Source: Kordia jejudonensis
GTDB taxonomy: Bacteria; Bacteroidota; Bacteroidia; Flavobacteriales; Flavobacteriaceae
Assembly (NCBI RefSeq): GCF_001005315.1
Contig: NZ_LBMG01000037.1
Location: forward strand, 1 to 64,000
Direction: 5' to 3'
Length of the DNA stretch: 64,000 nt
The first letter of the stretch is position 1. Each line of letters starts with the position of its first letter. Position numbers and translations under genes: made by a program. Positions 1 to 64,000 of this stretch are shown here, piece after piece. Under the pieces are notes generated by a model, which saw nothing but the letters and a program-made list of their open reading frames with translations, made no database searches and was not told the origin of the DNA.

Positions 1-345
1 GTAACCAAAAGTCTAAAAAGTATTTTATACAGATTAGGATATAATATCAACAAAGGGAAAGATAGATACCTAATAAATCCAGATAAGCGAACCGCATCAT
101 CCACCAAAACAATGAATGATGCTTTATCTTTAGGATTCTCACATTTCTATAAGCAATTAAACACGGATAGAGAATTACAGTTTAAATGCTTACGGAAAAC
201 ATACTTGACCTATCTATCATCTACTTTGAAAGGAGATGCAAAACGTCTATCTTCGCACGCAACAGATTCAGTACTTAAAAAGCATTATATTGACGAGCGA
301 ATCGTAGATAAAGCCATCAAAGAATTAGATATATTTGAAGATTAA
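1..345 (+). CDS. Tyrosine recombinase/phage integrase, C-terminal part (cut by window edge)
   Basis: The frame is open from base 1 to the stop at 345, so the visible part is the C-terminal 114 residues of a longer gene. It shows the end of a tyrosine recombinase catalytic domain: an LRKT segment where the HxxR arginine box normally lies, a downstream SSHATD segment at the place of the second histidine, and KKHYID with the candidate nucleophilic tyrosine. Such proteins cut and rejoin DNA during integration and excision of islands or conjugative elements. The box histidine is replaced (KCLRKT), which occurs in some Bacteroidetes integrases. The call rests on this short motif order, and the rest of the element would lie to the left of the window. 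Confidence 0.65.
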   Translation, partial: VTKSLKSILYRLGYNINKGKDRYLINPDKRTASSTKTMNDALSLGFSHFYKQLNTDRELQFKCLRKTYLTYLSSTLKGDAKRLSSHATDSVLKKHYIDERIVDKAIKELDIFED

Positions 346-358
346 AATAATAGTAAAA

Positions 359-379
359 CGGTACTCTTTAGCGGTACTC
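359..379. repeat. Pair of short direct repeats CGGTACTC next to integrase
   Basis: CGGTACTC occurs at 359-366 and again at 372-379, a 13-base period, starting 14 bases after the recombinase stop. Its position just outside an integrase gene makes it a candidate recombinase arm or attachment-site element, but no tRNA or matching distant copy is visible in the window, so this is speculative. Confidence 0.25.
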
Positions 380-485
380 CTGTGAAAACCAAGAAAATAT
401 GAATTAACGAAAAATAGTGGTAAGTGACTTAAATTTAAGAGCTTACAATTTTAAATTTTAGAAATAAAAAAACTAACCAACAGTT

Positions 486-530
486 AACAACAAACAACAA
501 ACAACGAATAACGAATAACGAATAACGAAG
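486..530. repeat. Degenerate 7-bp tandem repeats (AACAACA then AACGAAT)
   Basis: In the 343-base gap between the recombinase and the ybdG-like gene, a short run of AACAACA-type units passes into three copies of AACGAAT. No gene is supported in the gap; the rest is plain AT-rich sequence. Confidence 0.6.
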
Positions 531-582
531 TTAAAATGTTGAATGCTACATGTTGAATTTTGAATTGAAAAGAATACTTTTT

Positions 583-682
583 ACCATCAACCATCAACCA
601 TCAACCATCAACCATCAACCATCAACCAACAACCAACAACCAACAACCAACAACCAACAACCAACAACCAACAACCAAAACC
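583..682. repeat. Heptamer tandem array ACCATCA x5 then ACCAACA units
   Basis: About 100 bases of perfect 7-bp units: five ACCATCA followed by about eight ACCAACA, then degenerate units. The array ends six bases beyond the stop codon of the channel gene on the minus strand, so on that gene's coding strand it reads as TTGATGG/TTGTTGG units directly after the stop. The open frame through it (550-774) is low-complexity Asn/Gln/Pro/Thr and is not a gene. Confidence 0.85.
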
Positions 683-688
683 CAACAC

Positions 689-1930
689 CTAAGAACCAGC
701 AACATTCAACTCATACGTTTCCAAATAAAAATACGGAACTGCGGCTAGGAGATGATCAAAAATATCGCCCATAATGTATTCGTAGTTTTTCCACACTTTA
801 TCTTTGCTAAAGGCGTAAATCTCCAACGGAACTCCTTGTGGTGTTTGTGGCAACTGACGACTCATAATCATCATGTCATCATTAATGGCAGGATGTTTTT
901 CTAAATATTCTTCAATATACTTACGAAACACACCAATATTGGTCAAATTTCGTCCATTAATCAACACCGATTTATCAACAGCTTTGGCAGCATTAAATTC
1001 CTGAATATCTTTTTGCCTGCGTTCTAAATAATCAGCAATCAGTTCAATTTTTTTTAACTCCTCAATTTCTTCATCACTTAAATAATGAATACTATGTGCT
1101 TTCAAAATAATCGCTCGTTTAATACGTCGTCCATCAGAATCATTCATCCCGCGCCAGTTTTTAAACGAATCTGAAATCAACGCATACGTAGGAATCGTGG
1201 TAATTGTTTTGTCAAAATTTTGCACTTTTACAGTCGCCAAGTTAATCTCAATCACATCGCCGTCAGCACCATATTTTTCCATTGTAATCCAATCACCAAT
1301 ACGAACCATATCATTCACGGCAACTTGAATACTCGCCACAAAACCAAGAATGGTATCTCTGAAGATCAATAAAATAACTGCCGATAACGCTCCTAAAGTA
1401 GTCACAAAACCGACAATAGATTTCCCTGTGAGAAGCGAAAAAACCATCACAATCCCAATCATCCACACAAAAATCATAAACACTTGTATGTAACTGTCAA
1501 TCGGCTTGTCTTTGAACGAATTTAGTGTCTTTAAAAAATCGCGCAACGAATTCAAAAAGCTACGAATAACACGAATCAACAGAATCACCAAAAAGACGTC
1601 TATAAACAATAAAAAATTAGCTTGAAAATTTGGGAAATCAACAAACAAGTGCGGAGATGTTTGCTCAATAAACAATACTGGAACTACATGTGCAATATTC
1701 TGTGGCAACTTATTTTTAACCAGAAAATCATCAAAATGATTCTTCGTTTTCGGCGCAATACGATTTGCCAAAGCAACCAAAATCCGACGAATCACAAAAT
1801 CAATGATGAACGCAATGATCAAAACTGCCAACACACCTACAATTAGGTTGATGTAAATAGCCGCTTCCTTGCTATAATCTTGTGCGATCATATAATCATA
1901 TACAATACGAAACCAATTTTGTCCTTCCAT
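689..1930 (-). CDS. ybdG: MscS-family mechanosensitive channel, YbdG type
   Basis: Inner-membrane mechanosensitive ion channel that would gate on membrane tension during osmotic downshock. About five hydrophobic segments fill the N-terminal half. The MscS core follows (FRDTILGFVASIQVAVNDMVRIGDW) and then the soluble vestibule with YGADGDVIEI, TVKVQNFDKTITTIPTY and SDSFKNWRGM, segments I recognise from E. coli YbdG (415 aa, miniconductance channel). An upstream ATG at 1960 would add ten residues; I prefer the ATG at 1930 because the protein then begins at the same distance from the first membrane helix as YbdG. It is monocistronic: the divergent gene at 2072 is unrelated and heptamer repeats lie directly after the stop. 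Confidence 0.88.
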   Translation of the reverse strand: MEGQNWFRIVYDYMIAQDYSKEAAIYINLIVGVLAVLIIAFIIDFVIRRILVALANRIAPKTKNHFDDFLVKNKLPQNIAHVVPVLFIEQTSPHLFVDFPNFQANFLLFIDVFLVILLIRVIRSFLNSLRDFLKTLNSFKDKPIDSYIQVFMIFVWMIGIVMVFSLLTGKSIVGFVTTLGALSAVILLIFRDTILGFVASIQVAVNDMVRIGDWITMEKYGADGDVIEINLATVKVQNFDKTITTIPTYALISDSFKNWRGMNDSDGRRIKRAIILKAHSIHYLSDEEIEELKKIELIADYLERRQKDIQEFNAAKAVDKSVLINGRNLTNIGVFRKYIEEYLEKHPAINDDMMIMSRQLPQTPQGVPLEIYAFSKDKVWKNYEYIMGDIFDHLLAAVPYFYLETYELNVAGS

Positions 1931-2071
1931 GAAACTTATTTTAGGCAAAGATACTAGCAAAATATAAATAACAAATACTATTACTGAATGTAAAAACTAA
2001 AATTTACCTATAAGTAGGGATGTTTCTGTTTTGACTGGCGATATACTTTTAACTATCAAAAAACCAATCAC

Positions 2072-3739
2072 ATGAAAACACTACTAAAACTAGCATTTTT
2101 ACTACTGCCAATCTGCCTTTTTGCACAAGAAAATGAAGTATTTGAACGATTGCACAGCAAAGACTTAGAACAATCTTTATACATATCATTTGATGGAACC
2201 AACTTCTTTTACAAATCGGAACTATCGAATCCTGAAAAACCATTTATAAAGCTTACAAAAGGCATAACAAGAAATTTTCAAATTGGAAACGATGATGAAA
2301 ATACGTTACAGCTATTTATTCAATTTTACAATCCATTAACGCATCAAATAAAAGCTACTACCACAGAAAGTGATGATGAAAACTTTAAAGCTTTAGCGAA
2401 CTTTATGGAAAATTTATCAACGAATGTTGGGGATTTTGCAGAAGTAAGTTCAATCAGTACAAAATCAGACTTACCAGTTATACCTGAGTTGCCTCAAGGC
2501 TTAAAAAAATCTAAGATGTCAGAAGCATTTTTAAGCCTTCTTCTTATGATAGACGAGATAGTTAAAGTAAATGAAGATGATGATAAGATTGATAAAACAT
2601 TAGACCAAATGTATGAATCATCTCCATTTATGTATAATTGGATTGTAAAATTTAAAAAGGGAATTAAAAATACGGAAGATGATTCAAAAATATTCACAGA
2701 TCCACTTTATACTAAAAAATTTCAAGATGTGGTCACTACAATCAATGGAATGAAACAAGTAGAGGATTTTTTGTTTCGTAAATTAGATGAATATAATAAA
2801 AATGTACCTGAATTAATCAAAGCGGCTCATGATGATTTACGAAATGTTTCGGTAAATGATTTAAAGAGTTTTAAAGAAAAACTAAAGGATTCAAAAGCAA
2901 AAGAAGCAAAGCTTACAAAACAACTACAAACCGCTAAAAAGAATTTTTCCAATATTAAAAATCTTTTAAAGGAACAAGAAGTAGCTGTTACAAGCTTTTT
3001 TAACGATGATGATGAAGAGACAGAATTTAAAAGTGAATTTCATGATCTTAATAATAGTACAATAGGATACCTTGAAGCTATATTGGGAGATAAAATGCAA
3101 GCACACGGAACTGCTATTGCAAAACTAAAAGAACTAAATGACAAGCTTACGAAGTATTGTGAAGCATATGAAAATAATAAGTATCCAACTGGTTATAAAC
3201 TTTTAGAAGAAGATGCATTTGGATTTCAATATGAAAAAAAACGTACCTACGAAATTGTCGGTGTAAAACTAAATGCAAGTGGTGATGAAGTTGCCACTTC
3301 AAAAATCGCAAACAAGTTTGTTGTTCGAAAAAGTCAAGGACGATTGGCTATATTTACTTCTATAGGCGTATTTTACACACCATTTGAATATAAAAATTAT
3401 GGATTGTTGGAAGGATTGGTCGCAGAAACACAAGGCGATCCTGTATATGTAAGACCTGCTTTTTATCTCAACTTTTTATACCGTTTAAAGGAAGGAGATA
3501 TTTTTTACCCAATGTTTCAAGTAGGCATCACACAAGGTATAAAAACACCGATGTTTCCTATTGGCGTAGGTTTTACAATTCGAGATAAATTTTCCGTGAC
3601 AGCAGGACCATTATTGGCTTTTCAACGAGAACTCAATACATTGGAAATTGGCGCAATGGCGGACGATGCTACGTTACAAGACGATTTAGAATCGAGAATT
3701 CGCGCAAGTTTTTACATATCGATCAATTTTAGATTATAA
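2072..3739 (+). CDS. Secreted protein with coiled coil and C-terminal barrel-like domain, function unknown
   Basis: I do not recognise this 555-residue protein. It has a clear signal peptide (MKTLLKLAFLLLPICLFAQ, cleavage near 19). Residues 20-110 look like a small beta domain. Residues 130-380 are charged and helical, with a strong coiled-coil stretch around 265-305 rich in Lys and Glu. The last 130 residues alternate hydrophobic and polar positions with many aromatics and glycines and end in ISINFRL, like the last strands of an outer-membrane beta-barrel. A location in the outer membrane with a periplasmic helical part is therefore likely. It is a single gene between the divergent channel gene and the laminarin-locus regulator, and nothing in it ties it to sugar use. 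Confidence 0.6.
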   Translation: MKTLLKLAFLLLPICLFAQENEVFERLHSKDLEQSLYISFDGTNFFYKSELSNPEKPFIKLTKGITRNFQIGNDDENTLQLFIQFYNPLTHQIKATTTESDDENFKALANFMENLSTNVGDFAEVSSISTKSDLPVIPELPQGLKKSKMSEAFLSLLLMIDEIVKVNEDDDKIDKTLDQMYESSPFMYNWIVKFKKGIKNTEDDSKIFTDPLYTKKFQDVVTTINGMKQVEDFLFRKLDEYNKNVPELIKAAHDDLRNVSVNDLKSFKEKLKDSKAKEAKLTKQLQTAKKNFSNIKNLLKEQEVAVTSFFNDDDEETEFKSEFHDLNNSTIGYLEAILGDKMQAHGTAIAKLKELNDKLTKYCEAYENNKYPTGYKLLEEDAFGFQYEKKRTYEIVGVKLNASGDEVATSKIANKFVVRKSQGRLAIFTSIGVFYTPFEYKNYGLLEGLVAETQGDPVYVRPAFYLNFLYRLKEGDIFYPMFQVGITQGIKTPMFPIGVGFTIRDKFSVTAGPLLAFQRELNTLEIGAMADDATLQDDLESRIRASFYISINFRL

Positions 3740-3952
3740 CGCACATTATCTACCTGTGAATTAGAAAAAAGTGCTGTGTTTTTTATACGGAATCAGATGT
3801 TGTTTTACAGGAAACTGTACACATATAAAACAATTCAATTTTGATGATCATTTGTTATTTTTTCAATATTGATGGTTGAAAAATAAAGAATTCGCAAAAG
3901 TTGTTTAAAAAAATAACTGTATTTTTACAGTAAACACAAACCGAACAAACCG

Positions 3953-6754
3953 TTGCGAACCCTAATAAATGTATTTCTTGTATTGCTTTGCAGTATCTCC
4001 TGCGCGCAGGAATTACCTCCAATACTAAATTATACTCCGAAAACGTACAATGCCGATAATCAGAATTGGATGATTTCGCAATCGAGCGATTCATACATGT
4101 ACATCGCAAACAATAAAGGACTTTTAGAATTCAATGGAGCGCAATGGAAACTCTATAAAACGCCAAACGAAACCATCGTACGTTCAGTAAAAGTGATCAA
4201 TGATAAAGTGTACACAGGATTTTATCAAAACTTTGGTTGTTGGATTCGAAACGATAAAGGAATTCTAGAATACACATCCTTAAGTGATCAATCTGAAATT
4301 GAAATTCTAGAAGATGAACAGTTTTGGAATATTGTACAGCTCGATAAATGGGTGCTTTTTCAATCATTAAGCAGTATTTACAGTTACCACACGGAAACGA
4401 AAGAGTTCAAAGTAATCCGCGTTGACAACATTCTTACAAAACTCTATAAAATTGACGAAGAACTTTACTTTCACGTTTTAAATGAAGGTTTATACACGAT
4501 AGAAAACGGAGAAAAGAAACTAATCAATGATGATCCTGTTCTAAAAAATGATCGTATTGTTGGTTTTTTTAGACAAAATAAGAAAAAACTAATCATAACA
4601 CTTAGCAACGGCTGGTTTCGCTTGGATGATAACGGATTAACGGCAGTAACACTACCATACCAAGAGACAAACAATCAAAAAAGTATTTATACCAGCATAC
4701 AGTTGAGTGATGGCGGTTTTGTATTAGGAACGATCTCAGAAGGAATCTTACACATTTCCAAAAGCGGAGAATTGCTACATCAAATAGATCAGGCAGACGG
4801 ATTGAGTGATAATACCGCATTATCTTTATTTGAAGATGCAGAAGGAAATATTTGGGTCGGATTGGACAATGGAATTGACTGTATCAACCGAAAAGAACCA
4901 TTTAAATATTTTGCAGATCAAAAAGGACGTCTTGGAACTATTTATGCGTCTATCATTCATAATGGATATGTGTATTTAGGCACGAATCAAGGATTATTTT
5001 ATAGAAAAGAAGGCGCAAAAACAGCATTCAAATTTGTAGAAGGTACAAAAGGACAAATATGGTGTTTGCGTGTCATTGATGACGAATTATTCTGTGGACA
5101 CGATTTAGGAACATTTTTGATACAACAAGGAACACAACGAAAAATCTCAAATGTATTGGGCGCATGGGACATTAGAAAAGTTCCAGGAAAAAGCAATATG
5201 TTCATTCAAGGAAATTACAAAGGACTATATCTATTTACAAAAGAAAATAATACTTGGCAGTTAAGTCACAAACTGAAGAATTTCAACATATCATCCAAGC
5301 ATTTTGAATGGATTAGTCCCACAAAAATCTTGATGAATCACGAATACAAAGGTGTATACGAATTAGAAATCAGTGAAGACTATCAAAGCGTTATTGCTGT
5401 GAAAAAAAATAATGACGTTCAAAAAAGTGCCAACTCTAGCCTTATCCAATTCAGCAATACCATTTATCAAGCCAATAAAAATGGTATCTATGGCTATGAT
5501 GTTGCAAGTGCTACTTTCAAAAAAGACACAATTCTCAGCAGTATTTTTGAAAATGATGAATACACATCAGGGAAATTAGTGGTCGATAATGTGGGCTATT
5601 TATGGGCTTTTACCAAAAATTATATCAATTATGTAACGAAGGAAAAGCTCAACGGAAATTTTAAAATCAATAAAATAGCTATTTCAGAATCATTGCGAAA
5701 TGAAATGAAAGGCTATGAAAACATTGCACATCTTAAAGGGAAAAATTATTTGCTAGGAACTTCTGATGGCTACATTACCATCAATTTGGACGAAATGCAC
5801 GTTGTAGATTATGAAATTAGTATAAACAACATTACAAGTACTTCGCTCGTTGGCGGAATGCGCAATATAGTGCTAGGAGAAGAAGGTGATTTCAAAGCAA
5901 AAGAGAACTATTTGTCATTTGCATACAGTATTCCTGCTTACAACAAATACGAAGTTGCAGAATATTCATATCATTTAGATGGATTATACGAAGGTTGGAG
6001 CGATTGGAGTACGAAGCCAACAGTAGCGTTTGAAAACTTACCACATGGCAATTATACCTTTAAAGTAAAGGCACGAATCAACAATCAAGAAACGGTAAAT
6101 ACGGCAAGTTATACCTTTAAGATTAATAGACCTTGGTTTTTATCAAACTTGGCAATTGCCATATATATTATTTTAACCATACTACTCTTTACAGCACTCA
6201 ACGGTTTCTACAAACGATATTATAGAAAACAACGTGAACGCTTGCTCGAAAAAACAACACGTGACTTAGCGCTGAAAGAATTAGAAGCGCAAAAAGAAAT
6301 CATTCAATTAAAAAATTCTCAGTTGAACAGCGACATAGATGCTAAAAATCGTGAACTAGCGATTGCAACAATGAATATGATTAAGAAAAATGAAACACTC
6401 AACAGTATAAAGCAAGAACTCAACAAGCAAAAAGGCGAACAAGGACAAAATGTAACACCTGTAATTCGGTTAATTGATAAAAATATCAACAATGCAGAAG
6501 ACTGGAAATTCTTCGAAGAAGCGTTCAATCATGCAGACAAAGACTTCTTTAAAAAGGTAAAAGACTTGCATCCGCAACTGACGGCTAACGATTTACGTTT
6601 ATGTGCATACTTACGCCTAAATTTATCCTCAAAAGAAATTGCACCACTACTCAACATCTCTGTACGGAGTGTGGAAATAAAACGATATCGATTGCGTAAA
6701 AAAATTAGTTTGGCTCGCGAAATCAACCTAAATGACTACTTTTTAAACCTATAA
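3953..6754 (+). CDS. Membrane-spanning propeller/Y_Y_Y sensor with LuxR-type HTH (laminarin locus regulator)
   Basis: A 933-residue one-protein sensor and transcription factor. Order: signal sequence (MRTLINVFLVLLCSISCAQ), a long periplasmic region of beta-propeller repeats like the two-component regulator propellers of hybrid sensors, a Y_Y_Y domain at about 665-728 (YSYHLDGLYEGWSDW), one membrane helix at about 729-750, a coiled coil at about 755-830, and a C-terminal LuxR-type helix-turn-helix at about 875-920 (LSSKEIAPLLNISVRSVEIKRYRLRKK). No histidine kinase or receiver domain is present, so glycan sensing outside would be passed through the membrane to DNA binding directly. The start is TTG at 3953: no ATG lies within the signal sequence and the frame is closed by a stop at 3914. 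It sits immediately upstream of susC, the usual place for a locus regulator. Confidence 0.85.
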   Translation: MRTLINVFLVLLCSISCAQELPPILNYTPKTYNADNQNWMISQSSDSYMYIANNKGLLEFNGAQWKLYKTPNETIVRSVKVINDKVYTGFYQNFGCWIRNDKGILEYTSLSDQSEIEILEDEQFWNIVQLDKWVLFQSLSSIYSYHTETKEFKVIRVDNILTKLYKIDEELYFHVLNEGLYTIENGEKKLINDDPVLKNDRIVGFFRQNKKKLIITLSNGWFRLDDNGLTAVTLPYQETNNQKSIYTSIQLSDGGFVLGTISEGILHISKSGELLHQIDQADGLSDNTALSLFEDAEGNIWVGLDNGIDCINRKEPFKYFADQKGRLGTIYASIIHNGYVYLGTNQGLFYRKEGAKTAFKFVEGTKGQIWCLRVIDDELFCGHDLGTFLIQQGTQRKISNVLGAWDIRKVPGKSNMFIQGNYKGLYLFTKENNTWQLSHKLKNFNISSKHFEWISPTKILMNHEYKGVYELEISEDYQSVIAVKKNNDVQKSANSSLIQFSNTIYQANKNGIYGYDVASATFKKDTILSSIFENDEYTSGKLVVDNVGYLWAFTKNYINYVTKEKLNGNFKINKIAISESLRNEMKGYENIAHLKGKNYLLGTSDGYITINLDEMHVVDYEISINNITSTSLVGGMRNIVLGEEGDFKAKENYLSFAYSIPAYNKYEVAEYSYHLDGLYEGWSDWSTKPTVAFENLPHGNYTFKVKARINNQETVNTASYTFKINRPWFLSNLAIAIYIILTILLFTALNGFYKRYYRKQRERLLEKTTRDLALKELEAQKEIIQLKNSQLNSDIDAKNRELAIATMNMIKKNETLNSIKQELNKQKGEQGQNVTPVIRLIDKNINNAEDWKFFEEAFNHADKDFFKKVKDLHPQLTANDLRLCAYLRLNLSSKEIAPLLNISVRSVEIKRYRLRKKISLAREINLNDYFLNL

Positions 6755-6777
6755 AAAACTCAACATCTCTTTTTTTT

Positions 6778-6945
6778 ACCACAACATTACCACAACAATA
6801 ACGTTGTAGTGGACTTTTGTGTGCGGTTTATACTATTTTTTTTATTTGGAGTAATTACTGCGAATGCTTCATAATTGTTAGGTTTATATTGATAAAATGA
6901 TAAAATAAAACCTATTTTTTTGCCATGTATGCTTTTTGTATAGGT
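6778..6945 (+). promoter_or_regulatory. Conserved upstream module of the susC operon (copy A)
   Basis: Three blocks here recur upstream of the second operon at exactly the same spacing: ACAACATTACCACAACA at 6781-6797, a GAATNCTTNANAAT block at 6862 followed by GGTTTANATTGA at 6881, and CATGTATGCTTTTTGT at 6924-6939. The first block holds two CCACAACAWTA-like units 11 bases apart, about one helical turn. A partial inverted arm (GTTGTAGTGG, 6804-6813) follows. The third block lies about 65-80 bases before the susC start and probably overlaps the core promoter. Binding by the upstream HTH regulator is inferred. Confidence 0.6.
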
Positions 6946-7004
6946 GTTTTTTAAGGATTCGTTAACAATTGTAAATAAATTGTCATCAATTAAAAATCAA
7001 CTAT

Positions 7005-10000
7005 ATGAACCGTTATTTAATCATGCTTTCGCTCATGCTTTCCTGTATATGGACGTATGGACAAAACCTTGAGATAAAAGGAAAAGTACTAGAAGAAGGT
7101 ACAGAAATGCCACTTCCAGGAGTTAACGTACTTATCAAAAACACAACACAAGGAACATCTACAGACTTTGATGGACTGTTTACCTTGAAAAATGTTCCTA
7201 CCGGAAGTACACTTGTATTTACTTCAATAGGATTTGCACCGCAAGAAGTTGTGGTAACTTCAAATGAAGAATTAACCGTATTCATGAAAGAAGATGCAGA
7301 ATCTTTAGAATCTGTGGTCGTAATCGGGTATGGTTCACAACGAAAAGAATTAGTTTCTGGATCGTATGCTACCGTTAATGCTGAAACAATTGTGGAGCGT
7401 AACCCTGTCAGAGTGGAAGAAGCACTACAAGGTTCGGCTTCGGGAGTACAAGTAAATGCTACTTCAGGTTCACCAGGTGCCGCACTTAACATTCGAATTC
7501 GTGGTATCACATCTAATGGAGACAACAATCCACTTATAATTGTAGATGGTGTCAATGTTGGAAACGATTTAAGTGTTATTGATCCAAATGACATCGAGCA
7601 AATCAACGTTATCAAAGATGCGAGTTCGGCAATATATGGTGTACAAGCATCAAATGGTGTCATCTTAATTACTACGAAAAGCGGACGTAGAGATTCGGTA
7701 ACGAAATTTTCATACAATGCTTTCTACACAGTACAAGAAACATCAAACACGTTAGACTTGCTAAACGCTTCAGAATATGCAGTATATGTAAATGAAACAG
7801 AAGTTGCGGATGGAAATGCATTACCATTTCCAGACATTTCTTCGCTAGGCGTTGGAACTGATTGGCAAGATGAGTTGTTTACGCAAGCACCATTAATCAG
7901 TCACAGTTTAAGTGCTACAGGAGGTTCTGAAAACATTTCATACGGAATTAGTGGAAGTTACCTAAGCCAAGAAGGTATTATTGCCAGCGACAAATCAAAC
8001 TTTACGCGTTGGACATTAAAAAATAACCTAAGTATCAATCTTACGGAAAAGCTAAAGGTTAATACATTACTATTATACACAAACAGAAAAACAAGAGGAA
8101 TTCCAGAAGGCGGAAGAGGTTCTATATTGTATTATGGAGCAAATGCTTCTCCGCTAACTCCAGTATTTGATGGAACTGACGGTTCGGGACCATCACGAGG
8201 ATTCTCATACATTGGTTCAGAACAAGGAATTGAAATTGTAAACCCGTTTGCAGTAATCAACAATACCTTTAACGAATCAAAAACAAATCGTTTTACTGGA
8301 AAAATAGAATTGGTGTATGACATCATTTCTGATTTAGAAATCACATCACGTTTTAACTTCAACTACGCAGATGTAATTTCACGTTCATACAATCCATTAC
8401 AATATTATGGACCAAACAAAGTACAAAACAATGTAAATGTTGCAAACAATCGATTCATATTAGACACCAATGATGATGGCGATAGAGATGTTTACAGTAC
8501 CGTTAGTGAAAACACTCAAAACTTCTTTGATTACACTTGGGAAACGTTTATCAACTACAAAAAATCATTTGGAGATCATAACTTCAGTGGTTTATTAGGA
8601 ACGTCATTACAAAGTTTTCAATACGACGGAATATTCGCAACAGGTTTCTTAGTAAATGGTCCAGATGCATGGAGCAACGCATACCTAAGCAATACACAAT
8701 CATTCATTATTGATGAAGATGATACGCCAAACGGAGATCCGCAAGACATTCAGCAAACATTAAATGCTACAACAGGAATCGGAGAAGATCGTTTGTACTC
8801 AATATTTGGAAGAGTTCAGTACGATTACAGCGGTAAATATCTATTTTCTGCCATGTTGCGTAGAGATGCATCAACGCGTTTTGGTCCTGACAATAGAGTC
8901 GGATACTTTCCATCACTTTCAGGAGGTTGGGTTGTTTCGCAAGAAGATTTCTTCAAATCAGATTTGATCAATAGCCTGAAAATTAGAGGAAGTTGGGGAA
9001 TCACAGGAAACGACAGAATTGGTAGTTTCCGTTGGTTAGGATTCTTACAAGGAGCCAATGCAGAAGCTACGTATCCTTTCAATGATGTATTGTCATTTGG
9101 AAACGCAATTGGAGCATTATCAAACTCAAAACTACAATGGGAAACCACTACACAATCAAACATCGGTTTTGATATTAGCTTATTTGATCGTAAATTAGAC
9201 ATAAGTGTAGATTACTATAAAAAACGTACAGAAGACTTATTATTAGTGCCAGAAGTATCAGCATTGTTAGGAACAAGCGCTGGAGGAAGTTCTGCACCAG
9301 TAGTAAATGCGGGAATCGTAGAAAACAAAGGGCTTGATTTAGGAATCAATTTCTCGCATAACTTTACAGATGACTTTAGTATTCGAGTTGGATACAATCT
9401 GACAAGTATAGACAACAAAGCAATAGAAGTAAACAATGCAGCAGGATTTTTACCAGGTGGATTATTTGATTTAAATCAAACCACATCACGATTCCAATCA
9501 GGATTACCAATTGGAGCATTCTGGGGATTACAAACAGACGGAATCTTTCAAAATCAGGCAGAAATTGATGCACATGCGGTACAACCTGATGCACAACCTG
9601 GAGACATTCGTTATGTAGATGTTGATGGCGATGGAGTAATTGAATTTGGAAGTCAAGATGATCAAACCATGATCGGAAATCCAATTCCAGAATTCACAAT
9701 GGGATTAAACTTTGGATTAAACTACAAACAGTTTGACTTTGCAACGTCGTTATATGCTTCTATCGGAAACGATATTGCAAGAAGTTACGAGCGTTTCCTA
9801 ACCTACAGTAACAAACCTAGTTTATATCTAGATCGTTGGACAGGAGAAGGAACATCTAACTTTGTGCCAAGAGCATCAACAAATGCTTCTAACAACCGTT
9901 TATTCTCAGACTTTTTCGTAGAAGATGGTTCGTACTTAAGAATACAAAACATTCAAATTGGATACGCATTGCCTGACTCAGTTTTAGAGAAACTTCACTT

Positions 10001-10166
10001 AGACAGATTCAGACTATACTTTGGAGTAAACAATTTGTATACGTTTACAAAATATCAAGGATATAACCCTGATGTATCAAACTCAAGTCCATTAGGAGCA
10101 GGAGTTGATTTAGGACAATATCCATTAGCTAGAACATTTACAACAGGAATCAATGTATCATTCTAA
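7005..10166 (+). CDS. susC: SusC/RagA-family TonB-linked outer membrane transporter
   Basis: Outer-membrane importer for glucan oligosaccharides, powered by TonB and lidded by the SusD lipoprotein encoded next. It is 1053 residues, normal for the family. Features in order: signal peptide ending near 20 (TYGQ), carboxypeptidase-regulatory-like beta domain at 22-95 (IKGKVLEEGTEMPLPGVNV), the SusC signature VVVIGYG at 104-110, a plug domain at about 115-235 with IRIRGITSNGDNNPLIIVDG, and a large beta-barrel ending in a terminal Phe. It begins an operon with susD 10 bases downstream. Substrate specificity for laminarin is inferred from the neighbouring GH16, GH17, GH30 and GH149 genes, not from the transporter itself. 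Confidence 0.93.
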   Translation: MNRYLIMLSLMLSCIWTYGQNLEIKGKVLEEGTEMPLPGVNVLIKNTTQGTSTDFDGLFTLKNVPTGSTLVFTSIGFAPQEVVVTSNEELTVFMKEDAESLESVVVIGYGSQRKELVSGSYATVNAETIVERNPVRVEEALQGSASGVQVNATSGSPGAALNIRIRGITSNGDNNPLIIVDGVNVGNDLSVIDPNDIEQINVIKDASSAIYGVQASNGVILITTKSGRRDSVTKFSYNAFYTVQETSNTLDLLNASEYAVYVNETEVADGNALPFPDISSLGVGTDWQDELFTQAPLISHSLSATGGSENISYGISGSYLSQEGIIASDKSNFTRWTLKNNLSINLTEKLKVNTLLLYTNRKTRGIPEGGRGSILYYGANASPLTPVFDGTDGSGPSRGFSYIGSEQGIEIVNPFAVINNTFNESKTNRFTGKIELVYDIISDLEITSRFNFNYADVISRSYNPLQYYGPNKVQNNVNVANNRFILDTNDDGDRDVYSTVSENTQNFFDYTWETFINYKKSFGDHNFSGLLGTSLQSFQYDGIFATGFLVNGPDAWSNAYLSNTQSFIIDEDDTPNGDPQDIQQTLNATTGIGEDRLYSIFGRVQYDYSGKYLFSAMLRRDASTRFGPDNRVGYFPSLSGGWVVSQEDFFKSDLINSLKIRGSWGITGNDRIGSFRWLGFLQGANAEATYPFNDVLSFGNAIGALSNSKLQWETTTQSNIGFDISLFDRKLDISVDYYKKRTEDLLLVPEVSALLGTSAGGSSAPVVNAGIVENKGLDLGINFSHNFTDDFSIRVGYNLTSIDNKAIEVNNAAGFLPGGLFDLNQTTSRFQSGLPIGAFWGLQTDGIFQNQAEIDAHAVQPDAQPGDIRYVDVDGDGVIEFGSQDDQTMIGNPIPEFTMGLNFGLNYKQFDFATSLYASIGNDIARSYERFLTYSNKPSLYLDRWTGEGTSNFVPRASTNASNNRLFSDFFVEDGSYLRIQNIQIGYALPDSVLEKLHLDRFRLYFGVNNLYTFTKYQGYNPDVSNSSPLGAGVDLGQYPLARTFTTGINVSF

Positions 10167-10176
10167 ACACATCACT

Positions 10177-11643
10177 ATGTATAATAAGATAACAAAAATA
10201 GCACTCGCAATGCTGATCATTATAGGGATACAATCTTGTGATGATTACTTGGAAATATTGCCACCTGGGCAAGAAAACTCAGAAAACTTTTTCAATACGC
10301 CAGACAACTATCAAGATGCACTCATTGGTGTATATGATATTCTATCAACAACGTATTTAAACAACATACTAGGAGAAATTGCTTCTGATAACAGTTTATG
10401 TGGAGGCGAAAGTCCTACAGACGTATTAGATTGGCAACAAATTGATGATATGATTCACACACCTGACAATGGTGCGTTGCGTAGCATATTTCAACAAATG
10501 TATGCAGGAATCAGTAGAGCAAACTACATTGTAGAATTTCAAGACAACTTAGAATTTGACGGAAAAGAACAACTCTTAGCGGAAAACCTATTCTTACGTT
10601 CATACTACTACTTTGAATTAGTAAAGTTTTTCGGAGATGTGCCAATGTACACAGACGGAAGAATCTCTATAGAAGCATCTCAATCCATTGACAGAACACC
10701 AGCAGCAGACGTATACGCGCAAATTGAAATGGATTTAATAAACGCTATTCCTTCATTGCCATGGCAACAACTACAAAATGGTAGAGCAACAAAAGGAGCA
10801 GCTTGGGCATTACTTGGAAAAATATATCTATATCAGGATAAATTTACTGAAGCAGCACAAGCGCTTAATGAAGTAATCAACTCAGGACAATACCAACTTG
10901 TGCAAGATTTCAATACAATATTTCTAAACAATAACGAAAACAACTCAGAATCTGTATTTGAAGTACAATACTCAGGTACACAAGAAGGAGCAAGTTTTGG
11001 CTGTTTCCAATGTGTAGAAGGAAATGTTGCTGTCGGATTCATGGGACCACGTTTTCAAGGTGGAAACTTTACGCCATATGCTTCAGGATTTAGTTTCAAC
11101 ATACCTGTGCAAGCAGTTTCAGACATCTTCCAAGCAGGAGATACACGTTTAGCAGCAACTGTATTAGACATCAATGCATTTGTAGCTTCACGTCCAGATG
11201 TAACCTTCACAGAAGGTTCAGAGCATACAGGATACTTCAATCTAAAATACATTCCGTATGCAAATGATAATGTAATACAAGATGCAAACATTAACCGTAG
11301 TAACAACTACAGAGCAATTCGCTACGCTGATGTATTACTAATGGCAGCAGAAGCAAACTTACGTGCGCCAGCGCCAATAGCAAATCCACAAACATTTTTA
11401 GATGCCATTCGAGATAGAGCATTTGGAGATACAAGCAATAGAATTCCTGCGACACTAGAAAACGTATTAGCAGAAAGAAGAAGAGAACTAGCAGGAGAAG
11501 GACACCGTTTCTTCGACCAAGTTAGAACAGGACAAACGAGCACAATTCCAGGATTTACGCCAGGAAAGAACGAATTATTTCCAATTCCAAGAATCGAAAT
11601 AGAATTGGCAGGTAACCGTTGGGAACAAAACGCAGGATATTAA
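10177..11643 (+). CDS. susD: SusD/RagB-family glycan-binding lipoprotein
   Basis: Surface lipoprotein that caps the SusC barrel and binds the oligosaccharide before import. The N-terminus is a lipoprotein signal with lipobox IQSC (Cys21), followed by DDYLEILPPGQ, the usual SusD opening. SusD/TPR helices run through the middle (LLAENLFLRSYYYFELVKFFGDVPMYT), and the C-terminal SusD_RagB region includes YRAIRYADVLLMAAEANLR and ERRRELAGEGHRFFDQVR. At 488 residues it is typical in size. An in-frame ATG at 10153 overlaps the susC end and would add eight polar residues before the signal peptide; the ATG at 10177, ten bases after the susC stop, is the better start. Confidence 0.93.
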   Translation: MYNKITKIALAMLIIIGIQSCDDYLEILPPGQENSENFFNTPDNYQDALIGVYDILSTTYLNNILGEIASDNSLCGGESPTDVLDWQQIDDMIHTPDNGALRSIFQQMYAGISRANYIVEFQDNLEFDGKEQLLAENLFLRSYYYFELVKFFGDVPMYTDGRISIEASQSIDRTPAADVYAQIEMDLINAIPSLPWQQLQNGRATKGAAWALLGKIYLYQDKFTEAAQALNEVINSGQYQLVQDFNTIFLNNNENNSESVFEVQYSGTQEGASFGCFQCVEGNVAVGFMGPRFQGGNFTPYASGFSFNIPVQAVSDIFQAGDTRLAATVLDINAFVASRPDVTFTEGSEHTGYFNLKYIPYANDNVIQDANINRSNNYRAIRYADVLLMAAEANLRAPAPIANPQTFLDAIRDRAFGDTSNRIPATLENVLAERRRELAGEGHRFFDQVRTGQTSTIPGFTPGKNELFPIPRIEIELAGNRWEQNAGY

Positions 11644-11674
11644 TAGCTAGAAAGAGAAAACAATACAATACAAG

Positions 11675-13768
11675 ATGAAAATAATAAAATATGTATTCAG
11701 TTTATGTCTTGTCGCACTGTTTGTGTACAGTTGCGGAGAAGACGACAATACCGATTTTGTAAATACGGTAGAAGCGCCTACAAACCTATCTGCAATAGTA
11801 AACATAACGCAGGACAATACAGGTTTAGTAACCATTACACCACTTGGAGAAGGTGTAACAACATTTGACATTAACTACGGTGATGGTTCAGAAGTCGCTT
11901 CAGAAGTTTTACCAGGAAACAATGTAGAACATACGTACGCTGAAGGTACGTACCAAGCAACGGTAACAGGAAAAGGATTAAATGGCGATACAACGACCAT
12001 AACACAGGAAATTGTAGTATCATTTCAAGCGCCACAAAACTTAGTGGTAACCATTGAAAACGATCCAGGAATCTCAAAACAAGTAAACATTACAGCAACG
12101 GCAGACTTTGCTATGACGAATGTAATTGACTTTGGAGATGGAAGCCAGCCAGTTTCAGGAAACATAGGAGAAACAGTATCGTATATTTATGCAGATCCAG
12201 GAACTTATACCATTACGGTAGAAGCCATGGGTGGAGCAATTGCAACGACAACATACACAGAAAGCTTTGAAGTTACAGCTATTGTACAACCATTAGCGGC
12301 AGCACCAACGCCACCAGCACGAAATCCTTCAGATGTAATCTCAATATTTAGTGCTGCATATGACGACTTGCCAAACACCAACTATTTCCCAGATTGGGGA
12401 CAAGGTGGACAAGGAAGTAGTTGGGCTACATTTGATCTTAACGGAGAACAAATGTTACAATACACTAACATTAGCTACCAAGGTATTGCCTTAGCAGATG
12501 GAACTTCAATAGATGTGTCAGGAATGGAATTCTTACACATTGATGTTTGGACAGCTGATGTAGTGACAGATATAGAAACGTCGCTAATCAACGGACCTGG
12601 AGCAGCAACAGAAGCACCAGTAACACGTCCGTTATCAGCAGATTCATGGACAAGTATCGAAATTCCAATATCAGAATATACAGATCAAGGATTATCAGTA
12701 AATGAAATCTTCCAATTAAAATTTGTAGGAACGCCATGGGCAGCAGGAACGGTATTCATTGATAATATCTACTTCTACAAGCAAGCTTCAGGACCAAGCC
12801 CGCTAATCGGTACATGGAAAGTAGCGCCAGAAGCAGGTTCACTAAAAGTAGGACCATCACCAGGATCAGGAGACTGGTTCTCAATTGACGATGCAGGAGT
12901 TGCAGGTAGAGCATGTTACTACGATGATACCTACGTATTTGACGCTAGTGGAGCATTCTCAAATGTATTAGGAGCAGATACTTGGATAGAAGGATGGCAA
13001 AGTGGAGCGCCAGATGCTTGTGGAGCACCAGTAGCACCACATGACGGATCGGCTTCAGCAACCTTTGTGCATGACGAAACCGCAGGAACACTTACACTAA
13101 ACGGAACAGGAGCATACATAGCATTACCAAAAGCAAACAATGCAGGAGAACTTTCAAATCCAGCTGATGCGCCAGCTTCAATAACATACAATGTTACCTT
13201 TATTGATACAGACACCATTGAAGTTGCTATAGAAGCAGGATCAGGTGTGTTCTGGACATTCAAACTTATAAGAGACAGCGCACCAGTTTCACCAATAGTA
13301 GGTTCTTGGAGTATTACACCAGAAGCAGGATCACTTGCAGTAGGACCGTCGCCAGGATCTGGAGATTGGTTTTCAATTGACGATGCAGGAGTAGCGCAAA
13401 GAGCATGTTTCTATGATGATGAATACGTATTTACAAGTTCAGGAACTTTTACAAATGTTTTGGGTGCCGATACTTGGATAGAAGGATGGCAAAGTGGAAG
13501 TGGAGATGCTTGTGGAGCACCAATAGCACCACATGACGGACAACCAGCAACATACACTTACGATGCTGTAGCAGGAACAATAACGCTAAACGGAACAGGT
13601 TCATACTTAGGAATACCTAAGGCTAACAATGCAGGAGAACTTTCAAATCCAGCAGATGCGCCAGCTTCAATAACATATGGAGTTACTATTGTTGATAACA
13701 ATAACATTACGATAGAAATAGAAGCAGGTTCAGGCGTATTCTGGACATTTAAACTTACAAGAAATTAA
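11675..13768 (+). CDS. Multimodular surface glycan-binding lipoprotein with duplicated C-terminal domain
   Basis: A 697-residue lipoprotein (lipobox VYSC, Cys20) in the third position of the susCD operon, where surface glycan-binding proteins usually lie. It has two PKD-like beta domains at about 38-115 and 118-200 (FDINYGDGSE, VIDFGDGSQ), then a beta-sandwich module at about 212-368 that recurs in other proteins of this locus (starts DVISIFSAAYDD, ends VFIDNIYFYK). Last come two near-copies of a domain of about 158 residues at 375-533 and 539-697, both with GPSPGSGDWFSIDDAGVA and LGADTWIEGWQSG. No catalytic motif is visible. The role is inferred to be holding laminarin at the cell surface. 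Only three bases separate it from the GH16 gene that follows. Confidence 0.8.
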   Translation: MKIIKYVFSLCLVALFVYSCGEDDNTDFVNTVEAPTNLSAIVNITQDNTGLVTITPLGEGVTTFDINYGDGSEVASEVLPGNNVEHTYAEGTYQATVTGKGLNGDTTTITQEIVVSFQAPQNLVVTIENDPGISKQVNITATADFAMTNVIDFGDGSQPVSGNIGETVSYIYADPGTYTITVEAMGGAIATTTYTESFEVTAIVQPLAAAPTPPARNPSDVISIFSAAYDDLPNTNYFPDWGQGGQGSSWATFDLNGEQMLQYTNISYQGIALADGTSIDVSGMEFLHIDVWTADVVTDIETSLINGPGAATEAPVTRPLSADSWTSIEIPISEYTDQGLSVNEIFQLKFVGTPWAAGTVFIDNIYFYKQASGPSPLIGTWKVAPEAGSLKVGPSPGSGDWFSIDDAGVAGRACYYDDTYVFDASGAFSNVLGADTWIEGWQSGAPDACGAPVAPHDGSASATFVHDETAGTLTLNGTGAYIALPKANNAGELSNPADAPASITYNVTFIDTDTIEVAIEAGSGVFWTFKLIRDSAPVSPIVGSWSITPEAGSLAVGPSPGSGDWFSIDDAGVAQRACFYDDEYVFTSSGTFTNVLGADTWIEGWQSGSGDACGAPIAPHDGQPATYTYDAVAGTITLNGTGSYLGIPKANNAGELSNPADAPASITYGVTIVDNNNITIEIEAGSGVFWTFKLTRN

Positions 13769-13771
13769 GAC

Positions 13772-15430
13772 ATGAAACAGATGAAAAATTTTAAATACTT
13801 ATGTACCGCTTTATTTGGTCTTCTGTTGCTAACAGCTAGTTGTCAGGAAGAAGCCACAGTGGGAGATATCATAACACCAACAAATTTACAAGTAACAGCT
13901 ACAATTGTTGGACAAGATGCAAACAATCCTAACGGAGATGGAAGCGGAATGGTTACCTTAAACGCTTCCGCAGATAATGCAATCACATACAGATTTGCGT
14001 ATGAAAGTGATGTAAAAACCAACGCCGTTGGAGAAGCATCATTCATATTCTCTACTTTAGGTGTAAACACATATACTGTAAACGTTATTGCTTACGGAAC
14101 AGGAGGAAACTCAACGTCGACAGCTATTACGGTTGAAGTATTAGCTACATACGCTGCACCAGATGATTTACAAGCCTTGCTATTTGGTTTCGATCCAGCA
14201 AATCCAAATGCAACTACTTCAAAAACATGGAGAATCAAATCTGAACAGGCAGGACACTTTGGTTTAGGACCTGTAGGCGGAACTGTGCCAACAGAATGGT
14301 ATGGTGCTGGACCAGATGAAAAAGCAACCGTAGGAATGTATGATGACAGATATGTATTTTCTTCAGACGGAACATTTACGTTTATCACAGACAATACAAA
14401 TGACGATCCATCTACAGATACATCAGGAACAGTTTTTGGTCGTGATGGTTTAATCAACGAATTAGGCGCCTCAGGTGGAACTATAAATGGTGCGGATGTA
14501 GAAAATCTTCCATTCAACGATTTCAGTGAAGGTTGGGCACTAATTGCACCAAGCGGAGTAGAAACAATTACACTAACAGGAAATGGTTTTATGGGCTACT
14601 ACACAGGTGGATCACATACTTATGAAATCTTTGATCGTTCAGTGCCAAACGAACTCATCTTAAGAACCACAGATGGTAACGGAGAATTCGACTGGTGGTT
14701 TATCATCACTTCGGCAGAACCAGCATCAAATAACTTCCAAACGCAATACAATAACTTAGTTTGGGAAGACGATTTCAATACAGATGGCGCACCGAATGCA
14801 GCAAACTGGACATACGATCTAGGCGATGGCGGCTGGGGAAATGGAGAATCTCAGAACTATACGAATGATGCATCTAACGTAATCGTAGAAAATGGAATGC
14901 TAAAAATTAATGCTATTAAAGATGGATCAGGAAACTATACATCTGCACGATTAAAATCTGAAAACCTTTACGAATTTACCTATGGTAGAGTAGAAGTACG
15001 CGCAAAATTGCCTGCTTCACAAGGAACTTGGCCAGCAATTTGGATGCTCGGAGCGAACTTTGATACCGTAGGATGGCCTACTTGTGGAGAAATAGACATC
15101 ATGGAGCAAAAAGGACAAGATAAAAATACTGTGCTAGGAACAGTACATCATCCAGGTGTGTCGCCAGGAGCTGGAGATTCAGCTACGACATCGTTACCAA
15201 CATCAACTACAGAATTTCATAACTACTCAATTGAGTGGACGGAAACTGAAATTGTTTTCTTAGTAGACGGTTTTGTATTTCACACCGTAACTAATGATGT
15301 AACATTACCTTTTAACAATGATTTCTTCCTCATCTTAAATGTTGCCATGGGAGGAACACTTGGAGGAACTATTGATCCTGCATTTACACAAGATACAATG
15401 GAAATTGACTATGTTAGAGTATATCAATAA
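13772..15430 (+). CDS. GH16 laminarinase lipoprotein with N-terminal accessory domains
   Basis: Endo-beta-1,3-glucanase of family GH16, likely displayed on the outer surface. Lipobox LTASC lies near residue 24. Residues 35-130 form an Ig/PKD-like domain. Residues about 145-320 match the duplicated domain of the preceding protein (TWRIKSEQAG, MYDDRYVFSSDGTF, GEFDWWFIIT). The GH16 catalytic domain is about 325-552, with the active-site strand GEIDIMEQKG: Glu440 nucleophile, Asp442, Glu445 acid/base. Laminarinase-type features include the ARLKSE strand and GTWPAIWMLG. A second Met at residue 4 is an equally possible start. It ends the first operon; a strong terminator follows. Confidence 0.9.
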   Translation: MKQMKNFKYLCTALFGLLLLTASCQEEATVGDIITPTNLQVTATIVGQDANNPNGDGSGMVTLNASADNAITYRFAYESDVKTNAVGEASFIFSTLGVNTYTVNVIAYGTGGNSTSTAITVEVLATYAAPDDLQALLFGFDPANPNATTSKTWRIKSEQAGHFGLGPVGGTVPTEWYGAGPDEKATVGMYDDRYVFSSDGTFTFITDNTNDDPSTDTSGTVFGRDGLINELGASGGTINGADVENLPFNDFSEGWALIAPSGVETITLTGNGFMGYYTGGSHTYEIFDRSVPNELILRTTDGNGEFDWWFIITSAEPASNNFQTQYNNLVWEDDFNTDGAPNAANWTYDLGDGGWGNGESQNYTNDASNVIVENGMLKINAIKDGSGNYTSARLKSENLYEFTYGRVEVRAKLPASQGTWPAIWMLGANFDTVGWPTCGEIDIMEQKGQDKNTVLGTVHHPGVSPGAGDSATTSLPTSTTEFHNYSIEWTETEIVFLVDGFVFHTVTNDVTLPFNNDFFLILNVAMGGTLGGTIDPAFTQDTMEIDYVRVYQ

Positions 15431-15455
15431 TTAATTTATTTTGATACAGCTACAC

Positions 15456-15520
15456 AACTTGCCATAACTATTTGTTCTTTTTTCATGTCGATGAAGAACA
15501 AATAGGGCAAGTTTTTTTTT
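15456..15520 (+). terminator. Rho-independent terminator of the susCD-GH16 operon
   Basis: A long inverted repeat: AACTTGCC, a 4-base bulge, then CTATTTGTTCTT on the left arm, and AAGAACAAATAG then GGCAAGTT on the right, followed directly by a run of T. It lies 26 bases after the GH16 stop and separates the two operons. Confidence 0.88.
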
Positions 15521-15668
15521 AATCCATTTTTAAAAAACAACAGATACAATTCATATAAATAGCAACCATTATAGAACGACATCGATTTCGTAATTTTTTT
15601 AAGAATATATCAAATAGGCGATAAAGCCTCAATACAAAGGTTTTATATGTATCCAACAGGCGATATAA

Positions 15669-15846
15669 CCACTACAACATTACCACAACATTTTGCTAAA
15701 CAGCTGTAAAACAAGGGTTGTGTTAAAAAAATATTAAAAAAATAAATTCATTAAGAATCCTTTAAAATCAAGGGGTTTAAATTGAGTATAATCAAATTTT
15801 TCGTTGTTTTTATTATCATGTATGTTTTTTGTTGTGGTTATTTTTG
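15669..15846 (+). promoter_or_regulatory. Conserved upstream module of the second laminarin operon (copy B)
   Basis: In the 592-base gap before the 16023 gene, the same three blocks found before susC recur: ACAACATTACCACAACA at 15674-15690, GAATCCTTTAAAAT at 15755 with GGTTTAAATTGA at 15774, and CATGTATGTTTTTTGT at 15817-15832. Offsets from the first block are 81, 100 and 143 bases in both copies. A TATTTTTG box (15839-15846) matching the Bacteroidetes -7 consensus TAnnTTTG lies at the end. About 180 bases of untranslated leader would follow. Apart from this module and the terminator, I see no gene in the gap. Confidence 0.6.
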
Positions 15847-16022
15847 AAGATTTCGCAATAATTATGCATAGTTTTAGTAAAAACAAAAAATGTTGAGTGA
15901 AAGCTCAATAATTTTTAAAACCAATCAAAATGAAATGAGCTGTAATTTATTTTAGTTGATTAACTAAAGACAAATTATTAGCGAGTTCCATCTGACCTAA
16001 TTAATAAATTAAAAACAAACAG

Positions 16023-19000
16023 ATGAAAAAAACCTTTCTAACTTTAGCACTGATTTTTTTAACGACATCTATGTTTGCACAAGCAGATAAAGTTGTGGTT
16101 CAAAAAAATGATCAAGGCATGAAATTGGTTGTTAACGGAAAAGATTTTATGATCAATGGTATGAACTGGGATTATGTACCTATTGGTTCTACAATTACAG
16201 ACCCTGGAATCTGGAACAGATCAGACGATGTGATCATGTCAGCTTTGGATGCTGAAATGATGCTACTAAAAAACATGGGTGTCAACGCAATTCGAACGTA
16301 TGGATTAAAACCAAAATGGATTACATACATCTATGAAAATTATGGTATTTACACCATGTTAAATATTACTTTTGGTGCATACGGACTTACAATTAATGGT
16401 GCATGGACGCCACAAACAGACTATGCTGATCCAGCAACGCGTGAAATTTTAATGACTGAAGCCAGAGAAATGGCAGAAACATACAAAGACACGCCAGGAT
16501 TACTACTCTACATGATTGGTAATGAAAATAACTATCACTTATCGTGGACGGGAGCAGAAACTGAGGCAATTCCAATAGAAGGAATCGATTCAAACAAAAT
16601 AAAAGCAGCACGTGCTTTATACAAAGCGTTTAATGATGCTACACTAGAAGTTAAAAAATTGGATACATCGCATCCAGTTGCAATTTGTAACGGAGATTTA
16701 TTATACATAGACTTGGTAAAAGAAGAATGTAAAGACGTTGATATCTATGGTACAAACATGTATCGAGGAGTATCATTTGGTGATGCATTCAAAAGAGTCA
16801 AAGATGAACTCAACATGCCAATATTATTTGCTGAGTTTGGTGCAGATGCTTTCAATGCGAGAGACAATAAAGAAGATCAGTATTCACAAGCATACTACAT
16901 GACAGGAAACTGGAAAGAAATTTATGCCAATGCTGCTGGCTTAGGAAAAGCAAATAACTCACTTGGAGGATTTACGTTCCAATTTTCAGACGGATGGTGG
17001 AAATACCTTCAAACAAAAAACTTAGACGTACATGATAATGTCGCAGTATGGCCAAATGGCGGGTATTCTCGCGATCAAGCCAATGAAGGAGATTTAAACA
17101 TGAACGAAGAGTGGTTTGGTATCTGTGCAAAAGGACCAACTGATGCAAGAGGTTTATATACATTATATCCACGTGCAGCATATTACTCATTAAAAGAAGC
17201 ACATCAAATAGATCCATATGCTCCTGGAATGACAGCTGATTTTCTTTCAACTCATTTTGATAATATCCAAATTATGGATGCTGTCCTAAGAGCTAGAGGT
17301 GACAAAGCTGCCATGGGCGGTGGAAGTAGTCAAAAAATAAGAATCAGCCAGCTTAGAGCTGAATTCACAACATTCAACACAGGTGGAAGTCTTCTAACAA
17401 CACCGAACAATCCTGATCCAGACGAAAATGCATTTCCAAATCAAACCGGTTTTGATCATATGCAATCGTACTTCATAGGAGTGGAAGGAAATCCTGCTCC
17501 AAACATGAGAGCAAACGTAAACTTTAACATTATCGGACGTGCTGCTGAAAATCCAATCGATGAAATATTCTATGAAAACAGAAATCGACAAGTCATCGTA
17601 AACGGAAATGGAGAAGAAGTAATATTAAACGATATCAATCGTGTAAATGTATACAACGCAGAATTTGAATGGAATGCTAAAGATTTCGATCTTAGAGGTT
17701 TCTATCGTACAGGACATTACCATTGGGGATATGAAGGAGATATCTTCGGATTATATCCAGAAGCAAATTATGGCCCTAACTTAGACATCTATGGTGGTGA
17801 AATTTTAGGAATAGAAGTAGATGGTAAAGGAGCATTAAAAGGTGCAAAAGCTGCATTTGGTCCACAACTTTGGTGGGGAGCCAATCCAACAATGCTTTTC
17901 AAATACACAAAAAATATAAAAGGATGGGACGTAACGGGAATCTATCACAGAGATGTAAACACAGACCTCGAATTTGACGAAACTGGACGTCGTGTCTTAG
18001 ATCAAAATCAAATACGAAGTGGTGTTATTCCTGCATGGCCAATGGAAAGAGCAACCTTAGCTTTGGAGCGTGACTTTGGAAAAGTTGGCGTACAAGTCGG
18101 AGGAATCTGGGCAGGAAATCCACTTAACGGAAGTGTATACCAAGATGTAAGAGGAACTTCAGGAAACTATACGGTAGTTGAAGACAAGGTTAAATCTACT
18201 GATAATTGGGGAGCAAAAGCAAAACTGACTTATGCAGGTGGACGTTTCAATATATACGCACAAGGTTCCGTAATGGGATTAGTTGCCAATGGAGGCGCTG
18301 ACCAAACACAAACATTTACAGGATGGAGATTAAGAGACTCAGGAAGTGGAAACATGACCAACTTCTTATCAGGTTTCACATATACGTTTGGAGACTTCCA
18401 AATTGCACCAAACTTTATGTGGCAAAAACCATTAGTAGATGCAATGCCAACCGACGCACCAGCACCTGGAAGATTACGAAATGTAATTGATGATCCATTT
18501 GCAGTACGCGGTGGAAACCGAGAAATGACAGCAGGAGAAATCCTTTTCACCTATGATCCAACACCAGGAACATGGATGTATGAGTGGAATAACGATAGAG
18601 CAGAAGACGCAAAATTTGCAGCAAACCTCGGATTCGTATTCCGTCACTTACCAACACAACAAGATGCACACATTGGTTTCAATGCCAATCGTACATTCTT
18701 TGCGTTCCCAAGTACCGTAGCTGCTGAAGACTTATGGGAAATCAACTCACGTATGGTGTCAAAAATATCGCCAGAACTTGGAATCATTGGTAATTTCTAC
18801 TACGGAAATGCGCAGGCTAATGGTGATGATTCACGATTAATCAAACGATTTGGAGCTGATGTTAGAATGATCTATAACAAAATTCAAGTAATGTCTCACG
18901 TTAAAATTAACGATTGGGGACCATTTGATTACCATAGAGATTTCAACTTAACATACCCAACACAATTAATGTTAGATGTATCTACATCACTTGGTAAGCC

Positions 19001-19196
19001 AGATTGGTTCTTACTGCCAAGTACAAGAATTGGAATCAGAGGAACATGGCGTGCATTAAATGAATTCTCTCCAAGATATTCGCCAAATGCTACTGCTGAC
19101 GAATTTGCAACAGCACCAATACTAAGTCCAGTAGGATTTGACAATGGTACAGAGTGGGAAATAAGAACATACATTCACATCAACATAGGAAAATAA
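16023..19196 (+). CDS. Clan GH-A glycosidase domain fused to a C-terminal outer-membrane-barrel-like domain
   Basis: A 1057-residue secreted protein (signal peptide to about residue 20, FAQ/AD). Residues about 30-400 look like a TIM-barrel glycosidase of clan GH-A, closest in feel to GH2-type catalytic domains: NGKDFMINGMNWDYVPIG, NMGVNAIRTYG, acid/base candidate Glu168 in MIGNENNYH, and nucleophile candidate Glu271 in ILFAEFGADAF. From about 425 to the end it is a long series of alternating, aromatic and glycine-rich beta strands with charged turns, such as GVQVGGIWAGNP and RFNIYAQGSVMGL, finishing IRTYIHINIGK, which suggests an outer-membrane beta-barrel. It would be an enzyme anchored by its own barrel. 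First gene of the second operon, 12 bases before the next. The GH family is not certain. Confidence 0.65.
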   Translation: MKKTFLTLALIFLTTSMFAQADKVVVQKNDQGMKLVVNGKDFMINGMNWDYVPIGSTITDPGIWNRSDDVIMSALDAEMMLLKNMGVNAIRTYGLKPKWITYIYENYGIYTMLNITFGAYGLTINGAWTPQTDYADPATREILMTEAREMAETYKDTPGLLLYMIGNENNYHLSWTGAETEAIPIEGIDSNKIKAARALYKAFNDATLEVKKLDTSHPVAICNGDLLYIDLVKEECKDVDIYGTNMYRGVSFGDAFKRVKDELNMPILFAEFGADAFNARDNKEDQYSQAYYMTGNWKEIYANAAGLGKANNSLGGFTFQFSDGWWKYLQTKNLDVHDNVAVWPNGGYSRDQANEGDLNMNEEWFGICAKGPTDARGLYTLYPRAAYYSLKEAHQIDPYAPGMTADFLSTHFDNIQIMDAVLRARGDKAAMGGGSSQKIRISQLRAEFTTFNTGGSLLTTPNNPDPDENAFPNQTGFDHMQSYFIGVEGNPAPNMRANVNFNIIGRAAENPIDEIFYENRNRQVIVNGNGEEVILNDINRVNVYNAEFEWNAKDFDLRGFYRTGHYHWGYEGDIFGLYPEANYGPNLDIYGGEILGIEVDGKGALKGAKAAFGPQLWWGANPTMLFKYTKNIKGWDVTGIYHRDVNTDLEFDETGRRVLDQNQIRSGVIPAWPMERATLALERDFGKVGVQVGGIWAGNPLNGSVYQDVRGTSGNYTVVEDKVKSTDNWGAKAKLTYAGGRFNIYAQGSVMGLVANGGADQTQTFTGWRLRDSGSGNMTNFLSGFTYTFGDFQIAPNFMWQKPLVDAMPTDAPAPGRLRNVIDDPFAVRGGNREMTAGEILFTYDPTPGTWMYEWNNDRAEDAKFAANLGFVFRHLPTQQDAHIGFNANRTFFAFPSTVAAEDLWEINSRMVSKISPELGIIGNFYYGNAQANGDDSRLIKRFGADVRMIYNKIQVMSHVKINDWGPFDYHRDFNLTYPTQLMLDVSTSLGKPDWFLLPSTRIGIRGTWRALNEFSPRYSPNATADEFATAPILSPVGFDNGTEWEIRTYIHINIGK

Positions 19197-19208
19197 AAAG
19201 CTAGACAC

Positions 19209-20669
19209 ATGAAAAGATTAACATATTTTAAAAACACACTACTTGCTGGTTTGGTAATTGCCATGACCGTAAGTTGTGAACGAGATATATCGGATGATGC
19301 TGTAATAGCAACATTCCCAAACACACCAGACATATTTACTGATGCTCCCGTAGGACTGACAGATCAATTTTTTCAATCATTCAATCCTGCTTTTGGAGCC
19401 AATCCAAATGGTTTTGGTACAGATGACAATGAAGCTTACGAAGGTACTTCTTCTATTCGAATAGATGTGCCAACGCCAAACGATCCAGATGGTAACTTTA
19501 TTGGAGGAATCTTTACAGATCGTGGTGCTGGTAGAGACTTATCTGGTTATGATGCGTTAACGTTTTGGGCAAAAGGCTCACTAACGGCGTCTATAGAAGT
19601 TGGTTTTGGTACTGACTTTGAAACAGATACATATCCAGTTTCAACAATAATAGAATTATCAAGCGGTTGGAAAAAATACGTTATTCCAATGCCTGATCCT
19701 TCTAAATTAGTACAAGAAAGAGGAATGTTTTTATTCTCAGCAGGATCGTTTGATGTGCTAGGAAATGACAACTTTAATGATGCAAGTACATTTGCTGACA
19801 ATCTTGGATATACATTCTGGATAGATGAATTACGATTTGAAAAACTAGGAACGATAGACTTATTATTTCCTTACATACTAAATGGACAAGATCAAGAAAC
19901 TGATATCTTTACAGGATATACACAAACAATTGGCGGCTTAGGCGCAACCTTCAACTTAGGAACGGGTAATAATGTATCAGTAGTTGCAGCGAGACCTTAT
20001 TTTGATTTCTCATCATCAGATACTTCTGTTGCTACAGTAACGTCTACTGGCGATGTAACCGTAATTGGTCCTGGTGTAGCCACAATCACTGGAAGCATAG
20101 GAAATGCACAAGGAAATGGATCGTTACAACTCAATTCGGCTGGTTCATTCGTAAATGCTCCAATTCCAACACAAGCACAAGCTGACGTAATTTCTATATA
20201 CAGCGAATCGTATACAAGTGTTACAGGATTTAATCCTGGAGTTTTTGCAGGTTCAAATACGGAAAGCATCTCAGTACAAGGTTTCGATGGAAACAATCAC
20301 GTTAACTACGAAGGAATCGACTTCATCGGAATTGGATGGGACGGAACCGTAAACGTAACTGGCGAAACAATGGTACACTTAGATGTGCAGTTGACAAGCG
20401 CTCCTGGTTCAGCGTTGGTGATGGAATTAATAGATTTTGGACCAGATGATACTGACAATGGTTTCGGAGACGGATCGGCAGGTGGATTCAATGTCAGTAG
20501 TCAATTAATACAAGGAGAATGGGTAAGTATTGACATTCCTTTAAGTTCCTTCACATTGCCAACTGGTGGTGGTGGAGCAGGTTCTCCAAACTTAGGTAAC
20601 ATAGGCTATATTGTTTTTGTTTCATCAAACGGAGCATCATTTTTAGTCGATAACATATATTTCTATTAA
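19209..20669 (+). CDS. Surface glycan-binding lipoprotein with Ig-like domain
   Basis: A 486-residue lipoprotein (lipobox TVSC, Cys23). Residues about 45-215 form a carbohydrate-binding-like beta-sandwich (LSGYDALTFWAKG, WKKYVIPMPDPSKL, YTFWIDELRFEK). Residues about 265-310 resemble a bacterial Ig-like BIG2 domain (SDTSVATVTSTGDVTVIGPGVATI). Residues about 325-486 match the DVISI...DNIYFY module also present at 11675 and 31992. No catalytic residues are evident, so it is probably a laminarin-binding surface protein, the second of three or four such proteins in the locus. It lies between the barrel-linked glycosidase and a GH16 in one operon. Confidence 0.75.
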   Translation: MKRLTYFKNTLLAGLVIAMTVSCERDISDDAVIATFPNTPDIFTDAPVGLTDQFFQSFNPAFGANPNGFGTDDNEAYEGTSSIRIDVPTPNDPDGNFIGGIFTDRGAGRDLSGYDALTFWAKGSLTASIEVGFGTDFETDTYPVSTIIELSSGWKKYVIPMPDPSKLVQERGMFLFSAGSFDVLGNDNFNDASTFADNLGYTFWIDELRFEKLGTIDLLFPYILNGQDQETDIFTGYTQTIGGLGATFNLGTGNNVSVVAARPYFDFSSSDTSVATVTSTGDVTVIGPGVATITGSIGNAQGNGSLQLNSAGSFVNAPIPTQAQADVISIYSESYTSVTGFNPGVFAGSNTESISVQGFDGNNHVNYEGIDFIGIGWDGTVNVTGETMVHLDVQLTSAPGSALVMELIDFGPDDTDNGFGDGSAGGFNVSSQLIQGEWVSIDIPLSSFTLPTGGGGAGSPNLGNIGYIVFVSSNGASFLVDNIYFY

Positions 20670-20689
20670 GAATTCATAACATTTTAAAT

Positions 20690-21529
20690 ATGAAAAAAAT
20701 AATAAAAAATAGTATTCTAGCATTAACAATCATATCAAGCACTGTTTTTGTTAGTTGCGATGCGGATGAAACCCAAACAGTTGCGACACTAAACAATTTG
20801 GTAATGGCAGATGAGTTTGATGTGGACGGCGCACCAAATTCAAGTTTATGGACCTATGATTTAGGAGATGGAACACAACAAGGATTGCCTCCAGGTTGGG
20901 GAAACAATGAATTGCAAGTGTATACAAACAATGCTGAAAATGTAGAAGTTCAAAATGGACTTTTAGTCATCACTGCCAGAGAAGGAAATTCAGGCGGTTA
21001 CACATCAGCCAGAATAAAAACACAAGGATTATTTGAACAGCAATACGGTCGTTTTGAAGCACGAATCCGTTTGCCGCAAGGAAAAGGATTATGGCCAGCA
21101 TTTTGGTTATTAGGAAGTGATTGTGATCAAAATCCTTGGCCAGCATGTGGCGAAATTGATGTCATGGAGTATTTAGGAAACAAACCTACCGTGGTTTTCG
21201 GTAGTGTACACGGACCTAACTATTCAGGCGGCGATTCTATCTCAAAAGAATACGAACTAACTGACGACAGATTCGATACAGATTTTCATGTCTTTGGTAT
21301 CGAATGGAGTCCAGGTCGAATTAATTACTATGTAGATGATGTATTATACCAATCTATAACACCAGAAACCATTGCAGAAGAAACCAATGGAGAAGGTACT
21401 TGGGTATTTGATAACTCTTTCTACATTATCTTAAATGTTGCAGTTGGTGGTAACTTACCTGGCTTTCCAGATGCAAATACGACCTTTCCACAAAGAATGT
21501 TTGTTGACTACGTAAGAGTTTATAACTAA
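20690..21529 (+). CDS. GH16 endo-beta-1,3-glucanase (laminarinase) lipoprotein
   Basis: A compact GH16 enzyme of 279 residues, nearly all catalytic domain. Lipobox VSC lies at Cys23. The catalytic strand is CGEIDVMEYLG with Glu155 as nucleophile, Asp157 and Glu160 as acid/base. Other laminarinase landmarks are ADEFDVDGAPNSSLWTYDLG, YTSARIKTQGLF, GRFEARIRLPQGKGLWPAFWLLG and the closing FVDYVRVYN. It hydrolyses internal beta-1,3 bonds of laminarin to release oligosaccharides for SusCD. It is a paralog of the larger GH16 at 13772 but without accessory domains, so the two may differ in preference for soluble or insoluble glucan. It sits in the second operon, 13 bases before the PKD lipoprotein. 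Confidence 0.92.
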   Translation: MKKIIKNSILALTIISSTVFVSCDADETQTVATLNNLVMADEFDVDGAPNSSLWTYDLGDGTQQGLPPGWGNNELQVYTNNAENVEVQNGLLVITAREGNSGGYTSARIKTQGLFEQQYGRFEARIRLPQGKGLWPAFWLLGSDCDQNPWPACGEIDVMEYLGNKPTVVFGSVHGPNYSGGDSISKEYELTDDRFDTDFHVFGIEWSPGRINYYVDDVLYQSITPETIAEETNGEGTWVFDNSFYIILNVAVGGNLPGFPDANTTFPQRMFVDYVRVYN

Positions 21530-21542
21530 AAAACACAAAAAC

Positions 21543-22373
21543 ATGAAATTTTTAAAACATACCATAAGCCTACTTTCTCTAGTAGTATTCTCGTTCACGA
21601 TGTTTACCTCTTGTGAAGATGAAAATGAAAGTGGCGTAACACTCGTAGGCTTGGAAGCCAAATTTGTAAAAGAAATAGATTCCAAAACAATTTCGTTTAT
21701 CAATGTTTCTAATGAAGCAACGTCGTATGCTTGGAATCTTGGAGATGGTACAACTTCTACATTCACAAATCCTGTACACCGTTATGATAATGGTACGTAC
21801 ACGGTAAGCCTAACAGCATTCAACGACAAAGGGCAATCGAGTACGTATGAAGAAACAATTGTAATTGATGGCTGTAATGATGAAGTCGATGAAAATACTG
21901 ATCCAGCAAATGGCGATTTAAACTGGACTTTCTTAAACGAATCTACCTTTGATGCGTTTGGAAACATTGGTGGAGCCGTAGTGGCAAACCCAGTACTCGA
22001 TGCTGTAAACAGTAGCTGTAATGTACAAGTCTATGAAAAAACAAACGGTTGTGAAACATGGTCTGGAGTAGGAGTTGAATTGGCAACACCACTAGATTTT
22101 TCAACAATCACAAACAAAACATTCAAAATGAAAGTCCTAGCACAAACACAAATTACAGATGTGACGCTACGACTCGAATTTATGCCTTTCCCAAATGTAA
22201 ATCCTTTCCAAGAAAGAATTGCAAGCATTACCCAGGTTGGAGAATGGCAAGAACTTAGTTTCGATTTTACAAATGTTGCATCGGGAACCTTTAAAAGTGT
22301 CATCATATACTTTGAAAGAAATGCTCCATGTGACGGTGATATCTATTATTTTGATGATCTCACTCAAGAATAA
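21543..22373 (+). CDS. PKD-domain surface lipoprotein, likely glucan-binding
   Basis: A 276-residue lipoprotein with lipobox FTSC (Cys24). A PKD domain occupies about 35-110 (SYAWNLGDGTTSTFTNPVHRYDNGTYTVSLTAFN). Residues about 120-276 form a carbohydrate-binding-like beta-sandwich (TFKMKVLAQTQITDVTLRLEF, VGEWQELSFDFTN, IYYFDDLTQE). PKD-plus-sandwich lipoproteins of this size occur in flavobacterial laminarin loci beside GH16 genes. No enzyme motif is present. It is followed at 22433 by the phosphorylase gene in the same direction, with a 59-base gap and no terminator. Confidence 0.75.
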   Translation: MKFLKHTISLLSLVVFSFTMFTSCEDENESGVTLVGLEAKFVKEIDSKTISFINVSNEATSYAWNLGDGTTSTFTNPVHRYDNGTYTVSLTAFNDKGQSSTYEETIVIDGCNDEVDENTDPANGDLNWTFLNESTFDAFGNIGGAVVANPVLDAVNSSCNVQVYEKTNGCETWSGVGVELATPLDFSTITNKTFKMKVLAQTQITDVTLRLEFMPFPNVNPFQERIASITQVGEWQELSFDFTNVASGTFKSVIIYFERNAPCDGDIYYFDDLTQE

Positions 22374-22432
22374 AATTTGAACTATACATTAAAAATTCCC
22401 CTAGTTCTCTAGAAGTAAAATATTGACTTGTA

Positions 22433-25400
22433 ATGATTAAAGAAAATAATAGCTTAGATCAAGATATCCTATCAAATATGTCTCAAATAGAAACCGTTAA
22501 CATACAAAACGAAAGTTTTTACAAAATTTCAAACAGCGATACCATAAGACCATTTTTTATGAGTATCGTAAGTGATTCCAATCATTGGATGTTCATCTCC
22601 AGTAATGGTGGATTGTCGGCTGGACGTAAAAATTCAGAATACTCACTTTTCCCATATTACACAGATGATAAAATCACCGAATCCGCAGAAATCACTGGAA
22701 GCAAATCTATATTTCAAGTTACTAAAAATAACAAATTACAACTCTGGGAACCATTTTCAGAACGCTACGAAGGAATGTATAAAGTAACACGAAATCTTTA
22801 CAAAAATAATTATGGTAATAAAGTAATGTTCGAAGAGATCAATCATGATTTAGAACTTACATTTCGCTACCAATGGAATTCTAGTGATCAGTATGGTTTT
22901 GTAAAACATTCATATTTAGTCAATAACGCTGAAGAAAATGTACATGTTTCCATTCTTGATGGAATTCAAAACATCTTACCCTATGGAGTTGGTTCTGATT
23001 TGCAAAACGCAAGTAGCAATCTAGTAGATGCATACAAGCGAAACGAATTAGAAGAAAAAACAGGATTAGGAATCTATGCGCTTAGCGCGATTATTGTTGA
23101 CAAAGCCGAACCAAGTGAAGCTCTAAAAGCTAATGTAGTTTGGTCAGTAGGATTTGACAATGCTACCTATTTACTATCATCATTACAACTGCGCGCATTC
23201 CGCAAGCGACATCCAATTCAGCAAGAAACTGATGTAAAAGCGGAAAAAGGTGCTTACTTTATCAACGCAGATGTAATCTTAAAAGCTTCTGAAGAAAAAA
23301 CATGGATGACAATTGCCAATGTAAACCAAGATCATGGAGACATTGCAAAATTGTCACATCAAATACAAAACGAAGCTGACTTAGCAGAAAAAGTACAACA
23401 AACAATTGATGTTGGAACAGAACGTTTAGTAGCTTTAAATGCGGCTTCTGATGCGTTGCAACTATCGGCAGACAAGTTTAGAGATACACGTCACTTTGCT
23501 AACACGCTGTTCAATATCATGCGTGGAGGAATCTTTGATGACAACTATCAAGTTGAAAAGTGGGATTTTAAAGATTACATCACAAAAGCAAACAAAAAAG
23601 TAGCTAGAACTTCTGAAGATGTCATCGCAGCATTACCAGATGTATTTACAATAAATGAACTAAAGGAAACGGCATACGAAAGTCAAGACAAAAACTTTAG
23701 ACGTTTATGTTTAGAATACATGCCATTAAAATTTAGCCGTCGTCACGGAGATCCAAGTCGTCCTTGGAACAAATTTTCAATCAACACGAGAAGTGAAGTT
23801 GACGGTTCAAAAATACTTGATTACGAAGGAAACTGGCGTGATATCTTTCAAAACTGGGAAGCATTAGCACACTCATATCCCGAATTTATCGAAAACATGA
23901 TTCATAAATTCTTAAACGCTACCACATTTGATGGGTACAATCCATATCGTGTCACAAAAGGTGGTTTCGATTGGGAAACTATTGAACCAGACGATCCTTG
24001 GTCGTACATTGGCTATTGGGGAGATCATCAAATTATATACTTGCAGAAATTCTTAGAGATCATTGAAAATCACAAACCAGGAAAACTGGAAAGTTTCTTT
24101 AACAAAGATCTATTTGTATATGCAAACGTACCGTACAGAATAAAAGCATATCAATATTTACTAAAAAATCCAAAAGATACCATTGAATTTGACGAAGATT
24201 CAGATCATGAAATTCGTCAAGAAAGAGAAAAACTAGGTGCCGATGGTGCGTTACTTCGTGATGAAAACAGATTCATTGTCAAAGTAAATTTTGTAGAAAA
24301 AATACTGGCAACAACACTGGCAAAACTTTCTAACTTTATTCCTGAAGGTGGAATTTGGATGAATACACAACGTCCAGAGTGGAATGACGCCAACAACGCA
24401 TTAGTAGGAAACGGAGTCTCAATGGTAACACTATACTATTTAAGACGTTTCTTGAAATTTTTCAGTGGAGTATTTGCCAATTCAAAAACAGAAACGGTAG
24501 AAGTTTCAAAAGAACTTGCAGAATTCTTCCATAAAATCGCAAACACATTCTCAACACACAAAGGCTTACTTGCTGGTAAAATAAACGATACCGCAAGAAG
24601 ACAAGTACTTGATGGTTTAGGAATTGCAGGAAGCGATTACCGAATGAAAATCTATAACAATGCATTTTCAGGACGAAAAATAGCACTTAATATTAGTGAA
24701 ATTAAAGAATTTGTTGAAACAAGTTTACAATACTTAGAACACGCTATTGAAGCGAACAAGCGAGAAGATAAACTTTACCACGCATACAACTTAATGACTG
24801 TGGAAGACAACGGCGATGTGTCCATATCATATCTCAACGAAATGTTAGAAGGACAAGTAGCAGTATTAAGTTCAGGATACATATCTTCACAAGAAGCAGT
24901 ATCAGTACTCGATGGACTAAAAAACAGTAAACTATTCCGACCAGATCAGTATAGTTACTTGCTCTATCCAAACAAAGAACTCAAAGGATTTATTGAGCGT
25001 AACTCCATTCCAGAAGAAGCAGTTGCAAAATCAAACCTATTGCAACAATTGCTAAATGATCACAACGGAAGTATAATTACTAAAGACATCAATGGCGATT
25101 ATCATTTCAATGGAAACTTTAAAAATGCAGGCGATTTAAGTGAAGCGCTAAATGCATTGCAAAACACAGCTTACGGATCATTAGTAACTACAGATGCCGC
25201 CTATGTATTAGAGGTATTTGAAGACGTATTCAATCACAAAGAATTTACAGGTCGTTCAGGAACATTCTACGGATATGAAGGATTAGGATCTATCTACTGG
25301 CATATGGTTTCAAAACTGCAATTAGCTGTATTTGAATGCTGTATCAAAGCCATTCGTGAAGAGGCAAGCGCAGAAATTGTTGGTCGATTATTAGAACACT

Positions 25401-25897
25401 ACTACGAAATTAATGAAGGTATCGGTGTGCACAAATCGCCATCACTCTATGGAGCATTTCCAACTGATCCGTATTCGCATACACCAGCAGGAAAAGGCGC
25501 GCAACAGCCAGGAATGACAGGACAAGTAAAAGAAGACATTCTAAGTCGTTTTGGCGAACTAGGTGTTTTTGTATCACAAGGCGAACTCTACTTTGATCCA
25601 TGTATGTTACGTAAAGATGAATTTTTACAAAAAGACAGTACGTTTAACTATATAAATATTGCAAAAGAGAAAAAACAACTTCCAATAACCAAAGGATCGT
25701 TGTGTTTTACCTACTGCCAAGTACCAGTAGTATATACCATTGCTGATGCATATGGACTCACAGTTCATTTCAGTGACGGATCATCAAAGGCATTTGATAA
25801 CTTACGTTTAGATGCGAGCACAAGCCAGCAAGTATTTAATCGTGCAGGGAAAGTAACACAAATAAATGTGCATATCAAAAAAAGTCATTTAAAGTAA
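22433..25897 (+). CDS. GH149-type beta-1,3-glucan phosphorylase, cytosolic
   Basis: A 1154-residue protein without signal peptide. Its size and sequence style match the GH149 phosphorylases (beta-1,3-oligoglucan phosphorylases related to GH94), including RVTKGGFDWETIEPDDPWSY, YWGDHQIIYLQKFLE, EGGIWMNTQRPEWNDANNAL and GRSGTFYGYEGLGSIYWHM. The reaction would be phosphorolysis of beta-1,3-glucan oligosaccharides to alpha-glucose 1-phosphate and a shortened chain, which avoids one ATP per glucose. The N-terminal half is the beta-sandwich of these enzymes; the alpha/alpha catalytic barrel is roughly 430-1000. It lies between surface lipoproteins and GH17/GH30 genes. A second Met at residue 15 is a possible start. 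Family identity is from memory of motifs. Confidence 0.8.
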   Translation: MIKENNSLDQDILSNMSQIETVNIQNESFYKISNSDTIRPFFMSIVSDSNHWMFISSNGGLSAGRKNSEYSLFPYYTDDKITESAEITGSKSIFQVTKNNKLQLWEPFSERYEGMYKVTRNLYKNNYGNKVMFEEINHDLELTFRYQWNSSDQYGFVKHSYLVNNAEENVHVSILDGIQNILPYGVGSDLQNASSNLVDAYKRNELEEKTGLGIYALSAIIVDKAEPSEALKANVVWSVGFDNATYLLSSLQLRAFRKRHPIQQETDVKAEKGAYFINADVILKASEEKTWMTIANVNQDHGDIAKLSHQIQNEADLAEKVQQTIDVGTERLVALNAASDALQLSADKFRDTRHFANTLFNIMRGGIFDDNYQVEKWDFKDYITKANKKVARTSEDVIAALPDVFTINELKETAYESQDKNFRRLCLEYMPLKFSRRHGDPSRPWNKFSINTRSEVDGSKILDYEGNWRDIFQNWEALAHSYPEFIENMIHKFLNATTFDGYNPYRVTKGGFDWETIEPDDPWSYIGYWGDHQIIYLQKFLEIIENHKPGKLESFFNKDLFVYANVPYRIKAYQYLLKNPKDTIEFDEDSDHEIRQEREKLGADGALLRDENRFIVKVNFVEKILATTLAKLSNFIPEGGIWMNTQRPEWNDANNALVGNGVSMVTLYYLRRFLKFFSGVFANSKTETVEVSKELAEFFHKIANTFSTHKGLLAGKINDTARRQVLDGLGIAGSDYRMKIYNNAFSGRKIALNISEIKEFVETSLQYLEHAIEANKREDKLYHAYNLMTVEDNGDVSISYLNEMLEGQVAVLSSGYISSQEAVSVLDGLKNSKLFRPDQYSYLLYPNKELKGFIERNSIPEEAVAKSNLLQQLLNDHNGSIITKDINGDYHFNGNFKNAGDLSEALNALQNTAYGSLVTTDAAYVLEVFEDVFNHKEFTGRSGTFYGYEGLGSIYWHMVSKLQLAVFECCIKAIREEASAEIVGRLLEHYYEINEGIGVHKSPSLYGAFPTDPYSHTPAGKGAQQPGMTGQVKEDILSRFGELGVFVSQGELYFDPCMLRKDEFLQKDSTFNYINIAKEKKQLPITKGSLCFTYCQVPVVYTIADAYGLTVHFSDGSSKAFDNLRLDASTSQQVFNRAGKVTQINVHIKKSHLK

Positions 25898-25912
25898 AAA
25901 AGAGAAACAATC

Positions 25913-27202
25913 ATGAGAACATTAAGGAACATATCTATATTTCTATTGGTAACGCTCTTCATAATGTCTTGTGAAAATTCACAAAAAAAGAAGGCATCGC
26001 CAGAACCATTAACACAAAAACAAGTGACAGCTAAAGATATATTAGGAAATAACAACTATTTGGCAATCTCATACGGAGGTTATAGAGACTCATTGCGAGA
26101 AATACAACCGACAATTGAAGAGTTAAAAGAAGATATGAAGATTCTCCATGCGATGGATATCCGAATTTTGCGTACATACAATGTACAACTGCCACATGCA
26201 ACTAACGTTTTAAAAGCGATCAGGGAACTGAAAAACGAAGACAAAAATTTTGAGATGTATGTCATGTTAGGTGCGTGGATTGATTGTAAAAATGCTTGGA
26301 CAAACCAAGTACCCGATCACAATCAGGAAAGCGAACAAAATGCAGGAGAAATTGAACGCGCTGTCGCATTGGCGAATCAATTTGAAGACATTGTAAAAGT
26401 AATTGCCGTTGGTAACGAAGCTATGGTCAAATGGGCAGCGAGCTACTACGTACAACCAGGTGTAATTCTAAAATGGGTAACTCATTTGCAAAATCTTAAA
26501 AAAGAAGGAAAACTGCCAAAAGACTTGTGGGTTACAAGTTCCGATAACTTTGCTTCTTGGGGCGGAGGCGATAGTTTATATCATGTAGAAGATTTAAATA
26601 AATTGATCAAAGCGGTAGATTTTATTTCCATGCATACCTATCCAATGCATGACACACATTACCATCCAATATTTTGGGGAATTGAAGAAAATTCAAAAAA
26701 ATCAAGTCTCGAAAAAATTGACGATGCGATGTTAAGAGCCAAAAAATATGCCATCTCTCAATATGATAGTGTGTACAATTACATGACAAGTTTGGGTGTA
26801 AAAAAACCAATTCACATCGGAGAAACAGGTTGGGCTTCCTATTCAAACGGACATTACGGAAATAACGGAAGTAAAGCCACAGACGAATATAAAGAAGCCA
26901 TCTATTACAATCACATGCGTCAATGGACTAAAGAAGCCAACATGTCGTGTTTCTACTTTGAAGCCTTTGATGAAATCTGGAAAGATGCACGAAATCCTGG
27001 CGGTTCAGAAAATCACTTTGGACTATTTACCATCGATGGAAAAGCAAAATATGCACTTTGGGACTTAGTAGATAAAGGTGTATTTAAAGGACTTACCAGA
27101 AGTGGAAACCCAATCACAAAAACATACAATGGTAACAAAGATTCGTTGTTACTAGAAGTACAATTACCACCAGTAAAAGCCAAATTAGCTGTAAATCACT
27201 AA
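25913..27202 (+). CDS. GH17 family beta-1,3-glucan-active lipoprotein
   Basis: A 429-residue exported enzyme with lipobox MSC (Cys20). The TIM-barrel matches GH17: acid/base Glu169 in AVGNEAMVKW and nucleophile Glu304 in HIGETGWAS, plus DIRILRTYNV and FISMHTYPMHD. GH17 enzymes cleave beta-1,3-glucan or transfer glucanosyl units. Position between the phosphorylase and GH30 supports trimming of laminarin oligosaccharides at the outer membrane or in the periplasm. It is distantly related to the two signal-less GH17 genes at 30174 and 31096, so the locus has one exported and two cytosolic members. Six bases separate it from GH30. Confidence 0.88.
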   Translation: MRTLRNISIFLLVTLFIMSCENSQKKKASPEPLTQKQVTAKDILGNNNYLAISYGGYRDSLREIQPTIEELKEDMKILHAMDIRILRTYNVQLPHATNVLKAIRELKNEDKNFEMYVMLGAWIDCKNAWTNQVPDHNQESEQNAGEIERAVALANQFEDIVKVIAVGNEAMVKWAASYYVQPGVILKWVTHLQNLKKEGKLPKDLWVTSSDNFASWGGGDSLYHVEDLNKLIKAVDFISMHTYPMHDTHYHPIFWGIEENSKKSSLEKIDDAMLRAKKYAISQYDSVYNYMTSLGVKKPIHIGETGWASYSNGHYGNNGSKATDEYKEAIYYNHMRQWTKEANMSCFYFEAFDEIWKDARNPGGSENHFGLFTIDGKAKYALWDLVDKGVFKGLTRSGNPITKTYNGNKDSLLLEVQLPPVKAKLAVNH

Positions 27203-27208
27203 TCAATT

Positions 27209-28705
27209 ATGAAAAACGTAAAAACATACAGTTTGATAATAATTCTTACCATGATCATAGCGTGTAAAGAAGAAGCTAAAACACTTGAATTAGAAGTGCA
27301 AGTCTTTGAAACGTCTGAAAGCGGAAACAAATTGACACCAATCACTGAATTTACACAAGCAGAAAAAACGACTGAAATTGTATTAACACCTTCAAAACAA
27401 TACCAAACAATCACTGGTTTTGGAGGTTCATTTACAGAATCATCAGCATATTTACTAAACAAACTAAGTCCAGAAAACAGAAACAAAATAATTCAAGCAT
27501 ACTTTGGAAATGAAGGTGCACGCTATTCACTAACGCGTACACACATTAGCTCATGCGACTTTTCATTAACCAACTACACATACGCACCCGTTGCAGATGA
27601 TATGACGTTGGAAAACTTCTCAATAAAAGAAGACAAAGACGACTTAATTCCAATGATAAAAGATGCAATGAAAGCTTCCGAAGATGGATTTAAAATCATT
27701 GCCTCACCTTGGACGGCACCGCCATGGATGAAAGACAATAAAGAATGGGTTGGTGGTAAACTATTGCCAAAATACAATGATACCTATTCGTTATTTTTCT
27801 CAAAATACCTAGATGCGTACAAAGCAGAAGGAATTGATATTTGGGGAATCACCGTTGTAAACGAACCACATGGTAACGGAAACAACTGGGAAAGCATGCA
27901 TTTTACGCCAAAAGAAATGACAAACTTGGTTCAAAACCATTTAGGACCAAAACTAGAAGCAGATGGTAAAGGAGATGTCAAAATCTTAGGATACGATCAA
28001 AATCGTGCAGGAATAAAAGAATGGGTTGACGAAATGTACAAAGATGAAGCCTCATCAAAATACTATGACGGAATTGCTATTCATTGGTATGAAAGTACCT
28101 ATGATTTTTTCCCAGAAGCATTACAATACGGACACAACAAAGCGCCAGACAAATACCTCATTGAAACGGAAGGTTGTATAGACTCACAAGTGCCAGTTTG
28201 GAAAGACGATGCTTGGTACTGGAAAAAAGAAGCCACCGATTGGGGCTGGGATTGGGCACCAGAAGATCAAAAATACTTACATCCAAAATACGCACCTGTC
28301 AATCGGTATGCGCGCGACATCATCGGATGCCTAAACAATTGGGTTGATGGTTGGGTAGATTGGAATATGGTACTAGACAGACAAGGTGGACCAAACTGGT
28401 TCAAAAATTGGTGCGTGGCGCCTGTAATTGTCGATCCTGATGCAGATGAAGTATACATGACACCATTATACTATACCATGGCGCATTTTAGCAAGTACAT
28501 TCGTCCAGAAGCAAAAATAATAGATGCTAAAAATACAGACAAAGATTTAATGGTTGCAGCCGCAGAAAACCCAGATGGAAGTATTGCCGTAGTCGTATTT
28601 AATGAAGGAAAAACAGAAAAACATTTCTCCTTAAAACTTGGAGATAAAACCAAAAACATATCGATTAATCCACAAGCGATTCAAACGATTGTACTAACCA
28701 ACTAA
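27209..28705 (+). CDS. GH30 family beta-glucosidase/beta-1,6-glucanase lipoprotein
   Basis: A 498-residue lipoprotein (lipobox IIAC, Cys19) with the full GH30 layout: TITGFGGSFTESSAYLL, ASPWTAPPWMKDN, acid/base Glu219 in VVNEPHG, nucleophile candidate Glu321 in LIETEGC, WNMVLDRQGGPNW and a C-terminal beta-sandwich with TPLYYTMAHFSKYIRP. In laminarin loci GH30 enzymes remove the beta-1,6-linked glucose branches, which block GH16, GH17 and phosphorylase. The exact linkage is inferred from the locus. It is followed 12 bases later by the MFS transporter gene. Confidence 0.9.
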   Translation: MKNVKTYSLIIILTMIIACKEEAKTLELEVQVFETSESGNKLTPITEFTQAEKTTEIVLTPSKQYQTITGFGGSFTESSAYLLNKLSPENRNKIIQAYFGNEGARYSLTRTHISSCDFSLTNYTYAPVADDMTLENFSIKEDKDDLIPMIKDAMKASEDGFKIIASPWTAPPWMKDNKEWVGGKLLPKYNDTYSLFFSKYLDAYKAEGIDIWGITVVNEPHGNGNNWESMHFTPKEMTNLVQNHLGPKLEADGKGDVKILGYDQNRAGIKEWVDEMYKDEASSKYYDGIAIHWYESTYDFFPEALQYGHNKAPDKYLIETEGCIDSQVPVWKDDAWYWKKEATDWGWDWAPEDQKYLHPKYAPVNRYARDIIGCLNNWVDGWVDWNMVLDRQGGPNWFKNWCVAPVIVDPDADEVYMTPLYYTMAHFSKYIRPEAKIIDAKNTDKDLMVAAAENPDGSIAVVVFNEGKTEKHFSLKLGDKTKNISINPQAIQTIVLTN

Positions 28706-28717
28706 AATATATTACCT

Positions 28718-30151
28718 ATGTCAAACCAAACTACTGCCGCTAAAGATAAAGTACCTTTTTTACAAAAGATATCCTTTGGTTCTGGTCATTTTGTCTTGAA
28801 TATATTACCTGGAACATTGGGTGTATTTATTCAATATTTCTTGCTTACCGCTTTTGGTATGGATCCTTTCTTAGCAGGATTACTTGGTGGTTTACCAAGA
28901 ATTTTTGATGCGCTTACCGATCCTATCATGGGATTCATTTCTGACAATACAAAATCAAAATGGGGAAGAAGAAGACCATACATATTTTTCGGTGCTATCT
29001 TCAGTGGAATTATGTTTATTCTCATGTGGCAGATTGATGAGAATAATCCAGAAATGTATAACTTCTGGTACATCATGATTCTACAAATCATATTCCTAAT
29101 TGGAAACACAGTATTTGCAACACCTTTAATAGGTTTAGGATATGAAATGACATCAGACTATAACGAACGTACACGTTTAATGGCATTCTCTAACACAATG
29201 GGACAATTTGCTTGGATGATCGTTCCATGGTTATATTTCATCATTCCTGATCAAACACTTTTTGATACACAAGCAGAAGGAGTTCGCTTCATGGCAGTTG
29301 TAGTAGGAATCATATGTATTGTTTTTGGTATCATACCAGCAATTTTCTGTAGAGGTATCGATTCTGCAAATATGTCAAATCGTAAAGAAATTAACTTACG
29401 ATCTTTATCCACAAACTTAAAAGACCTATTCATCGGAATAAAACAAATTTCAAAAAACAAACCGTTTATGAAACTTTGTGGAGCTACATTCCTTGTCTTT
29501 AACGGATTTCAAATGGTTGCAGCCTTTAGTGTTTATATCATTGTATTTTATATGTACAACGGAAGTTACGAAGCAGCAGGTACGTGGCCAGCTTGGTTTA
29601 ACACTGTAAATGCACTTGCGACAGCATTCTTGATTATTCCAATCATATCATGGATGGCGAATAAATTAGGTAAAAGAAAAGCATTCTTAATCTCTACATT
29701 CATATCAATTATTGGATATTCTCTCAAATGGTGGGCATTTGATGTTGATAGTCCTTATTTAGTATTTATGCCAATACCATTTATGGCATTTGGTCTTGGT
29801 GGATTATTCACACTTATGATGTCTATGACGGCAGATGTATGTGATTTAGATGAGCTCGAAAACGGAATGCCACGTAAAGAAGGAACCTTTGGAGCTATCT
29901 ATTGGTGGATGGTAAAACTCGGGCAAGCCATTGCGTTGATCTTAGGAGGATTGGTGCTAAAACTCATCGGGTTTGATGGTTCGCTAACTACACAATCTGC
30001 CGAAACATTATATCAATTACGTATTGCAGATATTGTAATTCCCGCAGCTACGGCTGGATTAGCAATGTTGGTTATGTGGAAATATAGCTTGAATGAAACT
30101 AGAGCTAGAGAAATCAAAGAAGAATTAGTAGAGCGAAGAGGAGAATTATAA
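28718..30151 (+). CDS. MFS sugar transporter, GPH (MelB-like) family
   Basis: A 477-residue inner-membrane protein with about twelve hydrophobic segments. The GPH signature is clear in GLLGGLPRIFDALTDPIMGFISDNTKSKWGRRRPYI, given here only in outline: an Asp-rich helix followed by a Lys/Arg-rich loop at about residues 45-85. The second half holds FTLMMSMTADVCDLDELENG at about 365. Such carriers import sugars with cation symport. In this operon it would bring glucose, laminaribiose or short beta-glucans from periplasm to cytosol, where the signal-less GH17 and GH149 enzymes encoded beside it act. Confidence 0.88.
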   Translation: MSNQTTAAKDKVPFLQKISFGSGHFVLNILPGTLGVFIQYFLLTAFGMDPFLAGLLGGLPRIFDALTDPIMGFISDNTKSKWGRRRPYIFFGAIFSGIMFILMWQIDENNPEMYNFWYIMILQIIFLIGNTVFATPLIGLGYEMTSDYNERTRLMAFSNTMGQFAWMIVPWLYFIIPDQTLFDTQAEGVRFMAVVVGIICIVFGIIPAIFCRGIDSANMSNRKEINLRSLSTNLKDLFIGIKQISKNKPFMKLCGATFLVFNGFQMVAAFSVYIIVFYMYNGSYEAAGTWPAWFNTVNALATAFLIIPIISWMANKLGKRKAFLISTFISIIGYSLKWWAFDVDSPYLVFMPIPFMAFGLGGLFTLMMSMTADVCDLDELENGMPRKEGTFGAIYWWMVKLGQAIALILGGLVLKLIGFDGSLTTQSAETLYQLRIADIVIPAATAGLAMLVMWKYSLNETRAREIKEELVERRGEL

Positions 30152-30173
30152 ATCAAATTATAAAAAAAATACA

Positions 30174-31082
30174 ATGTCATACAGACACGAAGATTATCGC
30201 TTATACGAAGGTGTGAATTTTACAGAGCACTCAGGTATAGATTTTGGAAAATATTCCATTGAAGATCTCAAAAAACTTTGGAGAGTAACACTCGAAAAAG
30301 GAATGCATGGTATATGCTTTAGCATGTATGAAGACGGACAAGAGCCCGGTGATGTCATCAGTGAAGCACAAGTAGAAAGAAGAATAAACATACTAAAACC
30401 ATATGCGAAATGGGTACGCTCTTTCTCTTGTATAGAAGGAAACGAACACATTCCACGTTATGCCAAAAAACATGGAATGAAAACAATGGTTGGTGCTTGG
30501 CTAGGCGATGATAAAGAAGACAATGAAAAAGAAATTGAAGCACTTATACAACTAGGTAAAGAAGGTGTCATTGATATTGCAGCCGTTGGAAATGAAGTAC
30601 TTTATAGAAACGATCTAACACTTGATGAATTGTTAGACTACATCAAAAGAGTCAAAGAAGCATTACCAAATGTTCAAGTAGGTTATGTAGATGCATACTA
30701 TGAATTCTCTGTGCATCCTGAACTTGTTGAAATCAGTGATGTCATTCTAAGTAACTGTTACCCGTATTGGGAAGGTTGCCATATAGATGGTTCGTTGGCA
30801 CACATGCAACGTATGTACGGACAAGCAATGCATGCAGCTCAAGGCAAAAAAGTAATCATTACTGAAACAGGATGGCCAAGTCAAGGTGGAAGCTTGCGAG
30901 GAGCAGAATCTTCGGAAGAAAATGCGATAAAATATTTTATAAACTCAATGGTTTGGGCCGATAAAGAAAATATTGAAATTTTCTATTTCTCATCATTTGA
31001 CGAATCATGGAAAACAGGAGATGAAGGAGATGTAGGAGCATATTGGGGACTTTGGGACAAACACGAGCAACTCAAATTTTAA
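30174..31082 (+). CDS. Cytosolic GH17 family glucanase, copy 1
   Basis: A 302-residue GH17-type TIM-barrel without signal peptide or lipobox. Acid/base is Glu141 in AAVGNEVLYR and nucleophile Glu231 in ITETGWPSQGG. Other segments are KGMHGICFSMYEDGQEPGD, WVRSFSCIEGNE and FYFSSFDESWK. It should act inside the cell on beta-1,3-gluco-oligosaccharides brought in by the adjacent MFS carrier. It is clearly homologous end to end with the next gene, 13 bases downstream, a tandem duplication that has since diverged. Exo- versus endo-action or transglycosylation cannot be read from the sequence. Confidence 0.85.
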   Translation: MSYRHEDYRLYEGVNFTEHSGIDFGKYSIEDLKKLWRVTLEKGMHGICFSMYEDGQEPGDVISEAQVERRINILKPYAKWVRSFSCIEGNEHIPRYAKKHGMKTMVGAWLGDDKEDNEKEIEALIQLGKEGVIDIAAVGNEVLYRNDLTLDELLDYIKRVKEALPNVQVGYVDAYYEFSVHPELVEISDVILSNCYPYWEGCHIDGSLAHMQRMYGQAMHAAQGKKVIITETGWPSQGGSLRGAESSEENAIKYFINSMVWADKENIEIFYFSSFDESWKTGDEGDVGAYWGLWDKHEQLKF

Positions 31083-31095
31083 TGAATTAAAACAA

Positions 31096-31980
31096 ATGTC
31101 TTTACGAAAGGAAAAATTTTTTGCACTTGCCGCTATCGAATTTGAAGGTCAATCTCTTGATGACTTAAAAATTCAATGGCACAATACACTTCATGACGGA
31201 ATGCATGGTTTGTGTTTCTGTCCTTACGAAGAAGGTCAAAAACCAGGCGACATGCTATCAGAAGGGCAAATACGTCGTCGTTTAGAAATCATAAGACCAT
31301 ACACCAATTGGATACGCTCTTTCTCTTGTACAGAAGGAAACGAGCTAATTCCGAGAATTGCCAAAGAGTTGGGCATGAAAACCCTTGTAGGCGCTTGGTT
31401 AGGAAACGATCCTGAAACCAATGAAGCCGAAATAGCAGAGCTGATTCAACTAGCAAATCAAGGTTTTGTGGATGTAGCCGCAGTAGGAAATGAAGTCATG
31501 TACAGAGGCGATCTTACTGAAGAAGAATTATTACAATTTATCTATTACACAAAAGAAAAAATAAAAGGAATTCCTGTCGGATATGTAGATGCATACTACG
31601 AATTTACGGAACGTCCAGCAATTACAGATGCGTGTGATATTATACTAGCAAACTGTTACCCATTTTGGGAAGGTTGCGATCAAGACTATTCATTATTGTA
31701 TATGAAAGACATGTACAACAGAGCAAAAAAGGCAGGTAATGGTAAAAAAGTTATCATTACCGAAACGGGCTGGCCTACTAAAGGAACAAGCCTAGAAGGA
31801 GCATATCCATCGGATATAAACGCAATAAAGTATTTTATTAACACTCAAAAATGGTCCCGAGAAGAAGACATTGAAATATTCTACTTTTCATCATTTGATG
31901 AATCATGGAAAGTTGGTGATGAAGGTGATGTCGGTGCGTATTGGGGACTTTGGGACAAATATGAACAATTAAAATTTTAA
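31096..31980 (+). CDS. Cytosolic GH17 family glucanase, copy 2
   Basis: A 294-residue paralog of the preceding gene, again without export signal. Catalytic residues are Glu133 in AAVGNEVMYR and Glu223 in ITETGWPTKG. The shared closing segment DEGDVGAYWGLWDK is nearly identical between the pair. Copy 1 carries about 14 extra N-terminal residues. Both keep all visible active-site residues, so neither looks decayed. Keeping two cytosolic GH17 enzymes beside a phosphorylase suggests division of labour, for example by chain length. Confidence 0.85.
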   Translation: MSLRKEKFFALAAIEFEGQSLDDLKIQWHNTLHDGMHGLCFCPYEEGQKPGDMLSEGQIRRRLEIIRPYTNWIRSFSCTEGNELIPRIAKELGMKTLVGAWLGNDPETNEAEIAELIQLANQGFVDVAAVGNEVMYRGDLTEEELLQFIYYTKEKIKGIPVGYVDAYYEFTERPAITDACDIILANCYPFWEGCDQDYSLLYMKDMYNRAKKAGNGKKVIITETGWPTKGTSLEGAYPSDINAIKYFINTQKWSREEDIEIFYFSSFDESWKVGDEGDVGAYWGLWDKYEQLKF

Positions 31981-31991
31981 CTTAAATTATT

Positions 31992-33578
31992 ATGAAGAAA
32001 ATTACCTTTTTATGTATGCTACTGATTTCATCGCTAGCATTCGCACAACCAACTACAAGCCCTGCAGCACCAACAAATGACGCTGTGGATGTAGTTTCAG
32101 TATACGGTGATACCTATACAAATATTGCAACGAACTATGACCCAAACTGGGGACAATCGGGTCATACACAAGTAAATCCTAGTTACGACGTAGGAACTGG
32201 AGCACTCGTATTGGCATATCCAAACTTTAACTACCAAGGAACTGAAGTAACTACAACTGATGCTTCTCAAATGGAATTTTTACACATTGACATTTGGACT
32301 TCAGCTAGCCCAGGAGCAACGGACATTCAAGTAAGTCCAATTAACAACGGATCTGGAGCAGGAGAAACATTGGTTTCTATTGCATACACATCTGGAACTT
32401 GGACAAGTGTCGATATTCCAAAATCTGCCTTTACAGGAATGACTTGGGATAGCGTTTTCCAAATGAAATTCGCTGCTAACGGACCAGGAAGTACTGTACC
32501 TGTAGACATTTACTTAGACAATGTATACTTTTGGAAAAATCCAACAGCTCCAGGATCGGATGCTACATTAAGTGCTTTAGAAATTGACGGTTCGCCATTT
32601 GCGAGCTTTGCTTCAGGAATTACAAATTATACAGTAGAATTATCACCTGGAACAACAGTAGTTCCACAAATTACAACAGCAACAACTTCTGATCCTGCTG
32701 CAAATGCAGTAATTACGCAAGCACCAGCAATACCTGGAGATGCAACAGTAATGGTAACTTCTCAAAATGGGACGGTAATGGAAACATATACTATATCATT
32801 TGTAATTGCAGGACCAACATCAGCAGCACCAACGCCACCAACGAGAGCGCCACAAAATGTGATTTCTCTATTTAGTAATGCTTACACTAACACAACTATT
32901 GAAACTTGGAATGCTTCCTTTGACGATTCGGTTTCTGAAGATGTAGTTGTTTTTGGTGATGACGTTAAAAAAATTACGTTTACAAACTTTATTGGAGTAG
33001 AATTTACAAATAATAGAATTGATGCCTCAACAATGTCACATTTCCATATGGACTTTTGGACAGACAATCCAGACTTAGTTGGAAAAGTATTCAACTCTAA
33101 ATTCTCACAATGGGGAGGAACAAACAGTGAAGTTTCTGCTTTAGAACTAAACATTAATGGAGGAACTACACCAGCATTAGCAACAGGAACTTGGGTTTCT
33201 ATTGATGTTGAAATTGATACTAACTTTTCAAACAACCTTACAAGAGACGATTTAGCACAATTCTTAATCACATCAAACTTAGGTGTTGTATATGTTGACA
33301 ATATCTATTTCCATAACAATATCTTAAGTACTGAAGAATTCAATGCAGCATCTTTTAAAACATATCCAAATCCAACTAACGATTCTTGGAATGTAGTAAC
33401 AGATAATGTTATTATCAATGCAATTCAAGTATATGATATTGCTGGAAGACAAGTAACAGCAATGACGCCAAATGCGTTAAATGCAACGATTGATGGTTCT
33501 GCGTTAAAAGCAGGAATCTACTTTGCTAAAATCCAAACAGACAAAGGACAGAGTAGTATCAAATTAGTGAAAAACTAA
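31992..33578 (+). CDS. T9SS-secreted protein with two glycan-binding-like modules
   Basis: A 528-residue secreted protein. A signal peptide (SSLAFAQ) is followed by a beta-sandwich module at about 24-185 (DVVSVYGDTYTN to IYLDNVYFWK). A cadherin-like beta-sandwich lies at about 190-275 (TLSALEIDGSPFASFASGITNY). A second copy of the first module follows at about 285-440 (NVISLFSNAYTN to VVYVDNIYFHN). A type IX sorting domain closes the protein (TYPNPTNDSW, VYDIAGRQV, LKAGIYFAKI). The modules also occur in the lipoproteins at 11675 and 19209. No catalytic motif is visible. It is likely released or attached at the surface and binds glucan. It ends the second operon, with a terminator after it. 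Confidence 0.8.
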   Translation: MKKITFLCMLLISSLAFAQPTTSPAAPTNDAVDVVSVYGDTYTNIATNYDPNWGQSGHTQVNPSYDVGTGALVLAYPNFNYQGTEVTTTDASQMEFLHIDIWTSASPGATDIQVSPINNGSGAGETLVSIAYTSGTWTSVDIPKSAFTGMTWDSVFQMKFAANGPGSTVPVDIYLDNVYFWKNPTAPGSDATLSALEIDGSPFASFASGITNYTVELSPGTTVVPQITTATTSDPAANAVITQAPAIPGDATVMVTSQNGTVMETYTISFVIAGPTSAAPTPPTRAPQNVISLFSNAYTNTTIETWNASFDDSVSEDVVVFGDDVKKITFTNFIGVEFTNNRIDASTMSHFHMDFWTDNPDLVGKVFNSKFSQWGGTNSEVSALELNINGGTTPALATGTWVSIDVEIDTNFSNNLTRDDLAQFLITSNLGVVYVDNIYFHNNILSTEEFNAASFKTYPNPTNDSWNVVTDNVIINAIQVYDIAGRQVTAMTPNALNATIDGSALKAGIYFAKIQTDKGQSSIKLVKN

Positions 33579-33601
33579 GTCATATATTATCAAAATAAAT
33601 C

Positions 33602-33635
33602 AGGTGTGCTTATCAATAATAAGCACACCTTTTTA
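33602..33635 (+). terminator. Rho-independent terminator of the second laminarin operon
   Basis: The perfect stem AGGTGTGCTTAT / ATAAGCACACCT with a short AT loop is followed by TTTTTAT. It lies 24 bases after the stop of the T9SS protein gene. Confidence 0.9.
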
Positions 33636-33649
33636 TGAAAATAAATTAA

Positions 33650-33657
33650 TATATTTG
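33650..33657 (+). promoter_or_regulatory. Candidate Bacteroidetes -7 box TATATTTG
   Basis: An exact match to TAnnTTTG lies 38 bases before the ATG at 33695 and just after the preceding terminator, so that gene probably has its own promoter. A matching -33 box is not obvious. Confidence 0.35.
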
Positions 33658-33694
33658 GTAAAAAATAAATCCTTTAACTAAAACCCTATAGAGT

Positions 33695-34657
33695 ATGAAG
33701 AAATTTTACTTTTTTATTGCATTATTAATTAGCTTTACTAGCTATGCTCAAAACGATGTTACGTTTACCGTAGACATGAATGGATACGGAACTGCTTTTA
33801 CAACAGTATACCTAAGTGGTGAACTTAACGGATGGTCTGGTACGGCTAATCCAATGACTGACATGGGCGGCGGAATTTGGTCTACTACAGTTAGTCTAGC
33901 AGATGGAGAATACCAATACAAGTTTTCGCATGATGATTGGGCAGGACAAGACAACTTAACCGCTGGTGATGCATGTACAGTAACTGATGGCGGCTTCACA
34001 AACAGAATTTTAGAAGTAAACGGATCAGCAATGACACTTGATACTGCTTCATTCAATGCATGCTATGATGATGGAAACGCAGGTCCACACAATACTACAT
34101 TTACCGTAGATATGAGTGGATACGGAGCAGCTTTTACCACAGTATACATCAGTGGACAATTTAACGGTTGGGACGGAACGTCTAATCCATTAACCGATAT
34201 CGGTGGTGGAATGTGGTCAGTAACACTTCCTTTACCTGAAATATATACAGAATTTAAGTTTCAGATTGATGGTTGGTCAGATCAAGAAAACTTTATGCCA
34301 GATGATGCTGGGACAGTAACAAATGGTGGATTTACAAACCGATACATCAATGTATTAGGAGAACAATCAAGAAGCTATGTATGGAATGCTGAAGGAAGTA
34401 CACTAAGTACAGAAGAATTCACACCAGCTTCATTTAAAACATATCCTAATCCAACAACAAATTCATGGAATGTAGTTACCGATAATGTAACCATCAATAC
34501 CATACAAGTATATGATATTGCTGGAAGACAAGTAATGGCAACAACGCCAAACGCAGTAACAGCAACTATTGACGGAGCTGCATTAAAAGCAGGAATTTAC
34601 TTTGCGACTATTCAAACGAATAAAGGACAAAGCAGTGTGAAGTTAATCAAAAACTAA
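33695..34657 (+). CDS. T9SS-secreted protein with two tandem starch-binding-fold-like domains
   Basis: A 320-residue secreted protein: signal peptide (FTSYAQ), then two tandem repeats of about 100 residues at 20-125 and 128-230. Each begins with TFTVDM.GYG.AFTTVY and contains the G.NGW motif seen in CBM20/CBM48-type starch-binding folds, here SGELNGWSG and SGQFNGWDG. The C-terminal sorting domain at about 237-320 is nearly the same as that of the preceding protein (TYPNPTTNSW, IQVYDIAGRQV). There is no catalytic site. It is probably a secreted carbohydrate-binding protein co-regulated with, but transcribed separately from, the laminarin operon. Confidence 0.75.
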   Translation: MKKFYFFIALLISFTSYAQNDVTFTVDMNGYGTAFTTVYLSGELNGWSGTANPMTDMGGGIWSTTVSLADGEYQYKFSHDDWAGQDNLTAGDACTVTDGGFTNRILEVNGSAMTLDTASFNACYDDGNAGPHNTTFTVDMSGYGAAFTTVYISGQFNGWDGTSNPLTDIGGGMWSVTLPLPEIYTEFKFQIDGWSDQENFMPDDAGTVTNGGFTNRYINVLGEQSRSYVWNAEGSTLSTEEFTPASFKTYPNPTTNSWNVVTDNVTINTIQVYDIAGRQVMATTPNAVTATIDGAALKAGIYFATIQTNKGQSSVKLIKN

Positions 34658-34677
34658 ACACGAATAAACAGTATACC

Positions 34678-34712
34678 AAAAGTGTGTTTATGAAAGTAGA
34701 CACACTTTTTTA
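34678..34712 (+). terminator. Rho-independent terminator after the tandem-domain T9SS gene
   Basis: Stem AAAGTGTGTTTA / TAGACACACTTT, with one G-T wobble and a six-base loop, followed by a T run. It separates the gene from the LacI regulator. Confidence 0.8.
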
Positions 34713-34778
34713 TACGTATCGAGTTTCAAAATACAGTACGTATAACCAAGATACAGGTACAACCAAAACATAAAACCT

Positions 34779-35777
34779 ATGAAAAATGTAGTCTCTCTAA
34801 AATCATTAGCGAAAGAATTAAACATATCTGTATCAACGGTATCCAAATCATTAAACGATAGCGAAGAAATCAGCGATCAAACCAAAGAACGCGTTAAAAA
34901 CTTAGCAAAATTAAGAGGCTACTCACCAAATCCTATTGCAGTTCGTTTGCAAAAACAAGAAACCATGCAAATAGGTGTTGTGGTTCCAAACATCGAAAAT
35001 CCGTTTTTTGCATCAGTATTAAAAGGAATTGACGAAGTTACGAACACTTCAAAATACAACATCATCACCTTCTTAAGCAATGAAAGTCTCAAGAAAGAAA
35101 AAGAATGTCTTGACTATTTTTCGAAAGGAAATGTTGATGGCATCCTAATTTGTATTGCCGAAGAAACCAACAAAAAGAAAACATTTGATCACATCATAGA
35201 CATCAAGCAAAAAGGAATTCCGTTAGTACTTTTTGATCGTATTCCAATGCAACCGCTTGGTTTTGACGCAGTACAAGTAAATGATTATGATAGCATCATA
35301 AGCGCTTACGAACATCTCGAAAATAAAGACTGTAAAAATATTGCCTTTGTATCTTCAATTCCAACACTTATTGTTGGTCGCTTACGCGAAGATGGATATC
35401 TGGCAAAAACAGACAATCCAACAGTCATTGCATTTGAAGACTTAAACGAATTACAACGCACACTTGATGAAACGCTAAAAGAAGGTAAAATAGACGGCTT
35501 AATTGCAGCTGACATTGATGCAACACTACTTTGCAACAGCGCCATTCAAAAAAGAGGCTTAAAATTCTCTGAAGAAATTTCTCTTATTGGTTATGTAAAT
35601 GCGTCTCAAAACGAATTATCGTATCCTAAAATATCATTCATAGACCAACATCCGAAGGAAATAGGAAAAAAAACAGCGCAAATCCTGTTAGATCGCTTAG
35701 AATCCAAAGAAGAAAATATTCCAGCTAAAGATGTAATTCTAAATACTACGATTACAATTGGCGATACCAGCTCGTAA
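34779..35777 (+). CDS. LacI-family transcriptional regulator
   Basis: A 332-residue DNA-binding repressor or activator. Residues 1-60 are the LacI helix-turn-helix and hinge (SLKSLAKELNISVSTVSKSLND, LRGYSPNPIAVRL). Residues 61-330 are a periplasmic-binding-protein-like effector domain (IGVVVPNIENPFFASVLKGI, IPLVLFDRIP, ISLIGYVNASQ). Effectors are usually sugars or sugar phosphates. Its position at the end of the laminarin locus suggests it responds to a cytosolic intermediate such as glucose or laminaribiose, adding a second control layer to the membrane HTH regulator at 3953. Separate terminators on the upstream side indicate its own transcript. Confidence 0.92.
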   Translation: MKNVVSLKSLAKELNISVSTVSKSLNDSEEISDQTKERVKNLAKLRGYSPNPIAVRLQKQETMQIGVVVPNIENPFFASVLKGIDEVTNTSKYNIITFLSNESLKKEKECLDYFSKGNVDGILICIAEETNKKKTFDHIIDIKQKGIPLVLFDRIPMQPLGFDAVQVNDYDSIISAYEHLENKDCKNIAFVSSIPTLIVGRLREDGYLAKTDNPTVIAFEDLNELQRTLDETLKEGKIDGLIAADIDATLLCNSAIQKRGLKFSEEISLIGYVNASQNELSYPKISFIDQHPKEIGKKTAQILLDRLESKEENIPAKDVILNTTITIGDTSS

Positions 35778-35859
35778 AAAGAATGTTTAGTTAAAGTTAA
35801 GAAAACATGCTGCTAAATAATTTATAATTAAACACCTATAAAAGCTGATGAGATTATTG

Positions 35860-35867
35860 TACTTTTG
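35860..35867 (+). promoter_or_regulatory. Candidate -7 box TACTTTTG
   Basis: An exact TAnnTTTG match 15 bases before the ATG of the endonuclease gene. The leader would be very short, and no clear -33 element is seen. Confidence 0.35.
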
Positions 35868-35881
35868 ACAAAAGTAGAATA

Positions 35882-37837
35882 ATGAAGTATACATTTCCCA
35901 CATTACTAATGCTATTGTTATGTCAATTATCTTTAAGTCAGGTAGTTGTCATTAATGAAATTGATTGCGATACACCTGGAACCGACACAGGAGAATTCAT
36001 CGAATTAAAATCACAAACACCCAACTTTGCCTTAGATGGGTACGTTTTAGTACTATTTAACGGTTCAACTTCTGGAAATGATAGTAGTTATTTTTCACTC
36101 GATTTAGACGGACAAGTTACAGATGTAAATGGTTTGCTTTTAATTGGAAGTAGTACGGTTTCACCTGTACCACAATTATTGATAGGTTCTAACGTAATTC
36201 AAAATGGAGCAGATGCTGTTGCAATCTATCAAGCAGATGGATCCGACTTTCCACAAGGAACACAAGCTACAATGTTTGACTTAGTTGACGCTATAGTTTA
36301 CGATACGGGCGAAGCTGACGATACAGGATTACTTAATTTACTAGGATTAACAACACAAATCAGCGAAGGCGGAAACAACAATACAAACTCTATTCAGCGT
36401 AACGAAACCAACGGATCATACTTCACAGGAACACCAACGCCAAGACAACTAAACGATGGAAGCGGAATAGCATTAAACGGTATCACAATTTCTGTTTTGC
36501 AAGATCAATACACAGAAGGAGAAACATTCTCAATAGAATTTACAACGGAATCTACTGTTACTTCAGACCTCGATCTTACAATTTCACTAGACAATGGAAC
36601 TTTTGATAGCAATGACTTTACGGGAAATACTACGGTTACCATTCCCACAGGACAATCTTCTGCATCAACATCAATAACACTTGTAGACGATACAGACGAT
36701 GAAGGCGATGAAGAATTAATCATCAATATTGAAGACAATTTATCTATAGAATACATCTTTCTAAACAATAACGTACTTGTAAGAGCTGTTGATAACGATT
36801 TTACTGTCGCTCCTTTCGGAACACCATTAAATCCAACATTTGGCACGGTTGCTAGTACAGCACCAAATGGTTACTATGACAGTATGGATGGTTTGGCAGA
36901 TGCAGCATTACAAAATGCGATGCAAGCCATAATTGCCGATGTCAACACCGTACGAGCGCAAACTTATGCAGATGTATATGATATGTTACGCGAAGCCGAT
37001 CAAAATCCTGCCAATAGCAATCAAGTTTGGTTGGTATATACGGAACAAGGACGTGCAAAACTAGATCAACAATCAGGTTCAAACAGTACGGGAGCTTGGA
37101 ACAGAGAACACACCTTTCCACGTTCATTAGCAGGTTACGGAAGTATTGAAGGCGATGATATTGCAGATGGAAGAGATGTATTTTGGATTACCAGACCAGA
37201 TTCATTACGACATGGAAACTCTGACGGACATGCGTTACGAGCGGCAGATGGACCAGAAAACAGTTCACGCGGAAATCAACACTACGGACAATATACAGGA
37301 CCAACAGGAACGGCAGGAAGCTTTCGTGGCGATGTTGCCAGAAGTGTATTATTCTTAGCAGTTCGTTACAACGGATTATCTATTGAAAACGGTTTTCCAG
37401 CAGTAGAAGGACAATTAGGAGATTTAGCAACCTTATTAACTTGGCACAGAAACGATCCGCCAGATGATTTTGAAATGAATCGTAACAATGTAATTTACAC
37501 ATGGCAATTCAATAGAAATCCTTTCATAGATCATCCTGAATTGGTGGAACATATTTGGGGAAATCAAACGGGCGTGGCATGGACACAACCTTTATCTACG
37601 GAAGAATTTACGACAGAAAACATCAAACTATATCCAAATCCTGCTAAAAATCATATTACCATTGCAGGAATCAGAGACGAAGCAATTATTGAAATCTATT
37701 CCATAGATGGGCGAAAACTACTTGCGAGTCAATTCTCGGGAACGGAAATCATATCATTAAACTTACAAAGCGGAATCTATTTGTCAAAAATAACTTCGAA
37801 CGGAAAAACACTTACGAAAAAAATTATCATAGAATAG
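35882..37837 (+). CDS. Secreted endonuclease I with lamin-tail and Calx-beta domains, T9SS-sorted
   Basis: A 651-residue extracellular nuclease. Order: signal peptide (LCQLSLSQ), an LTD-like domain at about 20-180 (VVINEIDCDTPGTDTGEFIEL), a Calx-beta-like domain at about 205-305, an endonuclease I domain at about 320-575, and a T9SS sorting domain at about 580-651 (YPNPAKNHI, SGIYLSKI). The endonuclease part has the His-metal active site WNREHTFPRS and the following HGNSDGHALRAADGPEN and GDVARSVLFLAVRY. It would digest environmental DNA for phosphate and nucleosides. It is followed by uracil phosphoribosyltransferase on the other strand, so a link to nucleobase salvage is possible but not shown. 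Confidence 0.88.
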   Translation: MKYTFPTLLMLLLCQLSLSQVVVINEIDCDTPGTDTGEFIELKSQTPNFALDGYVLVLFNGSTSGNDSSYFSLDLDGQVTDVNGLLLIGSSTVSPVPQLLIGSNVIQNGADAVAIYQADGSDFPQGTQATMFDLVDAIVYDTGEADDTGLLNLLGLTTQISEGGNNNTNSIQRNETNGSYFTGTPTPRQLNDGSGIALNGITISVLQDQYTEGETFSIEFTTESTVTSDLDLTISLDNGTFDSNDFTGNTTVTIPTGQSSASTSITLVDDTDDEGDEELIINIEDNLSIEYIFLNNNVLVRAVDNDFTVAPFGTPLNPTFGTVASTAPNGYYDSMDGLADAALQNAMQAIIADVNTVRAQTYADVYDMLREADQNPANSNQVWLVYTEQGRAKLDQQSGSNSTGAWNREHTFPRSLAGYGSIEGDDIADGRDVFWITRPDSLRHGNSDGHALRAADGPENSSRGNQHYGQYTGPTGTAGSFRGDVARSVLFLAVRYNGLSIENGFPAVEGQLGDLATLLTWHRNDPPDDFEMNRNNVIYTWQFNRNPFIDHPELVEHIWGNQTGVAWTQPLSTEEFTTENIKLYPNPAKNHITIAGIRDEAIIEIYSIDGRKLLASQFSGTEIISLNLQSGIYLSKITSNGKTLTKKIIIE

Positions 37838-38165
37838 CTTGAAACTTTTCTTTTCCGAAGTATAGCAGGGATTTTTCGTTAAAATTTTTGAAGCCTTGGA
37901 AATCGAAGATTCATGAACTCCTTGATTTAAAATAAAAAGATTGTGAACTAAAAAATTTAGAAAAATTCATGCGGTTTTAGTTTTTCCCTAAAAGAAAAAC
38001 TAAAAATACCTCTGGAAAAGTTCCCTTTCCTTTGTTGACGCCTGTGCTGAACTTGATTCAGTATTCTTTGGGTAAGCAAAGAAAACGAAAGTGAAAACAA
38101 AAATGTGATACATAACCGAAAGCTTTAAATCGGAACAACCTTGAATCGAGCGAAGCGAAGCACAT
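37838..38165. repeat. Intergenic stretch with hairpin and GCTGAA repeat element
   Basis: This gap lies between the convergent endonuclease and upp genes. It holds a perfect AT-rich hairpin, TTTTAGTTTTTC / GAAAAACTAAAA, at 37975-38005, and one copy of the GCTGAACTTGATTCAG hairpin repeat at 38046-38061. I see no gene in it. Confidence 0.6.
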
Positions 38166-38822
38166 CTAACTTCGTTTCGTTCCATATGCCAAATCACCAG
38201 CATCGCCCAAACCTGGAACTATATATCCACGACTGTTCAATTGTTCGTCTACGGCAGCAATCCATAAATGTGTATGTTCAGGAAAATGCGTTTGTACATA
38301 AGCAACGCCTTCTGTAGAACCCAACACAGAAATAATATGAATATTCTTTGGTGTTCCTTGTTGTAGCAACACTTCATAGACATTTTTCATGGTACGTCCT
38401 GTAGCCAACATCGGATCAACTAACAACAATGTTTTCCCTTCCAACGATGGCGCAGCCATATAATTGACTACAATTTCAAAATCGTCTCCATCATCTACAT
38501 GATCACGATACGCAGATACAAACGCATTTTCTGCGGCATCAAAATAGTTCAAAATTCCTTGATGCAATGGCAATCCAGCTCTCAAAATAGAGCAAATTTT
38601 CACATCTTTATTAGGCAAATCCATTGCTTTAGTACCTAATGGAGTCGTGACGATTTCAGAAGTATGTGCTAGTACTTTACTACATTCATAACTCAGTATT
38701 TCCCCAACACGTTCAATATTTCTGCGAAAGCGCATGGAATCTTTTTGGATAGAAACATCGCGTAATTCTGAAATAAATTGATTCAATAAGGAAGACTGAG
38801 AAGTAAAATCGTGAATGGTCAT
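38166..38822 (-). CDS. upp: Uracil phosphoribosyltransferase
   Basis: Cytosolic pyrimidine-salvage enzyme making UMP from uracil and PRPP. The 218-residue protein has the PRPP-binding loop LLVDPMLATGRTM, the segment SILRAGLPLHQGIL, and the uracil-recognition end NSRGYIVPGLGDAGDLAYGT. The length is normal for the family. It is monocistronic on the minus strand, and the divergent HAD gene starts 140 bases away. Confidence 0.95.
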   Translation of the reverse strand: MTIHDFTSQSSLLNQFISELRDVSIQKDSMRFRRNIERVGEILSYECSKVLAHTSEIVTTPLGTKAMDLPNKDVKICSILRAGLPLHQGILNYFDAAENAFVSAYRDHVDDGDDFEIVVNYMAAPSLEGKTLLLVDPMLATGRTMKNVYEVLLQQGTPKNIHIISVLGSTEGVAYVQTHFPEHTHLWIAAVDEQLNSRGYIVPGLGDAGDLAYGTKRS

Positions 38823-38962
38823 AAAATGAAATTTAGTGTTGCAATATTACTAATTTTTCAATTGGTAACATAAGCATAGCGATAGGAAAAGGTAACTTTC
38901 AGATAACTTAGCATATATACATTATCAAATCTCTTTTAGTATATTCGCCAAAAAATAATGCT

Positions 38963-39634
38963 ATGTTAAAAGGAGTTTTATTTGATATGGATGGTGTCAT
39001 TGTAGACACAGAACCGTTACATCACAAAGCGTATCATATGATGTTTGATGATGTGAAAATTGACGTTTCTCCAACGTTATACCAATCATTTACAGGACAA
39101 TCTACCATCAATATCTGCAAACGTTTGTGTGAACATTTCGATTTGTCTGATGCGCCTGAAACTTTAATGTATGCCAAACGAAAGCACTTTAAACATTTAT
39201 TTGCAAACGATCCAAGTTTAACATTAATTGATGGTGTATTAGACATTATCCAAGAATATCATCAAAATAATTTAAAACTTGTATTGGCATCTTCGGCTTC
39301 TATGATGACGATTGACAATGTTTTTGAACGTTTTGATTTAAACCAATACTTCATCGCAAAATTTAGTGGAGCCGATTTAAAACAATCCAAACCACATCCT
39401 GAAATTTTTGAAAAAGCAGCAAATGCGACAGGTTTTGAACGTAAAAATTGTATGGTAATTGAAGATTCTACTAACGGAATAAAAGCAGCAAATGCAGCAG
39501 GAATCTATTGTGTAGGCTATGATAGTGTACATTCTAAAAATCAAGATTATACGATTGCAGATATGGTAATTTCAGACTTTCAAGAAATTAAACACGATAC
39601 AATTCAGGAAGTATTTCAAGGAAAAACTCGTTAA
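38963..39634 (+). CDS. HAD-superfamily hydrolase, beta-phosphoglucomutase-like
   Basis: A 223-residue cytosolic HAD enzyme of subclass I. Motif I is FDMDGVIVDTEPLH with Asp8 nucleophile and Asp10 acid/base. Motif II lies in LVLASSAS, motif III is the Lys of KPHPEIF, and motif IV is VIEDSTNGIKAA. The helical cap and the DGVIVDTEPLH form place it near beta-phosphoglucomutases and broad sugar phosphatases, but the substrate cannot be fixed. Its stop codon overlaps the stop of the convergent gene (39631-39634) by four bases, leaving no room for a terminator. Confidence 0.85.
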   Translation: MLKGVLFDMDGVIVDTEPLHHKAYHMMFDDVKIDVSPTLYQSFTGQSTINICKRLCEHFDLSDAPETLMYAKRKHFKHLFANDPSLTLIDGVLDIIQEYHQNNLKLVLASSASMMTIDNVFERFDLNQYFIAKFSGADLKQSKPHPEIFEKAANATGFERKNCMVIEDSTNGIKAANAAGIYCVGYDSVHSKNQDYTIADMVISDFQEIKHDTIQEVFQGKTR

Positions 39635-40014
39635 TCTTCATCAGTATACCAACGTGGTTTTTTTGTGTAAATATCGTCATCGGTAAATGCAATGCCATCT
39701 TTTCCTTTGGAGAATATAACAAAATCTTTCCCATCGTTAATGTGTTCGTAGAAAAATGTATTTCCCCAAGCGTCTGTTACAACATCTTTTGTGTTGAATC
39801 GATTTTCATGTCTAAAACACTCAATATCAAAAGGATATTCATTCGTATCTTCTTTTTCTAAAATCAACAAAACAGTACATGTAAATAACGTATCTTCCGT
39901 TACTTTGTATTTTCTAAACGGAATATAGGAAGACAAAAATAGGGTAGAGATCAACACAAAAATGCTGATAGAAGTATAAGAAACAAGTTTACGAAAGGCT
40001 TTAAAAGTACGCAT
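39631..40014 (-). CDS. Small membrane-anchored protein with GspG-like C-terminal domain
   Basis: About 127 residues from the ATG at 40014, chosen because it directly precedes a membrane anchor (MRTFKAFRKLVSYTSISIFVLISTLFLSSYIP); a longer frame to 40104 adds only an unlikely leader. The C-terminal part, DAWGNTFFYEHINDGKDFVIFSKGKDG then FTDDDIY, follows the pattern D.WG...Y...F...S.G.DG....DDI of type II secretion pseudopilin GspG-like domains. It is a paralog of 40381-40821. No other secretion genes are near, so it is more likely an orphan periplasmic domain protein than a pilin. Confidence 0.6.
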   Translation of the reverse strand: MRTFKAFRKLVSYTSISIFVLISTLFLSSYIPFRKYKVTEDTLFTCTVLLILEKEDTNEYPFDIECFRHENRFNTKDVVTDAWGNTFFYEHINDGKDFVIFSKGKDGIAFTDDDIYTKKPRWYTDED

Positions 40015-40202
40015 AGGTATAAATATAAGCAAATTCTTACTATCTGAAAAATGAAACCTATATTTTGAGAAATGCATGAAAATAGATTCAATTTTCAAAT
40101 ACATATGGATAATTAATAGATTCTAATATAATTTACGGTGTTCCCGTAAACACTTCCTATTTTATTTCTTTAAATTTTCAACTTAAATCAAAACTTTATA
40201 CA

Positions 40203-40337
40203 ATGAAAAAAAGAAATCTTAAAACTTTAAAAGTTAACAAAACAGTTATTTCAAAAATTGACAAGCAAAACATAAAAGGCGGATTGCCAATTAGTGTAAT
40301 TTTCTTTTCTTTTTGTTGCGGAATTGACAAACATTAA
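40203..40337 (+). CDS. Small GG-leader peptide, class I lanthipeptide-type precursor
   Basis: A 44-residue frame too short for usual gene lists. It reads as a leader rich in Lys and Asn (MKKRNLKTLKVNKTVISKID) ending in the double glycine IKGG at residues 25-28, then a 16-residue core containing two Ser and adjacent Cys residues (LPISVIFFSFCCGIDKH begins after GG). The pattern L.VNK..IS......I.GG is that of the Bacteroidetes GG-leader natural-product precursors often annotated as class I lanthipeptides. It has its own upstream gap and a terminator 11 bases after its stop, which supports a real transcript. No modification or export enzyme lies within the window, so it would depend on distant genes. 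Confidence 0.7.
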   Translation: MKKRNLKTLKVNKTVISKIDKQNIKGGLPISVIFFSFCCGIDKH

Positions 40338-40348
40338 CAAAGTATACA

Positions 40349-40376
40349 AAGCGGGTTTTGCCCGCTTTTTCTTTTT
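40349..40376 (+). terminator. Rho-independent terminator of the GG-leader peptide gene
   Basis: Stem AAGCGGG / CCCGCTT with loop TTTTG, then TTTCTTTTT. It lies immediately after the small peptide gene and before the 3' end of a convergent gene. Confidence 0.85.
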
Positions 40377-40380
40377 AAAA

Positions 40381-40821
40381 TCATTCCAATACCTTGTGCA
40401 TAATAATATCATCTTCAGTATCCAAAATACCATCTTTTCCTTTTGAAGTAAGTATAAAATTTTCGCCGTTTTCGGTTTTTTGATACAAAATCTCATTGTC
40501 CCAGCTATCCACAGATAAATTGCCATACGTTGGATTTCTTCTCGCAAGTCTTCCAATCTCATCTGGAAATTGTCCTGTAGCTTCTTTTTCTTGCTTCAAT
40601 AGATATGTGGTAGCTAACATGGTATCTTTAGTTGCGTTGGCTTTTTGAATTGGCGCGATATAGGAATATCCAATAAGACCAAGTATAAACACGGCAAACA
40701 ATACAGTAAAAGCAATGGCATATGATTTCTGCACGCGTTTGGAAGATATTTCTCCAGCGAACAAATCTTCTTTTAAAATATAAAACTCTGCAATTATTTC
40801 TGTGATCCCAAGTCCTAACAT
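40381..40821 (-). CDS. Membrane protein with GspG-like C-terminal domain
   Basis: A 146-residue protein with one strong membrane helix at about 33-55 (AIAFTVLFAVFILGLIGYSYI). The C-terminal domain at about 65-146 contains LLKQEKEATGQFPDEI, DSWDNEILYQ and LTSKGKDGILDTEDDI, again the type II secretion G-like pattern. It is paralogous to 39631-40014; the two flank the GG-leader peptide gene. It starts three bases after the stop of the upstream gene, so it is the last gene of a three-gene minus-strand operon. The function is unknown. Confidence 0.65.
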   Translation of the reverse strand: MLGLGITEIIAEFYILKEDLFAGEISSKRVQKSYAIAFTVLFAVFILGLIGYSYIAPIQKANATKDTMLATTYLLKQEKEATGQFPDEIGRLARRNPTYGNLSVDSWDNEILYQKTENGENFILTSKGKDGILDTEDDIIMHKVLE

Positions 40822-40824
40822 ACC

Positions 40825-41466
40825 TCAATTTTTTAGATGAAAATTACCAAAACTTCCACCATTTCTTCTTAGGATGAGTAGTCTTTGTGTGTTGATTGTT
40901 ACTTTCATGTTCACTTTTTTTTCAGGAGTTTCCTCTTCAATATCCAATGAATTTAACATGTCTTCAAACGAATACGAAGCAATCTTACGGTAACAATCCG
41001 TTATATCAAAATAAATAGATTTTCCACTTTGAGTGTGAATGCAATCATACGTTTTTTCTTCTTTTATAAGTGCTTGCGATGCAAATTCTTCTCCGATAAA
41101 ACTCAAAAAATCGCGTTCATCACTCACGCGCAACACCATATATGGATGTTCCTTGCTTCCGTCGCCAGTAGCGAGAATTCCTTCTAAAATACGATAGCCT
41201 AAAAAATCTTCAGAAGTGGCATCTTTTTCTCTTCCCAATTGTGTCGCAGCATATTTTTTCATCAAATGCACTCTTGGACTCAAAATGGTATTGATATTTG
41301 TATAATTCATCACTTTTTCATACTCTTTTTGCATTAAAAGATCTTGAATAATCGTCGGATCGTCCGAATACGGATTGTAATCTTCATGCGCTACAATTTG
41401 TGCTCTAGCTTTTAAAAAAGCTTCTTTTGTGGGTTCATTTAAAAAATCGAAAAAATCGTCTTTCAT
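40825..41466 (-). CDS. Conserved hypothetical protein, DUF4919-like
   Basis: A 213-residue soluble protein without signal peptide. I chose the ATG at 41466 (MKDDFFDFLNEPTKEAF); an upstream ATG at 41529 adds a basic, unlikely extension overlapping the neighbour. Segments such as DYNPYSDDPTIIQDLLMQ, ILATGDGSKEHPYMVL and SGKSIYFDITDCY resemble DUF4919 proteins of Bacteroidetes, whose role is not known. It is the middle gene of the operon, 31 bases after the DUF1801 gene and three before the GspG-like gene. Confidence 0.6.
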   Translation of the reverse strand: MKDDFFDFLNEPTKEAFLKARAQIVAHEDYNPYSDDPTIIQDLLMQKEYEKVMNYTNINTILSPRVHLMKKYAATQLGREKDATSEDFLGYRILEGILATGDGSKEHPYMVLRVSDERDFLSFIGEEFASQALIKEEKTYDCIHTQSGKSIYFDITDCYRKIASYSFEDMLNSLDIEEETPEKKVNMKVTINTQRLLILRRNGGSFGNFHLKN

Positions 41467-41497
41467 AAGGGAATGTAAGTTTATATAAAGTAAAAAA

Positions 41498-41935
41498 TTA
41501 CGTTTTAATTTTTGAAATCGTCGTTCCAATAACGTTGGAAGATGTATTCATGTCGGAAAGTGAAAGTTGTATGGCTTGCTTAACTAAATGTTGCACCGCG
41601 TCATTTCTGTAATCGGCAACAGTTTGTATGGGAATATGACGAATCAATTTTCCAGTTCCAACAAGTAATTCCGTCGGATCTTCAAGTACGGTTCCTTTAG
41701 TAAAACCTAAATTGAGATGATTGGTATATATTGGAATCATGCAAAACGCGTCTGAAAGCTTTTCGGAGGTTGTAAAAACACTTGTCAGCGCATGTGTATG
41801 GTACAAAAGTTCGTTTGCTTCTGGATACAATTCGAACACAAAATTTCGTACATCGATATACAAATCAATACAGGTTTTAGGTTTCAATTGTAAAAATTGT
41901 TCAAAATCGGGATGAATAGTGCGTAAAAGATTCAT
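41498..41935 (-). CDS. DUF1801 domain protein (YdhG/YjhX-like small fold)
   Basis: A 145-residue cytosolic protein of the DUF1801 type: TCIDLYIDVRNFVFELYPEANELLYHT at 19-45, a central SDAFCMIPIYTNHLNLGFTKG, and TGKLIRHIPIQTVADY near 100. Such proteins are common in Flavobacteriia and share a fold seen in iron-chaperone-like proteins; no function can be assigned here. First gene of the minus-strand operon ending at 40381. Confidence 0.7.
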   Translation of the reverse strand: MNLLRTIHPDFEQFLQLKPKTCIDLYIDVRNFVFELYPEANELLYHTHALTSVFTTSEKLSDAFCMIPIYTNHLNLGFTKGTVLEDPTELLVGTGKLIRHIPIQTVADYRNDAVQHLVKQAIQLSLSDMNTSSNVIGTTISKIKT

Positions 41936-42072
41936 AAATCATAGGATTGTATGCTCTAAGATAACATTTAAAATTATCAAAACTTTACAACACTAAAATT
42001 TGTTCACAATTCAAATTGACTTAGCTTTGCAAAGCTAAAAAAAGAAGAGCCATCGAAGATATAATAATAACA

Positions 42073-42507
42073 ATGTTGTGGAGCATTTCGCCGTTTGGAG
42101 AAGCCAAAGTTGGTATTCCAATCGGCCTGAAATCTGATGCGAATCCGTATCTCATTTTTGTAGCAGGTTTTGTGGCAAATGTGATGGTATTTCCTATGAT
42201 GATTTTCTTCTTAGATCATATCAACAGATACTTATTACGTTGGAATTTCTACAAAAAAGGCGCTTTATTTGTGGCAAGACGAGCAAAAAAAGGCGCTAAA
42301 AATAATATTCAAAAATATGGCTTTTGGGGATTGATGTTATTCGTAATGATTCCGATTCCAGGAACTGGTGTCTACGCAGGAACCATTGCAACGTACTTAT
42401 TCAACATTGAACGCAAAAAAGCATTTTTAGCAAACACAATCGGTATCTTTTTCTCTTCGGTAATTATTTGGGTAACGTTTTACTATGGATTCAGTTTTTT
42501 TGAATAA
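42073..42507 (+). CDS. Small multidrug-export-type membrane protein (COG2426)
   Basis: A 144-residue inner-membrane protein with three or four hydrophobic segments. The core PFGEAKVGIPIGLKSDANPYLI and the central GFWGLMLFVMIPIPGTGVYAGTIATYLF match the family called putative small multidrug export proteins. The ATG at 42073 gives a slightly short N-terminus for this family. The frame is open only back to 42025 and offers no better start. Its stop lies two bases from the stop of the convergent gene. Confidence 0.75.
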   Translation: MLWSISPFGEAKVGIPIGLKSDANPYLIFVAGFVANVMVFPMMIFFLDHINRYLLRWNFYKKGALFVARRAKKGAKNNIQKYGFWGLMLFVMIPIPGTGVYAGTIATYLFNIERKKAFLANTIGIFFSSVIIWVTFYYGFSFFE

Positions 42508-42509
42508 GC

Positions 42510-42944
42510 TTACAAAAACAGACTTGTAATTGATAAAATAAACAGCGATCCCAAACCAATTGCAAAAATCATAACCATTTTCCCGATAGCATTATCTTTC
42601 TCTTGCTGTGACGCTTTTTCATAGGTTTCATAACGCTTTACATACTTTTTCTTAGATCCAAAAAAGAGTGCAACAATCAAATAAATAATACCAATTAACG
42701 GAATGGCAATAATTTTACCAATCGCTTTTCCTGTACTATATCCGAAAATACTTTTCAGAAATCGTGTCAAATCTTTGGTAAAATCTTCAGAAAAAAAGCT
42801 CCAAATAATCACAATCACAAAAAGATAAATCATTACGGTTGCGGCAAATAATAAATTTCCATACAATCGTCCTTTTTGGACATCATATCCTTTATTTTTC
42901 AATTCCCAGTACTGACTTCCGTATAGCGCATCTAAAACTGTCAT
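42510..42944 (-). CDS. Small membrane protein, unknown function
   Basis: A 144-residue protein I do not recognise. It has a short soluble N-terminus (MTVLDALYGSQYWELKNKGYDVQKG), a first membrane helix at about 28-50, a second around 75-95 (IIAIPLIGIIYLIVALFFG), a charged loop rich in Lys and Glu at 97-118, and a last helix at 121-143. A single gene convergent with the COG2426 gene. Heptamer-type repeats lie between its upstream side and the AraC gene. Confidence 0.6.
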   Translation of the reverse strand: MTVLDALYGSQYWELKNKGYDVQKGRLYGNLLFAATVMIYLFVIVIIWSFFSEDFTKDLTRFLKSIFGYSTGKAIGKIIAIPLIGIIYLIVALFFGSKKKYVKRYETYEKASQQEKDNAIGKMVMIFAIGLGSLFILSITSLFL

Positions 42945-43058
42945 GCTTCAAATATTTGTTTAGATTATAAAGTTTAAAAAAAAATAGAAATTTTGCAAGC
43001 ATGATTTTTTTGGAGGTAGAATTGAGTATTGAGATTTTAGAATTGAGTAAATTACTTT

Positions 43059-43112
43059 ACATTCAACATTCAACATTCAACATTCAACATTCAACATTCA
43101 ACATTCAACATT
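43059..43112. repeat. Heptamer tandem array ACATTCA x7
   Basis: Seven perfect ACATTCA units ending in a degenerate unit, seven bases beyond the stop of the AraC regulator. On that gene's coding strand the unit reads TGAATGT. A short run of TTGAGTA-like units lies just to the left (43017-43054). Confidence 0.9.
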
Positions 43113-43118
43113 TAGCAT

Positions 43119-43964
43119 TTACAACAACTTCTTCCGAAACCGCGTCGGCGTCACACCTTTAATCTCTTTAAACTTCCGATTGAAATTCGACACATTAAAA
43201 AAGCCACAGGAATACGCAATCTCAGCAACTGACAATTGTGATGGATTCGTCAAAAATTTACACGCATTTTCAATTCTGACTTCTGTCAAAAACTTAAAAA
43301 ACGTCTTATTCGTTCGTTGTTTAAAATATTTGCAAAAGGCATTCGGTGTCATATTGGCAATGGTTGCAACTTCATCTAACACAATCTTTTGATCAAAATG
43401 ATTCATGACAAACTCAAAAACTGCACTCATCCGTTTTCCTTCGTCGTCCGTATACTTTTTTTGGTTGATAAATGATGAAACGGTTTCATATTCAGAAGTA
43501 GTCAAAATTGATAAAATATCAAAAAAAGTAGCAAATCGTTTGATCGCTTTTTGATGGATAATCGCTTCAAACATTGGCTGTAATTCAGCTTGATGTTCAT
43601 GAAATTTTACACCAAAACTAGCATCTTTCAACAATTGTTGCACATTTTGAAGTTTTGGTAAGTCAAAAAAATGTGCGCCAAAACTATCATGGGTAAAAAA
43701 CAACGAAATCATATACGAATCTTGGTTTGTAGAAACTTCACTCTTCAATACATGCGGAATATGACTGCCAAATAATAACACATCATTCGGTTGAAAATCA
43801 CAAATTGCATCTCCAACAATAAAAGTGCCTTTTCCAGAAACCACATATGAAAGTTGAATCTCTTCATGCTGATGCAATTGTTCATAAAACGTACGTCCAC
43901 GATCTTCCTGAACGATCAAAATATCGCGTTCAGCTTTTGGTATCTTAAATGGTAAAACCTTCAT
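43119..43964 (-). CDS. AraC-family regulator of hydroxyproline catabolism
   Basis: A 281-residue transcription factor with a cupin-like N-terminus (FYEQLHQHEEIQLSYVVSGKGTFIVGDAICDFQPNDVLLFG, shown here in outline, residues 25-70). The C-terminal AraC double helix-turn-helix lies at about 185-281, with IVLDEVATIANMTPNAFCKY and LSVAEIAYSCGFFNVSNFNR followed by GVTPTRFRKK. It is divergent from the four catabolic genes starting at 44178 across a 213-base gap that must hold both promoters. It is therefore the likely local activator, responding to hydroxyproline or an intermediate. That regulatory link is inference from position. Confidence 0.88.
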   Translation of the reverse strand: MKVLPFKIPKAERDILIVQEDRGRTFYEQLHQHEEIQLSYVVSGKGTFIVGDAICDFQPNDVLLFGSHIPHVLKSEVSTNQDSYMISLFFTHDSFGAHFFDLPKLQNVQQLLKDASFGVKFHEHQAELQPMFEAIIHQKAIKRFATFFDILSILTTSEYETVSSFINQKKYTDDEGKRMSAVFEFVMNHFDQKIVLDEVATIANMTPNAFCKYFKQRTNKTFFKFLTEVRIENACKFLTNPSQLSVAEIAYSCGFFNVSNFNRKFKEIKGVTPTRFRKKLL

Positions 43965-44177
43965 TATGAATTATTTAAATCAAATATCAGTTGGCAAAAA
44001 TGATAAAGTAAACAACTGACCATCATTATAGTTTATATAACAAACTAAATATGCTAAAATTAATCCAAAAAATAATATAAGATAAATTTTAGGATAGAAT
44101 AGTATCAAAACTGGATAATATCTACAATCTCAAAACAAAAACTACATACTACTTTTACTACATCAAAAAATAAACAC

Positions 44178-45098
44178 ATGAAAATCAATTGGAAAGGCGT
44201 TATGCCAGCCGTTACGACAAAATTTACAAACGACGATACACTCGATTTGGAAATGTTTACGATAAACATAAAAGCACAACTAGACGCTGGCGTTCACGGA
44301 ATCATTCTTGGCGGAACGCTTGGAGAAGCAAGTACATTGACAAATGAAGAAAAACGGACGCTAGTTCGTGAAACCGTAAAAATTGTAGACGGAAAAGTTC
44401 CTGTGATTATCAACGTTGCCGAACAATCTACAGCAGTGGCAAAACAAGTTGCACAACAAGCAAAAGAAGATGGCGCACATGGTTTAATGATGTTGCCACC
44501 AATGCGTTACAAAGCAGATGGAAGAGAAACGGTTGCCTACTTTAAATCAGTTGCCAACAGTACCGATTTGCCCATAATGATTTACAATAATCCTGTAGAT
44601 TATGGCATTGAAGTTACCTTAGACATGTTTGAAGAATTACTAAACGAGTGTCCAAACATTCAGGCAGTAAAAGAATCTACACGTGATATTTCTAACATTA
44701 CACGCATCAAAAATCGTTTTGGTGACCGATTGGCTATATTATGCGGAGTTGATACCCTTGCGTTAGAAAGTTTACTCATGGGCGCTGATGGTTGGGTTGC
44801 AGGTTTAGTATGCGCGTTTCCAGCAGAAACTGTGGCAATTTACGCTTTAGCGAAAGCAGGAAAAGCACAAGAAGCCATAGAAATCTATCGTTGGTTCTTA
44901 CCTTTACTTGAACTCGATATCAACACGAAACTAGTACAAAACATAAAACTGGCAGAAGTTGCTACAGGAATCGGCACCGAAAATGTACGCGAACCAAGAT
45001 TGCCATTAGCTGGAGCTGAAAGAAAAAATGTGCTAGAAATTATTGACAAAGGTGTAAAATCACGTCCAAACTTACCAAAATATAAACAGTATCTTTAG
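44178..45098 (+). CDS. DapA-family lyase, likely 1-pyrroline-4-hydroxy-2-carboxylate deaminase
   Basis: A 306-residue (beta/alpha)8 enzyme of the dihydrodipicolinate synthase family. It has the Schiff-base lysine Lys165 in AVKESTRDIS, the catalytic tyrosine Tyr136 in IYNNPVDYG, and the substrate loop LGGTLGEASTLT. Next to hydroxyproline epimerase, an FAD dehydrogenase and a 2-oxoglutarate semialdehyde dehydrogenase, the expected reaction is deamination and dehydration of 1-pyrroline-4-hydroxy-2-carboxylate to 2-oxoglutarate semialdehyde, step three of D-hydroxyproline breakdown. True lysine-pathway dapA is less likely in this context. First gene of the cluster, divergent from the AraC regulator. 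Confidence 0.82.
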   Translation: MKINWKGVMPAVTTKFTNDDTLDLEMFTINIKAQLDAGVHGIILGGTLGEASTLTNEEKRTLVRETVKIVDGKVPVIINVAEQSTAVAKQVAQQAKEDGAHGLMMLPPMRYKADGRETVAYFKSVANSTDLPIMIYNNPVDYGIEVTLDMFEELLNECPNIQAVKESTRDISNITRIKNRFGDRLAILCGVDTLALESLLMGADGWVAGLVCAFPAETVAIYALAKAGKAQEAIEIYRWFLPLLELDINTKLVQNIKLAEVATGIGTENVREPRLPLAGAERKNVLEIIDKGVKSRPNLPKYKQYL

Positions 45099-45149
45099 TT
45101 TTTAGAATTGAGAAAAAATAACCGACAACAAACAACTGACAACCGAAAC

Positions 45150-46733
45150 ATGATCACAGGAAAAAACTATATAGGAAACTCACGTTCCGCCAACGGAAAC
45201 ACTACATACAAAACCTTCAATCCGAAGACAAATACGGAAAATGAAACCGTTTTTACGGAAGCAACTTCGGAAGAAATTCAGGAAGCTGTCAACTTAGCTT
45301 CGGAAGCTTTTAAAACGTTTAGCACGATTTCAGGAGCTAAAAAAGCAACGTTTTTAAACGCAATTGCAGATGAAATTTTAGAGTTAGACGATGCACTTAT
45401 TCAAACGTATGTGTCCGAAAGTGGATTGCCTGAAGGAAGAGCCAAAGGCGAACGTGGCAGGACTATTGGACAATTACGCACCTTTGCCAAACTCATTGAA
45501 GAAGGTTCTTGGGTAGACGCACGTATTGATCCTGCGCAACCAAATCGTGAACCAAATCCACGCGTTGACTTACGAAAAATGCTTGTTCCCATCGGTCCAA
45601 TTGTGGTTTTCGGCGCAAGTAACTTTCCATTGGCATTCTCAACTGCCGGTGGCGATACGGCTTCTGCATTGGCTTCCGGTTGTCCTGTTATTGTAAAATC
45701 GCATCCAATGCACGCAGGAACTGGCGAATTAGTTGCTGGTGCAATTGTAAAAGCTGCTCAAAAAACAGGAATGCCAAATGGTGTATTTTCAAATCTAAAC
45801 AGTAGTGGAATTGAAGTCGGACAAGAATTAGTAAAACATCCAAACGTAAAAGGTGTTGGTTTTACAGGAAGCATTCGTGGTGGACGCGCATTATTAGACT
45901 TAGCTGCAAAACGAAAAGAGCCAATTCCTGTATTTGCTGAAATGGGAAGCGTCAACCCTGTAGTATTATTGCCGAAAGCCTTGGAAACCAAAGCGACTAC
46001 TTGGGCAAAAACGTATGCAAGTTCCATCACGTTAGGAACGGGACAATTCTGTACCAATCCAGGATTAATCTTAGGAATAAAAAGTGAGCATTTAAACACA
46101 TTTATACACACATTAGCTGAAGAAATTGTACAAATACAACCGCAATGTATGTTACACCCAAACATTCATTCGGCTTACCATAAAAACAAAACTCAGGCGC
46201 AAGATCAACAAAATGTTAAAACTGTGGCTGCTATTAATACAGTTGTAGCTGAAAACTACGCGACACAAGCTGTTGCTTCGGTTGATGGAAAAACATTCTT
46301 AGAAAATTCAACCTTACACGAAGAAGTTTTTGGACCATTTTCGTTAATAGTGAAATGTGAAAACGAAGCGGAATTGGAAGAAATTCTTGCCAATTTGGAA
46401 GGACAGTTGACAGGAACCGTCATTTCTGAACAAAATGAAGTTGCAACACATGCCAACATTGTAAAAGCGTTGTCAAATAGAGTAGGACGGATCATTTTCA
46501 ATGGTGTTCCAACGGGTGTGGAAGTCGTGCCTGCAATGTTACACGGAGGACCATATCCTGCGTCTACGGACAGTCGTTTCACGGCGGTTGGTAGAGATGC
46601 CATCAAACGTTGGGTACGACCATTTAGTTACCAAGATTGGCCAAATGAATTATTGCCTGATGAATTAAAAAACGAAAATCCATTACAAATTCTTCGCTTG
46701 GTAAATGATGAAGAAACGAAAGCTGCATTATAA
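45150..46733 (+). CDS. 2-oxoglutarate semialdehyde (2,5-dioxovalerate) dehydrogenase
   Basis: A 527-residue NAD(P)-dependent aldehyde dehydrogenase. It keeps the catalytic Cys301 in GTGQFCTNPGL, general base Glu264 in FAEMGSVNPV, GASNFPLAFSTAGGD in the cofactor domain, and FTGSIRGGRAL. These features are typical of the NADP-dependent 2,5-dioxovalerate dehydrogenase subgroup. It would convert 2-oxoglutarate semialdehyde to 2-oxoglutarate, the last hydroxyproline step. I start at the ATG at 45150: the TTG at 45108 would add residues coded by a repeat-like ACAACAAAC stretch lying between the two genes. Confidence 0.88.
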   Translation: MITGKNYIGNSRSANGNTTYKTFNPKTNTENETVFTEATSEEIQEAVNLASEAFKTFSTISGAKKATFLNAIADEILELDDALIQTYVSESGLPEGRAKGERGRTIGQLRTFAKLIEEGSWVDARIDPAQPNREPNPRVDLRKMLVPIGPIVVFGASNFPLAFSTAGGDTASALASGCPVIVKSHPMHAGTGELVAGAIVKAAQKTGMPNGVFSNLNSSGIEVGQELVKHPNVKGVGFTGSIRGGRALLDLAAKRKEPIPVFAEMGSVNPVVLLPKALETKATTWAKTYASSITLGTGQFCTNPGLILGIKSEHLNTFIHTLAEEIVQIQPQCMLHPNIHSAYHKNKTQAQDQQNVKTVAAINTVVAENYATQAVASVDGKTFLENSTLHEEVFGPFSLIVKCENEAELEEILANLEGQLTGTVISEQNEVATHANIVKALSNRVGRIIFNGVPTGVEVVPAMLHGGPYPASTDSRFTAVGRDAIKRWVRPFSYQDWPNELLPDELKNENPLQILRLVNDEETKAAL

Positions 46734-46807
46734 ATGTATATTTAGTTGATTAAGAATGAATAACGTTTCATTTGTTAGAGATAAATTATTTTTGCTAAAA
46801 TGCTATT

Positions 46808-47815
46808 ATGAGAAAAACTTTTTTCTGTATTGATGCACATACCTGTGGAAATCCTGTGCGCGTTGTTGCTGGTGGCGGACCAAATTTGAATGGTGCAAAC
46901 ATGAGCGAAAAACGACAGCATTTTCTCAATGAATACGATTGGATTAGAAAAGGACTCATGTTTGAACCGCGCGGACACGACATGATGAGTGGAAGCATTT
47001 TATTCCCGCCAAGCAATCCTGACAACGATTTTGGCATTCTATTTATAGAAACTTCAGGTTGTTTGCCAATGTGTGGACACGGAACGATTGGTACCATTAC
47101 CATTGCCATAGAAGAAGGCTTAATTACACCAAAAACAGAAGGAAAAATTAAGATGGAAGCGCCAGCAGGTTTGGTAGAAATTGACTACCAACAAACTGGA
47201 AAAAAAGTAGATTGGGTTCGTTTGACGAATGTAAAAAGCTATCTAGCTGCTGAAAACTTAACGGTTGATTGTCCTGAATTAGGAGAAATTACCTTTGATG
47301 TCGCATATGGCGGAAATTACTACGCAATTGTAGATCCGCAAGAAAATTTTTCAGGTATTCATAACTTTACAGCGAGCAAAATCATTCAATATTCGCAAGT
47401 AGTTCGGGAACGAATTAACGATAAATATCCAAATCAATTTACTCATCCAGAAAATGAAACGATACGCGATGTTTCGCATCTATTATGGACAGGAAATCCT
47501 TTAGATAAAACATCTTCGGGAAGAAATGCTGTGTTCTATGGAGATAAAGCTATTGACAGGAGTCCTTGTGGAACAGGAACTTCGGCGCGTTTGGCACAAT
47601 TGTATGCAAAAGGAAAATTAATACTAGGCGAGGAGTACATTCATGAAAGCTATATCGGATCTAAATTTATTGGTCGTGTTGAAGAAGAAACAACTTTGGA
47701 TGGCAAACTAGCAATTATCCCAAGTATTCAAGGTTGGGCAAAAGTGTACGGTTACAATACAATTATCATAGATGATGAAGATGATCCGTATGCACATGGT
47801 TTTCAGGTAATTTGA
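46808..47815 (+). CDS. 4-hydroxyproline 2-epimerase (proline racemase family)
   Basis: A 335-residue enzyme converting trans-4-hydroxy-L-proline to cis-4-hydroxy-D-proline, the entry step of the pathway. Both catalytic cysteines are present: Cys89 in LPMCGHGTIG and Cys254 in DRSPCGTGTSA. A Cys/Cys pair fits epimerase or racemase rather than the dehydratases, which have Thr at one position. The rest (FFCIDAHTCGNPVRVV, EPRGHDMMSG) is typical, and the length is normal. The gene lies 74 bases after the aldehyde dehydrogenase. Proline racemase activity is an alternative, but the neighbours argue for hydroxyproline. Confidence 0.93.
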   Translation: MRKTFFCIDAHTCGNPVRVVAGGGPNLNGANMSEKRQHFLNEYDWIRKGLMFEPRGHDMMSGSILFPPSNPDNDFGILFIETSGCLPMCGHGTIGTITIAIEEGLITPKTEGKIKMEAPAGLVEIDYQQTGKKVDWVRLTNVKSYLAAENLTVDCPELGEITFDVAYGGNYYAIVDPQENFSGIHNFTASKIIQYSQVVRERINDKYPNQFTHPENETIRDVSHLLWTGNPLDKTSSGRNAVFYGDKAIDRSPCGTGTSARLAQLYAKGKLILGEEYIHESYIGSKFIGRVEEETTLDGKLAIIPSIQGWAKVYGYNTIIIDDEDDPYAHGFQVI

Positions 47816-47865
47816 TTTTTAAATCAAATTACTCTGAACTTGTTTTAGGATGTTAGATTTTAGAA

Positions 47866-47886
47866 TTGAGTATTGAGTATTGAGAA
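47866..47886 (+). repeat. Three TTGAGTA heptamer units
   Basis: TTGAGTA TTGAGTA TTGAGAA, located 50 bases after the epimerase stop, on its coding strand. Part of the heptamer family seen after several genes. Confidence 0.7.
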
Positions 47887-47988
47887 TATTTGAAGCGTCA
47901 GATTAAGTGTTCTTTGAAATCAAAATACTTCTCGATACAATTTCTTTCAGAAATCACTCGAAGTGACGATTGAAATAGAAAACACGTC

Positions 47989-48009
47989 AAGCTGAACTTG
48001 ATTCAGCTT
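47989..48009. repeat. Hairpin repeat AAGCTGAA-CTTGA-TTCAGCTT
   Basis: An 8-bp perfect stem with a 5-base loop, related to copies at 38046 and 49389. Compared with the 49389 copy (ATGCTGAA/TTCAGCAT) one base pair has changed on both arms, keeping the stem. Confidence 0.75.
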
Positions 48010-48032
48010 CACATAATCATAAGCAATGTTAG

Positions 48033-48052
48033 ATTCCTGCCTGCGCAGGAAT
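48033..48052. repeat. Perfect hairpin ATTCCTGC-CTGC-GCAGGAAT
   Basis: An 8-bp stem with a 4-base loop in the epimerase-to-dehydrogenase gap (47816-48073). The same gap also holds heptamers and the GCTGAA hairpin, but no gene. No T run follows, so it is a repeat element rather than a terminator. Confidence 0.7.
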
Positions 48053-48073
48053 GAAAAATAAAATTCAAGTGAA

Positions 48074-49321
48074 TTGAAAAAAGAAGTCATAATTATTGGT
48101 GGAGGCATTATTGGACTCTGTTGTGCGTATTATTTACAGCAAAATGGACACCAAGTTATGATTGTGGATAAAAGCGATTTGTCTAGCGGCGCTTCTTTTG
48201 TAAACGCTGGTTATATCACGCCAAGTCATATAATTCCATTGGCAGCACCTGGCATGATTTCCAAAGGTTTGAAATGGATGCTCAATTCGTCAAGTCCTTT
48301 TTACGTAAAACCAAGATTAGACGCTGATTTCCTAAAATGGTCATGGTTGTTTAAAAAATCTGCTACAGCAAAACATGTAGAGAAATCAATTCCTATTATT
48401 AAAGATATCAATATATTAAGTCGTGAATTGTATACAGAAATGCACAATTCAGACGATTTTGATTTTCATTTGGAACGTAAAGGTTTATTAATGTGTTACC
48501 AAACAGATAAAGTAGGCGAAGCAGAGTGGAACATGGGCAAGCGTGCTATTCAAGAAGGTTTGAAGGTTCAAAATTTAACAAAAGAAGAAGTCAAAACCTT
48601 AGAACCCAATATTGATTTCAATATCAAAGGAGCTGTGTATTATGATTCGGATGCGCATATGACTCCGACGAATTTTATGTCGCAAATGATTACTTTTTTA
48701 AAAGAAAATGGTGTTGAGTTTTACACGAACGAAGCGATTACAAATTTGCATGTTTCTGATGGAAAAGTTGTTTCGATTGAAACTGAAAAACGAACGATAA
48801 AAGCAGATGAATTTGTACTTTCAGCAGGTTCATGGAGTGCTGTTTTAGCAAAAAAACTAAATATAAACATTCCGCTTCAAGCTGGAAAAGGCTATCGAAT
48901 TGACGTTTTAAACGATACAAAAATTACCATGCCTGCAATTCTAGCGGAAGCCAAAGTAGCGGTTACACCAATGCACGGTTTTACACGATTTGCTGGAACG
49001 ATGGAAATAGGAGGTATCAATCATACGATTAACCCAAAACGTGTCAACGCGATTGCAAACGCTGCCAAAAACTATTATAATGAATTAGAAATCCCAGAAG
49101 CCGCGATTGCAAACGCAGCTTGCGGATTGCGTCCGTGTTCCCCAGATGGTTTGCCATATATCGGAAAAACGAAATATTACAAGAATCTTACAATTGCTAC
49201 AGGTCACGCGATGATGGGTTGGAGTTTGGGACCAGCTACGGGAAAATTGGTTAGTGAATTAATAGGCGAGAAGCCACTTTCAATAAAATTAGATGGTTTT
49301 GAAGTGGAACGGTTTGGTTAG
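48074..49321 (+). CDS. FAD-dependent D-hydroxyproline dehydrogenase (DadA-like)
   Basis: A 415-residue flavoprotein of the D-amino-acid oxidoreductase family. It opens with the Rossmann FAD site VIIIGGGIIGLCCAYYLQ and carries SDLSSGASFVNAGYITPSH, LEPNIDFNIKGAVYY, and near the C-terminus AACGLRPCSPDGLPYIG and TGHAMMGWSLGPATGKLVSEL. It would oxidise cis-4-hydroxy-D-proline to 1-pyrroline-4-hydroxy-2-carboxylate, feeding electrons to the respiratory chain. The start is a TTG at 48074: the frame is closed at 48059 and no ATG precedes the FAD site. It lies 258 bases after the epimerase, in a gap full of repeats, so it may have separate transcription. Confidence 0.85.
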   Translation: MKKEVIIIGGGIIGLCCAYYLQQNGHQVMIVDKSDLSSGASFVNAGYITPSHIIPLAAPGMISKGLKWMLNSSSPFYVKPRLDADFLKWSWLFKKSATAKHVEKSIPIIKDINILSRELYTEMHNSDDFDFHLERKGLLMCYQTDKVGEAEWNMGKRAIQEGLKVQNLTKEEVKTLEPNIDFNIKGAVYYDSDAHMTPTNFMSQMITFLKENGVEFYTNEAITNLHVSDGKVVSIETEKRTIKADEFVLSAGSWSAVLAKKLNINIPLQAGKGYRIDVLNDTKITMPAILAEAKVAVTPMHGFTRFAGTMEIGGINHTINPKRVNAIANAAKNYYNELEIPEAAIANAACGLRPCSPDGLPYIGKTKYYKNLTIATGHAMMGWSLGPATGKLVSELIGEKPLSIKLDGFEVERFG

Positions 49322-49388
49322 ACTTGCTTTGCTGTTGGATTGTTGGTATCGCTTTGCTCTTAGACGGTTTGAAGTTAAAAAAGACGTC

Positions 49389-49409
49389 ATGCTGAACTTG
49401 ATTCAGCAT
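49389..49409. repeat. Hairpin repeat ATGCTGAA-CTTGA-TTCAGCAT
   Basis: An 8-bp perfect stem 67 bases after the dehydrogenase stop; same family as 38046 and 47989. There is no T run, so it is not a classical terminator. Confidence 0.75.
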
Positions 49410-49490
49410 CTCACAAAAAGCTAATTTTCAGTTAGTTTGACTTCATAAATTTTTGTTTTAATGATAAATTCCCAAAACCAAAGACCCAAA

Positions 49491-49532
49491 ACCCAATACC
49501 CAATACCCAATACCCAATACCCAGAACCTAGT
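49491..49532. repeat. Heptamer tandem array ACCCAAT x4 plus degenerate units
   Basis: Four perfect ACCCAAT units then ACCCAGA and ACCTAGT, ending two bases from the stop of the TonB receptor gene on the minus strand. On that strand the unit is ATTGGGT. More degenerate units precede it from 49471. Confidence 0.88.
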
Positions 49533-49534
49533 AC

Positions 49535-51760
49535 CTAAAACCGATACACAACACTCGCTTTCGCAAAGAAAGGCGTTCCAGGTGTGAAATGAATTTCTTC
49601 TGTGGATTGTGTTTCATTTTGTAAACGTGATTCCGTAGCAAACTGTGTTTCGTTCCATTCGGTATCAAATAGGTTCTGAATTTGAATTCCAACACTTACC
49701 TTTTCCCAATTGTAACCAATATTCAAATCAAAAACCGAATAGCCTTCTGCTACAATAGAATTATCCTCATTTGCAGGTCTGTCCTTGATGTGTTTGAGAT
49801 CAATTCCACCAAAGAAACCATTTTCAAATTGCACCGTGAAACCACTTGTAAGTGTAAAATCTGGCGCAAGCGGAATAAAATCTTGTCCACTTGGTTCTTC
49901 CGAAGAACGTGCATGTGTGTAATTGGTGTCTACATTCCAAAATAACCATTGAAATGGCTGGTAACGAAGGCTCAAATCAATTCCTTGTCGGCGAGTTTTC
50001 CCGCTTGGTTCTACAATTCCCGCATCGCCTACATATACAAATTCTTGTTCTAAGAATAATTGCCAATAGGCAGTATTTACAACCAATTCAGGAATCGGTT
50101 TCCAAATGAATCCAACATCAAAACCATACGCTGCAGGTAATATTTCTTTTCCATTTTGAGCAATCACAACACGCGTATCGTTGGAATGAAAGCCTTTTCC
50201 CGTTTTTATGTATGCTTGTAAATTGTCAGAATGATTGTATAAAAAGTTCAGTTTTGGACTTAGAATGGCTTCGTTTTGCGATTGTGTTTCGTAGTTTGTT
50301 TGTAAAAAGTCATTGTATTTGAAATCGAAATAATCTACTCGTAATGCAGGATTGATCGTCCATTTTCCAAATTCGAATATAGCATTTACATAAGCACCAA
50401 TGTTCGTTTCGTCAATATCTCCAAATTGAATTTGCTCAAGCGTTTCACGACGATTCAAGGTTCTTGAAAGTTCATTGTTGTTACTTTGATCTTTTCGCAA
50501 ACTGATTCCTGCTGTCCATTCGCCATCAAGTGAAGTTGTTGAAAATGCACGCGTATATTCACTTTTAAATCCAAATAATGCTCTGTCTTCTTGTTGCTTT
50601 ATTTGATCTCCATTGATAGGATCTTCTAAGAAAAATGTGAAGTTTGAGTAGAGCTTGAAATCGTATGTACTGTAATAGAAACTGTTTTTGATTGTAGCTC
50701 TTGGCGAAAGCTTTTTGTCATAATTGAATAGGAAATTAGTTCTACTTGTGGTACCACCTTCAGTATCATCAATGGCTCCAAAACGACTGATGAATCCACT
50801 ATTTACAGCACGTACAGGAATTTGACCTGATGCGTCCCACGTACTTTCAAAGTGTGAAAGTGTAATGCCAATGTTATCATTTTCAGAAAGTGAAGCTGTG
50901 TATTTTCCGAAGATATTGAAGCGACTAAAGTTTTGTGGACTTTCAAAAGGTCCGTCAGTTGCCAAGTATTCCGTAGCTACGTATGCTGTATGATTTGCCG
51001 TGTTTAGTACATTAAACATTCCCAACATTCTGAAAGTATCAAATTGTCCAGCTTCTAGCTTGATTGTACTTTCTTTTAAACGTTTTTTCGTTTTGAAATC
51101 TACATAACCAGCCGTATTGAAGTTTCCTTGATTTGCATAGTATGGACCTTTTCCAAAATCGATTTTATCCAACGTTTCAGGAATGAGAAAGTGCAAATCG
51201 GCATATCCTTGTCCGTGCGCGTGCGAAACCATATTTACGGGAATTCCGTCGGCTGTGATGGTAATATCAGTTCCGTGATCGATATCGAATCCGCGAAGAA
51301 AAATTTGTTCTGCTTTTCCGCCACCAGCGTGTTGCCCAATAAATAATCCAGGAACTTGTTGCAATACTTCTTGCGAAGAATTTACAGGATTTACCTGAAT
51401 GTTGATATCACTAATTACATGTAATGCGTCTAATTCAGGTGTGATGACAACTTCATTTAGAGAGATTGATTTTTTCTCCAAAAATATATTCAATTCTTGC
51501 GAAAGTTTAGCAACAACAATATATTGTGTTTGATATCCGATGTGTGAGATTCGTAGTGTATCGCCCACCGAAACATTTTCTAATAGAAATTTTCCATAGT
51601 CATCGCTATGGGTATGTTTTTTATTTTGTTGATTGTGGATTTGTGCTTCTGGAATAGGAATTTCGAAAGCATCAGTTATGAATCCTGAAATTGATTGTGC
51701 GGAAGCGTGTAATGAAATGCAGCAGATGGCTATAACTGCAATAAATCGTTTAAAAATCAT
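49535..51760 (-). CDS. TonB-dependent outer membrane receptor with His-rich plug
   Basis: A 741-residue receptor: signal peptide (SLHASAQ), carboxypeptidase-regulatory-like domain at about 22-95 (SISGFITDAFEIPIPEAQIHN), plug at about 105-230, and a barrel ending in terminal Phe (ASVVYRF). It is not a SusC: it lacks the GYG signature and a SusD partner. The plug contains GFDIDHGTDITITADGIPVN and SHAHGQGYADLHFL, a histidine-rich lip shared with a subgroup of TonB receptors. This may mean metal or metal-complex import, but the substrate is unknown. Monocistronic; a heptamer array abuts its stop. Confidence 0.88.
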   Translation of the reverse strand: MIFKRFIAVIAICCISLHASAQSISGFITDAFEIPIPEAQIHNQQNKKHTHSDDYGKFLLENVSVGDTLRISHIGYQTQYIVVAKLSQELNIFLEKKSISLNEVVITPELDALHVISDINIQVNPVNSSQEVLQQVPGLFIGQHAGGGKAEQIFLRGFDIDHGTDITITADGIPVNMVSHAHGQGYADLHFLIPETLDKIDFGKGPYYANQGNFNTAGYVDFKTKKRLKESTIKLEAGQFDTFRMLGMFNVLNTANHTAYVATEYLATDGPFESPQNFSRFNIFGKYTASLSENDNIGITLSHFESTWDASGQIPVRAVNSGFISRFGAIDDTEGGTTSRTNFLFNYDKKLSPRATIKNSFYYSTYDFKLYSNFTFFLEDPINGDQIKQQEDRALFGFKSEYTRAFSTTSLDGEWTAGISLRKDQSNNNELSRTLNRRETLEQIQFGDIDETNIGAYVNAIFEFGKWTINPALRVDYFDFKYNDFLQTNYETQSQNEAILSPKLNFLYNHSDNLQAYIKTGKGFHSNDTRVVIAQNGKEILPAAYGFDVGFIWKPIPELVVNTAYWQLFLEQEFVYVGDAGIVEPSGKTRRQGIDLSLRYQPFQWLFWNVDTNYTHARSSEEPSGQDFIPLAPDFTLTSGFTVQFENGFFGGIDLKHIKDRPANEDNSIVAEGYSVFDLNIGYNWEKVSVGIQIQNLFDTEWNETQFATESRLQNETQSTEEIHFTPGTPFFAKASVVYRF

Positions 51761-51880
51761 TGTGATGTAAAATTGATTGATTTGCTTTTATATACGCAAG
51801 AATTGAAATTGTGGTTTTATGTTTTTTTAAAATTATTTTTATATAATTGATTTACAAATACTTAATATTGAATTTCCTGT

Positions 51881-53017
51881 TTAGTTTTGCTGAATCGCTA
51901 CTAAAATTTTAGCAATGAACACTAAAGAATCTCTCGTAGCTTCCGTTTGATTGAGTGTTCCAGAAATATACACATCTAAATTTGGGCAGTAATATAGAAA
52001 TGAAGCCGTACTTCCTGAATGTCCAATAAGTTCTAGTTTTGGCAGACTTTTGTCTAATTCGTTTAAAATTACTTTTCGGAGTCCAAAACCATATTCCATT
52101 CCTAACGTTTCTGGCGTCCAGTTTTGCATTGCTTGAAACGTTTCTTTTTTGACGAGTTTTCCATTGTTTAGTGCTTTTTGAAACGTGATGAGATCATTTG
52201 TGGTAGCAACAATGCCGCCACCAGCCCAATCAGCACTTAGACTTTTGAAAGTTGAAATTTCATACGTACTTGCATACATTTCTGCCATTTGTGCAGTTTC
52301 TTTTATGGGCGTTGATTTTAGATTCATATACGTATGTTGTATTTCCAACGGTTCAAAAATGTTTTGTTTGAAAAACTCGTGCAAGTCCAAACCGCTTACG
52401 TTTTCAATAATTAAACCTAACAATACATATTCTGTATCTGTATAATGATAGCCTTTTCCAGGCGGAAAAAGAGGTGTCATTTTTTGTTTTGAAAACGCGA
52501 TTAATTCTTTCGGTTTCCATGTTTTAGAAGTATCTATAAAAAGCTGATTGATCATGTTTGGCGAGCCATCTACAGTAGTGTCTTCAAAATAATCGGGCAA
52601 ACCAGATGTATGTTGCAAGAGTTGTGCAATGGTAATTTCATTTGAATAGTCAACACCTTTAAAAATGTGTAGTTTGTGTATGATTTCTTTTGGTAAATGT
52701 GCACTAATTTTATCTTCAAATTGTAGTTTTCCTTGATCTGTTAACATTCCAATTGCCGTTGCTGTAAACGTTTTTCCAATACTTGCTACGTAAAAAGGAT
52801 TGCTATTTGTAATAGTTTTTCCATTTTTAAATTTTCCAGCAACATATTGGAAATCAATTGTTTTTGATTCAGAAAAGACCTGTAGATATACATTGTGAAT
52901 GGATTCTTTTTCCAATTCAGCTTTGCATAGTTTTGAAAGCGCTGTTTCAATGGATTGCTGTCCAAAACTTACACATGAACAGAAAAATAGGATTGCTATG
53001 ATTCGTATTGTATTCAT
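51881..53017 (-). CDS. Serine hydrolase of the beta-lactamase/class C family
   Basis: A 378-residue exported protein (signal peptide CVSFGQ near 20) with the penicillin-binding fold. The nucleophile motif is Ser79-x-x-Lys82 in VASIGKTFTATA. The tyrosine motif is YTDTEYVLLG, where Asp stands at the usual Asn, and the third box is HSGSTASFLY, HSG in place of KTG as in esterase-like members. These changes argue for a peptidase or esterase rather than antibiotic resistance. The LLQHTSGLPDYF segment is typical of the family. It stands alone on the minus strand. Confidence 0.85.
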   Translation of the reverse strand: MNTIRIIAILFFCSCVSFGQQSIETALSKLCKAELEKESIHNVYLQVFSESKTIDFQYVAGKFKNGKTITNSNPFYVASIGKTFTATAIGMLTDQGKLQFEDKISAHLPKEIIHKLHIFKGVDYSNEITIAQLLQHTSGLPDYFEDTTVDGSPNMINQLFIDTSKTWKPKELIAFSKQKMTPLFPPGKGYHYTDTEYVLLGLIIENVSGLDLHEFFKQNIFEPLEIQHTYMNLKSTPIKETAQMAEMYASTYEISTFKSLSADWAGGGIVATTNDLITFQKALNNGKLVKKETFQAMQNWTPETLGMEYGFGLRKVILNELDKSLPKLELIGHSGSTASFLYYCPNLDVYISGTLNQTEATRDSLVFIAKILVAIQQN

Positions 53018-53217
53018 GATTTGTTGATTATGATAGATTCTATAAATGTAGTTATTTTACAATTATATTCATGAATGGCTATGCGTTTCATGTTTAATTT
53101 GATTGATGCAGCAAATATCTTTCATCATGTACACATATAAAAGTAGTAGCTACCGAACGGTAAAATTAGATGGATGAATTGTTTTTGGCGAATTGACGGT
53201 ATTTTACGACATGTAGA

Positions 53218-54612
53218 TTACTTTCCAATACAAAAATTCGCAAAGATATTTCCCAATAAATCATCACTGGTAATTTCGCCTGTGATTTCTCCGAAATGAT
53301 ACAAGGCTTGGCGAATATCAATTGCCATTAAGTCGCCTGATAAACCAGATTCCAAACCGTAATGTACTTTGTCAATTTCTTCCAAGGCTTTTAGTAAAGC
53401 ATCGTAATGACGTGTGTTGGTAATGATGGTTTCATTATTACGTAAAGCGCCAGTATTTACAAAGGAAACAAGCTTGTTTTTTAAATCGTCGACACCAATG
53501 TTTTCTTTGGCAGAAAGCAATAATAGGTTGTCAAATTCGAAGGTATTTTTGATGAAAGTAGTATCGCCTTTGTCAATTTTGTTCGCAATGATTACAATCG
53601 GTTTTTGCGGAAATTTATTTTGAAGTTTATGAATTTCCTGCAACATAAGTTTTGACTTTTCTATGTCGTTTGATAGGAGTGAAGCGTCAAACAAGTAAAT
53701 GACAACTTGTGCTTGTTCTATTTTTTCAAATGTTTTTTGAATTCCAATACTTTCTACGACATCTTTCGTTTCTCTAATTCCAGCGGTATCAATGAATCGG
53801 AATGAGATTCCATCAATGACCAATTCGTCTTCAATGGTATCACGCGTGGTTCCTGCAATGTCTGATACAATTGCACGTTCTTCATTTAACAACGCATTTA
53901 ATAATGTAGATTTCCCAACATTTGGTTCGCCAACAATTGCCACAGGAATTCCGTTTTTGATCACGTTTCCAACCGCAAAGGAATCAATTAAGCGTTTTAA
54001 GACAAATTGAATACGTTTTACCAAGGTTTTAAATTGTGTACGATCGGCAAATTCGACATCTTCTTCTGCAAAATCGAGTTCCAATTCTATCAACGAAGCA
54101 AAGTTTAAGAGTTCTTCACGCAAGTTTTTGATTTCATTACTAAACCCGCCTCGCATTTGCTGCATTGCCAATTGGTGTGATGCTTCTGAGTCACTCGCAA
54201 TTAAATCTGCGACAGCTTCCGCTTGTGATAAATCGAGTTTTCCATTAAGGAATGAACGCAACGTAAATTCTCCTGCATTGGCGTTTCTACAGCCATTTCG
54301 CAATAGTAATTGAATAATTTGTTGCTGAATGTACACAGAACCATGACAGGAAATTTCAATCGTATTTTCGCCTGTATACGAGTTTGGTCCTTTAAATAAC
54401 GAAACTAAAACCTCATCCAAATAACGATCTTCATCAATGATATGTCCTAAATGTATCGTATGTGATTTTTGTTTGCTCAACTTTTTATTTCGAATGGATT
54501 TAAAAAGCGGTTCACAAATCGTAATTGCATCTTTTCCTGAAACGCGAATTACAGAAATTGCACCAGCGCCAGAAGGTGTTGCCAGCGCGACAATTGTATC
54601 ATTTGGAATCAT
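53218..54612 (-). CDS. mnmE: tRNA modification GTPase MnmE
   Basis: A 464-residue GTPase that, with MnmG, adds the carboxymethylaminomethyl group to U34 of certain tRNAs. The N-terminal formyl-THF-binding domain opens with DTIVALATPSGAGAISVIRVSG. The inserted Ras-like domain has G1 GEPNVGKST, G2 DIAGTTRDT, G3 DTAG and G4 NKID. The C-terminus ends in FCIGK, the conserved catalytic cysteine tail. The ATG at 54612 is preferred over 54630 because the conserved start is MIPNDTIVALATP. Single gene, divergent from the YfcC carrier. Confidence 0.96.
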   Translation of the reverse strand: MIPNDTIVALATPSGAGAISVIRVSGKDAITICEPLFKSIRNKKLSKQKSHTIHLGHIIDEDRYLDEVLVSLFKGPNSYTGENTIEISCHGSVYIQQQIIQLLLRNGCRNANAGEFTLRSFLNGKLDLSQAEAVADLIASDSEASHQLAMQQMRGGFSNEIKNLREELLNFASLIELELDFAEEDVEFADRTQFKTLVKRIQFVLKRLIDSFAVGNVIKNGIPVAIVGEPNVGKSTLLNALLNEERAIVSDIAGTTRDTIEDELVIDGISFRFIDTAGIRETKDVVESIGIQKTFEKIEQAQVVIYLFDASLLSNDIEKSKLMLQEIHKLQNKFPQKPIVIIANKIDKGDTTFIKNTFEFDNLLLLSAKENIGVDDLKNKLVSFVNTGALRNNETIITNTRHYDALLKALEEIDKVHYGLESGLSGDLMAIDIRQALYHFGEITGEITSDDLLGNIFANFCIGK

Positions 54613-54830
54613 ATCAACTAATTTGTGCAAAAGTAGGAAATATGTTTGGTTTCATAAGTTTTTGATGTTAGGTTTTTGGTCGCTTCGTTGTTAGACATTA
54701 GGACGTACAAATTTCAAAAAATTGCAGCTTAAAATCTAGCGTAGCCTTTTTTTATTTCCTTGAATAATCAAAAGTATTTGAGTTTTTGAGTACATTACGC
54801 TTTATTTTTTATCAAACATAGCCAAGTCCA

Positions 54831-56234
54831 TTGAATACAAGCATACAACCAAAAAAGAAATGGTATGAACACATTCCGCATGCGGTAGTGATCATATTTT
54901 TAATCATCGTTTTTGTAACGATACTTTCCTATATTATTCCTGCGGGAGAATTTAAACGGATGTTACTTGATGGTCGCAATCGTGTGATTCCAAATTCGTA
55001 TACAACCATTCCAAATACACCTATTGGTTTTTTAGACATGTTTAAAGCGATTCCATTAGGTTTTAAAGCCGCGATAGAAGTGATGTTTGTTGTTTTTGCT
55101 GGCGGAATTATGTTTGGAATCATGGAACGTACAAAAGCTATTGAAAATGCAGTTGGTACGTTTGTGAAAATACTTGGACAAGAAAGAAAGTACCTAGCGG
55201 TGGTCATTATGACGTTCATTTATGGAGCGCTCGGTGTTTTTGTTGGGTATGAACATAATATTGCAATGGTTCCGATTGCGGCAGTAGTAGCGTTGGCACT
55301 TGGTGGCGATTTATTGTTAGCAGCTGGAATTTCTGTTGGCGCTATTACCATTGGTTTTGGACTTTCGCCCATTAACCCGTATACGGTTGGTGTTGGACAT
55401 AAAATAGCAGAACTTCCTTTATTTTCAGGAGCTTTGTTACGAAGTATATTGTGTTTTTCTGCACTTAGTTTTTTGGCTTTTTACAATGTTAGGTATTTAA
55501 AAAAAATTACTGAAAATCCAGAAAAAAGTCTCGGTAAAGGTTTAAATATTGATGGAATTTCGTTATCAAAACCTATTTCAGCATATAAAATAACTACAAA
55601 TAATTGGCTTGTCATTTCTGTATTTGTAATTGGTTTGGCTGCCATATTGTATGGTGTTTTCAACCTAAAATGGTATCTCAACGAAATTTCAGCCGTATTT
55701 TTGATGGTTGCTGTTGCTGCAGGAATTATCGGAAAAATGAATACAACGGTATTTAGTGAAACACTATTAAAATCAGTTGCTTATGTTGCACCAGGAGCAT
55801 TTATGGTAGGTTTTGCAACGACGATAAAAGTATTGTTAGAAATGGGTCATATTAGTGATACGATTTCATTTCAATTGTCAGAATTGTTAAAAGATTTGCC
55901 GTTATACGTATCTGCTGTTGGTATGGCATTGTCACAAAGTTTTATTAACTTTTTCATTCCATCTGGAAGCGGACAAGCGTTGGCAACGTTACCTGTAATG
56001 ATTCCTTCAGGAGAAGTCATCGGATTAACGCGTCAAACCACTATCTTAGCGTTTCAAATTGGAGATGGAGTTTCTAACTTGATCAATCCTACACTTGGCG
56101 GATTAATCGCCATGTTAAGTATGTGTCGAGTTTCTATAGATCGCTGGTTTCGATTTATTTTTCCAGTTGCCATCACAATTTTTATTTTTTCAACAATCAC
56201 ACTCGTAATAGCAGTATTAACAAGCTATCAGTAA
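54831..56234 (+). CDS. YfcC-family (DcuC/ArcD-like) inner membrane carrier
   Basis: A 467-residue transporter with about twelve hydrophobic segments. Features are YEHIPHAVVIIFLIIVFVTILSYIIPAGEF at the start, FGIMERTKAIENAVG, VFVGYEHNIAMVPIA, GFGLSPINPYTVGVGH and FFIPSGSGQALATLPVM, the last two being loop motifs of C4-dicarboxylate/YfcC-type carriers. It is followed two bases later by the argE-like deacetylase, so it probably imports an N-acylated or amino acid substrate for that enzyme; this is inference. The start is TTG at 54831, because a stop closes the frame at 54819. Confidence 0.82.
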   Translation: MNTSIQPKKKWYEHIPHAVVIIFLIIVFVTILSYIIPAGEFKRMLLDGRNRVIPNSYTTIPNTPIGFLDMFKAIPLGFKAAIEVMFVVFAGGIMFGIMERTKAIENAVGTFVKILGQERKYLAVVIMTFIYGALGVFVGYEHNIAMVPIAAVVALALGGDLLLAAGISVGAITIGFGLSPINPYTVGVGHKIAELPLFSGALLRSILCFSALSFLAFYNVRYLKKITENPEKSLGKGLNIDGISLSKPISAYKITTNNWLVISVFVIGLAAILYGVFNLKWYLNEISAVFLMVAVAAGIIGKMNTTVFSETLLKSVAYVAPGAFMVGFATTIKVLLEMGHISDTISFQLSELLKDLPLYVSAVGMALSQSFINFFIPSGSGQALATLPVMIPSGEVIGLTRQTTILAFQIGDGVSNLINPTLGGLIAMLSMCRVSIDRWFRFIFPVAITIFIFSTITLVIAVLTSYQ

Positions 56235-56236
56235 CT

Positions 56237-57382
56237 ATGAACGTAACTACGATATTGAGTCATTTGGTAAGTTTTCCTGTCTTGGGCGGCGAAAGTAATT
56301 TGAGTATTATTCATTGGATTCAAACATATATAGAATCGCATGGAATTACCACAACATTGGTTCCAAATGAAGAAAATACCAAAGCTTCGTTGCACTGTAG
56401 AATTGGTCCTGCGGTTGATGGAGGCGTCATCCTTTCTGGTCATACTGACGTTGTACCCGTAAAAGGGCAAGTTTGGCATACAGATCCTTTTACCTTAACT
56501 GAAAAAAATGGTAAACTTTACGCACGTGGAAGTGCTGACATGAAAGGTTTTGTAGCGTGTTGTTTGGCTGTTTTACCAACAATGATAAAGGCTGACTTAA
56601 AAAAACCAATCTATTTTGCATTTAGTTATGATGAAGAAATCGGTTGTTTGGCAGCTCCTGATTTAATAAAACACATCAAAAAAACATACGATGAAACGCC
56701 AACATACGCCATTATTGGCGAACCGAGTTTGTTGCAACCTGTTATTGGTAAAAAAGGAATTTGTTATGTAAAAACGGAAGTCAATGGTTCGGCAGGTCAT
56801 AGTAGCGGAATTCATAAGGAAATTAGTGCCATTCATGAAAGTACACGTTTGATGGTGTGGCTGGAAAATAAAATGAAAACAATGGCGAACACTTCTGTGG
56901 ATGATCGATTTGATCCGCCACATTCTACCATTCATGTTGGACAAATTCAAGGTGGCGTAGCGACCAATATTGTTGCAGATTATTGCAGTTTTGAATGGGA
57001 TATTCGTGTGATTCCAAAAGACAATATTCATCAAGTATTTGAAGAATATTTTGCTTTCTGTGCGGAAAGAGAAGTAGAAGTTCGGAAAAAGTTTGCCGAT
57101 TTTAAGATCAGTAACACATTAATTCATCCGCCAGTTCCTGCATTAGACACGAAAGAAACAGATAGTATTGTTGGTTTGGTGCAAAAATTGACAGAAAATT
57201 ATAAATGGGAAACTGTTGCGTATGCAGCAGAAGCAGGACAATTTCATGAAGCCGGATATGAAAGTATCATTTGTGGTCCAGGAAGTATAGAACAAGCACA
57301 TCGTGCGAATGAATTTGTCACGCAAGAACAATTGGATAGTTGTGTGGTTATGTTAGAAAAACTCATAATGGAGCTAAGTTAA
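56237..57382 (+). CDS. argE: M20-family acetylornithine deacetylase
   Basis: A 381-residue zinc amidohydrolase of the M20/ArgE group. Metal ligands and base are visible in LSGHTDVVPVKG (His and following Asp), YARGSADMKG, the catalytic Glu pair in FSYDEEIGCLA, and the late His in GSIEQAHRANEF. The dimerisation domain includes GSAGHSSGIH. It would release acetate from N-acetylornithine or related N-acetyl amino acids. I start at the ATG at 56237, two bases after the carrier stop; a longer frame reaching back inside the carrier gene is an artefact. Flavobacteria often use a carbamoylated or succinylated arginine route, so the substrate could also be a different N-acyl amino acid. Confidence 0.85.
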   Translation: MNVTTILSHLVSFPVLGGESNLSIIHWIQTYIESHGITTTLVPNEENTKASLHCRIGPAVDGGVILSGHTDVVPVKGQVWHTDPFTLTEKNGKLYARGSADMKGFVACCLAVLPTMIKADLKKPIYFAFSYDEEIGCLAAPDLIKHIKKTYDETPTYAIIGEPSLLQPVIGKKGICYVKTEVNGSAGHSSGIHKEISAIHESTRLMVWLENKMKTMANTSVDDRFDPPHSTIHVGQIQGGVATNIVADYCSFEWDIRVIPKDNIHQVFEEYFAFCAEREVEVRKKFADFKISNTLIHPPVPALDTKETDSIVGLVQKLTENYKWETVAYAAEAGQFHEAGYESIICGPGSIEQAHRANEFVTQEQLDSCVVMLEKLIMELS

Positions 57383-57844
57383 GCTGTGTTTGATATTCAG
57401 TTTGGATGTTCCTATTTTTTCCTTTTTCGGAATATAGCAGGAAGTTTTTTAATTGTCTTAGGTATTTGGTCAAACTTTGGAAGTCCAATTGAAATCAATA
57501 GTTATAAAAGACCACAACACGATTGTATTGCACCTTTAACAGCTAGCGGGTTTTCCAGCTTTTATGTGTATTAGAACAATTAAGAAATAAGCGGCTCGTG
57601 CGGAAAAAACTAATAACATCATTGCTTATAAAAATAGGACGATTTTGACTTTAGTAAGAGTTTATTTTGTATTTTCAAAGACCGCGATATTTTTAATTTT
57701 AGTATTTTAGCATTAAAAGATAAAATAGAAAATTAAAAGTATAGCTCGTAGTTTAATCCGAAAAGTATCACATACAATTTCCCAACTTTTTGATACACAA
57801 AACCGTTATGTACAAGCTAAAGAAACATCCTACTAACCAATAAT
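57383..57844. other. Gene-poor stretch at left edge of cassette-like patch
   Basis: These 462 bases hold no gene I can support. A 62-codon GTG frame at 57386-57574 has no recognisable domain. The part from about 57720 (GCTCGTAGTTTAATCCG, later CCCAACTTTTTGATACACA and ACCGTTATG) looks like the conserved non-coding ends that flank small orphan genes in flavobacterial chromosomes. It resembles the gaps at 58521-58637 and 59501-59652 in ending near a CCGTT/ACGTT motif shortly before a start codon. Confidence 0.4.
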
Positions 57845-58189
57845 ATGATTGATTTTATAAAAAAATATTCTTTACTACTAATTATCGGATTAGTTCTTTC
57901 CCGAATTTTGGCTGGATTAATTTTAATTGCATTTCCAGACGTATTAACCACTGAATTACCTGATGGCGGAATTTCAACTTTAAGTGGTGGCTTTTTGAGT
58001 AATGGAATTGAATATTTAGTCAATATAGGTTTCATCATTCTATTAGCAAAAGATATGAGAACTGAAAAAATAAATTCACCTCTAATTCTACTAATGACTT
58101 TTTTCTCTGCGTTTGTAGGTGTGGTTTTATTTCTATTAACAGTTGCTAGCACTAAAGTTTGTCAAACTAAAATTGAACTTAATGAATAG
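57845..58189 (+). CDS. Small membrane protein of orphan cassette (copy 1)
   Basis: A 114-residue protein with four hydrophobic stretches at about 8-30, 45-68 and 78-105, and a charged loop KDMRTEKINSPLILL near 69-83. No family is recognised. It overlaps the next gene by eight bases (the ATG of the next lies before its TAG), which shows translational coupling. Both products share the layout IDY/EYL..IGFIILL..KD.R..K.....L, so they are probably distant paralogs acting together. Confidence 0.55.
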   Translation: MIDFIKKYSLLLIIGLVLSRILAGLILIAFPDVLTTELPDGGISTLSGGFLSNGIEYLVNIGFIILLAKDMRTEKINSPLILLMTFFSAFVGVVLFLLTVASTKVCQTKIELNE

Positions 58190-58520
58190 ACTTTTGAAAA
58201 TTTTGAATAAGTATATCATTCTTTCAATTCTGTGGTCGATTATTGAAATGGTTTGGATTTATATTCAGCCAATTATTATGCAAAAAGGAAGTATGAGTTC
58301 TAATGATTATGAATTATATTCATTTATAAATACTTTGCCAACATATATTGACTATCTAATTCGTATAATCATTGTTATTTTAATAGTAATTGACTTTAGA
58401 AAACACAAATTGAATTATGTCGTACTGACTTGCATTGCATCTTTATTTTATCCTTTGCTTGGAATTGTAATATTTTCACTTCTTTTAATAGAAAAATGGA
58501 ATAATAAAGTCAGTGAATGA
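58182..58520 (+). CDS. Small membrane protein of orphan cassette (copy 2)
   Basis: A 112-residue membrane protein from the ATG at 58182 (MNRLLKILNKYIILSILW); a longer frame from 58143 runs inside the upstream gene and is less likely. It has about four hydrophobic segments, with YLIRIIIVILIVIDFRKHKLNYVVLT in the middle resembling the corresponding part of the upstream protein. No function is known. It is translationally coupled to the preceding gene and followed by a 53-bp repeat. Confidence 0.55.
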   Translation: MNRLLKILNKYIILSILWSIIEMVWIYIQPIIMQKGSMSSNDYELYSFINTLPTYIDYLIRIIIVILIVIDFRKHKLNYVVLTCIASLFYPLLGIVIFSLLLIEKWNNKVSE

Positions 58521-58545
58521 TATTGAGTATATATTAATTCCTTCA

Positions 58546-58598
58546 GAATTTTCACGAGTTCGTATTTGTTTACTAAATTAGTTCTTTAACTACGCAAC
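58546..58598 (+). repeat. 53-bp direct repeat, left copy
   Basis: A 53-base sequence starting GAATTTTCACGAGTTCGTAT and ending ACTACGCAAC recurs at 59557-59609 with two C/T differences. It lies between cassette genes, in the non-coding gap before the 58638 gene. Confidence 0.92.
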
Positions 58599-58637
58599 TA
58601 CTCATAGAACCGTTATTCATTATTTGAGAAAACCGAA

Positions 58638-59267
58638 ATGCCAAAGATATTTAACCGAAATATAAAATCTGACTATGAGGAAAGGCTTACCAAAGCTTTC
58701 CCGAAAAAATTGCATGCGGATTTAAGCGAAGTTTTAAAGATCATTCCATTTGACAATAATAAAGCAAAGCTCTTTGACGGAACAATGCACCAAGTTGACA
58801 ATTTGATTCACGAAAATGAGTTAGATGTAGTACTTGACAATGAAACTCTGACAATTCCTTTCAGGCTTTATTTTGACGAACCAAAATCAGCATTAGAGAA
58901 GAGTCTGACCAACAAACAAAAAGATATTTTGAATTGTATTTATTTGCGACATCATAATGGATATTTGAGAGAAAAAAGATTGAGATTATTATCTGATAAT
59001 TTGGAGAAATGGGCAATTCCTTTTGTAATTCAATTAATCGGAGAATATGTTTATGAATTACTGCCAATTATTGACAAAAAAATAAATGATAAAACGCTGA
59101 ACTTTTATGCTGAATTTAGAGATGAAAATCCAAAATATTGGCAACAGACAGAAAGTAGAATGATAAGCTATTGGAATGAATATTATAGATATAGATTTCC
59201 AAAACTGAAAGAATATTTGGGATTCGAAATTATAAACCGAATACATACTAATGTATATAAAACTTAA
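58638..59267 (+). CDS. Hypothetical protein between 53-bp direct repeats
   Basis: A 209-residue soluble protein I do not recognise. It is basic and aromatic, mostly helical, with TNKQKDILNCIYLRHHNGYLREKRLRLL at about 91-118, VIQLIGEYVYELLPII in the middle, and a Tyr/Arg-rich end (SYWNEYYRYRFPKLKEYLGFEIINRI). No signal peptide or membrane helix. It stands alone between the two 53-bp direct repeats, as a single mobile cassette would. Codon use is very AT-rich, like the adjacent small genes. Confidence 0.6.
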   Translation: MPKIFNRNIKSDYEERLTKAFPKKLHADLSEVLKIIPFDNNKAKLFDGTMHQVDNLIHENELDVVLDNETLTIPFRLYFDEPKSALEKSLTNKQKDILNCIYLRHHNGYLREKRLRLLSDNLEKWAIPFVIQLIGEYVYELLPIIDKKINDKTLNFYAEFRDENPKYWQQTESRMISYWNEYYRYRFPKLKEYLGFEIINRIHTNVYKT

Positions 59268-59294
59268 CTAATAAAAACTATTTGTATATCCAGC

Positions 59295-59600
59295 TTGACT
59301 TCGACTCTCGGAATTATAAATCAGAGTGACATTTTTTATTCAAACATATTGTTCGGAATTAAGCTAATTGAATTTGATTCAATATTTCTGATTTCACTAA
59401 TTATTTATCTGATTTTGAATAGAGAACTGCTGAACAAAATATTTCCTAAAAGAGAATTGACAGAAAGAAATGCGGAGAATATTTTACAGAATACATACGT
59501 GCTAACACCGCATAGAGTTTATTGCTTTGGCAAGTACTTATCTATAAATTCGTTAGGAATTTTCACGAGTTCGTATTTGTTTACTAAATTAGTTCCTTAA
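59295..59600 (+). pseudogene. Uncertain remnant of a small membrane protein
   Basis: An open frame of 101 codons with a TTG start. The first 65 residues look protein-like, with one membrane helix (SIFLISLIIYLILNRELLNKIF) and a charged tail (KRELTERNAENIL). The last 35 residues are coded by the conserved non-coding sequence and by the right 53-bp repeat. It is probably a truncated gene whose real end was lost when the repeat joined, or chance. It occupies most of the 385-base gap between the 58638 and 59653 genes. Confidence 0.3.
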
Positions 59601-59609
59601 CCACGCAAC
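59557..59609 (+). repeat. 53-bp direct repeat, right copy
   Basis: Matches 58546-58598 at 51 of 53 positions. It is followed by a different tail (ACACGTTGGCAAATATT) before the next gene, as expected for cassette boundaries. Confidence 0.92.
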
Positions 59610-59652
59610 GTAATCATTCATAAACACGTTGGCAAATATTTAGAAACGACTT

Positions 59653-60090
59653 ATGAAAAAAAGAAAAATTATTTCATCATTGCTTTTGATTATTGGATTT
59701 GCTTTAAGTGTTGCATTTATATCAAAGATTGAATTTCCTCAAGGATTCGAAGCATATTTTAAAAGAGCATATTATAATCAATTTGGTCCTTTAGCAATAA
59801 GTGTAGAGCTATTAATTGCAAGTTATTACCTTTTTATAGGTCATAAAAAAACGAATTTTACTTTGGCACTTTTTGGATTTACTGCTTTATTAGACCCTTT
59901 TTTCAATCAAATAGGGCTTTTTAACAGCATAGTACCATTATACGGAACAATAATTTTATCGATTTGTGCTTTGTTATGTTTATGGTTAGCATTTGCGAAT
60001 ACGTTCAAATTAAAACGTTTATCTCATATTGCAGCTGTATTAAGTTTTGTGCTTGGTATTCTTATTGAACTATTCTTCAATTATCTGTAA
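59653..60090 (+). CDS. Small four-helix membrane protein, unknown function
   Basis: A 145-residue membrane protein with segments at about 6-25, 48-65, 70-88, 92-115 and 122-143. The first may be a signal anchor (KKRKIISSLLLIIGFALSVAF). No family is recognised. It is a lone gene directly after the right 53-bp repeat and likely the last member of the cassette-like patch. The gap after it (60091-60226) holds nothing clear. Confidence 0.55.
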   Translation: MKKRKIISSLLLIIGFALSVAFISKIEFPQGFEAYFKRAYYNQFGPLAISVELLIASYYLFIGHKKTNFTLALFGFTALLDPFFNQIGLFNSIVPLYGTIILSICALLCLWLAFANTFKLKRLSHIAAVLSFVLGILIELFFNYL

Positions 60091-60226
60091 TTACGTTAGT
60101 AATCTACTATCCAATGGCGTATCGATTTTCTATCTTTTTTTAAAAGCTTTCCAAACACGGAAAAAAAAGTGTAACAAATAGTATGTTTCTACGTCCTATA
60201 TACATCAATCAAAAACATTTACGATC

Positions 60227-60565
60227 ATGAGAAGAAAAGACAATCAATTAATAGTTATTACACATTTAAGTCAATTATCAAGTTTTGTGTTAGGTTTTGG
60301 AAGCTTAATAGTTCCACTAATTCTTTGGGCTTGCAACAAAAATGATGTGTATGAAATGGACGAACAAGGAAAGCAAATTGTAAACTTTCAATTGAGCATG
60401 CTTATATATACAATTGCTTCAATTCCGTTAATTTTATTTTTCGGTTTAGGATTATTATTACTACTTACTGTTTGTGTTTTATTATTTATTATGCCAATTA
60501 TTAATGCTGTTAAAGTAAGTAATGGAAACGAACCTTATTATCCAATGACATTAAATTTATTATAG
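60227..60565 (+). CDS. DUF4870 (Tic20-like) small membrane protein
   Basis: A 112-residue inner-membrane protein of the DUF4870 type: a soluble start with HLSQLSSFVLGFGSLIVPLILWACNKND, the family hallmark DEQGKQIVNFQLSMLIYTI, and a last double helix ending NAVKVSNGNEPYYPMTLNLL. Such proteins are widespread in Bacteroidetes and their role is unsettled. It marks the return to ordinary genome after the small-orphan patch. Confidence 0.85.
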   Translation: MRRKDNQLIVITHLSQLSSFVLGFGSLIVPLILWACNKNDVYEMDEQGKQIVNFQLSMLIYTIASIPLILFFGLGLLLLLTVCVLLFIMPIINAVKVSNGNEPYYPMTLNLL

Positions 60566-60632
60566 TAGTTAGTATTAGTAGTGAGATATTAGTATTGAGT
60601 ATTGAGAATACTAGCTTGAATTATAAAAAATA

Positions 60633-60665
60633 AAAGCCGTTACAAAATCGTGTAACGGCTTTTTC
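60633..60665. terminator. Bidirectional terminator between DUF4870 and dnaN
   Basis: Stem AAAGCCGTTAC / GTAACGGCTTT with an 8-base loop, with T runs on both strands. It serves the plus-strand DUF4870 gene and the minus-strand dnaN. TTGAGTA-type heptamers lie just before it (60595-60608). Confidence 0.92.
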
Positions 60666-60743
60666 TATGTAGAATTATTTCTTATTATTTTAGGATTTGA
60701 TACTAATGCCTAACAGCTAATACCCAAAAGCGTAGCGTACTAA

Positions 60744-61862
60744 TTAATTATTCAACATTACTGGCATCACCAACATTGTAATGTGTTCGCCTTCTTCTAA
60801 ACCATCAATTGGCGTTAAGATTCCTGCACGGTTTGGTAACGACATTTCTAATGAAACATCATCAGAACCTAAGTTGTTAATCATTTCCGTTAAGAAACGC
60901 GAGTTGAACCCAATTTGCATATCATCTCCTTGATAATCACATGTTAAGCGCTCTTCGGCTTTGTTTGAGTAATCAATATCTTCCGCAGAAATGTTTAATT
61001 CCGCACCAGCGATTTTTAAACGAATTTGGTGTGTCGTTTTGTTAGAGAAAATACTAACACGACGAACCGAGTTTAAAAATTGATTTCTGTTGATTTCTAA
61101 CTTATTTGGATTTTCCTTTGGAATTACCGCTTCGTAGTTAGGATATTTCCCGTCAATCAAGCGACAAATTAACACCGTATTGTCAAACGTAAATTTTGCG
61201 TTACTATCATTATATTCAATCGTAACTTCGTCTTCGCTTCCGCCCAAAATTCCTTTTAACAAGGTTAATGGTTTCTTTGGCATGATAAATTCAGCAACTT
61301 GAGAAGCGCTTAAATCGGTACGTTGGTATTTTACCAATTTGTGTGCGTCAGTTGCAACAAACGTTAAATTGTCTTGTGAAAACTGGAAAAATACACCACT
61401 CATCACTGGACGTAAATCATCGTTTCCTGAAGCAAAAATGGTTTTGCTAATTGCAGTTGCTAAAACATGTCCTGCAATCGTTGTTGCGCTTGGATCTTTT
61501 AATTCGACAGCATGTGGAAACTCAGCGCCATCGGCGTATGCTAAGGCATATTTACCGTGATTTGAGCTAATTTCAACCGTATTGTTATCTTCCACAACAA
61601 ACGTTAATGGTTGTTCTGGAAACGTTTTTAAAGTATCTAATAATAACTTTGCAGGAACGGCAACACTTCCTTCGCTATCAGATTCTACGTCTAATTTTGA
61701 AGACATCGTAGTTTCTAAATCAGAAGCTGATACCGTAAGTTCGTTTTGATTCAATTCAAAAAGAAAGTTATCTAAAATAGGTAAGGTATTGCTATTATTA
61801 ATAACGCCTCCTAAAACTTGAAGCTGTTTTAATAAATAGGTGCTGGATACAATAAATTTCAT
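60744..61862 (-). CDS. dnaN: DNA polymerase III beta subunit (sliding clamp)
   Basis: A 372-residue clamp protein that holds the replicative polymerase on DNA as a dimeric ring. It has the three-domain clamp layout: MKFIVSSTYLLKQLQVLGGVI and PILDNFLFELNQNELTVSASDLE in domain one, DLRPVMSGVFFQFSQDNLTFVATDAHKL in domain two, RLIDGKYPNYEAVIP and the final pocket segment GLEEGEHITMLVMPVMLNN. The length is typical. It stands alone, not beside dnaA, which is usual in Flavobacteriaceae. Confidence 0.96.
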   Translation of the reverse strand: MKFIVSSTYLLKQLQVLGGVINNSNTLPILDNFLFELNQNELTVSASDLETTMSSKLDVESDSEGSVAVPAKLLLDTLKTFPEQPLTFVVEDNNTVEISSNHGKYALAYADGAEFPHAVELKDPSATTIAGHVLATAISKTIFASGNDDLRPVMSGVFFQFSQDNLTFVATDAHKLVKYQRTDLSASQVAEFIMPKKPLTLLKGILGGSEDEVTIEYNDSNAKFTFDNTVLICRLIDGKYPNYEAVIPKENPNKLEINRNQFLNSVRRVSIFSNKTTHQIRLKIAGAELNISAEDIDYSNKAEERLTCDYQGDDMQIGFNSRFLTEMINNLGSDDVSLEMSLPNRAGILTPIDGLEEGEHITMLVMPVMLNN

Positions 61863-62013
61863 GTGTTTGTGTTCTATTTAAAGTTCAAAAATAATGCTTC
61901 CAAACTAAAATACATAGCTTTTCGATGGCTAAATTGTATTATGGAATTCACTTTTTTGTATTCCTACAAATATATTTCAAAAGTCGTTGTAATGGAAAGA
62001 AACTTATTAACAA

Positions 62014-63675
62014 CTATTTCGTGTACTTCCGTTTTCTAATGTAGGCAAAAGCGAACCCGAAAATAGCAAGGATTACTAGCGGAAGTCCAATGTTTATAGC
62101 TTGCCAAAACGTTTTTTCTTCCAGTACTTTTTCAGTATCCAAGAACGCTAATTTTAATTCTTTAGATCGAATGTTTATAAGTCCGTTGTTGTCTAAAAGG
62201 TAATTTACTGAATTTAGTAAGAATTCTTTGTTTCCATATTGGCGTTTTGTGGCAATATCAAAACCGAGTTCTTGTGGTCGTCCACGTGTCACTTGATTTT
62301 TAATTACATCGCCGTCAGCAATTACTAACATTTTAGAGATTCCTTCATCTTTTGGAGTTTCCAATTGAAAAGGTTTGATTCTTTTTGTATACATAGAGGT
62401 AAAAGTACCTTCTACTAAAACTGCTAAATTCTGATTTCCTTTGCCTTGGTAGGTTTCGGTTTTTGGTTCATTTTCAATGACAGACAATGAAATTGGTTTT
62501 GGCACACCTTCAAGCTTCGACAATGGCGAACTTTTTAGTAAGATTGTCTTTTCAGTACTACTTTTTAAGGTATCAATCTGATTGGCAAATTCGAACTTCA
62601 CCAAATTTGTATTGTTTGTAATCGGATGATTTAACGTAGGATTTACCAAAGGATTGTATCGCCACTGAATTGGTAAAAACTGCGTGTCATTTCCTTCGCC
62701 AACTGCCATCATGATAGGTGCGCATTGTACATCATTTACCAATTTTGAATTGATTCGAATTCCATATTGAAAAAATAAATCGCGCAAACGTAGAACTCTA
62801 GGAAATGCTAAGGTTTCGCCATTTGCACTATACAAACTGTCCATTTCGGCTTGAACATTGTCAACCAACCATAAGGATTTTCCACCATTTAAGGTATATT
62901 GATCTAAAATGTATTTTTCTTCATCTGTAAAGGCTTTTGTTGGTTTTGGAACAATTGCCAAATCGAAACGCTGTAGGTTTTCCAATGATTTTTCAGGATT
63001 GTCTGGAAATGCTGTTAAATCGAAAGGAGCAATTTTGTAATAGTCTTTTAAGGTTTGCAAAAAACTTGTAATGTACACATCTTCCAATTCGCCATGACCT
63101 CTAAGAATCGCAATGGTTTGTTTTTCCATCAACGTAAGTTTGGTAAAAGCATCTGTAAAGGCATATTCTAAATGTTGTACGGAACTTGCTATTTTTTCAC
63201 TTTCAGAACTTGCCAAATTGTTTTTGTACAGAGGAATTTTGACTGATTTGTTGTTGTGCGTTGCTATTGCCCACGGAAATACACGTTCTCGTGAAATTTT
63301 ATTGGTGGCTTCTTCTGTAATGTATTTTGGTTGAATGCCAACAAGATTGATTAAATATTCTTCTGCGCCTTCTTCAATTGGATCAATAAATTTATATTTT
63401 ATGTTTGAATTGTACGCGGCAAATTCTTCCAATAATTGTTCGGTTTCTGTTGCCAAACGTTTGTAATCTGAAGGAAAATCGCCTTTCAGAAATACATCTA
63501 TTATAATAGGAGAATTAACACTTGTAATGGTGTTTTTGGAAGCTTCAGAAAGTGTATACCGTTTGTCTTGTGTTAAATCGAAACGTGTAAATACACTACT
63601 TGCAATGGCATTCACGATAATGAGTACTACGACAAGTAGCAAAATTTTTGTGCTAGTATTGAGTTGTTTCTTCAA
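62014..63675 (-). CDS. gldG: Gliding motility ABC transporter-associated protein GldG
   Basis: A 553-residue component of the GldA-GldF-GldG ABC system needed for gliding in several Bacteroidetes. An N-terminal membrane helix (TKILLLVVVLIIVNAIASSVF) is followed by RFDLTQDKRYTLSEASKNTI, the start typical of this family. A large extracytoplasmic ABC-type uncharacterised domain contains TIAILRGHGELED and LDQYTLNGGKSLWLVDNV, and a C-terminal helix with RKRKYTK anchors the protein. The gldF gene ends only two bases upstream, so the two form an operon. Confidence 0.95.
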   Translation of the reverse strand: MKKQLNTSTKILLLVVVLIIVNAIASSVFTRFDLTQDKRYTLSEASKNTITSVNSPIIIDVFLKGDFPSDYKRLATETEQLLEEFAAYNSNIKYKFIDPIEEGAEEYLINLVGIQPKYITEEATNKISRERVFPWAIATHNNKSVKIPLYKNNLASSESEKIASSVQHLEYAFTDAFTKLTLMEKQTIAILRGHGELEDVYITSFLQTLKDYYKIAPFDLTAFPDNPEKSLENLQRFDLAIVPKPTKAFTDEEKYILDQYTLNGGKSLWLVDNVQAEMDSLYSANGETLAFPRVLRLRDLFFQYGIRINSKLVNDVQCAPIMMAVGEGNDTQFLPIQWRYNPLVNPTLNHPITNNTNLVKFEFANQIDTLKSSTEKTILLKSSPLSKLEGVPKPISLSVIENEPKTETYQGKGNQNLAVLVEGTFTSMYTKRIKPFQLETPKDEGISKMLVIADGDVIKNQVTRGRPQELGFDIATKRQYGNKEFLLNSVNYLLDNNGLINIRSKELKLAFLDTEKVLEEKTFWQAINIGLPLVILAIFGFAFAYIRKRKYTK

Positions 63676-63677
63676 GC

Positions 63678-64000
63678 TTATCGTTTTTTTAATTGTACTA
63701 CAGTTAAGAATAAAAAGAAGATTGTTACACTTACAAAATAAACAACATCTCGTGTATCAATAACGCCACGCGCAATGCTGTCAAAATGTGTTTTCATTCC
63801 CAAACCATCAATGTTTTCATTAATATTTCTAAATATATCAGCATTCCCAAGACTATCCATTCCAATGGTTGTGACTAAATTATTAAATCCTGTAGAGAAA
63901 TCTATAGAGGATAATCCATCAAATCCATAAAACATGAAAAAGCAGATAAAAACAGATATTAAAAATGCCACAATTTGATTCTGCGAAAGCGTAGATGTAA
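63678..64000 (-). CDS. gldF: Gliding motility ABC transporter permease GldF, C-terminal part
   Basis: Only the end of the gene is in the window; the frame is open to base 64000 and continues beyond. The visible residues read STLSQNQIVAFLISVFICFFMFYG, a loop with THFDSIARGVIDTRDVVYFVSV, and the last helix TIFFLFLTVVQLKKR, which fit the permease subunit GldF. It is directly followed by gldG in the same operon. Confidence 0.9.
   Translation of the reverse strand, partial: TSTLSQNQIVAFLISVFICFFMFYGFDGLSSIDFSTGFNNLVTTIGMDSLGNADIFRNINENIDGLGMKTHFDSIARGVIDTRDVVYFVSVTIFFLFLTVVQLKKR

Follow-up and report, generated by a model that had tools for sequence, protein, structure and literature searches.

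The closest described systems are the SusR-like regulators of Bacteroides thetaiotaomicron, where operators have been predicted for SusR and SusR2-4 (PMC3878776). According to that account, three of the five SusR-like regulators lie beside susC/D, and the SusR operators comprise two conserved sites separated by a long unconserved spacer, at distances of 67 or 77 bp that were read as six or seven helical turns. The same source describes motif similarity within the SusR family as tracking regulator similarity, and gives the Bacteroides HTCS sites as direct repeats about 21 bp apart with AraC-like readers (PMC3878776). In the literature found, the SusR-like operators described were the Bacteroides predictions only, as far as that source presents them, and the layout set out below was not found described for Flavobacteriaceae in the open-access literature.

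The window (the whole 64,000-nucleotide stretch of Kordia jejudonensis DNA that was analysed) contains two operons of one β-1,3-glucan (laminarin-type) locus beside a gene for a SusR-like membrane regulator, and each operon is preceded by a copy of the same upstream module (Table 1). The original prediction that both copies share identical spacing proved exact, with blocks at offsets 0, 81, 100 and 143. Its proposals of a shared activator-type site upstream of susC and of the 16023 gene, of first-block units 11 bp apart and of a fixed geometry that reflects constraint were also upheld.

Table 1. Features of the regulator locus and of the two module copies (window positions).
Feature	Position	Strand	Details
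SusR-like one-component regulator	3953..6754	+	signal-like N-terminus, Reg_prop/Y_Y_Y sensor, one TM segment, C-terminal HTH
SusC-like TonB-dependent transporter, first gene of operon 1	7005..10166	+	TIGR04056 3.8e-253
SusD-like lipoprotein	10153..11643	+	SusD_RagB 7.1e-24
GH16 protein, operon 1	13772..15430	+	
GH2_C TIM-barrel protein, first gene of operon 2	16023..19196	+	
Operon 2, after the 16023 gene	20690, 22433, 25913, 27209		GH16, GH149, GH17, GH30, respectively
Block ACAACATTACCACAACA	6781 and 15674		offset 0
Block GAATNCTTNANAAT	6862 and 15755		offset +81
Block GGTTTANATTGA	6881 and 15774		offset +100
Block CATGTATGYTTTTTGT	6924 and 15817		offset +143
Third, weaker head unit, susC copy	6757..6765	+	21 bp upstream of head pair; columns -19..-13 are conserved in the head alignment
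Head (distal) site, susC operon	6778..6797	+	tandem ACCACAACA-TT-ACCACAACA, 11-bp period
Middle block (blocks 2 and 3), susC copy	6862..6892	+	
Tail (proximal) site, susC operon	6926..6945	-	inverted unit TGTATAGGT at 6937-6945; weaker unit 11 bp upstream
Predicted -7 box, susC promoter	6976..6983	+	TAAATTGT (TAnnTTGY type), at T+50
Third, weaker head unit, second operon	15650..15658	+	from head alignment columns
Head (distal) site, second operon	15671..15690	+	ACTACAACA-TT-ACCACAACA
Middle block, second operon	15755..15785	+	
Tail (proximal) site, second operon	15819..15838	-	inverted unit TGTTGTGGT at 15830-15838, reverse complement of ACCACAACA
Predicted -7 box, second operon	15869..15876	+	TAGTTTTA, at T+50

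The regulator matches Pfam Y_Y_Y at 3.3e-08 (33.7 bits, cut-off 26.6) and Reg_prop at 20.1 bits, slightly below the cut-off of 20.4; its TM segment corresponds to a hydropathy peak at residues 729-747. The C-terminal HTH, which starts at about residue 876 (window position 6578), is LuxR/sigma4-like, and this piece matches GerE (0.0015, 18.5 bits) below the curated cut-off of 23.5 and Sigma70_r4_2 (1.3e-4) likewise below its curated cut-off. Sequence matches link the sensor to HTCS sensor structures. Neither a kinase nor a receiver domain was found in the regulator at 0.001, and its weak response-regulator matches are confined to the HTH end. The protein therefore has the features of the SusR-like class, namely a periplasmic propeller/Y_Y_Y sensor, one TM segment and a C-terminal HTH, in a gene beside susC/susD. 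At 80 regulator loci, the next large ORF was SusC-like in 64, similar to the 16023 protein in 11, neither in three and absent in two.

In the source genome the exact 17-mer head occurs twice, both times in the window, where 0.0014 copies would be expected by chance in a genome of this size with the base composition of the window. The sole one-mismatch copy (contig C140) sits within an aspartate-kinase-like gene, so named from its translation, and has no nearby tail; being intragenic and coding, it was rejected as an extra module copy. With up to three mismatches the head block gave 63 matches versus 69 for the reversed control, and so only near-exact copies are meaningful. A genome-wide motif search with a 62-base model of block 4 and promoter, trained with both window sites and run with stricter filters, returned the two window sites alone at E<=0.01. 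Block-4-like matches at C2:11808 and C158:18520 were rejected as extra copies, neither having a head or a -7 box; the stretch around C135:79765 held no tail above threshold, and six loci fetched for head near-matches (L001-L006) held no head-tail pair.

A search for the head in relatives found the exact 17-mer in 19 of 198 genomes (26 places), against one place for the reversed control, and in 10 of 11 genomes of the same genus, counting G000. All 19 genomes also hold a regulator match, which is present in 75 of the 198 at E<=1e-60. Within the genus the offset of block 4 from the exact head was 142-144 at 15 of 16 exact-head places and 121 at the other (L019, genome G008); outside the genus it differs from 143, mostly by whole helical turns.

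The head consists of ACCNNNACA units arranged in tandem, placed at -21, 0 and +11, and the tail carries the head unit inverted, again with an 11-bp internal periodicity. Taken from profile placement alone, the head unit fits the tail profile best in reverse complement at T+10, with a score of 9.0 (next -6.9), which was matched by a fraction of 0.0003 of 3000 column permutations. Moreover, TGTNNNGG is found at T+11 in 66 of 73 loci. The whole tandem pair fits the tail less well than a single unit (0.005), which counts against the model. Conservation of middle blocks 2 and 3 is weak, and their register follows the tail; the stretch of spacer adjoining the tail is weakly conserved too.

Sigma-A promoters of Bacteroidota carry a -7 box, TAnnTTTG, accompanied in Bacteroides by a -33 TTTG. 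Here the distance from the start of the tail to a downstream TAnnTT box, the likely -7 element, is exactly 50 bp at 67 of 73 aligned loci, and five more deviate by no more than 1 bp. A occupies the last position of the box in 79% and G in 14%, and of a -33 element only a T/A-rich stretch at T+23..26 is seen. The TAnnTTGY form is the SM5 box of PMC9723704, as far as that source describes it. The CATGTATGYTTTTTGT block had been proposed as core promoter, and this part of the original prediction was discarded because the block contains an inverted unit and a -7-like box lies about 50 bp further on. Judged from its sequence, block 4 is a second copy of the 11-bp-repeat unit in the opposite orientation. 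Neither this inversion nor the spacing ladder described below featured in that earlier account.

The module accompanies the regulator: of 80 regulator loci, 73 scored at least 20 with the tail and promoter profile, against no more than -0.4 on the reverse strand. Each of the 73 was assigned an upstream head, 68 of these heads scoring above the reversed-sequence maximum of 22.2 and five within the null range. A scan of whole loci (105 sequences, 2.17 Mb), with profiles trained on 73 of the resulting pairs, gave 103 head-tail pairs with 99 distinct upstream sequences, versus none in the reversed control. This profile scan replaced a simple consensus scan (54 pairs in 46 of 80 loci) because the controls of the latter were high, at 10 and 15 pairs. 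Seven of the 80 loci failed the tail profile. The module of L087 lies past the scanned stretch, L151 and L152 hold degenerate pairs only, the species of L084 has a module about 10 kb away, and no adjacent module was found at L088, L089 and L120. In a de novo search of 29 loci drawn from the whole class (L181-L209), 28 were without a clear module (one lacking sequence to scan); the sole clear module, at L181, belongs to a regulator of the window clade and has 136 bp spacing. Many of the other regulator genes in this set are not beside a sugar locus.

The head-to-tail distances in the 73 loci form a ladder with rungs at 101, 114-116, 123-127, 135-138, 146-149 and 172-173 bp, the sole outlier being L145 at 131 bp; 69 loci fall within 2 bp of the ladder. 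The distances fit a period of 11.45 bp best (R 0.80, against a null maximum of 0.50 in 5000); with one locus per genus label (n=43) the best fit is 11.5 bp (R 0.76, null maximum 0.57). R is also high at 10.5 bp (0.69). Fits to the lac loop, as given in PMC1762422, put the in vivo repeat at 11.60 and 11.08 bp, and at 10.95 bp when HU is lacking. Head and tail stand 102-118 bp apart in clades B and C. Of 26 clade B regulators, 23 have their best direct mid unit at exactly +66, and this unit comes on top of the inverted tail.

TACGTCA units go with paralogues whose helix reads VET.RYR, and TACATCA units with those whose helix reads VE[IV]HRYR, in a common layout; this helix-base correlation rests on two or three clades. 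The tail changes with the regulator clade, sharing the G/A of the head. Paralogues with a different recognition helix keep the layout but change the unit, which singles out the adjacent regulator as the probable binder; the two sites are most likely those of this membrane sensor. The proposal that the regulator at 3953 is the putative binder is thus backed by conserved adjacency and by a motif that changes with the recognition helix.

We consider it probable, reasoning from sequence comparison, that a SusR-like one-component activator of the inner membrane uses the module as its operator-promoter, with two sites on one DNA face that are probably looped. The regulator, encoded just upstream of operon 1, would sense laminarin-type oligosaccharides in the periplasm and assemble, and its HTH domains would bind head and tail on the same DNA face, with the intervening 100-170 bp held as a small loop at the membrane. 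The tail-bound subunits, beside the -33 region, would then recruit RNA polymerase, which may turn on the susC/D-GH16 and GH2-like/GH16/GH149/GH17/GH30 operons together.

An unlikely alternative is that the regulator binds the head alone, with the tail serving as an extended promoter element or as the site of another factor; helical phasing would then reflect a head-bound regulator touching polymerase across bent DNA, with no two-site clamp. The near-rigid register between tail and -7 box fits such an arrangement, as does the tail T-run (TATGTTTTTTGT), which is conserved beyond the need of a second unit. However, the tail contains an inverted unit, it follows the regulator clade with the same G/A change as the head, and tail-like matches occur elsewhere in the genome without a -7 box. 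A reading of the complementary head and tail as a long-range hairpin in the transcript draws on the second operon, where the head ACCACAACA and the tail TGTTGTGGT are exact reverse complements. It was rejected on the susC copy, whose central bases differ (ACCACAACA versus TGTATAGGT), so that the middle of the stem would be unpaired; moreover, the predicted promoter is located downstream of the head, and an RNA element would not be expected to show an 11-bp ladder, which leaves this reading scarcely credible.

We also give little credence to the ladder being a by-product of common ancestry or of 11-bp repeat slippage, with phase not selected, even though head units repeat every 11 bp and spacing class is clustered on the regulator tree (18 changes versus 36.7 when shuffled). 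At least 18 rung changes are needed on that tree, six of them by the six 114-rung loci alone, and several rungs occur inside one genome (114, 126 and 137 in G081). The difference is 9-13 bp in 14 of 17 edge-disjoint pairs and 5-8 bp in none of them, and 12 of 17 tree contrasts fit a multiple of 11.45 within 2 bp (p 0.004), those missing by more being contrasts of 4, 30 and 37 bp plus two of 9 bp. In addition, at 64 of 73 loci a gap of 23-27 bp separates the regulator's end from the head; the length changes therefore fall between head and tail, and slippage of the array register was rejected as the cause of the ladder.

The head-tail layout recurs in many bacteria related to the Kordia source genome, and we put at about even the chance that Flavobacteriaceae SusR-type activators share an operator grammar (tandem 11-bp units, an inverted proximal copy, -7 register and quantised spacing) in which the recognition helix sets the unit and a 100-170 bp loop closes against the inner membrane. 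If so, evolution would have recorded in the spacing ladder how many base pairs these bacteria have per helical turn in vivo, about 11.4 bp. Such a grammar of unit, orientation, phase and promoter register would make regulons callable from sequence and would tie recognition-helix residues to DNA bases. SusR-like regulators adjoin polysaccharide loci of gut and marine Bacteroidota, and the layout bears on how marine bacteria switch on β-1,3-glucan degradation.

AraC is a DNA-loop regulator with helical phasing, and CadC and ToxR are membrane one-component activators with an inner-membrane-tethered DNA-binding domain, a periplasmic sensor and a winged-helix domain at the N-terminus. The window regulator resembles CadC and ToxR in its tethered DNA-binding domain and periplasmic sensor, but its HTH is C-terminal. 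The lac repressor and AraC, in contrast, are soluble and belong to other families. As in the lac repressor loop, described in PMC1762422 and PMC5081198, two operators would lie on one face with an in vivo period near 11-11.6 bp; the phasing there came from designed spacing series, whereas here it is read from evolution. Tandem sites on one DNA face recall the HTCS operators as PMC3878776 depicts them, although the window protein shows neither kinase nor receiver domain. With B. thetaiotaomicron SusR, in the same source's description, the system shares a SusR-like regulator, two sites, whole-turn distances and a motif that tracks the regulator. The SusR sites are given there as direct repeats with centres 67 or 77 bp apart, whereas here the promoter-proximal site is inverted, the distance is 101-173 bp (clade A) spread over several rungs, and the layout also takes in a -7-type box whose register is nearly fixed. 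In clade B, the mid unit at +66 comes close to the 67 bp of SusR.

The original prediction held that the regions upstream of susC and of the 16023 gene share blocks at identical spacing, and all four blocks are indeed present in both copies, at offsets 0, 81, 100 and 143. Blocks 2 and 3 are part of a weakly conserved middle element in register with the promoter-proximal block 4 (the tail, starting at T), with conservation peaks near T-36 and T-24. A motif search found the exact 17-mer twice in this genome (0.0014 expected) and at 26 places in 19 of 198 relatives, where a reversed control occurred at one place. A regulator match (E ≤ 1e-60) was obtained in 75 genomes, which include all 19, and in eight of the nine non-Kordia genomes 17-mer and regulator lie on one contig, at most ∼ 35 kb apart; in G106 they are on separate contigs. 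Within the genus, the block 1-to-4 offset is 142–144 at 15 of 16 exact-head places and 121 at the other, the third module of one Kordia genome (G008). This module (L078, G008:C4) is on the 126 rung, upstream of a type IX sorting-domain protein. In Kordia aestuariivivens (L084), ∼ 10 kb separates the regulator from the nearest module, and both are retained.

Coordinates of the regulator, the two operons and their upstream elements
Feature	Window position	Remarks
Y_Y_Y/propeller sensor (regulator)	3953..6754 (+)	signal-like N-terminus, single strong internal hydrophobic segment, C-terminal LuxR-like HTH
ATAACGTTGTAGT stretch	6798–6810	3' of head
Middle element, susC copy	6862–6892	
TAnnTTGY box	6976–6983	predicted -7 box, before susC
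susC	7005	downstream of regulator gene
susD	10153	downstream of regulator gene
PKD protein		downstream of regulator gene, between susD and GH16
GH16	13772	downstream of regulator gene
Middle element, GH2-like copy	15755–15785	
TAnnTTTA box	15869–15876	predicted -7 box, before GH2-like operon
GH2_C TIM-barrel protein	16023	start of second operon
GH16, GH149, GH17, GH30		second operon, after 16023 gene

The window is contig C149 within a 5.36-Mb genome. By regulator protein, the nearest named relatives among the best 80 of 512 loci are Kordia spp. (70–83% identity, 7 loci). The gene set of both operons, as their limits are predicted, indicates use of β-1,3-glucan, presumably of the laminarin type; the match to GH149 1,3-β-glucan phosphorylase reaches 1837.7 bits (cut-off 1150). 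Elsewhere in the genome, L001 6430–6964 (G000:C140 ∼ 56430–56963) holds a minisatellite of ARFAFGSLRFWLASLL repeats, open in three frames, adjoining an aldo/keto-reductase-like gene.

A tail-plus-promoter profile was built from the 750 bp 3' of each regulator in 80 loci, the best 80 of 512 confirmed candidates. The tail scored ≥ 20 in 73 of these 80 (reverse-strand maximum -0.4) and lower in the other seven. Its consensus is TGTATGTTTTTTGT(T/A)GNGGT, followed by an A/T-rich stretch and TAnnTTTA. The predicted promoter keeps a nearly constant register: TAnnTT lies exactly at T+50 in 67 of the 73 loci and is off by one base in five, being missing only from L107. The distal site, or head, was sought in the 330 bp upstream of each tail and was placed in all 73 loci (average ACCTATACATTACCACAACATT; window susC copy ACCACAACATTACCACAACA), scoring above the reversed-sequence maximum of 22.2 in 68 and not in L107, L116, L117, L132 and L145. 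It is a tandem of 11-bp units, ACCNNNACA being the second in 66 of 73 loci and the first in 58, with a third at -21 marked by weaker conservation. These profiles were trained on the loci that they describe; independent checks came from reversed controls, the exact-match survey of relatives, the paralogue clades and L181, a locus outside the training set with a spacing of 136 and a -7 box, TACATTTA, at T+50.

When the head unit was fitted to the tail region, the best position was its reverse complement at T+10 (score 9.0; runner-up -6.9); column permutations equalled this fit at a rate of 0.0003 (3000 permutations). At T+11, 66 of 73 loci read TGTNNNGG. The tail thus contains an inverted copy of the head unit. 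The two-unit pair fits best at the same inverted position, more weakly (0.005).

Several further elements were seen. Across genera the middle element (T-64 to T-20 in relatives) approximates TAAAA, TTTATTGAG, TAAAAA. Most Kordia susC copies carry ATAACGTTGTAGT or a near variant 3' of the head, resembling an inverted unit, and it was not seen in the GH-operon copies. In G121 (L025/L031/L075) an inverted-pair head lies directly downstream of the regulator, with a weak tail candidate 217 bp away, near a ladder point. The predicted -7 boxes of the two operons differ in type. TAnnTTGY, ahead of susC, also occurs in the five Kordia loci counted, once shifted by one base, and corresponds to the SM5-like type of F. 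psychrophilum (PMC9723704); TAnnTTTA, ahead of the GH2-like operon, is found in most other genera. The two operons may use different sigma factors.

Head-to-tail spacings in the 73 loci form a ladder: 101 (1), 114–116 (6), 123–127 (31), 131 (1), 135–138 (20), 146–149 (11) and 172–173 bp (3). They fit a period of 11.45 bp best (R 0.80; jittered null never > 0.50). Reduced to a single locus for each of 43 genus labels, every unnamed MAG counting separately, the set gives 11.5 bp (R 0.76; null never > 0.57); at 10.5 bp R is 0.69 and 0.65, respectively. Spacing falls within 2 bp of the ladder in 69 of 73 loci and within 3 bp in 72. When all 73 regulators were placed on a FastTree phylogeny, the spacings required at least 18 changes of rung, six of them for the six 114-rung loci alone. 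The single genome G081 has three modules, at 114, 126 and 137. Among 17 edge-disjoint pairs differing by ≥ 4 bp, the difference is 9–13 bp in 14 and 4, 30 and 37 bp once each; 12 of 17 fit a strict 2-bp window round multiples of 11.45 (p 0.004), and for the 15 pairs differing by < 19 bp a test added afterwards, post hoc, gave 2e-6. In 64 of 73 loci the head lies 23–27 bp beyond the regulator match end, which places the variation in length in the spacer between head and tail.

The same layout with a different unit was found in 18 of 20 first paralogue loci (regulators ∼ 29–35% identical to the window's) and not in L179 or L180. After 60 more loci from these clades were added, and three lacking an HTH match and those identical over the last 300 residues removed, 53 distinct regulators remained, 42 of which had modules within limits (head ≤ 4, tail ≤ 2 mismatches); the 11 beyond them include the three regulators whose helix has different residues (IQ, LH). 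Under a pattern permitting both G and A, regulators with a threonine helix (VET.RYR) had G (TACGTCA) in the tail unit in 23/23 and in the second head unit in 21/23, and those with VE[IV]HRYR had A (TACATCA) in 19/19 and 18/19, a correlation that follows two or three clades and so holds few independent events. The window clade has VE[IV]KRYR among the 30 loci listed, with unit ACCNNNACA. Spacings are 105–107 (17) and 115–118 (6) in clade B (threonine) and 102–104 (18) and 107 (1) in clade C.

What the sequences show is the layout, its conservation, the inversion, the phase, the promoter register and the clade-specific units. On the model drawn from this pattern, the adjacent regulator would bind both sites, acting as an activator rather than a repressor, and may bend or loop the spacer; its predicted ligands are laminarin-type oligosaccharides. 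The strongest rival places the regulator on the head only, with the tail an extended promoter element, and against this stands the clade-specific tail unit. The probable regulon comprises the susC and GH2-like operons, joined in some cases by a secreted protein, as suggested by a 62-base tail-plus-promoter model and by first-gene types. Trained on 40 sequences that included both window sites, the model matched only those two sites in this genome (E ≤ 0.01), and 47 of 119 relatives. Eight first genes after regulator-distant modules encode GH2_C proteins (3) and proteins with type IX secretion sorting domains (5, one of them L078 from Kordia).

Lac-loop fits gave in vivo helical repeats of 11.60 bp, 11.08 bp (wild type) and, in the absence of HU, 10.95 bp, in contrast to ∼ 10.5 bp for free DNA (PMC1762422). 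For 23 of 26 clade B regulators, the best-fitting direct unit in the middle lies exactly at +66, near the 67 bp described for Bacteroides SusR repeats (PMC3878776).
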